Source: Gemmatimonadota bacterium (GTDB taxonomy: Bacteria; Gemmatimonadota; Gemmatimonadetes; Longimicrobiales; RSA9). From it: a DNA stretch of 33,911 nucleotides. The notes beneath the pieces were generated by a model. The model did no database searches, was not told the origin of the DNA, and worked only from the letters and a program-made list of their open reading frames with translations. Made by a program: the position numbers and the translations under genes. Shown in pieces: positions 1 through 33,911 of this stretch; within the stretch, counting starts at the first letter, position 1, and the number at the start of each line of letters is the position of its first letter. Location: contig JBDLIA010000032.1 of the NCBI GenBank assembly GCA_039715185.1, positions 1 through 33,911 of the forward strand, written 5' to 3'.

Positions 1-1
1 G

Positions 2-1129
2 GGCCAGCGCCAGGAGGCGGCCGACGCCGGCCGGCGCGGCGCCCGGAGCATGGAGCAGGCGGCCGACCTGCTGGACTCGGCGCGCGAGGCGATGACCGAG
101 GCCTGGCGCGACGACACCGCGCAGGCGCTGGAGCAGGCCACGCAGGACGCTCTGTCGCTGGCCGAAAGGGAGGCCGAGCTGCTGGAGCAGATGCAGCAGG
201 CGCGCGAGGACGGCAACGGCGCCTCCGAGCAGCAGATGGCGGACATGCGGGGCGAGCAGGCGGCGGTGCAGGAGGGCCTGGAATCGATCGCCCGCAATCT
301 GTCGGAGGCTTCCAGCCGGTCGGCGATGGTGGACAGGCAGGTGGGCGAAGCGCTGGGCGAGGCCATGCAGAACGTGCAGCAGAGCGCGAGCGCCATGGAG
401 GGCGGAGACGGCCGGCCCAGGTTGCCGATCCAGGAGACGCAGGCGGCGGTGGACGCCATGAACAACCTCGCGCTGTCGCTCCTGCAGAACGCCCAGCAGG
501 TGGGCCAGTCATCCGCCGGCACCGGCCTCGAGCAGGCTCTGCGGCAGCTCGCCGAGGCGGCCTCGCAGCAGGGCCGCGTCAACAACGAAGCGAGCGCGCT
601 ATCGCCCGAGGATCTGTCCGCCGCGGTGCTGTCGCGCCAGGCGCGGCGGCTGTCCGAGCGGCAGCAGGACATCGCCCGGCAACTCCAGGGCGCGGGGGAG
701 ACGCTCGGCGGGCAGGAAGAGACGCTGGGCGACGTCGAGGCCATGGCGGAGGAGGCCGAACGGCTCGCCCGCGAGCTCGCCGGCGGGCGCCTGGACCGGG
801 ACGTGCTGGCGCGGCAGGAGCGGCTGTTCCACCGCATGCTCGACGCCGGCCGCTCGCTGGAGAGGGAGGAGTTGGGCGACGAGCGCACCGCCGAAGCCGC
901 CGCGGCGTTCGAGCGCCTGGGCGCGGGCGCGCTCGATCCCGCGCTGACCGCGGGTGGAGTGCGCTACCCGACGCCGCCCGCGGCGCTGCTGCAAAAGGTG
1001 TCGCCGGGATACCGGCGGCTGATCCTCGACTACTTCGACCTCATCAACCGGCCCGACCGGGCCGCCAGGCCAAGATCGCCCGACACAGACCCCGACGACG
1101 CTCCCGCCACGGAGCGATCTCGCCGGTGA
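2..1129 (+). CDS. DUF4175-like coiled-coil protein, C-terminal part (runs off left edge)
   Basis: The frame is open back to base 2, so this is the last ~375 residues of a longer protein; the ATG at 50 is probably internal. The visible part is almost entirely alpha-helical and rich in Glu, Gln, Ala and Arg. The run LSRQARRLSERQQDIARQL and the later RQERLFHRMLDAGRSLERE resemble the C-terminal coiled-coil region of DUF4175-family envelope proteins of Bacteroidota and Gemmatimonadota (recognised by eye). The last ~45 residues (SPGYRRLILDYFDLINR) form a conserved-looking helical end followed by a disordered Arg/Asp/Pro tail. The stop overlaps the GTG start of the TPR gene by four bases, so the two are probably translationally coupled. 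Such proteins often sit in MoxR/DUF58/Bat-type clusters, which would lie to the left of the window (inference). The molecular role is unknown. Confidence 0.75.
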   Translation, partial: GQRQEAADAGRRGARSMEQAADLLDSAREAMTEAWRDDTAQALEQATQDALSLAEREAELLEQMQQAREDGNGASEQQMADMRGEQAAVQEGLESIARNLSEASSRSAMVDRQVGEALGEAMQNVQQSASAMEGGDGRPRLPIQETQAAVDAMNNLALSLLQNAQQVGQSSAGTGLEQALRQLAEAASQQGRVNNEASALSPEDLSAAVLSRQARRLSERQQDIARQLQGAGETLGGQEETLGDVEAMAEEAERLARELAGGRLDRDVLARQERLFHRMLDAGRSLEREELGDERTAEAAAAFERLGAGALDPALTAGGVRYPTPPAALLQKVSPGYRRLILDYFDLINRPDRAARPRSPDTDPDDAPATERSRR

Positions 1130-2910
1130 GGCGCCTGGCGTTGTGCCTGTTGGGCGCGGCCACGTTGAGCGCGGCGGCGCCGGCGCCCGCCCACGCGCAG
1201 GCGCGGCCCCTGAGCAGGGAGGCCCGCGTCCGCGTGGACGACATGCTGCGCGAGGCGACGAGGCAGCGCACGCGCGGCGACTACGCTGGCGCGCGGAGGA
1301 ACCTGGAGGAGGCGCTGGCGGCCGACCCCGCGTCCATCGGCGGCCTGCTCCTGCTCGAGGCCGTGCTCGTGGCGCAGGGCGAGCTGCCCGACCTGCTACC
1401 CTACGCGCGCGCCCTGCTGCGCACCGGCGAGCACCAGCAGATAGGCTACCAGGCGCTGCTGCGCACGCTGTCCGCGCTGGGGCGGAGCGCTGAGCTGCGC
1501 GACGCGGCCGAAGCCTGGCTCGCGCTGTCCCCCGACGACGCCGCGACCTACCGGGAGGTCGCCCGGGTGTGGGAGGAGCGGGGCGAGATCGACCAGGCGC
1601 TGCGCGTGCTGCGACGCGGCCGGGAAGCGCTCGGACGCGACGACGCGCTCGCGCTGGAGCTGGGCGTGACGTACGCGCGGCGGGGCGACGCCGACGCGGC
1701 GGTGCGCGAGTTGGACCGCGCGCTGGGCGAGTCGGCGAGCGCGCTTCTGGTCGTCAGGCGCTGGCTGGGCCGCGTGGAGGACGCCGCGGCTGTGGTGGAA
1801 CCGCTGGCCGCCCGGCTGCTCGCCACGCCCACCACACGGGAGCGTCGCAACGCCGCCTTCGAGCTGTCCGTCGACGCCGGCCTGGCGCGGCACGCGCGTG
1901 AGGCCGCGCTCGCCACGATCGACGGCGCCCCGGCGAGCGAGCGCGCGCGCTTCCTGGCGGAGGCGGCGCGCAGGGCCGGCGCGGCCGACCTCCTGGACCT
2001 GGAGTACTGGGCGTATCGCCGCCTGCTCGAGGATCGTCCCACCGCCGGTCGTGCGCTGGCCATCCGCAGCCGCCTCGCCGAGCTGGCGCTGGCGATGGGC
2101 GACACCGCGCGTGCGCGCCAGGATTATCTCGAAATAGAGCAGGAGGCGGCCGCCGGCTCGCCGCAGCGGCGGCGCGCGGCCGCGTTCGCCATCGAGTTGG
2201 CGGCCAGCGCCGGCGAGGCCAGCGCCGCCAGCCAGGCGCTGGAAGCATTTCGTCGGGATTTTCCGGACGCGCAGGAGTACGACCGCCTCGCCGGCGCCGT
2301 GGGCGACGCCATCCTCGTGGGCGGCGATCCCGGCGGGGCTCTCGCCGCCCTGGGCGACGCCGCCGGCCCCCTCGCCAACATGGTCCGGGGCAGGGCCCTG
2401 CTGGCCACCGGCGACGTGCCCGCGGCGCGCGAGGCGCTCATGGCCGCTGTGGCAGACCTGCGCGGGGTGGAGGCGACCCGCGCCATCGCGCTGCTGAGCC
2501 TGCTGGACCGGCTCTCGCCGGAGGCGACCGAGCGGCTCGCCGAGGCCGTGCAGGCGCTGGATCAGGGGCGCTCCGGGGTGGCCGTGGCGCGCCTGAGCGC
2601 GGACCTGGGCGCGGTGGCCGACAAGGACGCCGCGGCGCTGCTGGATTTCGCCGCGTCGGTGGCCGATCGGGCGTCCCTGCCGGTCTCCGCCGAGGCCGCC
2701 AGGCGAGCCCTCATCGAGCGCTACCCGGCCGCGCCGGAGAGCGCCGCCGCGCTGCTCGCGCTCGCCGAGTCCCTCTCGGCCAGCCCCTCCGGCCGGCTGG
2801 AGGCCCGGGTCCTGCTGGAGCGCCTGATCCTCGAGCACCCGCGCAGCGCGCTGTTGCCGCGAGCTCGACGCCTACTCAATCGCCTGGACGACGATCCGGC
2901 GAACACGTGA
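1126..2910 (+). CDS. Secreted tetratricopeptide-repeat protein
   Basis: 594 residues starting at a GTG within a GTGA overlap with the upstream gene. Residues 1-25 form a signal peptide (MRRLALCLLGAAT..., cleavage near AHAQA), so the protein is exported to the periplasm or envelope. The rest is a solenoid of helical pairs with TPR spacing, for example around ARVWEERGEIDQALRVLRRG and LELGVTYARRGDADAAVREL; the C-terminal part (ALLALAESL, then LLERLILEHPRSALLPRARR) resembles YbgF/BamD-type TPRs. No catalytic motif is visible. It lies between a DUF4175-like gene and a conserved secreted protein, overlapping both by four bases, so the three are probably co-expressed and may act as one envelope module (inference). 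A scaffold or adaptor role is the most that can be said. Confidence 0.85.
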   Translation: MRRLALCLLGAATLSAAAPAPAHAQARPLSREARVRVDDMLREATRQRTRGDYAGARRNLEEALAADPASIGGLLLLEAVLVAQGELPDLLPYARALLRTGEHQQIGYQALLRTLSALGRSAELRDAAEAWLALSPDDAATYREVARVWEERGEIDQALRVLRRGREALGRDDALALELGVTYARRGDADAAVRELDRALGESASALLVVRRWLGRVEDAAAVVEPLAARLLATPTTRERRNAAFELSVDAGLARHAREAALATIDGAPASERARFLAEAARRAGAADLLDLEYWAYRRLLEDRPTAGRALAIRSRLAELALAMGDTARARQDYLEIEQEAAAGSPQRRRAAAFAIELAASAGEASAASQALEAFRRDFPDAQEYDRLAGAVGDAILVGGDPGGALAALGDAAGPLANMVRGRALLATGDVPAAREALMAAVADLRGVEATRAIALLSLLDRLSPEATERLAEAVQALDQGRSGVAVARLSADLGAVADKDAAALLDFAASVADRASLPVSAEAARRALIERYPAAPESAAALLALAESLSASPSGRLEARVLLERLILEHPRSALLPRARRLLNRLDDDPANT

Positions 2911-4214
2911 TCGGCAGTAGAAGCATGAGAAGCCTCGCAGGTACCGTGTCCCGAACCTCCCGCGCGGTCGCGCTCGCCCTGATCGCCCTGTCGGGCGCGG
3001 CCGCCGGCGCGCGCGCGCAGCACGTGCTGGTGCCCATGGACGCTGCCCAGGCGAACCACCTGAAGGCCTACGGGCTGACCTATTGGTCGCTCGTGCAGGG
3101 CTTCGAGGCCGAGTGGCTGCTGAACTACCGCGGCGGCTCGTTCTTGCTGGAGGACCGCGCAGCGGTGCGCCGCGAGGCAGCGCTCAGGGGTGTGTCCATC
3201 GAGCGCGCGGGCGCGGCCGACGTGGCGCGCATCCGGGCCGAAGTGGCGGGCGCGAACATGGAGTCGGTGATCCTGGAGAAGGCGCCCGACATTGCCGTCT
3301 ACACGCCCGGATCGGCCGACCCCTGGGACGACGCCGTGACGCTCGCGCTGTCCTACGCCGAGATCCCCTACGACCGGATCTGGGACCCCGCGGTGCTGGA
3401 CGGTCGCCTGAACGACTACGACTGGCTGCACCTGCACCACGAGGACTTCACCGGCCAGTACTCCAAGTTCTACATCAACTACGCTGGCACCCCGTGGCTG
3501 CAGGACGACGTGCGCCGGAACGAAGAGGTGGCGCGCCGCTACGGCTTCCCGCACGTGCCCGCGGTGAAGAAGCAGGTCGCGGCCCGCATCCGCGACTACG
3601 TGGCGCAGGGAGGCTTCCTGTTCGCGATGTGCACCGCGACCGAAACGGTCGAGCTGGCGATGGCGGGTGGCGGGACCGACATCGCGGCGGCGTTCAGCGA
3701 CGGTTCGCCGATGGACCCGAACGCGTCGGCACGGATGCGCTGGGAGCTGGCCATGGCCTTCACCGGCGCGACCCTCCAGACCAACCCCGGGGTGAGCGCG
3801 TTCAGCGACATAGACGGCCACCAGGTCAACACGCCGTGGCGAGAGCCCCTGGGGGCGTTCTCGCTCTTCGACTTCAGCGCCAAGTTCGACCCGGTCCCGT
3901 CCATGCTGACGCAGAACCACGAAACGGTGATCCCCGACTACTACGGACTGACCACCTCGTTTCGGCTCGAGCGCCTGAAGCCGGGCGTGATCGTGCTCGC
4001 CGAGGAGGAGGGGTCGCCGTGGGCCAAGTACATCCACGGCACCTTCGGCGAGGGGACCTGGACGTACCTCGGTGGGCACGACCCGGAGGACCCGCAGCAC
4101 CAGATCGGTGACGCCCCCACGGACCTGGATCTGCACCGGCACTCGCCGGGCTATCGCCTGATCCTCAACAACGTTCTATTCCCGGCCGCGCGGAAGAAAA
4201 CGCTCAAGACCTGA
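2907..4214 (+). CDS. Conserved secreted protein (often labelled 'asparagine synthetase B')
   Basis: 435 residues from a GTG in a GTGA overlap with the TPR gene; an ATG at 2925 is an alternative start that keeps the signal peptide (AVALALIALSGAAAGARAQ). The mature part begins VLVPMDAAQANHLKAYGLTY and contains LLNYRGGSFLL, LEKAPDIAVYTP, WLHLHHEDFTGQY and GGFLFAMCTATE. These blocks match, from memory, a family common in Bacteroidota that databases call asparagine synthetase B. Nothing here supports that label: there is no N-terminal Cys nucleophile and no ATP-pyrophosphatase SGGxDS loop. The GGFLFAMC stretch could be the nucleophile elbow of a class I glutamine amidotransferase-like fold (inference). 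The conserved HLHHEDF segment hints at a metal or catalytic site. The function is unknown; it is probably an envelope partner of the two upstream genes. Confidence 0.8.
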   Translation: MIGSRSMRSLAGTVSRTSRAVALALIALSGAAAGARAQHVLVPMDAAQANHLKAYGLTYWSLVQGFEAEWLLNYRGGSFLLEDRAAVRREAALRGVSIERAGAADVARIRAEVAGANMESVILEKAPDIAVYTPGSADPWDDAVTLALSYAEIPYDRIWDPAVLDGRLNDYDWLHLHHEDFTGQYSKFYINYAGTPWLQDDVRRNEEVARRYGFPHVPAVKKQVAARIRDYVAQGGFLFAMCTATETVELAMAGGGTDIAAAFSDGSPMDPNASARMRWELAMAFTGATLQTNPGVSAFSDIDGHQVNTPWREPLGAFSLFDFSAKFDPVPSMLTQNHETVIPDYYGLTTSFRLERLKPGVIVLAEEEGSPWAKYIHGTFGEGTWTYLGGHDPEDPQHQIGDAPTDLDLHRHSPGYRLILNNVLFPAARKKTLKT

Positions 4215-4298
4215 CGGCTAGCGTCGCCGCCGTCGACCCTGCTACGGTCGATCGCGGGCTGCCCGCGGGTCCGCCAATCCTGCAACTCCGGACGGTCC

Positions 4299-5483
4299 AT
4301 GCCGCAGCGCTCGGAGCGCTATCTGTCGTTCCCCGACTACCCGCTGGCGGACGTCCCCGAGTTGAAGCGGCGGCTGCGCTCCGAAGGCCGGGACGTGATC
4401 GACCTGGGCGCCGGCGACGCCCGGCTCGCGCCGCCGCCCGAGGCCGTCCGCGCGCTGGCGGACGCCGCCGCGGAGCCGTCTATGAGCCGCTACGGCTTCC
4501 AGCTCGGCCTGCCCGCGTTCCGCGCGGCGGTCGCGGCGTGGATGCGGCGCCGGTTCGCGGTGACGTTGGATCCGTTCGCCGAGGTCCTGCCGCTGATCGG
4601 CTCGAAGGAGGGCATCGCGCACCTGGCCTTCGCGTACCTGGAACCCGGCGACGCGACGATCCTCCCCGACCCCGGATACCAGCCCTACCGGGGCGGCACG
4701 CTGCTGGCCGGGGCGGAGCCGGTGGCGCTGCCTCTGCGACCCGAGAACGACTTCCTGCTGCCGTTCCGCGACGTGGACTCGGACACGTGCGCGCGGGCGA
4801 AGATCCTGTACCTGAACTACCCCAACAATCCAACCGCCGCGATAGCGCCGCGCGCGTACCTGGAGGACGCCGTGGCGTTCTGCCACGAGCACGACATCCT
4901 GCTCGTCTACGACAACGCCTACAGCGAGATCGCCTTTGACGGCTACGTTCCACCGAGCATCCTGGAGATCGACGGCGCGCGCGAGACGGCAGTCGAATTC
5001 CACTCCATGTCCAAGACGTACAACATGACCGGGTGGCGCCTGGGCTGGGCGGCCGGGGCGCGCGAGGCCGTGTCCGCGCTCGCGCGCGTCAAGACGTTCG
5101 TGGACACGGGCGTGTTCCTCGCGGTGCAGGCGGCGGGGGCGGCCACGCTGGCGGACTCCGCGGACTGGGCCGCGGCCAACGTGGACGAGTTTCGCGCGCG
5201 CCGCGACGCGGCGGCCGCGGCCCTGGCTGGCGCCGGTTTCGACGTGAGCGTGCCGCGCGCGACCATGTACTTGTGGGTGCCCGTGCCGGGCGGCGAGCCG
5301 TCGGAGGCGTTCGCGCGCAGGGCGCTGCTGGAAGAGGCCGTGGTGGTGATGCCGGGCGCCGCGCTGGGCGCGGGTGGCGAGGGCTTCTTCCGGATCGCCC
5401 TCACGGAGGGCGCCGCGCGCCTCGCCGAGGCCGGCGAGCGACTGGGCCGCGTCGCGCACGTGGTCGTTCAGCGCGGGGGGTGA
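4299..5483 (+). CDS. dapL: LL-diaminopimelate aminotransferase (class I/II fold)
   Basis: 394-residue PLP-dependent aminotransferase of fold type I, full length for the family. Blocks typical of DapL are present: VIDLGAGD near the N-terminus, VLPLIGSKEGIAHLAFAY, LPDPGYQPYRGGTLLAGAEP, LNYPNNPTAA, YDNAYSEIAFDGY and SMSKTYNMTGWRLG, in which Lys239 is the predicted Schiff-base lysine. Family knowledge: DapL converts tetrahydrodipicolinate directly to LL-diaminopimelate with glutamate as donor, bypassing the acylated DapC/D/E route to lysine and peptidoglycan. The pattern fits the DapL2-like branch better than plain aspartate aminotransferase, but substrate cannot be settled by eye. It stands alone, 84 bases after the previous gene and 81 before the next. 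No strong Shine-Dalgarno sequence precedes the chosen ATG. Confidence 0.85.
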   Translation: MPQRSERYLSFPDYPLADVPELKRRLRSEGRDVIDLGAGDARLAPPPEAVRALADAAAEPSMSRYGFQLGLPAFRAAVAAWMRRRFAVTLDPFAEVLPLIGSKEGIAHLAFAYLEPGDATILPDPGYQPYRGGTLLAGAEPVALPLRPENDFLLPFRDVDSDTCARAKILYLNYPNNPTAAIAPRAYLEDAVAFCHEHDILLVYDNAYSEIAFDGYVPPSILEIDGARETAVEFHSMSKTYNMTGWRLGWAAGAREAVSALARVKTFVDTGVFLAVQAAGAATLADSADWAAANVDEFRARRDAAAAALAGAGFDVSVPRATMYLWVPVPGGEPSEAFARRALLEEAVVVMPGAALGAGGEGFFRIALTEGAARLAEAGERLGRVAHVVVQRGG

Positions 5484-5564
5484 TCCCGACGGCCGCCACT
5501 TTCCGGGCGGCGGCGAGGCGTCGCGTCAGGAACCGGCCGTAGCACAGGGGTTACTTCTAGAGAC

Positions 5565-6422
5565 ATGTCGCGCGCCACGCTCACCCCACCTCGACGTCCG
5601 CCCGACGGGCCCGTCCAGCCGCCTCCCGATTCGGATCGGGCGGCCCGCGCGGCCCTGCGACCGTCCGCGGCCGAGCGGCGCGACGTGCGCGAGCGGCGCG
5701 TGTTCCGGGCGGCGCTGGTGGCCTCCGTTCTCGCGCACGTCGCGATCCTGCTGCTGATCCGCTTATCGCCCGGGTTCCGGCCCGTGCCGACTGGCCCCGT
5801 GCCCGCCTCCGAGCGAGACCCGGGACTGCGCCTCCTGCAATTCGAGGCGGTGGAGGGTGAGGTGGATGAGCTCGCGCGCCCCGACGACCCCGAGGCGACC
5901 CCCAGGCCGTCCGTGCGTCCCGCGCCACCATCGCCGGAGCCTCCGGGCGAGCCCGCAGGAGAGCAGCTCACGGCGGTGGATCGCCTGCGCCCCGGCGCCG
6001 TCCGTGATCCTCGCCTGTGGCGCGACCACGGTCCCGCCTACCTGCTGCCGCCGGAAACGCCCGAGGAGGCCATCCTGCGAGGCCTCCTGCCGCGGCTCGC
6101 GCTGCTGAACGACTCGATAGCCGCGGAGCTGGAGGCCGACCGGCGCGCGAGCGACTGGACGTTCACGGATTCGCAGGGGCGTCGCTGGGGCATTTCCTCG
6201 GAGGGCATCCACCTGGGCACGATCACCCTTCCGCCGGTCGCGTTCAACGCCTCGGAGGAGAGGCGGCAGGAGATAGAGGCCGCGCTGCGCGAATGGTCGA
6301 CGATCCGCGACCAGGCCTACCGAGCCGGGCTGAACGAGGAGTTCGAGGACCGCGTCCGGGCGATCCGCGAGCGCGTGGAGCGGGAGCGCGGCGAGCGCTC
6401 CGAGGGTGGAGAGTCGAAGTGA
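5565..6422 (+). CDS. TonB-like single-pass envelope protein of unknown function
   Basis: 285 residues. A cytoplasmic Arg/Pro-rich head (1-47) precedes one transmembrane segment (about 48-66, VASVLAHVAILLLIRL), whose Ser-x-x-x-His pattern recalls the N-terminal anchor of TonB. A Pro/Glu-rich periplasmic linker follows (about 105-135). The C-terminal half (about 140-285) has the hydrophobic block AYLLPPETPEEAILRGLLPR, a possible beta segment (WTFTDSQGRRWGISSEGIHL) and a long charged helix. It lacks a recognisable TonB C-terminal domain, so TonB function is not claimed. Its stop overlaps the GTG of a BON-domain gene, which in turn overlaps a tiny membrane-protein gene, giving a tightly coupled trio. 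Not recognised as a named family. Confidence 0.7.
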   Translation: MSRATLTPPRRPPDGPVQPPPDSDRAARAALRPSAAERRDVRERRVFRAALVASVLAHVAILLLIRLSPGFRPVPTGPVPASERDPGLRLLQFEAVEGEVDELARPDDPEATPRPSVRPAPPSPEPPGEPAGEQLTAVDRLRPGAVRDPRLWRDHGPAYLLPPETPEEAILRGLLPRLALLNDSIAAELEADRRASDWTFTDSQGRRWGISSEGIHLGTITLPPVAFNASEERRQEIEAALREWSTIRDQAYRAGLNEEFEDRVRAIRERVERERGERSEGGESK

Positions 6423-6646
6423 GCCCGGCGATCCGCGCCGCCGCCGAGACCGAAGCGCGCGTGCGCCGCGCGCTGGCGGAGCCGGGCATCGCGGCCATAA
6501 CCCTGCGCGTCAGCGCGCTCACGCCGCGCATAGTGCAGCTCACCGGCCTGGTGACGAGCCCGGACGCGGCGCGCGAGGCGGTCCGGCGCGCGCGTGCGGT
6601 GGCCGCCGTGGACGTCGTGGTGGATCGTCTCGAGGTCGCGTCGTGA
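6419..6646 (+). CDS. Small BON-domain protein
   Basis: 75 residues from a GTG whose GTGA overlaps the upstream stop. The same frame is open further left, but that extension is only the Arg/Ala-rich shadow of the previous gene. An N-terminal amphipathic helix (IRAAAETEARVRRALAEP) leads into the strand-helix-strand pattern ITLRVSALTPRIVQLTGLVT ... AAREAVRRARAVAAVDVVVD, the layout of a BON domain (OsmY/nodulation fold, linked to phospholipid or envelope binding). There is no signal peptide, so if it acts in the periplasm it needs another export route; it could instead act at the inner face of the membrane. The stop again overlaps the next GTG. The BON call rests on fold pattern and length, not on a search. 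Confidence 0.65.
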   Translation: MSPAIRAAAETEARVRRALAEPGIAAITLRVSALTPRIVQLTGLVTSPDAAREAVRRARAVAAVDVVVDRLEVAS

Positions 6647-6807
6647 TCGCCTCGGTCCAGGCGCTGGGGGAGTACGGCGGCCTCACGGCGATAACCGTCG
6701 CCAAGGAGACCGCGGGCCAACTGGGCGACTTCGTCTTCGACCACTGGCTCGCTCTGGGCCTGGGTCTGTTCTTGGTTGTGGCTGTCTGGAAGCTCGTAGA
6801 CGCCTGA
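6643..6807 (+). CDS. 54-residue single-span membrane protein
   Basis: GTG start in a GTGA overlap with the BON gene; ends at 6807. The sequence is a short polar head (about 1-32, with GEYGGLTAITVAKETAG), one transmembrane helix at about 34-50 (WLALGLGLFLVVAVW) and a four-residue tail. No known motif is seen. The coupling to the two upstream genes argues that it is translated and that the three products work together at the membrane. It might also be a chance ORF, since 54 codons free of stops are easy to find at this GC, but a hydrophobic helix with clean polar ends is not typical of shadow frames here. Confidence 0.5.
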   Translation: MIASVQALGEYGGLTAITVAKETAGQLGDFVFDHWLALGLGLFLVVAVWKLVDA

Positions 6808-6869
6808 CTCCAAGGGCGTGTACAGCGCCCGAACTCGTCCGCTCCAGGGGCGTGCGTCGGCGCGCCCCG

Positions 6870-6897
6870 TTGAAATGCCCCGGCCCTTCTCTATCTT
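6870..6897 (+). promoter_or_regulatory. Candidate sigma-70-type promoter for the valS operon
   Basis: In the 171-base gap before valS, TTGAAA (6870-6875) is followed after 16 bases by TATCTT (6892-6897), five and four matches to the consensus hexamers. The A/T-rich patch stands out in a very GC-rich gap and lies about 80 bases before the start codon. The rest of this gap shows nothing clear; no T-box leader was seen. Confidence 0.45.
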
Positions 6898-6978
6898 CCT
6901 GCTCTTGTCGGCCGGCGCGCTCGGGACGCGGGCCGGGACCGGTTCGCGCCGAGCGGGCGCCGCCGACCACAGGAGACC

Positions 6979-9675
6979 ATGACCCAGCCGCTCCCTCCAC
7001 AGTACGACCCCAAGACCTTCGAGGCCGACCTGTACTCCACGTGGGAGGAGCGCGGGTACTTCGGCGCCGCGCCCGCCGACGCGGCCACGCGGGACCCGTA
7101 CGTGATCGTCATACCGCCGCCCAACGTCACGTCGGTGCTGCACATGGGACACGGCCTGAACAACACCATCCAGGACGTGCTCGTCCGCTGGCGCCGCATG
7201 CAGGGCAGGCTGGCGCTGTGGGTGCCCGGCACCGACCACGCCGGCATCGCGACCCAGAACGTCGTCGAGCGCCAACTCGCCGACGAGGGCAAGTCGCGGC
7301 ACGAAGTGGGCCGGGAGGCGTTCGAGGCGCGCGTCTGGGATTGGGTGGGCCAGACCGGCCCGCGCATCCTGGGGCAACTGAAGGCGATCGGCGCGTCGTG
7401 CGACTGGACGCGCACCGCGTTCACCCTGGACGAGGGGCTGTCCCGGGCGGTGCGCGAGGTGTTCGTGCGCCTCCACGAGAAGGGCCTCGTCTACCGCGGC
7501 CGCTACATCATCAACTGGTGCCCGCGCTGCCTGACCGCGCTTTCGAACGAGGAGGCCGAGGCGCACGACACCGACGGACACCTGTGGCACCTGCGCTACC
7601 CGTTCCCGGCGGGCACCGACGCGCCCGGGTTGCCGACGCTCGCCGACGGCCGCCCCTACCTGGTGGTGGCCACCACCAGGCCGGAGACGATGCTGGGCGA
7701 CACCGCGGTCGCGGTGCACCCCGCGGACGGCCGTTACGCGGCCGTCGTGGGCGCCGAGGTGGAGCTGCCGCTCACGGGCCGGCGCATCCCCGTGGTCGGC
7801 GACGAGTGGGCGGACCCCGAGTTCGGCAGCGGCGCGGTGAAGGTGACGCCGGCGCACGATCCCAACGACTTCGATGTGGGCCAGCGGCACGGCCTGGAGG
7901 CGCTCGAAGTCCTCACCGAGGCCGGCGTAACCAACGACAACGCCCCCGAGGAATTCCGCGGGCTGGACCGCTTCGAGGCGCGCGACAGGGTGGTGTCTGC
8001 ACTGCGCGAGCAGGGGCTGCTGGACGCCGTAGAGGACCACGCGCACTCGGTGCCGCGCTGCTACCGCTGCGGTACCGTGGTCGAGCCGCGCCTGTCGCTG
8101 CAGTGGTTCGTGCGCATGAAGCCCCTCGCGGAGCCCGCGTTGGCTGCCTCGCGCGAAGGCCGCGTGCGCTTCACGCCGGCGCGCTGGAAGAAGGTCTACG
8201 AGCACTGGCTGGAGAACATCCGCGACTGGTGCATCTCCAGACAACTGTGGTGGGGGCACAGGATCCCGGTGTGGTACTGCGCCTGCGGCGAGATGGTGGT
8301 GGCGCGCCAGGACCCCGACGCGTGTCCGGCGTGCGGCTCCGCGGAGCTGGAGCAGGACGCGGACGTGCTGGACACCTGGTTCAGCTCCTGGCTGTGGCCG
8401 TTCTCGACCCTGGGCTGGCCCGACGATACCGATGACCTGCGCGCGTTCTACCCCACCCACACGCTCAGCACCGCGCCCGAGATCCTGTTCTTCTGGGTGG
8501 CGCGGATGATCATGGCTGGCCTGGAGTTCATGGGCGAAGAGCCGTTCAGCGACGTCTACCTGCACGCCACGGTGCGGGACCAGCTCGGGCGCAAGATGTC
8601 CAAGTCGCTCGGCAACGGCATCGACCCGCTGGAGGTGGTGGAGCTGTACGGCGCGGACGCGCTGCGCTACACCGTCGTGGCCGCGGCCGGAGTGGGTACA
8701 GACGTGCAACTGAACCCCGACGACCTGGAGGGTTCGTTCTCTCCGGGGCGGAACTTCGCCAACAAGCTCTGGAACATGGGGCGGTTCGCGCTCATGAACC
8801 TGGCGGAGCGCGACATCCGTCCGCTCGAGGAGGCGCGCGGCGACCTGGAGCTCGCCGACCGCTGGATCCTGTCGCGGCTCGCCGAGGCGAGCGCCGAAGC
8901 CACCCGCAACCTGGAGGAGTTCCGCTTCCACGACTACGCCTCCACCACCTACCACTTCCTGTGGGGCGAGGTCGCGGACTGGTACATCGAGCTCATCAAG
9001 CCCCGGCTGGACGACGAGGCGGAGGGCGCTTCGCGCGCCGCCGCTCTGGCGACGCTGGTGCACGTGCTCGACGCGGGGCTGCGCCTGCTCCACCCCATCA
9101 TGCCCTTCGTGACCGAGGCGCTGTGGCTCAACCTACCGCTGCCCGCGGGCGATCGGCCCGAGTCGCTGGTGGTGGCGCCCTGGCCCGAACGCGAGCCCCG
9201 CGACACCGACGCCGAGGAGCAGTTGGGCGCGCTGATCGAGCTCATCGGCTCCATCCGGACAGCGCGCGCAGAGTACAACGTGCCGCCCTCCCAGCCGGTC
9301 GCGGTGCACCTCACCGACGCCTCGGCGGGGCTGCGCGCGGCGCTCGAGGGGGAGCCCCGCGCGCTGGCGCGACTGGCGCGCGCCGAGCCCGCCGACGGCG
9401 GCCTCTCGGGGGCCGGAGCGCACGACGTCCTGAAGGACGGCACGGGCGTGTTCGTGCCGCTCGCCGACGTCATCGACCTGGGCAGGGAGCGCAGCCGCCT
9501 GAGCGCCGAGCTGGAGCGCATCGGCGGACAACGCCGGGCGGCCGAAGGGCGCCTGGCCAACGAGTCGTTCACCGGGCGCGCGCCGGCGGACGTGGTGGAA
9601 CGCGAGCGGGAGAAGGCCGTCAGCTTCCGCGAGCAGGAGGAGCGCCTGTCCGAGAAGCTGCAGGCCCTGGGATGA
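6979..9675 (+). CDS. valS: Valyl-tRNA synthetase
   Basis: 898 residues, a normal length. This cytoplasmic class I aminoacyl-tRNA synthetase charges tRNA-Val with valine. The HIGH signature appears as HMGH (55-58) after PPPNVTSVL; the KMSKS loop is at 539-543 (GRKMSKSLGNG). The editing (CP1) domain carries VVATTRPETMLGDTAVAV, and RDWCISRQLWWGHRIPVWYC marks the core, followed by a CxC...CxxC zinc-ribbon-like insert (CACGEMV...CPACG). The C-terminus (about 830-898) is the Arg/Glu-rich coiled-coil tRNA-binding arm typical of ValRS. An AGGAG lies three bases before the ATG, rather close. The stop overlaps the ATG of the next gene (ATGA), so a lipoprotein, selA and gmhB may be co-transcribed with it. 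Confidence 0.98.
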   Translation: MTQPLPPQYDPKTFEADLYSTWEERGYFGAAPADAATRDPYVIVIPPPNVTSVLHMGHGLNNTIQDVLVRWRRMQGRLALWVPGTDHAGIATQNVVERQLADEGKSRHEVGREAFEARVWDWVGQTGPRILGQLKAIGASCDWTRTAFTLDEGLSRAVREVFVRLHEKGLVYRGRYIINWCPRCLTALSNEEAEAHDTDGHLWHLRYPFPAGTDAPGLPTLADGRPYLVVATTRPETMLGDTAVAVHPADGRYAAVVGAEVELPLTGRRIPVVGDEWADPEFGSGAVKVTPAHDPNDFDVGQRHGLEALEVLTEAGVTNDNAPEEFRGLDRFEARDRVVSALREQGLLDAVEDHAHSVPRCYRCGTVVEPRLSLQWFVRMKPLAEPALAASREGRVRFTPARWKKVYEHWLENIRDWCISRQLWWGHRIPVWYCACGEMVVARQDPDACPACGSAELEQDADVLDTWFSSWLWPFSTLGWPDDTDDLRAFYPTHTLSTAPEILFFWVARMIMAGLEFMGEEPFSDVYLHATVRDQLGRKMSKSLGNGIDPLEVVELYGADALRYTVVAAAGVGTDVQLNPDDLEGSFSPGRNFANKLWNMGRFALMNLAERDIRPLEEARGDLELADRWILSRLAEASAEATRNLEEFRFHDYASTTYHFLWGEVADWYIELIKPRLDDEAEGASRAAALATLVHVLDAGLRLLHPIMPFVTEALWLNLPLPAGDRPESLVVAPWPEREPRDTDAEEQLGALIELIGSIRTARAEYNVPPSQPVAVHLTDASAGLRAALEGEPRALARLARAEPADGGLSGAGAHDVLKDGTGVFVPLADVIDLGRERSRLSAELERIGGQRRAAEGRLANESFTGRAPADVVEREREKAVSFREQEERLSEKLQALG

Positions 9676-11150
9676 GGGCCGGCGAGAAGGCACCCGCGGC
9701 GCGATCGGTCGCGCGCCGGCCGTACCGCCGCCTCGCCCTGCTGGCCGGCGCGCTGGCGTCCGCGTGCGCCACCGCCAATCCGCCGCCGGGAGGCGAGCAG
9801 GACCGGCTGCCCCCGCGCGTGATCGAGGTGTCGCCCGAGCCCGGCTCGTCGCTCCGGGATCTCCGCTCGGCCGTCGTCTTCAAGTTCGACGAGCGCATCA
9901 GCGAGCGCGGCATCGAGGGGTCGATTCTGGTTTCACCCAGGGCGGGCGAGTTCAAGGTGGACAAGGGCGGGAGCGAGCTGCGCGTGCGCCAGGACGGCGG
10001 CTGGTCACCCGGGGTGGTCTACCGCGTCACCCTGCTGCCGGGCGTGGCCGATCTCTTCGGCAACGCCCGCGCGGAGGCCGTCGAGCTGGTCTTCAGCACG
10101 GGACCCGAGGTGCCGGCCACGGTGCTCGGCGGGGTGGTGAGCGACCGCATGACCGGCCAACCGGTCGCGGCCGCGGCGGTCGCCGCGACGCCGGTGGGGG
10201 ACACCGTGCCCTACGTGGCGATGACCGACGAGCAGGGGTTCTTCGCGATCCGTTTTCTGCCCGAGGGCGCCTACGACCTGCGCGCGCTGCGCGACGGCGA
10301 CGGCGACTGGACCGTCGACGCTTTCGAGCCCCGCGACGAGCGCGCGGTCCAGGTGGCCTCGGGGGACACCCTCGTGGAGACGCTGGCTCTGCTGGCGCCG
10401 GACACGTCGTCCGCCATCCTCGTGCGCGCCGAGTTCGTCGACAGCTTCACGCTGCGGCTGGACTTCGACGACGCGCTGGACCCGCAGGACGCGCAGCCCG
10501 ATCTGATCGCGCGCGTGGTCGACGAGAGCACGCGCGCCGAGATCGGCTCCACCGCGTTCGCGCCGCACGCGCTCCAGGAGTTGCTCACCCGTCAGGTCGA
10601 GGACGCCCGCGCGGCGGCGGACTCGGCGGCGGCCCCCGACTCGGCGGCCGTTCCCGATTCCGCGGCGGCGGCCGACAGCGCGGCCGCGCCGGAGCCGGAG
10701 GACGATCCCGGCGCGGGCCTGCTGGGCCGGGAGGCCGGCGAGGACGCGGCGGGCGCCGACTCGGCAGATGCCGACGTCACCGCGGCGGCGCCCGACTCCG
10801 CCGGCGCCGTGGACCGCGCGGCTGCGGGGCCCGGCGCCGGACGCGGCGGGATCCCCCTCGGCGCAGGCCTGGGGGCGCCTCCGCCCCCGATCGAGGTGCC
10901 GCGCGGGCCCGCGGGCGAGCCGCTGCCCACCCGCGAATGGTACCTGCGGCTGGCTGCTCCGCTGACCCCGGGGGCGGCCTACGCGGTCTCCGTGGCGGGC
11001 GTGCGCAACGTGCACGGACTGGGCGGCGGCGCGGGCGACGCGCGGTTCAGCGCCCCCGTACCCCAGCCCGAGGAAGACGCGGCCGAAACGGACGCCGGCG
11101 ACGACACGGGCGGGAATGGCGTTACGGGCGACCCGCCGCCCGAGCCATGA
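9672..11150 (+). CDS. Ig-like (Big_5) domain putative lipoprotein with Ser/Ala/Asp-rich linker
   Basis: 492 residues from the ATG in the ATGA overlap with valS. The N-terminus (Arg-rich, then LALLAGALASAC) looks like a lipoprotein signal with Cys32 as a possible acylation site, though the lipobox is weak. Residues about 45-125 (LPPRVIEVSPEPGSSLRDL ... FKFDERIS ... YRVTLLPGVADLFGNARAE) match the bacterial Ig-like domain 5 pattern. Residues about 135-210 form a carboxypeptidase-regulatory-like beta-sandwich (GVVSDRMTGQPVAAAAV ... GFFAIRFLPEGAYDLRAL). A low-complexity stretch with repeated DSAA units (about 310-345) and a Pro/Gly-rich segment lead to a last beta-rich part (WYLRLAAPLTPGAAYAVSV). 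Probably an envelope structural or assembly factor; no enzymatic motif. Linkage to tRNA synthesis genes looks like operon convenience. Confidence 0.8.
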   Translation: MRAGEKAPAARSVARRPYRRLALLAGALASACATANPPPGGEQDRLPPRVIEVSPEPGSSLRDLRSAVVFKFDERISERGIEGSILVSPRAGEFKVDKGGSELRVRQDGGWSPGVVYRVTLLPGVADLFGNARAEAVELVFSTGPEVPATVLGGVVSDRMTGQPVAAAAVAATPVGDTVPYVAMTDEQGFFAIRFLPEGAYDLRALRDGDGDWTVDAFEPRDERAVQVASGDTLVETLALLAPDTSSAILVRAEFVDSFTLRLDFDDALDPQDAQPDLIARVVDESTRAEIGSTAFAPHALQELLTRQVEDARAAADSAAAPDSAAVPDSAAAADSAAAPEPEDDPGAGLLGREAGEDAAGADSADADVTAAAPDSAGAVDRAAAGPGAGRGGIPLGAGLGAPPPPIEVPRGPAGEPLPTREWYLRLAAPLTPGAAYAVSVAGVRNVHGLGGGAGDARFSAPVPQPEEDAAETDAGDDTGGNGVTGDPPPEP

Positions 11151-12538
11151 GCGACCCCCGCCGGGCCATCCCGGCGGTCGATCGCCTGCTGGACGGGCCC
11201 GCGTTCGAGCCGCTCCTGGAAGACACGCCGCGCGACCTCGTCCGGTCGGCGCTGCGGGCCATCCAGGATGAGGTGAGAGCCGCCCTGGGCGACGGCAGCC
11301 TCGCCGCCGCGCCGTCCGACGCGTGGTACGTGACGCGCGCCCGAGAGCTCATCGAGCTCGAGACCCGCCCGTCCCTCAGGCCCGTCATCAACGCGACCGG
11401 AGTGGTGCTGCACACCAACCTGGGTCGCGCCCCGCTGTCGGCCCGGGCGGCGGCCGCCGCGTACGCGGCTTCGCTGGGCTACACCAACCTGGAGTACGAC
11501 CTGGAGCGCGGCGCGCGCGGCTCCCGGCACGTCCACGCGGTGCGGCTGCTGCGCGAGCTGACGGGCGCCGAGGACGCCGTCGTGGTGAACAACAACGCGG
11601 CCGCGCTGGTGCTCGCGCTGCGCGCCCTGGCGGGCGGGGGCGAGGTCATCGTCAGCCGCGGCGAGCTGATCGAGATCGGCGGCTCGTTCCGCATCCCGGA
11701 GGTGATGGAGGCCGGGGGCGCGCGCCTCGTGGAGGTCGGCACCACCAATCGCACACACGAGCGAGACTACCGCGCCGCCATCGGCCCGGACACGCGGGCG
11801 TTGGTCAAGGTGCACCGCAGCAACTTCCGGGTGAGCGGTTTCACCGCCGAGGTGGACGTCGCCGCGCTGGCGGCCCTCGCGCGCGAGGCGGGCGTGCCGC
11901 TGATAGTCGACCTCGGCTCGGGGATCCTGTCCGATCCCACCCCCCTCGGCTTGCCCGCCGAGCCCACCGCGCGGCAGGTGGTCGAGGCCGGCGCGGACCT
12001 CGTCACGATGAGCGGCGACAAGGCCCTGGGCGGCCCGCAGGCGGGCATCGCCGTCGGCCGCGCGGCGTTGGTGGAAGCGCTGCGGCGCGACCCGCTGGCG
12101 CGCGCGGTGCGCGTAGGCAAGCTGACCCTCGCCGCCCTGGAGGCGACCCTCGCGGCGCACCGCGACCCGCGCGCCGCGCGCACGCTCGTGCCCGTCCTGG
12201 CGATGCTTTCGGCCCCGCCCGAGGAGCTCGCGCGCCGCGCCGCCGCGCTCGCCGCGGAGCTGACGGACGCACCCGCGGACGTGGAAGTGGTGGAGGGCGA
12301 GTCCGCCGTGGGAGGGGGCGCCTTCCCCGAAGCCGCGCTGCCCACGCACCTCGTCGCGGTCGCGCCGAGCGGGGGTTCGGCGGCCGCGCTCGAGGCCCGC
12401 CTGCGCGCTCACGACCCCCCGGTGATCGCCATGGTCCGGGACGACCGCGTCGTGCTGGACCTGCGCACGGTGCCCGACGGGGCGACGGGTACGCTCGTGG
12501 ACGCGTTGCGCTGGGCGCTCGCGAGTACCGAAACCTGA
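11147..12538 (+). CDS. selA: L-seryl-tRNA(Sec) selenium transferase
   Basis: 463 residues, full length for SelA. It is a PLP enzyme that converts Ser-tRNA(Sec) to Sec-tRNA(Sec) with selenophosphate. Family blocks are clear: RPVINATGVVLHTNLGRAPL, YTNLEYDLERGARGSRH, VVVNNNAAALVLALRAL, KVHRSNFRVSGFT, LIVDLGSGIL and TMSGDKALGGPQAG, with Lys292 as the predicted PLP lysine (equivalent to Lys295 of E. coli). The start is the ATG in an ATGA overlap with the lipoprotein gene; the long upstream extension in this frame is an Arg-rich shadow. The stop shares a TGATG with gmhB. selB, selC and selD are not in the window, so selenoproteins must be encoded elsewhere if the pathway works. Confidence 0.96.
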   Translation: MSDPRRAIPAVDRLLDGPAFEPLLEDTPRDLVRSALRAIQDEVRAALGDGSLAAAPSDAWYVTRARELIELETRPSLRPVINATGVVLHTNLGRAPLSARAAAAAYAASLGYTNLEYDLERGARGSRHVHAVRLLRELTGAEDAVVVNNNAAALVLALRALAGGGEVIVSRGELIEIGGSFRIPEVMEAGGARLVEVGTTNRTHERDYRAAIGPDTRALVKVHRSNFRVSGFTAEVDVAALAALAREAGVPLIVDLGSGILSDPTPLGLPAEPTARQVVEAGADLVTMSGDKALGGPQAGIAVGRAALVEALRRDPLARAVRVGKLTLAALEATLAAHRDPRAARTLVPVLAMLSAPPEELARRAAALAAELTDAPADVEVVEGESAVGGGAFPEAALPTHLVAVAPSGGSAAALEARLRAHDPPVIAMVRDDRVVLDLRTVPDGATGTLVDALRWALASTET

Positions 12539-13083
12539 TGGGACGCAGGGCGGTGCTGCTGGACCGGGACGGGACGATCATCGTCGACCGCCACTACCTG
12601 TCCGACCCGAGCGAGGTGGAGCTGCTTCCCGGCGCCGCGAAGGGGCTGCGGCGACTGGCCGACGCGGGCTTCCTGCTGGTGGTCGTAACCAACCAATCCG
12701 GGATCGCGCGCGGCCTCTACGGCGAGGAGGAATTCGCCTCGGTGCAGCGCCGCCTGGAAGAGGTCCTCGGCGCGCACGGCGTGACCCTGGCGGGGGCGTA
12801 CCACTGCCCGCACCACCCGGACTTCACGGGCCCCTGCGCGTGCCGCAAGCCGGAGCCGAGCATGTTTCTGAGCGCCGCGGCGGACCTCGGCTTGGACCTG
12901 CGCGCCTCGCTCCTGGTGGGGGATCGACCCCGCGACGTCGCCGCCGCCGAGGAGCTGGGCGCGCGCGGCTTCCTGGTCGGCCCCGATGATGCCGAGCCGC
13001 CGCCGCCGGGCGTCCTGGTCGCGCCCGACCTGAACGCCGTCGCGGACGCCGTGCTGGGAACAGCGGAGGCCGGGGGCGAGTAG
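12538..13083 (+). CDS. gmhB: D-glycero-D-manno-heptose 1,7-bisphosphate 7-phosphatase
   Basis: 181-residue HAD-superfamily phosphatase starting within TGATG. Motif I is LLDRDGTI (Asp9 nucleophile, Asp11); motif II is VTNQSG; a zinc site is formed by Cys90, His92, Cys100 and Cys102 (CPHHPDFTGPCACRKPEP); motif III/IV is Lys103 with VGDRPRDVAAA. These features separate GmhB from most other HAD enzymes and match the E. coli zinc-binding cysteines. It removes the 7-phosphate of heptose bisphosphate in the ADP-heptose route to LPS inner core or glycan. The histidinol-phosphatase half of HisB is a close relative and the main alternative. It is the fourth gene of the valS chain, and no other heptose genes are visible nearby. 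Confidence 0.9.
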   Translation: MGRRAVLLDRDGTIIVDRHYLSDPSEVELLPGAAKGLRRLADAGFLLVVVTNQSGIARGLYGEEEFASVQRRLEEVLGAHGVTLAGAYHCPHHPDFTGPCACRKPEPSMFLSAAADLGLDLRASLLVGDRPRDVAAAEELGARGFLVGPDDAEPPPPGVLVAPDLNAVADAVLGTAEAGGE

Positions 13084-13090
13084 CGACAGC

Positions 13091-13834
13091 ATGGGCAGGC
13101 ACGCGCGCATCCGGACCGGCCTCCTGGGGGCCTGGACCTCGGCCGCCTTCCTCCCCGCGGTGCTCTCGGCCCAGCAGGTCCCGCCGAGCGTGCCGGTGGA
13201 GGGGTGGGTCGTCGGCGCGCAGGAGGGCGCGCCGGTCCTCGGCGCGCGCGTATGGACCACGGGGGCGGAGCCCGCCTACACCGACGCCGATGGGCACTTT
13301 TCCATCGGCGCGCTGCCCGCCGGCGAGCGGACCCTGCACGTCACCCACCTCACGTACGCGGATCTCGAGCAGAAGGTGACGTTCGGGGGCGGACACCGCC
13401 GCCCCCGCCTCGCCATCGAGCTGGACACCGTGCGCGTGCGCAAGCTCCGGGAAGTGGACCGGCGACTGTACCTCGACAGGCGCCGCTTCGGCGAGTTCGT
13501 GCGGCTGCGGGAGCGCGCGGAATTGCTCGACATGTCGGGCGAGGAGCTGCTGCGCGAGGCCAGGCTGGTGATCCCCTTCGGCGGACCCTGCGAGCGCGAT
13601 CCGCTGGGACAGCGTTGCCAGGTCAGGGACGGTCCGGTCGTGGCGCTGGACGACGATCCGGGCGTGCGGCGCCTGCGGGAAATGAGCTCTCTCGATCCCC
13701 ACGGCCTGTACCTGGTGGAGCTCTACCCGGACCGGCGCTTCGCGCACGCCTACAGCGTGGACTTCATCGCCAGGGCCATGGAACGCCCCGGGCTTTTGAT
13801 TCGGAGTCGCCGCATGCGGGATCAAGGATCTTGA
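13091..13834 (+). CDS. Secreted protein with carboxypeptidase-regulatory-like domain
   Basis: 247 residues, seven bases after gmhB. Residues 1-28 are a signal peptide ending near VLSAQQ. Residues about 36-115 (VEGWVVGAQEGAPVLGARVW ... YTDADGHFSIGALPAGERTL) form the beta-sandwich domain often found at the N-terminus of TonB-dependent receptors in this kind of organism. The remainder (about 120-247) has charged helices, a pair of Cys residues (PCERDPLGQRC) that could form a disulfide, and a final segment LYLVELYPDRRFAHAYSVDF. There is no beta-barrel, so this is a stand-alone periplasmic or surface protein. Its TGA lies inside the -35 element of the candidate promoter for the Fe-S carrier gene. 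Function unknown. Confidence 0.75.
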   Translation: MGRHARIRTGLLGAWTSAAFLPAVLSAQQVPPSVPVEGWVVGAQEGAPVLGARVWTTGAEPAYTDADGHFSIGALPAGERTLHVTHLTYADLEQKVTFGGGHRRPRLAIELDTVRVRKLREVDRRLYLDRRRFGEFVRLRERAELLDMSGEELLREARLVIPFGGPCERDPLGQRCQVRDGPVVALDDDPGVRRLREMSSLDPHGLYLVELYPDRRFAHAYSVDFIARAMERPGLLIRSRRMRDQGS

Positions 13835-13859
13835 CCACCGCGAGTCGCTTGTCTAAAGT
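13831..13859 (+). promoter_or_regulatory. Candidate promoter for the Fe-S carrier gene
   Basis: TTGACC (13831-13836) and TAAAGT (13854-13859) are separated by 17 bases, with five and four matches to consensus. It lies about 90 bases before the ATG of the A-type Fe-S carrier and partly overlaps the stop of the preceding gene. Confidence 0.45.
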
Positions 13860-13948
13860 CCAGGAAACCGCCGCACCGCCAGGGTGTATTGGGTGCACGC
13901 CGCCGTGGGGGATGGCGCGACGCGGCTGAAGCTCGACAGGAGGATTAC

Positions 13949-14275
13949 ATGATCACGGTCACGCCGACCGCGGTTTCGGAAGTCAGGAAGTTCATCGAAG
14001 AGCAGGGCTCCGCGCAGAACGCGGGCCTGCGCGTTGCCGTGCTGCCGGGCGGTTGCTCCGGCTTCCAGTACGGCCTGAACATTGAGGACGACGCGGAGAC
14101 CGACGACGAGATCCTGGACGTCAGCGGCCTGCGCGTGTTCGTCGATCCCTTCAGCATGCAGTATCTGGAAGGCGTCGAGATCGACTACGTCACGACCATG
14201 ATGGGCGCCGGGTTCACGTTCAAGAACCCCAACGCCACGGGCGGGTGCGGTTGCGGGAGCTCCTTCACGGCCTGA
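13949..14275 (+). CDS. erpA: A-type iron-sulfur cluster carrier (ErpA/IscA/SufA family)
   Basis: 108 residues, normal for the family, with an excellent AGGAGG (13938-13943) five bases before the ATG; the open frame further upstream is not used. The three cluster-binding cysteines are present: Cys36 in LPGGCSGFQY, and Cys100 and Cys102 in the C-terminal GGCGCGSSF. Family role: accepts Fe-S clusters from the scaffold and delivers them to apo-enzymes in the cytoplasm. It appears to be a single-gene unit, with a candidate promoter upstream and a strong intrinsic terminator 29 bases after the stop. ErpA, IscA and SufA cannot be told apart firmly by eye; erpA is chosen because no isc or suf genes are adjacent. 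Confidence 0.9.
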   Translation: MITVTPTAVSEVRKFIEEQGSAQNAGLRVAVLPGGCSGFQYGLNIEDDAETDDEILDVSGLRVFVDPFSMQYLEGVEIDYVTTMMGAGFTFKNPNATGGCGCGSSFTA

Positions 14276-14304
14276 GCTCCGCCGCCGACCCGGCGTGAGG
14301 CGCG

Positions 14305-14341
14305 GGCCCGCGGGATTGCGTCCCGCGGGCCTTCTTTTTTT
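14305..14341 (+). terminator. Intrinsic terminator after the Fe-S carrier gene
   Basis: A perfect 11-bp GC-rich stem (14305-14315 with 14321-14331), five-base loop TTGCG, followed directly by TTCTTTTTTT (14332-14341). This is a textbook rho-independent terminator and the clearest one in the window. Confidence 0.95.
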
Positions 14342-14361
14342 CGCAACCGTGCGGGCAACCC

Positions 14362-15300
14362 ATGCCGGAGTTCCTGCAGGCCCTACAGGATCGGTTGGGC
14401 GAGGCGTCTTCGCAGCGGCTGGTCCAGTCGCTGGCGATCGTGCTCGCGTTGCTGCTCCTCCGGTGGCTGGCGGTCCGGCTGGTGCTGCGGCGCACCGACG
14501 ACCCGCGCGCGCACTACCAGGCGCGCAAGATCGTGTCCTACGTCACCGCCGCGCTCATCCTGATCCTGGTCGGACGGGTGTGGTTCCAGGGCGTGGCGTC
14601 GCTCGCCACGTTCATCGGCCTGGTCTCGGCCGGTGTGGCCATCGCGCTCAAGGACCCCATCACCGATGTCGCCGGCTGGGCGTTCATCCTGTCCCGCAGG
14701 CCGTTCGGGGTCGGCGACCGGATCCAGATAGGCGAGCACGCGGGCGACGTCGTCGACGTGCGCCTGTTCCAGTTCACGCTGCTCGAGATCGGCAACTGGG
14801 TGGACGCCGACCAGAGCACCGGTCGCATCATCCACGTCCCCAACGGCGAGGTCTTCACCAAGCCGCTGGCGAACTACGTGCGCGGTTTTCGCTTTATCTG
14901 GCACGAGATCCCGGTGCTGCTCACGTTCGAGAGCGACTGGAAGAAGGCCAAGACCATCCTCGGAGAGGTACTCGCCGAGCACGCCGAGAAGCTGACGCCG
15001 GACGCCGAGCGCAGGCTGCAGGTGGCCAGCCGGAGGTACATGATCTTCTACTCCGCGCTCACCCCCATCGTGTATACCACCGTGCGCGACAGCGGCGTGC
15101 TGTTGACGATGCGTTACCTGAGCGACCCGCGCCGGCGCCGCGGCACCGAGGAGACCATGTGGGAGGCGATCCTGGAGCGCTTCGCCGAGCACCCCGACGT
15201 GGACTTCGCCTACCCCACCGTGCGCTACTTCGACCACTTTTCGGAGGGCCACGGCGAGGAGGGCGCGGACGACAAGTTCGTCGGGGGCGTCGGTGGCTGA
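14362..15300 (+). CDS. Small-conductance mechanosensitive channel (MscS family)
   Basis: 312 residues, compact MscS. Transmembrane segments at about 20-40, 58-78 and 82-105; the last (LATFIGLVSAGVAIALKDPI) is the pore-lining TM3 with its Ala/Gly pattern, followed by the conserved ITDVAGWAFILSRRPFGVGD at the start of the beta domain and RIIHVPNGEVFTKPLANY. The C-terminal alpha/beta vestibule domain runs to about 290. Role: opens under membrane tension to release solutes during hypo-osmotic shock. It is the first gene after the terminator and overlaps the hydrolase gene by eight bases, so it heads a probable mscS - hydrolase - purN - purH transcript. Confidence 0.92.
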   Translation: MPEFLQALQDRLGEASSQRLVQSLAIVLALLLLRWLAVRLVLRRTDDPRAHYQARKIVSYVTAALILILVGRVWFQGVASLATFIGLVSAGVAIALKDPITDVAGWAFILSRRPFGVGDRIQIGEHAGDVVDVRLFQFTLLEIGNWVDADQSTGRIIHVPNGEVFTKPLANYVRGFRFIWHEIPVLLTFESDWKKAKTILGEVLAEHAEKLTPDAERRLQVASRRYMIFYSALTPIVYTTVRDSGVLLTMRYLSDPRRRRGTEETMWEAILERFAEHPDVDFAYPTVRYFDHFSEGHGEEGADDKFVGGVGG

Positions 15301-15991
15301 GCGGCCGCCCCCGCACCAGGAGCGCTACGAGTCTGGGGGGCTGGTGGTGGACACCTTCGTCGCCGCCGCCTTCGGCCAGAACGCGTACCTGGTCCGCGAC
15401 GCCGCGACCGGGGCGACGGTGGCGGTGGATCCGGGGGGGGCGGCCGAGGAAATGGCGGACGCCGTCGATGCGGGGGGCGGGGAGCTCGCCGCCATTCTGC
15501 TGACGCACGCGCACTACGACCACGTGGAGGGTGTCGCCACGCTGCGGGACCGGCACCCGGCGCCGGTCCATCTGCCCGAGGGCGACCGGCTGCTGTATGC
15601 GCACGTGGGCGAGCAGGCGCGCATGTTCGGGCTCCCGGACCTGGACCTGCCCGAGCCCGACGCGGACCTGGCGCCGGGCTCCGGCGTGCGCTTCGGGGAA
15701 GCCGAGCTGACGGTTCGCGCCGCGCCCGGCCACTCGCCGGGGCACGTCATCCTGGTATCGTCGGCCGGGGAGTTCGCGCTCGTGGGGGACGTCATCTTCC
15801 TGGGCTCGATCGGCCGGACCGACCTGCCGGGAGGCGACTTCGCCACGCTCATGAGTTCCATCCGCGAGCAGGTGCTGTCGCTGCCCGATGCCACCGTGCT
15901 GTTCAGCGGCCACGGCCCGCCCACCACGGTGGGCCACGAGCGCCGCTCCAACCCGTTCCTGATCCCCCACTTCGGGGGCGGCCTGGCGTGA
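15293..15991 (+). CDS. Metallo-beta-lactamase-fold hydrolase (glyoxalase II-like)
   Basis: 232 residues from a GTG that overlaps the mscS stop. The metal-binding signature THAHYDHVEG (His72, His74, Asp76, His77) is intact; later ligands appear in APGHSPGH, VGDVIF and the C-terminal FSGHGPPT. This is the binuclear-zinc arrangement of the glyoxalase II / YcbL group, which hydrolyses thioesters such as S-lactoylglutathione or related small molecules. The length and the DLPGGDFATLMSSI segment fit the short YcbL-like type. It lacks a signal peptide and should be cytoplasmic. The exact substrate cannot be read from the sequence. The stop overlaps purN's GTG by four bases. Confidence 0.88.
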   Translation: MAERPPPHQERYESGGLVVDTFVAAAFGQNAYLVRDAATGATVAVDPGGAAEEMADAVDAGGGELAAILLTHAHYDHVEGVATLRDRHPAPVHLPEGDRLLYAHVGEQARMFGLPDLDLPEPDADLAPGSGVRFGEAELTVRAAPGHSPGHVILVSSAGEFALVGDVIFLGSIGRTDLPGGDFATLMSSIREQVLSLPDATVLFSGHGPPTTVGHERRSNPFLIPHFGGGLA

Positions 15992-16623
15992 GGAGGGCCC
16001 GCCTGGCGGTGTTCGCCTCCGGGGGCGGGACCAACCTGCAGGCGATCCTCGACCACTGCGCCGGTGGCCAGGCCCGCGCGTCGGTGGAGCTGGTCGTGAG
16101 CGACCGGCCGGGCATCGGCGCGCTGAAGCGGGCCGCGGCGGCGGGCGCGCCGACGCTGGTCGTGCCGGTCGCTGGTCGCGACCGGGCCGACGTCGAGGCG
16201 GACCTGCTGGCCGCCCTGGAGGCGCACCGCATTGAGCTGATCGCGCTCGCGGGGTACTTGAGGCTCGTGCCGCCGGCGGTGGTCGGCCGCTTCCGCGGCC
16301 GCATCGTCAACGTCCACCCGGCGCCGCTGCCGCGCTTCGGCGGCCCCGGCATGTACGGCGAGCGCGTGCACCGCGCGGTGCTGGAGGCGGGCGTGGAGTC
16401 GTCCGGGCCCACGGTGCACCTGGTGGACGAGGAGTACGACCGCGGCGCCACGCTGGCGCACCAGCCGGTGCCGGTCCTGGAGGGCGACACGCCGGAGACG
16501 CTCGCGCGCAGGGTGCTCGACGCCGAGCACGCGCTCTACCCCCTGGTCATCGACCGCCTGGCGGCGGACATTGCCGGGGCGGACCACCCCGCGACCCTGC
16601 ACACCGACTCACGGATCGATTGA
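15988..16623 (+). CDS. purN: Phosphoribosylglycinamide formyltransferase (GAR transformylase)
   Basis: 211 residues from a GTG in a GTGA overlap. The protein begins LAVFASGGGTNLQAIL (phosphate-binding loop) and carries the catalytic residues Asn108 and His110 in NVHPAPLP and Asp151 in DEEYDRGATL, matching the E. coli triad. The FGGPGMYG segment is typical of the family. It transfers a formyl group from 10-formyl-tetrahydrofolate to glycinamide ribonucleotide, the third step of purine synthesis. The C-terminal ~25 residues (after LAADIAGADHP) are a poorly conserved tail. It is directly coupled to purH (TGATG), so two of the folate-dependent purine steps are encoded together. Confidence 0.96.
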   Translation: MRRARLAVFASGGGTNLQAILDHCAGGQARASVELVVSDRPGIGALKRAAAAGAPTLVVPVAGRDRADVEADLLAALEAHRIELIALAGYLRLVPPAVVGRFRGRIVNVHPAPLPRFGGPGMYGERVHRAVLEAGVESSGPTVHLVDEEYDRGATLAHQPVPVLEGDTPETLARRVLDAEHALYPLVIDRLAADIAGADHPATLHTDSRID

Positions 16624-18275
16624 TGCCACGAGCGCTGCTGAGCGTCTCGGACAAGACCGGTCTGGCCGACTTCGCGCGCGGCCTGACGGAGCGCGGCTGG
16701 GAGCTGCTCTCCACGGGCGGGACGGCGCGCACGCTGCGCGACGCGGGCCTGGACGTGATCGACGTGTCGGCGGCCACCGGCCATCCGGAGATGATGGACG
16801 GCCGCGTGAAGACCCTGCACCCGGCCATCCACGCGGGCGTGCTGGCGCGCCGGGACAAACCCGCGGACCTGGAGGAGTTGGCGGCCCAAGGCTACGAGCC
16901 CATCGACCTGGTGGCGGTCAACCTGTACCCCTTCCGGGAGTCGGTGGCGGCCGGCGCCGAGGGGGCCCGGGCCATGGAGAATGTCGACATCGGCGGCCCG
17001 ACGCTGCTGCGCGCGGCGGCCAAGAACCACGCCGGCGTGATAGCGCTCGTGGACCCCGCGGACTACGCGGCCATCCTGGCCGAGCTGGACGCCGATGGCC
17101 CCGACGGCGCCCGGCGAAGGGAACTGGCGGCCAAGGTGTTCGCGCACACGTCGGCCTACGACGAGGCGATCGCGGGGCACCTCGACCCGGCGGGTAGGGC
17201 GGTGGCGCGGGAGGCCGACGGCGAGCCGGTCCGCAAGGTGGCCGCCGCGGACGCAGCGCCCAGCGGCACCACCGAGGCGTTCGAGGCGAGCGTCCCCGAG
17301 GAGGGCGCCGAGGGCGTCTTCCCGGCGACCCTCACGGTCACCCTGACCAAGGTCCAGGACCTGCGCTACGGCGAGAACCCGGACCAGCCCGCCGCCTTCT
17401 ACGCCGAGGCCGGCGCGCGCGGAGGGCTCCCCTCGCTCGAGCAGGTGCAGGGCAAGGAGCTGTCGTTCAACAACCTGCTTGACGTGGAGGGGGCGCTGAT
17501 GGCGGCCTCGCCGTGGGCCGACGCGGAGCGCGCCGCGTGCGCCATCGTGAAGCACACGACGCCGTGCGGCGTGGCGCTGGGCGAGGACGTGGCCGACGCC
17601 TACGAACGCGCGTTGGCGTGCGACCCGGTGTCGGCGTTCGGCGGCATCGTGGCGGTGACGCGGGCGCTCAGCGCCTCCGCCGCCGAGGCCATGGCCGGCC
17701 ACTTCCTGGAGGTGATAGTCGCGCCCGCCTTCGAGCCGGGGGCGGTGGAGGTGCTGGCCCGCAAGAAGAACCTGAGGCTGCTGCGCATCCCCGGCGCCGC
17801 GGGCCCCGAAGGGCTCGACCTCAAGCGCGTGCGCGGCGGCGTGCTGGTGCAGAAGGCCATGCGCATGCGCTTCGACGAAGCCGCCTGGCGCGTCGTGACC
17901 GCGCGCCAGCCCAGCGACGCGGAGATGAAGGACCTGCGCTTCGCCTGGCGCGCCTCCGCGAGCGTGAAGTCGAACGCCATCGTGCTCGCCCGCGACGAGC
18001 GCACCGTGGGCATCGGCGCGGGGCAGATGAGCCGCGTGGATGCGTCCCGCCTGGCCATCCTGAAGGCCCGCGACCGCGACGTGGACCTGCAGGGCGCCGT
18101 GCTCGCCTCGGACGCCTTCTTCCCGTTCCGCGACGGCGTGGACGCGGCCGCCGAGGCAGGCGTCACCGCCATCGTGCAGCCCGGCGGCTCGGTCCGCGAC
18201 GAGGAGGTCGTCGCCGCCGCCGACGAGCACGGCGTGGCGATGGTGTTTACCGGGCGGCGCGTCTTCCGGCACTAG
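16623..18275 (+). CDS. purH: Bifunctional AICAR formyltransferase / IMP cyclohydrolase
   Basis: 550 residues from the ATG at 16623; a TTG one codon earlier is possible but less likely. The N-terminal MGS-like IMP cyclohydrolase domain (about 1-195) shows ALLSVSDKTGLADFARGL, STGGTARTL, MMDGRVKTLHPAIHAGVLAR and NLYPFRES. The C-terminal AICAR transformylase domain shows LRYGENPDQPAAFY, GKELSFNNLLDVEGAL, AIVKHTTPCGVAL (the Lys-His pair is catalytic; the usual KHxNPCG Asn is Thr here), DPVSAFGGIVA and SNAIVLA, ending DAFFPFRDGVDAAAEAG and VFTGRRVFRH. It performs the last two steps to IMP. A charged loop at about 190-240 is longer than usual. It is the last housekeeping gene before the tRNA and island. 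Confidence 0.97.
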   Translation: MPRALLSVSDKTGLADFARGLTERGWELLSTGGTARTLRDAGLDVIDVSAATGHPEMMDGRVKTLHPAIHAGVLARRDKPADLEELAAQGYEPIDLVAVNLYPFRESVAAGAEGARAMENVDIGGPTLLRAAAKNHAGVIALVDPADYAAILAELDADGPDGARRRELAAKVFAHTSAYDEAIAGHLDPAGRAVAREADGEPVRKVAAADAAPSGTTEAFEASVPEEGAEGVFPATLTVTLTKVQDLRYGENPDQPAAFYAEAGARGGLPSLEQVQGKELSFNNLLDVEGALMAASPWADAERAACAIVKHTTPCGVALGEDVADAYERALACDPVSAFGGIVAVTRALSASAAEAMAGHFLEVIVAPAFEPGAVEVLARKKNLRLLRIPGAAGPEGLDLKRVRGGVLVQKAMRMRFDEAAWRVVTARQPSDAEMKDLRFAWRASASVKSNAIVLARDERTVGIGAGQMSRVDASRLAILKARDRDVDLQGAVLASDAFFPFRDGVDAAAEAGVTAIVQPGGSVRDEEVVAAADEHGVAMVFTGRRVFRH

Positions 18276-18304
18276 GGCGGCGGGCGGCGGGCCCGAAAAC
18301 GCCC

Positions 18305-18333
18305 TGGAGCCCGGCACCCGAATCCGGTAGACT
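18305..18333 (+). promoter_or_regulatory. Weak candidate promoter for tRNA-Ser
   Basis: TAGACT (18328-18333) lies ten bases before the mature tRNA 5' end, with a poor -35-like TGGAGC (18305-18310) 17 bases upstream. Position suits a tRNA promoter; the hexamers alone are weak. Confidence 0.3.
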
Positions 18334-18343
18334 CCGGGCACTG

Positions 18344-18427
18344 GGAGGGCTAGACCTAACTGGTAAGGCAGCGGTCTTGAAAACCGCCGGGCGCAAGCCC
18401 ATCGGGGTTCGACTCCCCGGCCCTCCG
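18344..18427 (+). tRNA. tRNA-Ser, anticodon TGA (reads UCA)
   Basis: 84 bases. A perfect 7-bp acceptor stem (GGAGGGC with GCCCTCC) has discriminator G and no encoded CCA. The anticodon stem GCGGT/ACCGC encloses CTTGAAA, giving anticodon TGA. A long variable arm (GGGC-GCAA-GCCC) marks it as class II, and the T arm CGGGG-TTCGACT-CCCCG is perfect. The D stem is weak, with one mismatch (GAC/GGC). The anticodon is TGA, not TCA, so it is serine and not selenocysteine tRNA. The 3' end serves as the attachment site of the island that follows. Confidence 0.93.
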
Positions 18428-18428
18428 T
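18404..18428 (+). repeat. att copy 1 (tRNA-Ser 3' end)
   Basis: The last 24 bases of the tRNA plus one T. The 25 bases are identical to 22135-22159, and the last 21 (18408-18428) are identical to 21431-21451. This is the tRNA-side attachment site; the tRNA remains intact across it. Confidence 0.9.
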
Positions 18429-18492
18429 GCGGTGTGGGACAACGAGTTACGGCGTTGTGGCGCCGGCCGGTCCATGTGATGGTAGCTCTCTC

Positions 18493-18512
18493 GGGCACAC
18501 CAGTGGGCACAC
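18493..18512 (+). repeat. Two GGGCACAC direct repeats (possible recombinase arm sites)
   Basis: GGGCACAC occurs at 18493-18500 and 18505-18512, a 12-base period, between att copy 1 and the integrase remnant. That is where tyrosine-recombinase arm-type sites are usually found. With only two copies the functional reading is tentative. The rest of the 18428-18766 gap holds the integrase remnant and nothing else that can be recognised. Confidence 0.35.
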
Positions 18513-18520
18513 GCTGTCGC

Positions 18521-18712
18521 TCAAGCCAACTCCCGGAGCGGATTGTGCACGTCGCCGTCCTCGTCGATCAGCGCCCGCAGGTGCTCCTTCGCCAGGTGGG
18601 TGTATCCAAGCGTTGTTCGGATATCGGCGTGACCCAAGGCGGTAGGTGTCGTCAAGGAGTTCCGAGCTGAACGCCTCGCAGGTGCGACGAGTTCGTGCGC
18701 CTCATGCTTGAA
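18521..18712 (-). pseudogene. Tyrosine recombinase/integrase, C-terminal remnant
   Basis: Reading the minus strand, the frame ending at the TGA 18523-18521 gives LGHADIRTTLGYTHLAKEHL (from 18637) and then about 18 more residues. This is the C-terminal box of phage-type integrases, with the His of LGHA and the Tyr nucleophile of LGYTH. Further upstream, in another frame (about 18700-18665), RRTNSSHLRGVQLG resembles the HxxR-box region (RHTFASHL...), so at least one frameshift separates the pieces. The N-terminal and most catalytic parts are missing, with the antiporter gene beginning at 18767. The fragment's C-terminus faces the tRNA, the usual integrase placement in tRNA islands. It is clearly non-functional. 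Confidence 0.85.
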
Positions 18713-18766
18713 CGACGCACCGGCTAAGAATCCAACACGACCGGAATCACGGAGAGCTGAACGCGC

Positions 18767-20416
18767 ATGGCTACGTGGACCATACTCCAGGACGTGCTGA
18801 TCCTGCTGCTGGGTGCAATGCTCCTAGGCGCGTTGTTCGATAGGCTCAAACAAGACGCGGTACTTGGGTACTTGCTCGCCGGCGCCTTGCTTGGCCCGCA
18901 TGCGTTCGATGTGATTCCCAATCGTGATGTGATCCTGGGAATCGCTGAGCTCGGCGTCGCGCTCCTGTTGTTCGCGATCGGAATGGATTTCTCATGGCGC
19001 AAACTGCGGCGCATTGGTCCTGTCGCCCTCGGGGGCGGGACACTACAAGTCGTGATCACGACCGCGATTGGGACGGCGATCGGCCGGGCTTTGGGGCTCG
19101 ATATGCGGCAGGCTGTTGTCGTCGGGGCAATGGTCGCTCTGAGTAGTACGGCCCTGGTCACGCGCCTGCTCCTTGACCGCGCGGAGATGGATAGTGTACA
19201 CGGCCGAAATGCGGTGGGCATCCTACTCCTGCAGGACATCGCCGTCGTCCCACTCGTTCTGATCGTGACCGCCTTGGGAGATGACAGGCCATCAGGGGTG
19301 ATCGGCTTGGAACTCGTCCGAGCGTTTCTGGCAGGGCTGGCACTGGTCGGCGTCATCTTCGTGCTCTTGCGATTCGTCTTTCCGCGGCTCGTGGAGTTTT
19401 CGGCGGAAAGCACGAATCACGACCTCCCGGTGTTGCTCGCCGTCGTCGTCGCGATTGGATGCGCCGCGGGAGCCCATGCGCTGGGGTTGTCGCCGCTTCT
19501 TGGGGCGTTCGTCGGAGGCGTGATGTTGTCCCAATCACCATTCGGCACCCAAGTCCGCGCGGACGTCACTCCGTTGAAAGCACTGTTCGTAACGTTGTTT
19601 TTCGCCGCGATCGGCACGTTGACCAATCCGCAGATGATAGTCGAGCAATGGAGCGCCGTCGGTGGGCTTGCCGCGAGTATCGTCGTGGGCAAGTCGATAG
19701 TCGTCTTCGCAGTTGTTCTGCTGTTCCGGTCTCCGGTGGGCGCTGCTGCCGCGACCGCGCTGTGCCTAGCGCAAATCGGTGAGTTTTCCTTTGTCCTACT
19801 CGAGATCTCCCGCAGTGCGCAACTCATCAGTCTAGAGTTCTTTGAACTCATGGTCACGGTCGTTGTTGCGACGCTATTTGTGAGTCCGTATCTCGTGGCC
19901 CTCGCAGCGCGTGTGGCTCGGATGAAGTGGAGGGGCTATATGCCGGCTCATGATGCTGGAGAAGGAGACGACCGCCGCTCGGTGCAGGTGGTTCTTGTCG
20001 GGTTTGGACCGGCTGGCCGGACCGTCGCGGAACAGTTGAAGAACCAGAAGATCTCCTTCGCGCTCGTCGAACAGCACGTCGCTCGGGCTCGTAAGGCAGA
20101 AGCTCTGGACATTGACGTGATTATTGGCGATGCCACGAGAAAAGACGTCCTGCGCCGTGCTGGAGTAGGTAGCGCGAAAGCCGTAGCGATCACTGTGCCC
20201 GATCCCGCGGTAGCCCAGCGCATCACCGCACAAGCGCGATCTCTCGCAAGGGGCGCGGTTATTGTCGCGCGAAGTCGATACCAACGCCACAGTGAAGATC
20301 TTCACGACTCAGGCGCGACCTTCGTGTCGGACGAGGAATCGCTGGTTGGCCTCGAAATCGCGTCAAAGCTCACGGGAACTCTCGACGCGGGGATACCGAA
20401 GACCAAAGCCCTTTGA
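18767..20416 (+). CDS. KefB/CPA2-type monovalent cation:proton antiporter with RCK domain
   Basis: 549 residues. Residues 1 to about 390 contain a dozen hydrophobic helices of the Na+/H+ exchanger (CPA2) fold, with family blocks VLGYLLAGALLGP, LGVALLLFAIGMDF, ALSSTALVTRLL, GILLLQDIAVVPL (Asp157), HALGLSPLLGAFVGG and LAQIGEFSFVLLEI. A cytoplasmic RCK/TrkA-N domain follows from about 405, with the nucleotide-binding GFGPAG at 412-417. It ends soon after this domain, without an obvious TrkA-C domain. Likely role: K+ or Na+ exchange for protons in ion or pH homeostasis. Its GC (53-57% on sampled lines) and codon use are far from the neighbours, so it is foreign. A GGAGAG about 10 bases before the ATG is the likely ribosome site. 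Confidence 0.92.
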   Translation: MATWTILQDVLILLLGAMLLGALFDRLKQDAVLGYLLAGALLGPHAFDVIPNRDVILGIAELGVALLLFAIGMDFSWRKLRRIGPVALGGGTLQVVITTAIGTAIGRALGLDMRQAVVVGAMVALSSTALVTRLLLDRAEMDSVHGRNAVGILLLQDIAVVPLVLIVTALGDDRPSGVIGLELVRAFLAGLALVGVIFVLLRFVFPRLVEFSAESTNHDLPVLLAVVVAIGCAAGAHALGLSPLLGAFVGGVMLSQSPFGTQVRADVTPLKALFVTLFFAAIGTLTNPQMIVEQWSAVGGLAASIVVGKSIVVFAVVLLFRSPVGAAAATALCLAQIGEFSFVLLEISRSAQLISLEFFELMVTVVVATLFVSPYLVALAARVARMKWRGYMPAHDAGEGDDRRSVQVVLVGFGPAGRTVAEQLKNQKISFALVEQHVARARKAEALDIDVIIGDATRKDVLRRAGVGSAKAVAITVPDPAVAQRITAQARSLARGAVIVARSRYQRHSEDLHDSGATFVSDEESLVGLEIASKLTGTLDAGIPKTKAL

Positions 20417-20461
20417 CGGGCTGGATAACGCGCTTGGAGCGGCGGACGTCTTCGGCGTCAT

Positions 20462-20764
20462 GCGTCGCCGTCCCCGCCGGAGTTGCGGCGACAGATGGTC
20501 GAGCTGGTCAGGAGTGGGCGCACGCCTGAAGAACTGGCCACAGAATTCGAGCCTTCGGCCTCGGCGATCCGGAACTGGGTTCGCCAGATGGACCTGGTCG
20601 AGGGCCGTCGTAGTGATGGGCTGACGAAGGAAGAGCGGGAGGAGCTGCGCCGGCTGAGGCGCGAGAACAAGCGACTGCGGCTGGAGCAGGAGATCCTGAA
20701 AAACGCCGCGGCCTGGTTTGCACGGGAGAGCGGGTCGGTCCCCGAGCGGGGTACGAATTCGTGA
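20462..20764 (+). pseudogene. IS3-family transposase OrfA (remnant, N-terminus unclear)
   Basis: The frame contains SPPELRRQMVELVRSGRTPE, a helix-turn-helix (FEPSASAIRNWVRQMD), then SDGLTKEEREELRRLRRENK and a leucine-zipper-like helix ending ILKNAAAWFARESGS, the standard OrfA layout. The coding sense extends upstream of the first in-frame ATG at 20483, but no good start is present there, so the 5' end may be damaged. The A-rich CTGAAAAAC near 20696-20704 is where IS3 elements make their programmed -1 shift into OrfB. That shift is normal; the breaks further on are not. No terminal inverted repeat was found on the left side. Confidence 0.75.
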
Positions 20765-21436
20765 GAGCCAACCAGGCCAGCTTGCCGGTCCGGGCGATGT
20801 GCCGAGTGCTGGGTCTCTCCCCCAGCGGCTACTACGCCTGGCTCAGCCGTCGGTGAGGGCGGTGGGCGACCAACGCCTGAAGCGCCGGATAAGGCAGATC
20901 CACCGAGAGAACCGGGGCGTATACGGCCGGCCCCGGATCCACGCCGAGCTCAAGGACGAGGGCGTGCGGGTGGGAGGCAAGCGGGTCGCACGGCTGATGC
21001 GCGAGGCCGGCCTTCGCGGCGCGAGCCGGCACAAGTGGGTCGTGACGACGAAAAGGGATAGGGACGCCCACCTACGTGCCGACCTGGAGCGGCTTCCTGT
21101 ATCTGGCGGTCGTCGTGGACGCGTGGAGCCGGCGGGTCGTGGGCTGGTCGATGGCCACGCACCTGCGTAGCACGCTCGTGCTCGACGCGCTGGAGATGGC
21201 GCTCGGCCGACGCCGTCCGAAGGGAGTCATCCACCATTCCGACCAGGGCACGCAGTACACTTCCATCGCCTTCGGCCTGCGCTGCAAGCAGGCCGGCGTC
21301 AGGCCCTCCGATGGGCTCGGTCGGCGACGCCTACGACAACGCCCTGTGCGAGAGCTTCTTCGCCACGCTCGAGTGTGAGCTCTTCGAGCGCCGTCATTTT
21401 CGGACCCAGGCCGAGGCGAGGATGGCGATCTTCGAC
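20752..21436 (+). pseudogene. IS3-family transposase OrfB (frameshifted, deleted, 3'-truncated)
   Basis: OrfB is spread over three frames. Segment one (from 20752) reads YEFVRANQASLPVRAMCRVL and stops at TGA 20854. Segment two continues RAVGDQRLKRRIRQIH through GKRVARLMREAGLRG. A deletion near 21060 then removes the stretch with the first catalytic Asp. Segment three resumes TYVPTWSGFLYLAVVVDAWS and keeps the second Asp in HHSDQGTQYTS. After a shift at about 21309, segment four reads MGSVGDAYDNALCESFFATL with the catalytic Glu and ends EARMAIFD. There the sequence passes directly into the tRNA-derived att repeat, and the last part of the protein is missing. The element is inactive. Confidence 0.88.
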
Positions 21437-21451
21437 TCCCCGGCCCTCCGT
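21431..21451 (+). repeat. att copy 2, fused to the IS3 remnant
   Basis: The 21 bases are identical to 18408-18428 and 22139-22159. On its left the IS3 OrfB reading frame runs straight into it; TTCGAC is shared by the transposase codons (Phe-Asp) and the tRNA T-loop. The join therefore lies within that short common sequence. Confidence 0.88.
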
Positions 21452-21559
21452 ATCAGGTTCGCCAGTTTCCTGACACTTTTCGGACAGTGCCGGCACCGGT
21501 GGAGTCGGCGGCCGCCCTACCTTAGTGGGGAGGCTTACTGCGACTTCGGAGGTGAACCG

Positions 21560-22036
21560 ATGCATGACCGACGCAGCTTCCTCTCGAGCAGCGCCGCGGC
21601 AGCTGTCCTTTTGGCGTTGCCCAGACTGGCGGCATCCGAGCAGAGCGGGCGCTCACCCAAGGTCGCCGAGATGGTCATCCGTAAGAACCCGGGCTGCATG
21701 TGCTGCAACGCGTGGGCTACGCACCTGGAGGACGCAGGATTCGCGACCCGGATCGAAGAGCTTACCGATCCGGCTGCCTTCAAAGACGAAATGCGGATCC
21801 CAGCGGATCTGCGCTCGTGCCACACCGGCGTGATTGGCGACTATGTCGTGGAGGGTCACGTGCCCGCCGCGGATGTCTCGAGGCTACTCGACACGACACC
21901 GGAGATCCGTGGGATCGCGGCGCCCGGAATGCCGCTCGGCTCGCCGGGCATGGAAATGGGTGACCGAATCGACCGGTTCGAGGTCATCGCCTTCGGAGGC
22001 GGCGACGGAGAGTACGTCTTCTCTACCCACGGGTAG
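21560..22036 (+). CDS. DUF411 metal-binding protein, probably exported
   Basis: 158 residues. The start is the ATG at 21560, with GGAGGTG (21548-21554) five bases upstream; the same open frame continues left into the IS remnant but is not part of this gene. The N-terminus DRRSFLSSSAAAAVLLALP is a twin-arginine-like signal. The mature part carries the DUF411 signature NPGCMCCNAWATHLEDAGF (Cys46, Cys48, Cys49), CHTG (Cys87, His88), YVVEGHVPAADVSRLL and GMPLGSPGME. DUF411 proteins are commonly found with copper or other metal-resistance genes and are thought to bind metal in the periplasm (family knowledge). It is the only gene between att copies 2 and 3, so it seems to be cargo of a very small unit. 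A CTACC/GGTAG inverted repeat spans its stop. Confidence 0.9.
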   Translation: MHDRRSFLSSSAAAAVLLALPRLAASEQSGRSPKVAEMVIRKNPGCMCCNAWATHLEDAGFATRIEELTDPAAFKDEMRIPADLRSCHTGVIGDYVVEGHVPAADVSRLLDTTPEIRGIAAPGMPLGSPGMEMGDRIDRFEVIAFGGGDGEYVFSTHG

Positions 22037-22134
22037 CCAGGATCTGCCGGTAGTCACTCCGTAGTAGCTCCAGCAGATCGGCGGTACGCCGCTGACGGTG
22101 GTCGAACCCTCCATTCGCGCAGATACCTTCGATT

Positions 22135-22159
22135 GGGGTTCGACTCCCCGGCCCTCCGT
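22135..22159 (+). repeat. att copy 3 (right boundary of the island)
   Basis: The 25 bases are identical to 18404-18428. Upstream tRNA sequence is absent here, as expected for the displaced native tRNA 3' end on the far side of an insertion. The sequence after 22159 should be the original chromosome downstream of the tRNA. The region 22037-22134 holds only a 7-bp inverted repeat (GATCTGC 22041, GCAGATC 22073). Confidence 0.9.
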
Positions 22160-22229
22160 TGTGCCACGAAGGTCTCCCGCCTTATCCTCTTCTTCTGCCC
22201 GCCATCCCCCATCAATCCGGGAGGTACCG

Positions 22230-22691
22230 ATGACGGTACGCACGCATGGCATTCTGGCCGTATGCGTCCTGTTGCTCATTCCGATCGGCGTGACCGCGCA
22301 GGATGACGACGATGACGAAGGACCGGAGATCCGGTACCTGACCACCTCTCAGTTCCACCTGGCCTACGGCGACGATCGGCAAGCGGTCATGTGGTGGGTG
22401 GACAGCGTGAGCGTGCCGATCAACGAGATGGACCCCAACGTCCTTTGGTCCCGTGTGGCAGTGCACAACTACGGCCCCAACGGCGGCGATGTGGTGTTCA
22501 TGTCCGAATACGCCGACTGGGCGTCGATCAACGCGCCGTGCGAGCCGTGCGACGAGTGGTTCGAGGAACGCCAGCCTGAGGAAGGAACGCCAGAGAGAGA
22601 AGAGTGGGACGCGAATCTGGCGACGTTCCTCAAGTACTACAGCACGCATGAGGACCAGATCTTCTCCATCAACATGGATCGAGCGAAGTAG
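22230..22691 (+). CDS. Small secreted protein of unknown function
   Basis: 153 residues starting at the ATG at 22230, with GGGAGGT (22219-22225) ideally placed; the longer upstream frame crosses the att repeat and is not coding. Signal peptide at 1-24 (ILAVCVLLLIPIGVTAQ), then an acidic stretch (DDDDDEGPE). The mature part is rich in Trp, Asp and Glu (FHLAYGDDRQAVMWWVDSVS, LWSRVAVHNYGPNGGDVVFM) and has one CEPC pair that could form a disulfide or bind metal. No known family is recognised. It is the first gene to the right of the island boundary and converges on the cytochrome gene. Confidence 0.7.
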   Translation: MTVRTHGILAVCVLLLIPIGVTAQDDDDDEGPEIRYLTTSQFHLAYGDDRQAVMWWVDSVSVPINEMDPNVLWSRVAVHNYGPNGGDVVFMSEYADWASINAPCEPCDEWFEERQPEEGTPEREEWDANLATFLKYYSTHEDQIFSINMDRAK

Positions 22692-22708
22692 GGTAGGCGA
22701 GGCTCTGG

Positions 22709-22736
22709 GGGCCGGCGGCCGCGACGCCGCCGGCCC
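22709..22736. terminator. GC-rich hairpin between convergent genes (possible terminator)
   Basis: A perfect 11-bp stem (22709-22719 with 22726-22736) with a six-base loop lies between the stop of the small secreted protein and the stop of the cytochrome gene. There is no T-tract on either side, so termination would have to be atypical; placement between convergent genes is the main argument. Confidence 0.45.
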
Positions 22737-22794
22737 GCGGCCCGCCGGATCGGAAGCCGCTCTCATTCGGGTACGTCGTTGGGTGTGCCCCGCG

Positions 22795-23547
22795 CTATGG
22801 GTCCTGCTCGATGACGACGCGAGCCAGGCTCTGCGGATCGGGTCGGAGCTCCTCGTCGCCCGCCGGTGCCCCGCTCACGGAGAGCATGTAGGCGATGACG
22901 TCGACGTACTCCTGGTCGGTCAGAGAGCCCGGGTTGTTCTCCGGCATCCTCGCCCGCATGTACTCGAACAGCGTGGCGAGCGATCTCTGACCCCAGTCGC
23001 GCAGGAACTTCGCCCGTGCAAGCGGGGGTGTCGACCGCATGTCCGGGTCGTCCGGCGCGCCGTTCAGCCTGCGGCCGTGACACCAGCCGCATGGGCCCGG
23101 ATACACCGTTTGGCCCCGTTGCGCCTGCGCCTCCGTGAATACGCCATCCCAGACCGACGCCATCGGGCCTGTCTCCTCGAGCCCCTCCAGCACCGCTGCA
23201 GCTTCCTCCGTACTCACCTTACCGAAGTCGTTCGCCCACGCGTTACGAACGTAGTTCGTCAGAGACGCGATCTCCTCGGCGCTCAGGTCGGGGAAGGGAG
23301 GCATGGCGCCTCGCCCACGCGCGATGTTGGTCACGATCAACTCGAAGTCCCCGAGTCGCTCGTTGCCACTCAGGGCCGGGAAAGACGGCGGAGTCCCCGT
23401 GCCCGAGTCCCCGTGGCAAAGCGCGCAGCTGTTCTGGAAAAGCCGCTGGCCCCGCTCGAACGCCGACCCCTGATCGCCCTGCTGGGCGACGGAGACCTGG
23501 GCCAGGAGAAAGGCGACCCCCAGCACACCCGGTACGATCTTGAGCAT
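22795..23547 (-). CDS. Diheme cytochrome c, secreted
   Basis: 250 residues with a signal peptide (VPGVLGVAFLLAQVSVAQ). Two class I cytochrome c domains follow. The first has CALCH (Cys41, Cys44, His45) and a likely axial Met in GAMPPFPDLS. The second has CGWCH (Cys153, Cys156, His157) and a likely Met in RARMPENNPGSLTDQEYVDV. The LTDQEYVDVIAYML ending is the usual C-terminal helix. It should carry electrons in the periplasm. The gene starts 11 bases after a Tat-exported FAD oxidoreductase on the same strand, so the two are very probably an operon and redox partners: a split flavocytochrome (inference). Confidence 0.93.
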   Translation of the reverse strand: MLKIVPGVLGVAFLLAQVSVAQQGDQGSAFERGQRLFQNSCALCHGDSGTGTPPSFPALSGNERLGDFELIVTNIARGRGAMPPFPDLSAEEIASLTNYVRNAWANDFGKVSTEEAAAVLEGLEETGPMASVWDGVFTEAQAQRGQTVYPGPCGWCHGRRLNGAPDDPDMRSTPPLARAKFLRDWGQRSLATLFEYMRARMPENNPGSLTDQEYVDVIAYMLSVSGAPAGDEELRPDPQSLARVVIEQDP

Positions 23548-23558
23548 TCGGGTCGCGC

Positions 23559-25673
23559 TTACTCGGACGGCTCTTCGGCCGCGTGCGTGCCGGCGATGTA
23601 GCCGTGTACGTGTCCCTTGCCCAAGCCGTGCTTGTTGAAGCCCCCTACGGCCTCGCCGCCCGCATAGAGGCCCGGGATCACCTCACCCCGCATGTCCACC
23701 ACCTGCTGCCGGCCGTTGACGCGCAGTCCGCCGTACGAGTCGTGCCAAACCACCATTACCGAGAGCGCGTAGTAGGGCGGCGTCGCGATCGGGTGCATTT
23801 CTCCGTCCTCTTCACGCTCGAACTCCGGATCGGCGCCCGCTTCGACATAGCCGTTCCAGGTCGCCACGGTTTCGGCCAGGTACCGGAGCGGCATCCTCTG
23901 GTACTCGTTGCCCGCGGCGATCTTGTCGGCCAGCTCCTCGATCGTGTCGGCCGCGAAGAAGTATCCGTTGTCGGCCACGTAGGGGTACCGTAGCTCCGCG
24001 CCGGCGCGTTCGAGGGCGTCCTGGTCGAAAATCGCCCACAGCGGCCCGGAGTAGTAATGCGGCGGCTCCGACCCTTCGTTGATCGCCAGCGCAGCCGCAA
24101 GGCCGTGGTCGTAGTCGTACATCTCCCGGATCCATTCCTTGGTGCAATTGCGCCAGTCCAGCGGCGTGTGCTCGAGCCCCTGGCCCGGGGCGCCGCCATC
24201 GCCGGGGTAGGCGTTCAACCCGGGTCTCCGAACGAGGCGGATCTCGTTGAAGAAGCGCTTGCCGACCTGGTTCACGACGATCAACTCCTCGAAGCCGGCC
24301 CTACCGACGTTGATCCCGGTGGAGCCGCGGAAGCCGAACGTCGGGTGACCGGGCATCATGCCGGTGTACGCGTCCGGGGTGCCGAGGCGGGTCGAGAGGT
24401 GGAAGGTCACCGGATAGGACAGGTTCTGCTGCATCCCCGCCAGGTTCGCGCCGACCCTCAGGCCGGCGATGAGCGCGCTGGCGTCCTGACCGTGCGGGCC
24501 CAGCAGGGCACGACCGCTCGTCGGGAACGCGGGCTCGCGCATGGCGGGGTAGAACATGCTGCGGACCTGGGGATTGCCCGCGTGACCGCCGCTCGCGAGG
24601 ATGACCGCCTTGCGCGCCCTGATGGTAACCGTTTCCCGCTGCTCGTCGAGGTTGCCGTTCTGCCAGTAGCTCTGCAGAAGCTCGCCGGTCTCCGGGTGGT
24701 GGCGCGGAGAATACTGGGCCCTGATTCCGAGCACCCGCCCCGAAGACGGCTCCTCGCGCACCAGCTCGTCGAAGCGGCGGTGAAGCATGAACTCGACGCC
24801 CTTCTCCCGGGCCGAGAACTCCAGCGGCCGGGCCAGGGCCACACCGTTGCCCACCGCGTTCGGTCCTACGAACCGACTCGCGTCGAACATCTGCGATGGC
24901 GCGAACGCACTGGTGCGCTCGGGGTCGGCCCTGCCGGCGTCCTCCGCGGTTATTGTGCCCGCCTTCACGTCGGTCCTGTCACCCAGCATGAGAAAGCAGA
25001 CTGCCCCCCTGGCGCGCGACAGCCCCCCTCCGCCGTGGGTGCCGGCGACGCGTGAGAAGCGGACGTAGTTGTCGATCAGGAATTGCCTGGTGGCCGGGCA
25101 GTTCTCGGCCCAGGCCCGCATCATCTCGGGCTCGTTGTACCTGTAGGGGCTCTGCGCTTTGCGGTCGACGATCGACCAGTCGGTGACGTCGGTGAACAGC
25201 AGGTCGACGCTGTCGTCGAGCTCCTCGGGCTCGACCGCCGGATCTGCCGTGACGAACCCCTCGGCGTCGCTCTCGCCGTTCATGTCCCGCAGCTGGACCG
25301 GGTCACCCCCGCCGAGCGACAGGAAGGATCCGCTGTGCAGCATTCTGCCGCCCAGATCGAAGTTTTGATCGACAACGAGGACGGTGGCTCCCAGATCGGC
25401 CGCGCGAATGGCCGCGGTCAGGCCCGCGCACCCGCCGCCCGCGATGACGACATCCGCTTCGTAGTCCCATCCGCCTCCCGCCTGGGCGGCGAGTGAATAG
25501 TCCTCCTCCGCCTCCTCGCCGGCCGAACTCCTCGCGGCCACCTCGCCGGTCGTCAGCAGGGCCGCCGCCGCAAACCCGTCGGCGGCTCCCGTTTTGACGA
25601 AATCCCGCCTGCTTAGACGGCCCGCACCATCGAGTTGAGCATCGTTGGCCTCTTCTTCGCGCTTCCCAGCCAT
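23559..25673 (-). CDS. Tat-exported FAD-dependent oxidoreductase (FAD_binding_2 family)
   Basis: 704 residues. The ATG at 25673 is chosen because AGGAGGG lies seven bases upstream; an in-frame ATG 60 bases earlier lacks this. A twin-arginine motif SRRDF (21-25) begins a Tat signal (about 20-48). The FAD-binding Rossmann motif is DVVIAGGGCAGLTAAIRAAD (GxGxxG at 79-84), followed by VLVVDQNFDLGG. The C-terminal block YGGLRVNGRQQVVDMRGE ... IPGLYAGGEAVGGF is the second FAD-contact region of the fumarate reductase / urocanate reductase / 3-ketosteroid dehydrogenase superfamily. No heme motif lies in the protein itself; the diheme cytochrome encoded next presumably supplies electron transfer. The substrate is unknown. 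Confidence 0.93.
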   Translation of the reverse strand: MAGKREEEANDAQLDGAGRLSRRDFVKTGAADGFAAAALLTTGEVAARSSAGEEAEEDYSLAAQAGGGWDYEADVVIAGGGCAGLTAAIRAADLGATVLVVDQNFDLGGRMLHSGSFLSLGGGDPVQLRDMNGESDAEGFVTADPAVEPEELDDSVDLLFTDVTDWSIVDRKAQSPYRYNEPEMMRAWAENCPATRQFLIDNYVRFSRVAGTHGGGGLSRARGAVCFLMLGDRTDVKAGTITAEDAGRADPERTSAFAPSQMFDASRFVGPNAVGNGVALARPLEFSAREKGVEFMLHRRFDELVREEPSSGRVLGIRAQYSPRHHPETGELLQSYWQNGNLDEQRETVTIRARKAVILASGGHAGNPQVRSMFYPAMREPAFPTSGRALLGPHGQDASALIAGLRVGANLAGMQQNLSYPVTFHLSTRLGTPDAYTGMMPGHPTFGFRGSTGINVGRAGFEELIVVNQVGKRFFNEIRLVRRPGLNAYPGDGGAPGQGLEHTPLDWRNCTKEWIREMYDYDHGLAAALAINEGSEPPHYYSGPLWAIFDQDALERAGAELRYPYVADNGYFFAADTIEELADKIAAGNEYQRMPLRYLAETVATWNGYVEAGADPEFEREEDGEMHPIATPPYYALSVMVVWHDSYGGLRVNGRQQVVDMRGEVIPGLYAGGEAVGGFNKHGLGKGHVHGYIAGTHAAEEPSE

Positions 25674-25769
25674 GGCTTTTCCCTCCTGCTGCCTGAAGCT
25701 GCTGGTCCCACCGTTAGTCCCCTCCGCCCGCACTCACGGTTGCCTCAGTTCATTCGTAAGCCCCACCGC

Positions 25770-26291
25770 CTACGTTTCACCTTCGCTCGCCGTAGCGTCT
25801 GCAGGCTCTGGCGCAGCTATCGGCAGGTTCGAGTTGTAGATGTCACGCGAAAGCGGCCAGGAGCCGTCCGGCTGCCTGCGCCGGATCTCGATGAACTTGC
25901 CGTTGTCCCGGATCGGCTCGGGCGCACCGGGCGGCGCCAACTCCAGCAAGTAGCTGCCCTGGACGTACGCGAGGTCCCCCCGACCCACGATCTCCTCGAC
26001 CTCGATTTCGAAGGCGACGATAGGCGGAACCGAGGCCCAGTAATCCCTAATCGCGGAGCGTCCGGTGACCGCCGGTGCGTTCGGCGGCAGCAGGATCGCA
26101 TCTTCGGTGTAGAGAGCGGCAAACGCGTCGAAATCGCCGGCGACGCCCGCCTCCGTGGCGGCGGCGTCAACCGCCCGAATCGCCTCGGCATCCGCCGCGG
26201 TCAGCTCCGACGGGGCCTGATCCACCGGTTGGCAGGCGGCGCTCACAAGCGTGATCGCGATCGCCAGGGTTGCCATGGGGCTGTGCCGCAT
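25770..26291 (-). CDS. DUF4440/SnoaL-like protein, probable lipoprotein
   Basis: 173 residues from the ATG at 26291, preceded by AGGAGGAG; a start ten codons further upstream is less likely. The N-terminus MATLAIAITLVSAACQP is a lipoprotein-like signal with Cys20, though the lipobox is not ideal. The remainder (about 28-150) follows the NTF2-like cone fold of DUF4440: AIRAVDAAATEAGVAGDFDA, FAALYTEDAILLPPNAPAV, GRSAIRDYWAS, LAYVQGSYLLEL and GKFIEIRRRQPDGSWPLSRD. Such proteins may be small-molecule isomerases or binding proteins; no specific active site can be assigned. It is 96 bases from the FAD gene on the same strand, with no terminator seen between, so it may belong to that transcript. Confidence 0.85.
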   Translation of the reverse strand: MRHSPMATLAIAITLVSAACQPVDQAPSELTAADAEAIRAVDAAATEAGVAGDFDAFAALYTEDAILLPPNAPAVTGRSAIRDYWASVPPIVAFEIEVEEIVGRGDLAYVQGSYLLELAPPGAPEPIRDNGKFIEIRRRQPDGSWPLSRDIYNSNLPIAAPEPADATASEGET

Positions 26292-26317
26292 AGTCTCCTC
26301 CTGAGTTGGTGAGGATC

Positions 26318-26331
26318 GCACCAGTAGGTGC
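26318..26331. promoter_or_regulatory. Inverted repeat upstream of the DUF4440 gene
   Basis: GCACC-AGTA-GGTGC, perfect 5-bp arms, 27 bases before the chosen start. It could be a small operator or a leader hairpin; a chance occurrence is possible. Confidence 0.25.
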
Positions 26332-26389
26332 TAACGGGCGTAAGGTGCGCGTGCAACACCTCCCGGCGCGGTGCGATATCCGCCGCCCG

Positions 26390-28996
26390 TCACCGACGCT
26401 CGAGACCGATCCTCTCCAGCAGGACGTCGAAGCGCGCATCGGACCGGAGGGGGTCGAACGCCGGGTTCACGTCGAGGTGCACCAACGCGACGTCGCGCTC
26501 CTCGTACGCTCGGTCCAGCCACGCGAACGCCCGGTCCCGATCGCCCAGGGCGCCGAACACGATCGCGATGTGGGTCCCCCCTACGTAGGCGGCGTCGGCC
26601 CGCTGCTCGAGCTCGGCGACCAATAGCTCGGCGTCGGCGCGCCGGCCGGCCCGGGCGTAGGCGTACCCGAGCGCGCCCAGAGCCATCGGCAGGCGGTCGG
26701 AGAGCCTGGTCGCCTCCTCGCAAGCCTCCGCCGCGCTGTCATACAGTCCCTTGCCGGCCAACGCCTGGCACAGCAGCCAGTGGCCTTGCCAGAAGTCCGG
26801 GAAGAACTGGAGACCCGCCCGGCTCAGCTCGATCGCCTGGTCGAAGTCGCGCATGTAGTTGAGGACCACTACCGGTCTGAACGAGGCGAACGGGACCATC
26901 CTGTCCAGGGAGGCGCCCCTTTCGACAACGGCCAGCGCTTCGGCGTAGCGGCCCGCGACCGATAGGACCTCGGCCAGGAAGTAGCCTGCGCGGCTCGGGT
27001 TGAGCTCGATGGCCCGTCGCGCTAGCCGCTCCGACTCGTCCCAGTCCCACTCCCAGTAGAATTGGACCGCGGCCAGCACATTGTGCGCGTGGGCGTTCGT
27101 GCTGTCGAAGCGCAGGGCGGCTCTCGCCAGCTCTGTAACGCGGGGCATGACTTCGGACGGCCGCCCCAGCCCGAAGAAGGCCGCGGAACCATAGGCTTCC
27201 GCCAGGGCAGCGTAGGCGGGCGCGAAGGTGGAGTCGATTTCGATCGCCTGACGAAAGTACCTCCGCGCCAACTCGAACCCCTCCCTGGACCTCAGCTCCA
27301 CGTTGAACTGACCCAGGGCGAAGGCGTCGTAGGCTTCGGGGTCCACCGGTCCGCCCGCCGCGAGACGAGCGCCTTCGTCCCGGGTCAGCTCGATGCCCAG
27401 CTCCTCGGCGATCGAAAGCGCGACCTCGCTGCTGACCTCGTACACGCCTCCCAGGGGGCTGCGGTAGCTCGCCGTCCAGAGCTGCCGTTCCGGTGACGCC
27501 TCAACGAGCGTCGCCGTGATCGCGATGCTGTCGCCGTCCATGATCACGGAACCCTCCACGAGGGCGTCGACCTCGAGCTCGCGCGCTATCTCGGGGATGG
27601 GCGCGTCCGTGTTCCGATAGCGCGCGACCGAGGTGCGCGAGATCACGCCGAGGGATCCGATCTTGCCGAGCTCGGCGATCAGCGCGTCGTGCACCCCGTT
27701 GACGATGTGCTGGTGCTCGGCGTCGCCGGTGAGATTGGTCAGCGGCAGCACGGCGAGCCTCTCTATACGGGGACCTTGTCCGCTCGGGGGGCGGGTCGAG
27801 AGCCAGATGCCGCCGGCCAGCACGGCTACGACGGCCGGGACGGCGACTGTGGGCCGGCGTAGCGCGCGCCAGACCGCGGCGCCGCTCGGGACCCGGCGCC
27901 CACGCCCGACGGCGGGCGGCGGCTCCCGGATCGCCACGTCCGGGGATCCTCCCCGCCGCAAGGACCGCAGGTCGTCGAGCAGGTCCTCGGCGCTCCGGTA
28001 GCGGCCATCCGGCGTCTTGCACAGGAGCTTGTCGACGACCCACGCCACATCTTCCGGCAGATCGCTCCGCAGCGAGGACGGCGGGTCGGGGTCAGCGTGC
28101 AGGATCTTCTGGATCAGCGACGCCTGATCGTCCTCCCAGAAAGGTCTGACGCCGGTGAGCATCTCGTACAGCACGACGCCCAGCGACCACAGGTCCGTGC
28201 GCCCATCCAGTCGCGCCCCCGTCGCCTGCTCGGGACTCATGTACGCCACGGTGCCCGGTCGAACCCCTTCCTGCGTGACGTCTTCTCCCGCCGCCTTGGC
28301 CACGCCGAAGTCCAGGAGCTTGACCTCGCCGCGCTCGGTCAGCAGCACGTTCGACGGCTTCACGTCGCGGTGGACGATCTCGCTGTCGTGAGCTTCGTGG
28401 AGCCCCGCGGCGATCTGCGTCGCGATCTCGACCACCCTCTCTACGGGAAGCGGGCCCCGGCGGATGAGCTCGTCGAGGGTCTCGCCTTCGTACAGGGCGA
28501 ACGCCATGTAGAGCTGCCCCTCCTCGGTTTCGTCGGTCTCGTAGAGGGTCGCGATGTTGGGGTGATCGAGCGCGGCGATGGCCCTGGCCTCCGACATGAA
28601 GCGCCGCTTCGCCTGGCGTCCGACTCCCAGGTAGGGCGGGAGCACCTTGAGCGCCACGCGTCGGCCCAGGCGCGTGTCCTCGGCCAGGTAGACCACCCCC
28701 ATGCCACCCCGGCCGATCTCCCGGACCAGGCGGAAGGGCCCTACCTGTCGGCCCTCGACATCGTTGGGCGCCAAGGCTTCGAGGGCTTCGTCCAGCAGGC
28801 TCGCGGGCTCGTCGAAGCGAGGCCCGGCCCGGGCGTGCGCCTCGAGCAACGCTTCGACGTCAGACCGCAGCGCGTGGTCATCGGCGCACGCCGAGGCGAG
28901 AAAGGCGGGTCGCTCGTCGGGCGGGGTCTCCAGCGCGGCCCCCAGTACCGCGTCGATCCTCCGCCAGCGCTCCGGATCCAGGTCGCTAGGCTTCAT
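26390..28996 (-). CDS. Transmembrane Ser/Thr protein kinase with TolB-like and TPR sensor region
   Basis: 868 residues. Residues about 87-345 are a complete Hanks-type kinase: glycine loop GRGGMGVVY, Lys117 in VALKVL, HRDVKPSN (Asp211), DFG (229-231) and SPEQ. One transmembrane helix at about 383-400 (VAVPAVVAVLAGGIWLS) separates it from an extracytoplasmic part. That part opens with a TolB-N/FlgO-like domain (IERLAVLPLTNLTGDAEHQH ... LVEGSVIMDGDSIAITATLV), followed by TPR repeats (about 560-860). The N-terminal ~80 residues are a helical extension typical of kinases paired with ECF sigma factors. The start lies inside the 3' end of the sigma gene (11-base overlap), with GGGAG just before it, so the two are coupled. 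It probably senses an envelope signal and phosphorylates cytoplasmic partners, perhaps the sigma factor. Confidence 0.95.
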   Translation of the reverse strand: MKPSDLDPERWRRIDAVLGAALETPPDERPAFLASACADDHALRSDVEALLEAHARAGPRFDEPASLLDEALEALAPNDVEGRQVGPFRLVREIGRGGMGVVYLAEDTRLGRRVALKVLPPYLGVGRQAKRRFMSEARAIAALDHPNIATLYETDETEEGQLYMAFALYEGETLDELIRRGPLPVERVVEIATQIAAGLHEAHDSEIVHRDVKPSNVLLTERGEVKLLDFGVAKAAGEDVTQEGVRPGTVAYMSPEQATGARLDGRTDLWSLGVVLYEMLTGVRPFWEDDQASLIQKILHADPDPPSSLRSDLPEDVAWVVDKLLCKTPDGRYRSAEDLLDDLRSLRRGGSPDVAIREPPPAVGRGRRVPSGAAVWRALRRPTVAVPAVVAVLAGGIWLSTRPPSGQGPRIERLAVLPLTNLTGDAEHQHIVNGVHDALIAELGKIGSLGVISRTSVARYRNTDAPIPEIARELEVDALVEGSVIMDGDSIAITATLVEASPERQLWTASYRSPLGGVYEVSSEVALSIAEELGIELTRDEGARLAAGGPVDPEAYDAFALGQFNVELRSREGFELARRYFRQAIEIDSTFAPAYAALAEAYGSAAFFGLGRPSEVMPRVTELARAALRFDSTNAHAHNVLAAVQFYWEWDWDESERLARRAIELNPSRAGYFLAEVLSVAGRYAEALAVVERGASLDRMVPFASFRPVVVLNYMRDFDQAIELSRAGLQFFPDFWQGHWLLCQALAGKGLYDSAAEACEEATRLSDRLPMALGALGYAYARAGRRADAELLVAELEQRADAAYVGGTHIAIVFGALGDRDRAFAWLDRAYEERDVALVHLDVNPAFDPLRSDARFDVLLERIGLERR

Positions 28997-29546
28997 GTAT
29001 CTCCCGGACGAGCCAGGCCTTGGCCTTCTCCCACGCTCGGTCCACCGTGCGCGGCGCGACCCGGAGGGCGGCGGCGGTCTCGGCCACGGTCAGCCCTCCG
29101 AAGAAGCGGCACTCCACCACCCTGCACAGGCGTTCGTCGAAGCGCTCCAGGCGTCCCAGCGCCTCGTCCAGCTCGATCAGTTCCTCGGCCCGGTCATCCG
29201 ACGCCGGCGCCGCGTCGCCTAGCGAGATCCTGCGCCAACCCCCCCCTCGCTTCTGCGTCCTCCGGCTCCTCGCGTGATCGACCACGATGTGGCGCATGGC
29301 GGTCGCCGCGAGCGCCAGATAGTGGGCGCGATCGTCGACGTCGACCCGGCTCTGGTCCACGAGCTTCAGGTACGCCTCGTGGAGCAGGCCGGTCGTCCGC
29401 AGCGTCGCTCCGCCGCGGCGTGCCAGCTCCCGGTGCGCGATGGCGTGGAGCTCGTCGTACAGCCTCGCCGTCAAGCGGTCGTGGGCGCCGCGATCCCCTT
29501 CCCGCATGGCCAGCAGCAGCTCGGTGGTGTCGTCGGAGGATCGCAT
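28986..29546 (-). CDS. ECF-family RNA polymerase sigma factor
   Basis: 186 residues. Region 2 is at about 15-90 (LYDELHAIAHRELARRG ... HEAYLKLVDQ ... HYLALAATAMRHIVVDHARS); a region-4 helix-turn-helix is at about 125-180 (RLCRVVECRFFGGLTVAETA, then VAPRTVDRAWEKAKAWLVRE). The pattern is that of the Sigma70_ECF / TIGR02999 group, which lacks a classical anti-sigma partner and is often encoded next to Ser/Thr kinases. The gene overlaps the kinase by 11 bases. Phosphorylation-controlled ECF factors are known in other bacteria (for example the EcfP/PknT pair of Vibrio), which makes a similar arrangement here a reasonable hypothesis. No strong ribosome site precedes the ATG. Confidence 0.94.
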   Translation of the reverse strand: MRSSDDTTELLLAMREGDRGAHDRLTARLYDELHAIAHRELARRGGATLRTTGLLHEAYLKLVDQSRVDVDDRAHYLALAATAMRHIVVDHARSRRTQKRGGGWRRISLGDAAPASDDRAEELIELDEALGRLERFDERLCRVVECRFFGGLTVAETAAALRVAPRTVDRAWEKAKAWLVREIHEA

Positions 29547-29611
29547 GAGTCGGCGCGGCCCGGGTTGGCTATGGCGTGATCCGCGGCTCCTTCTCGTCTC
29601 CCCAAGTAGAT

Positions 29612-29668
29612 GACCGTGGAGAACGCGGCCGAGGAATTCGCCGCCCTACCATCGAAACGTCCACGGTC
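29612..29668. repeat. 9-bp inverted repeat between sigma factor and secreted-protein genes
   Basis: GACCGTGGA (29612-29620) and TCCACGGTC (29660-29668) are perfect complements, 39 bases apart, in the divergent intergenic region. It might be a looped operator for one or both genes, or coincidence. Confidence 0.25.
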
Positions 29669-29694
29669 GGCGGGTTGACCACAAGGAGGATCTC

Positions 29695-30306
29695 ATGACC
29701 GCCATTGCCAAGCTCCGCACGATTTCGTCGGGCGCTGCCGTCTGTCTGGCCGCGCTGACGGCGAACGCGTGCGGCGATGGGGATCCCGCGGGGCCCGACG
29801 CCGCGCCGCACGACGAAGCCGGACAAGTCGTCGCCACCAGTCACGTCCCGGGCCCGCTGCCGTTCATGGGCACCGTTCGCGCCACGGAGCAGGTTCCGGG
29901 CGCCCCGACGGACGACTGCGATCTCGTCCTGCATACGGTACTGGAGGGCGAGCTGACCCACCTCGGAAGCTTCACCGGCGTGGGGGAGACCTGCGGCTTC
30001 AACGTGCGGCCCAACGAGGAGGAGCTGCCCGAGGAGTTTCCTGACGACCCGGGGATCGGTCCACCGCTTTACCTGGTCATCGACTTCACGCTCGTGCAAA
30101 CCTACACGGCCGCAGACGGAGACGTACTGGAGGTCTCCGGAGTGGGGGTGCGGGCGCAGGGTCAGTTCGGCGCTGCGCTCGTCGGCAACGGTATCGTCGA
30201 GGGCGGCACGGGACGCTTCGCCGGGGCCACGGGGGAGTTCGACGTGTTCGGCGTCAACGGAGAGGTCGGCTACGACGGGTGGATCGACTACGACGCCTCG
30301 AGTTAG
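29695..30306 (+). CDS. Secreted beta-rich protein, possible lipoprotein
   Basis: 203 residues with AAGGAGG a few bases before the ATG. The signal sequence AAVCLAALTANAC makes Cys26 a possible lipidation site. The mature part is acidic and beta-rich, with a Cys pair (DDCDLVLHTVLEGEL ... GETCGFNV) and the glycine-rich block VGNGIVEGGTGRFAGATGEF. That last motif resembles the closing strands of the allene-oxide-cyclase/dirigent-like barrel, a fold of small extracellular proteins (inference from the motif only). It is divergent from the sigma-kinase pair, across 148 bases that contain an inverted repeat, and could be a target of that sigma factor. Function unknown. Confidence 0.75.
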   Translation: MTAIAKLRTISSGAAVCLAALTANACGDGDPAGPDAAPHDEAGQVVATSHVPGPLPFMGTVRATEQVPGAPTDDCDLVLHTVLEGELTHLGSFTGVGETCGFNVRPNEEELPEEFPDDPGIGPPLYLVIDFTLVQTYTAADGDVLEVSGVGVRAQGQFGAALVGNGIVEGGTGRFAGATGEFDVFGVNGEVGYDGWIDYDASS

Positions 30307-30323
30307 CCACGACGACCCAGTAC

Positions 30324-30357
30324 GGTCCGGGCCGGTCACGAGGGGCCGACCCGGACC
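30324..30357. terminator. Hairpin between convergent genes (possible terminator)
   Basis: GGTCCGGG (30324-30331) pairs perfectly with CCCGGACC (30350-30357), with an 18-base loop and no T-tract. It spans the stop of the receptor gene and follows the stop of the secreted-protein gene. Weak evidence. Confidence 0.3.
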
Positions 30358-33038
30358 CCCAGCTCCAGCTGCCGCCCCGGGAACGCGGCGGCGGCCTGTC
30401 CGAAGAGCGGCGACCCGACGATTGTCGGCACCGAGTTGGGGAGGCCGTTGGTCGTATTGAAGAGGTTGTAGACGTTGAGCGCGAGCCCGATGCGCGCCCG
30501 GCCCGACGTCAGCGCGCTCCACGTCAGGCCGACGTCCGTCCGGAAGAAGTCGGGGCCCCGTCGCGCGTTCCTACCCTCGCCCGGTGGGCGATCGTTCGTG
30601 CGATCGAGGTCTCCGTTGTCGTCCCGCCCGGTGATGGCGGTGAACGGCCGGGCCGACGCGTATATCACCTTCGCCGCGACCGTGACATCGAGCGGGAGGC
30701 CGATCCCGCCGGTGGCGACCACGCGATGTCGCTCGTCCCACGCCGCCGGTCCCCACTCTCCGTCCAGGTCCAGGACGTCCGGATCATTCTGGGGGACGTC
30801 CGCGCCCCAGTTGTCGTTGGTGTTCTTTCTGTCGGCGAGCGTGTAGCCCACGTTCACCCAGCCCCGCGGGAACGCCTTTCGCATTTCCACGAGCAGCATC
30901 TTCGCGTCCGCACGCCCCGCGCTCACCATCTGCAAGATCTGCGCGAACTCAGGGTGTCGCGGCGCGCCCCCTTCGATGGGGTTGAGGTTGCGCTCCAGGA
31001 GGAGGTTCCTTCCCTGTACGAACAGCCCGTCGATCCGGATGATGACCTCGCCCGGGAGGCTGTGCTCGATTCCCAGGGAAGACTGGCGCGTCATCGCGGT
31101 CTCGATCTCAGCCGATGTCCACACGACCGGTGGCACGGTGTCCGGGTCGATCATGAGCTCGTCGATCGCCGTAGTCGCCGGGTTGAACACCTGTACCACC
31201 GGCACGCCCGAGCTCCGCTCCAGCGCCACCTGCGGAGCCGCGATGCTGGCGTCATAGAAGATCCCGAACCCGCCGCGCACCACGGTTCGACCGCCGCCGG
31301 TCGGATCCCATGCGAAGCCGATCCGGGGGGCGAGGTTGTCCTTGTCGATCGACCGCGGAAACGTGGGGATGAACGACACCTGGCCGGCGAAAGGGGAAAC
31401 GAAGTCCTGGTTCGTGCCGTTCGTCTCGATGTCGTAGCGAAGGCCGAGAGCGAGCGTAAGCCCGGGGGTGGGACTCCAGTCGTCCTGTGCGTAGAAGGCG
31501 AGCTGAAGGTTGCGGGCGTCGAGCTCGATGGCCGGCGGGTCGAAGGAGATCTGGCCCCGCGCTGGCAGGGGGTCCGTATCCTCCCGGAAGAAGAAGGCGC
31601 CGTCCTCGAAGAACGCGGACTGCGTCTCGTTGTCGAGCCAACTGAGATGGGTGCCGAAGCTGACGCGATGGGTGCCGCTGCGACCGGTCGAGATCAGCGA
31701 CACGTCGTCCCGTAGCTCGGCGCGCAGGCTGCGACTCCGCTCTTCGCCCTGGTGGGGACCGGCCGACAGGCTTGGGTAGAAGAGCGTCGGGCCGGGCGAA
31801 GCGTTCCGGAGCAGGGACCGTTGCGTACTGATGACGTGAAGCCGGGCCTCGTTGAGCCATCCGCTCGGCAGCATCCAGCGGTGGGCGACCAGGACGCTGT
31901 GCATGTCCAACGTGTTGTTCTGGCCGTACTCCAGAGCGCTGGTTCCACCCACGCCGAATAGTTCCTCTCCGATTTCGCCGGAGTAGCGGAGGGTGAGCTC
32001 GTGGCCTTCGCCGGCCCGATGATCGATCCGCGCGAACAGCAGGTTGTCCGTGAAAGGCGTCTTGAACGTCCCCTCGAAGCCAGGGAACGCGCCGCCCGTG
32101 TTGACCGTGGAGAAGGTATTCTCCGCGCGACGCTCGAAGGCCGCGAAGAAGTGCGTACGGCCGGCCGAGATCGGACCGCCGAGCGCGGCGCCCCAGTGCG
32201 ATCGGTTGAAGTCCGGCTTTTCTGTTTCGAACGCTCCGAGCGCCGTGAGCGTCTGATGGCGATAGAGTCCGAACGCTTCGCCGTGCAGCTCGTTGCCGCC
32301 GCTGCGCGTGGCGACGTTGATGATTCCCGAGGCCGCTCTTCCCAACTCGGCGGAATACTGGCTCTGAACGACCTCGAACTCCTGGATCGCGAGCAGGGGA
32401 AGCGACCCGTTCAGGTCCCCGAACAGGCCTTCCGTGAAATCCCCGCCGTCTACCAGGACCCCGAGCGACTGCCGGTTGAGCGCACCTACGGACGTGCCGT
32501 TGGTCCCGAAGGGCGGCGGCCCCCCGGTCTCTACGGTGCCCGCCGTCGCCCCCGGCACGAGCTGCGCCAGCTCGATGAACTGTCGCGCTTCCTCCGGAAG
32601 CTGCTCGATCCGTTGACGATCGAGCACGTAGGACACCTCGGAGTTCGTGGTCTCTAACGGCGGCCCGCCGACGCGCACGCTCAGTGGCTCCAGCTCGACT
32701 GCCGATGGGTGCAGCGTGAAATCGATCGTGATCGTTTGACCGATCGACAGCCGCACGCCCTCGCGCGTCGTCGCCCGCAGCCCGATGCGCCCGGCGGTGA
32801 GGTCGTAGCCCCCCGGGGGAAGGCCCCGCAGCCAATAACGCCCTGACGAGGAGGTGGAGACCCGATAGGCGAAGCCGGTGGTCCGGCTGAGCGCCAAGAC
32901 GTCGACGTCGGCGAGCGGCTCGGAAGCGGAATCCCGCACGACGCCAATGATCTCGGCCGTCGGAGCCTGCCCGGCGAGGGGGAGGGCCGCCGCGGTCATC
33001 AGCGGCAATACGATCAGCATTCGGGCGCCGCGGGCCAC
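30336..33038 (-). CDS. TonB-dependent receptor with carboxypeptidase-regulatory-like N-domain (Oar-like)
   Basis: 900 residues from a GTG at 33038, chosen because AAGGAGGG lies five bases upstream; the frame stays open to 33269, but that part looks non-coding. Signal peptide to about residue 24 (LIVLPLMTAAALPLAGQ). A regulatory-like beta-sandwich (about 28-105: IIGVVRDSASEPLADVDVLA ... GRYWLRGLPPGGYDL) is followed by a plug domain (about 115-230: QRIEQLPEEARQFIELAQLV, LGVLVDGGDFTEGLFG, YSAELGRAASGIINVATRSG) and an outer-membrane beta-barrel to the C-terminus (NVYNLFNTTNG, GRQLELGVRVG). Such Oar-like proteins import large ligands or act at the cell surface; the substrate is unknown. No TonB box is evident. 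It is the longest gene on this side. Confidence 0.93.
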   Translation of the reverse strand: MARGARMLIVLPLMTAAALPLAGQAPTAEIIGVVRDSASEPLADVDVLALSRTTGFAYRVSTSSSGRYWLRGLPPGGYDLTAGRIGLRATTREGVRLSIGQTITIDFTLHPSAVELEPLSVRVGGPPLETTNSEVSYVLDRQRIEQLPEEARQFIELAQLVPGATAGTVETGGPPPFGTNGTSVGALNRQSLGVLVDGGDFTEGLFGDLNGSLPLLAIQEFEVVQSQYSAELGRAASGIINVATRSGGNELHGEAFGLYRHQTLTALGAFETEKPDFNRSHWGAALGGPISAGRTHFFAAFERRAENTFSTVNTGGAFPGFEGTFKTPFTDNLLFARIDHRAGEGHELTLRYSGEIGEELFGVGGTSALEYGQNNTLDMHSVLVAHRWMLPSGWLNEARLHVISTQRSLLRNASPGPTLFYPSLSAGPHQGEERSRSLRAELRDDVSLISTGRSGTHRVSFGTHLSWLDNETQSAFFEDGAFFFREDTDPLPARGQISFDPPAIELDARNLQLAFYAQDDWSPTPGLTLALGLRYDIETNGTNQDFVSPFAGQVSFIPTFPRSIDKDNLAPRIGFAWDPTGGGRTVVRGGFGIFYDASIAAPQVALERSSGVPVVQVFNPATTAIDELMIDPDTVPPVVWTSAEIETAMTRQSSLGIEHSLPGEVIIRIDGLFVQGRNLLLERNLNPIEGGAPRHPEFAQILQMVSAGRADAKMLLVEMRKAFPRGWVNVGYTLADRKNTNDNWGADVPQNDPDVLDLDGEWGPAAWDERHRVVATGGIGLPLDVTVAAKVIYASARPFTAITGRDDNGDLDRTNDRPPGEGRNARRGPDFFRTDVGLTWSALTSGRARIGLALNVYNLFNTTNGLPNSVPTIVGSPLFGQAAAAFPGRQLELGVRVGPS

Positions 33039-33105
33039 GGCCGCCCTCCTTCGATTGGGTCTCTCAGCCGGCACCGTCAGGTCGCCTCGTGAGACTCCTT
33101 CATGA

Positions 33106-33131
33106 AATATAGAGAGTCCGAGGCCCGTTCC
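33106..33131 (-). promoter_or_regulatory. Candidate promoter for the TonB-dependent receptor
   Basis: On the minus strand GGAAC (33131-33127) is followed after 15 bases by TATATT (33111-33106), about 70 bases before the GTG start. GGAAC is an ECF-type -35 sequence, whereas TATATT suits the housekeeping -10, so the assignment is uncertain. Confidence 0.25.
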
Positions 33132-33189
33132 TCCACATCTACGTCGCGGGAGGGTCGCGCGCTGCGCCCGGCGCAGGCATGTTGGTCCG

Positions 33190-33618
33190 ATGACTGAGCT
33201 GCTGCTGTGGCCGGTCCCGGCCATCGGCGCTCTGCTGGTCGCGGCCCTCGCATTCTGGGCGGGTCGCATGGTCGGTCGCGCTCAGCCCGGCGAGTCCACG
33301 ACCGGCGAGCCTGACGGGGGTGGGGTGGCGGGCGGCGCGGACAAGGCGGCCGCCGGCTTACCGCAGGATCATCCCCTCCGGGACGAGATGCTGGGGATCA
33401 TGCGCTCGCTGGAGAAGGCGGGCGGCCAGTCCGTCATTCTGGAGGTCGCGGCCAGGGTGCTCGGCAGCTCGAGGGTACGCGTGGAGGAGGCGGCGGAGGC
33501 CTTGTCCGCGCTGGGACTCGTCTCGGTAAACTCCCCGTTGCGTCGTCCTAACTACGTGCAGATCACCGAGCGGGGACGTCGGTGGCTGGAGTCGTTCGGA
33601 TCCGTCGGAGGCGATTGA
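33190..33618 (+). CDS. Membrane-anchored winged-helix-like small protein
   Basis: 142 residues. One N-terminal transmembrane helix (about 5-27, LLWPVPAIGALLVAALAFWA) is followed by a Gly/Ala-rich linker and a compact helical C-terminal domain (about 58-140: DEMLGIMRSLEKAG, VILEVAARVLGSS, RVEEAAEALSALGLV, NYVQITERGRRWLESF). The order helix-helix-helix then a beta hairpin ending in ITERGRRWL is what a winged helix looks like in MarR/PadR-type proteins. A membrane-tethered transcription factor or a protein-interaction wing are both possible. It is divergent from the receptor gene. No clear ribosome site was seen. Not a recognised named family. Confidence 0.65.
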   Translation: MTELLLWPVPAIGALLVAALAFWAGRMVGRAQPGESTTGEPDGGGVAGGADKAAAGLPQDHPLRDEMLGIMRSLEKAGGQSVILEVAARVLGSSRVRVEEAAEALSALGLVSVNSPLRRPNYVQITERGRRWLESFGSVGGD

Positions 33619-33650
33619 CGCGGGGGCGCCGACCCTCACGCGGTGGTACG

Positions 33651-33884
33651 TCAGTCCCCGTGCTTGCACTGCCCGAATGATTCGCCGCCATCGGCTGGGG
33701 TTTCCCCGCCGAAGGCCGGGCGCAGGCAATCCTCCGAGGCGTCGAACGAATCGGCTATGGTGTCGCCGAAAGCCACCAGGATGGGGAGAATCACGACCGC
33801 CAGCAGGGCCAGGAGCAACGCGTATTCCGCGATGTCCTGCCCGCTTTCGTCGCGCCACAGACGTACCACCAACCCCGTTCCCAT
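33651..33884 (-). CDS. Flp/Fap-type (type IVb) pilin
   Basis: 77 residues from the ATG at 33884, because GGAGGG lies seven bases before it; an ATG at 33899 would add five residues. A short basic leader (MGTGLVVRLWRDESG) is followed by the prepilin-peptidase site Gly15/Gln16 with Glu20 and Tyr21 (GQDIAEY), then one hydrophobic helix (ALLLALLAVVILPILVAFGD). The C-terminal tail is longer than in minimal Flp pilins and has two Cys residues (53 and 73) that could form a disulfide. These small subunits assemble into Tad pili for surface attachment. No other tad genes are in the window, so the rest may lie beyond the right edge or elsewhere. Confidence 0.85.
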   Translation of the reverse strand: MGTGLVVRLWRDESGQDIAEYALLLALLAVVILPILVAFGDTIADSFDASEDCLRPAFGGETPADGGESFGQCKHGD

Positions 33885-33911
33885 CGTCGGGCCCTCCATA
33901 ACTATCGCCGC

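Follow-up and report, generated by a model that had tools for sequence, protein, structure and literature searches.

Gene content of the locus

The window, that is the whole stretch of 33,911 nucleotides that was analysed, is the entire contig C32 of a 3.66-Mb draft genome of a Gemmatimonadota bacterium. Three genes were identified at its 5′ end (Table 1), and both neighbouring pairs share the bases GTGA between stop and start, in line with the four-base overlaps described in the first-pass annotation. The first gene (ORF 1) is open at its 5′ end, since the window is an entire contig and the contig end cuts the gene. It gave no Pfam match above the cut-off and matched our profile of the DUF4175-like neighbours of relatives at positions 755–1099 of 1103 (E 2.5e-95); its earlier label, DUF4175-like, is thus correct for the C-terminal third of such a protein. 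The second gene (ORF 2) had been called a TPR gene, and it matches Pfam TPR_2 (E 1.2e-7) and TPR_19 (E 8.8e-6). Signal peptides had been proposed for the products of the last two genes, and by a hydropathy count both have hydrophobic N-termini of the signal-peptide kind.

Table 1. Features at the 5′ end of the window; residue numbers are those of the third protein
Feature	Position	Strand	Basis
ORF 1, DUF4175-like C-terminal third, 375 aa	2..1129	+	ORF list; match to own profile
GTGA, four-base stop/start overlap, DUF4175-like/TPR	1126..1129	+	sequence
TPR protein, 594 aa, signal-peptide-like N-terminus	1126..2910	+	ORF list, Pfam, hydropathy
GTGA, four-base stop/start overlap, TPR/third gene	2907..2910	+	sequence
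Third gene, 435-aa protein, family unnamed	2907..4214	+	ORF list, relatives
Signal-peptide-like N-terminus of third protein, residues 1-37	2907..3017	+	hydropathy
Predicted N-terminal alpha/beta part, residues 39-123	3021..3275	+	AlphaFold model
Predicted class I GATase-like (flavodoxin-like) part, residues 124-431	3276..4199	+	model, structure comparison
HHED, residues 177-180, loop after strand 173-176	3435..3446	+	alignment, model topology
Cys242, between strand 237-241 and helix 243-254	3630..3632	+	alignment, model topology
H391-D392-P393-E394, just past strand 383-388, candidate His and Glu partners	4077..4088	+	alignment, model

The remaining part of the DUF4175-like protein, about 700 N-terminal residues (profile positions 23–726), is encoded at the end of another contig of the same genome, C88 (L130:11136-13259), where it is preceded by a DUF4159 gene (L130:10376-11116; Pfam E 3.8e-63) and, before that, by rsmI. 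Because the ends of C32 and C88 do not overlap, with about 30 profile positions missing between them, we infer that the two contigs are neighbours, which the matching order in relatives supports. The full unit here would then be DUF4159, DUF4175-like, TPR and the third gene. The coupled three-gene unit proposed earlier stands as to the coupling, since order and overlaps recur in relatives, and falls as to its extent, which is at least four genes with DUF4159 first. The MoxR, DUF58 and Bat genes that a neighbourhood survey was to look for on the left were not seen, the flank here being rsmI and then DUF4159.

The DUF4175-like part on C88 had no match to Pfam PF13779. Among relatives, the corresponding protein of L142 scored 31.3 bits against this model, above the cut-off of 27.3, while that of L105 scored 22.7 bits, below it, and that of L040 gave no match. 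The DUF4175-like proteins are about 1100 aa long, with predicted N-terminal membrane helices and a long coiled-coil-like region.

Family and distribution of the third protein

The third protein was aligned with its relatives (89 sequences in total). The 78 named rows of this alignment were found with the patterns W[LI]HLHHED and FTGQYSKF; L098 and L109 were omitted because their matched region contains stops. The motifs HLHHEDFTGQY and GGFLFAMC, already pointed out from the window alone, are present and conserved, with the reservation that HLHHED is itself a search pattern and its invariance among loci so found is partly built in.

None of the 89 members had a convincing family match in Pfam or NCBIfam, and only two single Pfam matches near E 0.005 were obtained. 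The earlier remark that the protein carries no residues of asparagine synthetase, said there to be the database label of its family, was supported, as 0 of 89 members matched a Pfam or NCBIfam model of asparagine synthetase or of class II GATases at E 0.01. Searches of Pfam, NCBIfam and PHROGs with the third protein, and of PDB sequences with its profile, returned nothing useful. Matches of the single sequence to the NCBIfam acetoacetate-CoA ligase model (E 0.061) and, as the best in the PDB sequence search, to a major head protein (E 0.0079) were taken as chance. The two pattern matches in IMG/VR were not relatives of the third protein, and the annotated plasmids of PLSDB contained no match to it. 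No paper treating the family was found among the titles and abstract openings searched. In Bizionia, 'an asparagine synthetase B' is listed among the transcripts reduced without MliR (PMC9478572), which may or may not be a member of this family. The AsnB of T. forsythia, given as a 605-aa protein in PMC6120980, is taken here as a true asparagine synthetase.

The third gene is present, in one copy each, in 38 of 61 close genomes. It was found in 218 of 249 Gemmatimonadota genomes, nearly always as a single match, and in 108 of 148 Bacteroidota genomes. At least 594 matches came from a scan covering 84,980 species, and the 80 best, which were examined, showed 48–72% identity. The titles of these 80 name Gemmatimonadota, Bacteroidota, Neomarinimicrobiota, Cloacimonadota, KSB1, Latescibacterota, Eisenbacteria, WOR-3, Calditrichaeota, Kapabacteria, Ignavibacteria, Delongbacteria and unnamed bacteria; as this list draws on the 80 best among at least 594 matches, the spread may be wider. 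Between phyla, the protein is about 50% identical.

Predicted fold and candidate active site

An AlphaFold2 model of the third protein was built from the 89 aligned sequences (pLDDT 91.1, pTM 0.88). All fold results refer to this model, an earlier one from 22 close sequences being poor (pLDDT 65.6). It matches class I GATase-like chains, in agreement with the amidotransferase-like fold suggested beforehand, and the predicted fold is other than that of asparagine synthetase B, a match to which had been named as grounds for giving up that suggestion. With VIA-align, the model matched the GH42 chain 5xb7_C (Z 13.1, rmsd 3.3, 183 aligned), the ThuA-like chain 1t0b_A (Z 12.6, rmsd 3.4, 192 aligned) and the PdxT-type 2iss_E (Z 11.8, rmsd 2.9, 173 of 184 aligned), with the PdxT-type 1q7r also at Z 11.8. 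Foldseek agreed in kind, but its overlaps were loose, the best being 2gk3 with E 1.4e-6, TM 0.35/0.55 and rmsd 9.4. Many of the fold matches are parts of GH42 or other glycosidases, and a catalytic role of these parts is not established here.

The first half of the GATase-like part is modelled as strand 129–132, a helix, strand 156–158, strand 173–176, the loop with HHED and helices, and the second half as strand 237–241, Cys242, helix 243–254, hairpin 372–388 and H391-D-P-E394. This predicted order of elements follows that of class I GATases, in which the catalytic residues are a Cys and a His-x-Glu. The HHED loop lies at what we take to be the position of the oxyanion loop in class I GATases and, judged by topology, Cys242 would occupy the place of the nucleophile elbow.

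The constancy of the Cys and His residues had been suggested as a check, and Cys242 and several His proved constant: C242, H391, E394, H51 and H338 are identical in 89/89 members, and D392 and D395 are likewise invariant in 89/89. Conservation at residues 173–188 is biased because the search patterns for the named rows covered this region; other positions are not directly affected. The residues of the putative Cys-His-Glu triad are invariant and, judged by topology, in the right secondary-structure order.

The profile-profile comparison (hhalign) of the third protein's family gave probabilities that are not significant with class I GATases (0.2), ThuA (3) and DUF4159 (18). The GATase signature GxCxGxQ is missing, with MCTATE at that place. 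Since the sequence profiles show no link, the tie to GATases and ThuA is by predicted fold.

N-terminal leaders

Leaders were judged from hydropathy counts rather than with a signal-peptide predictor. They were taken from 77 third proteins, 4 of the 81 loci (the window and 80 named ones) having no anchor motif. A clear hydrophobic N-terminal stretch was found in 66 of the 77, and a lipobox in none of them. A loose twin-arginine pattern was detected in 12, of which 8 are convincing, all from Gemmatimonadota (L043-L046, L049-L052). In L043 and L045, the DUF4159 protein showed no twin-arginine leader ahead of its hydrophobic stretch. Proteins that bind their cofactor in the cytoplasm are often exported by the twin-arginine route, and leaders of this type fit the export of a folded protein and hint at a cofactor without proving it.

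Gene order in relatives

Neighbour profiles were built from the relatives' own neighbours, and many of the 80 named loci end at contig ends. The order DUF4159, DUF4175-like, TPR and third gene was found in 20 of these 80, in Gemmatimonadota, Neomarinimicrobiota, KSB1, Eisenbacteria and others. A DUF4175-like gene lies upstream of the third gene in 30/80 and a TPR gene directly upstream in 40/80, some of the TPR matches being fragments. Four-base overlaps join TPR and third gene in 28 of 50 loci (the window included, and one contig counted twice, as L038 and L120), DUF4175 and TPR in 19 of 38, and DUF4159 and DUF4175 in 17 of 27. Such recurrence of gene order and overlaps is more than chance. 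The three-gene order predicted for relatives thus recurs in several phyla and is not universal, the third and DUF4175-like genes lying apart in Bacteroidota.

In Gemmatimonadota, valS is usually 3′ of the third gene. It is mostly isolated in Bacteroidota, where the DUF4175-like gene lies elsewhere, in several loci before a HATPase gene, ybeY and mnmG; the HATPase and ybeY neighbours were confirmed by Pfam in L139, and the others of this kind were identified by eye. Partial clusters consist of DUF4159 and DUF4175 (L146, L147), of DUF4175 and TPR (L142 and L144, Cloacimonadota), and of TPR, DUF4292, M23 peptidase and DUF4175 (L150). Among the 80 named loci, many of them shortened by contig ends, only L063 has MoxR and DUF58 on one strand, while L075 has a weak MoxR-like match (3e-12) on the opposite strand. 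In two Balneolaceae, the second gene past DUF4175 is a BatA-like VWA gene, identified by Pfam in L141 and by eye in L152.

Among the 61 close genomes, a DUF4159 match of 1e-62 or better was found in 36 of the 38 with the third gene and in none of the 23 without it; this cut-off was set afterwards, and a weaker DUF4159 is present in 12 of the latter 23.

Joint presence and absence of the third and DUF4175-like genes

In the 249 Gemmatimonadota genomes, 211 have both genes, 30 neither, 7 only the third gene and one only DUF4175. Since DUF4175 has weaker paralogues, it was scored as present from E 1e-75 downwards. This cut-off was set after the values had been seen: two genomes without the third gene have paralogue matches of 1.2e-59 and 6.3e-61, and two genomes with it have DUF4175 matches about equal to those (1.2e-57 and 1.3e-65). 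Six of the 8 discordant genomes are drafts of at least 240 contigs whose third genes are ordinary or missing, and in the remaining pair (G133 and G203) the third gene is divergent. As the two genes adjoin in Gemmatimonadota, their shared loss is weak evidence there.

In the 148 Bacteroidota genomes, on the other hand, the third gene and the DUF4175-like gene occur in the identical set of 108. Among the other 40, G376 has a partial DUF4175 match of about 236 positions (276–511) in a 723-aa frame. Of the 108 genomes, 75 carry the two genes on separate contigs and 33 on a single one, always more than 10 kb apart; the closest pair is 11 kb apart (G385, once) and the next at least 22 kb. Because of this distance, the shared loss is not explained by one deletion, and the tie in Bacteroidota rests on co-occurrence.

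We placed 100 Bacteroidota on an RpoB tree, namely all 40 without the genes and 60 of the 108 with them, leaving 48 present genomes unused. The best tree has 6 presence changes, at least 5 of them forced by well-supported branches, and the two genes go together in 5/5 independent pairs (p 0.0625); with the partial match of G376 counted as presence, agreement is 4.6 of 5 on average. Thirty of the 40 lacking genomes form one clade, all of 1.8–3.0 Mb, and losses occurred in larger genomes too (G302, 3.9 Mb; G333, 5.1 Mb; G426, 5.5 Mb). Of 31 FCB genomes selected for presence of the third gene, 30 have a DUF4175-like gene as well; 5 of the 31 had supplied profile sequences and 2 are also among the 148.

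Proposed role and alternatives

Since the third protein and the DUF4175-like protein are present and absent jointly, they probably work together in the envelope. We consider this functional pair well supported, though by few independent losses, and the third protein is likely an enzyme. Our reading, which we hold with confidence a little beyond an even balance, is that it is an exported protein of class I GATase fold and an envelope partner of the DUF4175-like protein, likeliest a cysteine-dependent hydrolase or transferase. Its N-terminal alpha/beta part and class I amidotransferase-like domain would act outside the cytoplasm, anchored to the membrane or scaffolded by the DUF4175-like protein; where the operon is intact, the TPR and DUF4159 proteins would join the two in one machine. 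Cys242, assisted by His391 and Glu394, would attack an amide or ester bond of the envelope as the nucleophile, a suggestion that draws on the predicted topology and the invariance. In a further and tentative step, the third protein may be the catalytic Cys subunit of an undescribed DUF4175-based envelope machine, ancestral to the Bacteroidota-Gemmatimonadota superphylum and lost whole in several lineages.

Perhaps the GATase-like domain is instead non-catalytic, making the third protein a periplasmic binder of a glycan or protein partner and a structural part of the DUF4175 machine. In GH42 enzymes the corresponding domain is a trimerisation domain, and the best fold matches at the GATase-like part include GH42, other glycosidases and phosphorylases; the missing signature and the lack of sequence relation to catalytic GATases would also suit such a role. 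However, C242, H391, E394, H51, H338, D392 and D395 are constant throughout several phyla, and this invariance of polar residues of the active-site kind exceeds what a structural role seems to need, so that we regard a non-catalytic domain as possible but doubtful. The third protein could also be a metal-dependent exported enzyme of the same fold, with Cys242 as a structural residue or ligand. Here the invariant His, Glu and Asp are dense (candidate ligands among H51, H175, H177, H178, E179, D180, H338 and H391) and the 8 Gemmatimonadota leaders are of twin-arginine type, but 69 of 77 leaders are not clearly of that kind, the invariance at 175–180 is biased by the search pattern, and the 50 fold matches listed point to no metalloenzyme in particular; we find a metal site quite improbable.

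The joint losses could also reflect a shared lifestyle in which two unrelated genes disappeared, the operon of Gemmatimonadota being a loose neighbourhood among housekeeping genes. The small genomes of the largest losing clade and the housekeeping flanks (rsmI, valS) are what would be expected in that case. It is nevertheless unlikely, given that 0 of the 148 Bacteroidota genomes keep one full gene alone (G376 having a partial match only), that larger genomes have lost both as well, and that order and overlaps are conserved in several phyla. A genuine or divergent asparagine synthetase B is scarcely conceivable in view of the absence of its domains from all 89 members, the export-type leader and the class I GATase-like predicted fold, and we conclude that the asparagine synthetase label is not tenable for the third protein.

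The family is widespread, nearly always single-copy and without a model in the copies of Pfam and NCBIfam that we used, and its joint occurrence with a single membrane protein points to a partner and to a role that can be tested. Strains of Flavobacterium, Pedobacter and Mucilaginibacter carry both genes, which puts such a test within reach of cultured bacteria. If the proposed cysteine-dependent function is true, it would be a superphylum-wide envelope enzyme that neither database models.

Comparison with known systems

Asparagine synthetase B has no domain in common with the third protein in Pfam or NCBIfam and differs from it in predicted fold. For DUF4175 (PF13779), the likeness consists of the partial Pfam match of relatives of the first gene. 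AdvA of A. baumannii is described with a DUF4175 domain (PMC7481262), whereas the proteins of this locus and its relatives are about 1100 aa with a long coiled-coil-like part. DUF4159 (PF13709), for which one relative by sequence has been solved (4i66), shares the operon with the third protein and a short common stretch around YL/VxxGGFL, although the third protein has no Pfam match or significant profile match to it. ThuA-like proteins (PF06283) likewise gave no Pfam or profile match to the third protein, and no ThuA match was found in the window's own genome, while the predicted fold is alike and both have an invariant Gly-His near the C-terminal end.

Class I GATases (PdxT/YaaE, the anthranilate and aminodeoxychorismate synthase subunits, and GMP synthase subunit A) differ from the third protein, which does not match PF00117, lacks GxCxGxQ, has an extra N-terminal part and an export-type leader, and carries about 110 residues between helix 243–254 and strand 362–366. 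The predicted fold is nevertheless alike, and in both a Cys lies between strand and helix, with a His and a Glu past the last strand pair.

Relatives of the third protein and its operon partners

In two genomes of one family (G133 and G203, family f8), both searched among the genomes of the source organism's own phylum, Gemmatimonadota, the third protein has only divergent relatives, with 2 matches in one genome and 3 in the other (best E about 1e-79), and no gene for the DUF4175-like membrane protein, its proposed partner, was found in either. These relatives possibly form a sub-family with a different role. Within Gemmatimonadota, twin-arginine type leaders replace Sec-like ones at the N-terminus of the third protein in loci L043-L046 and L049-L052.

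In a Salinivirgaceae locus (L150:2652-9554), the DUF4175-like gene stands in a row with TPR, DUF4292 and M23 peptidase genes, a hint that points to peptidoglycan. Two additional DUF4159 genes were identified in the source genome, each on a contig distinct from those of the operon.

Other genes of the window and the source genome

Features of the window and further DUF4159 genes of the source genome
Feature	Position	Strand	Evidence
LL-diaminopimelate aminotransferase-like gene	4299-5483	+	NCBIfam match scoring under cut-offs
Gene of unknown kind	5565-6422		
valS	6979-9675		
Open frame, 924 aa, with SelA match	9764-12538	+	Pfam
Serine/threonine protein kinase with TPR repeats	26390-28996	-	
TonB-receptor-like outer-membrane protein with carboxypeptidase-regulatory domain	30336-33269	-	
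DUF4159 gene	C58:11000-11596		E 7.0e-52
DUF4159 gene	C126:2358-2933		E 7.3e-46

Residues 541-903 of the 924-aa frame matched selenocysteine synthase SelA (E 2.2e-136), with the N-terminal SelA domain at residues 466-505; the real start of the gene is probably near 11150, inside the frame. Judging from this match, the source organism may use selenocysteine.

In many relatives' loci valS directly follows the third gene, whereas in the window two genes intervene.
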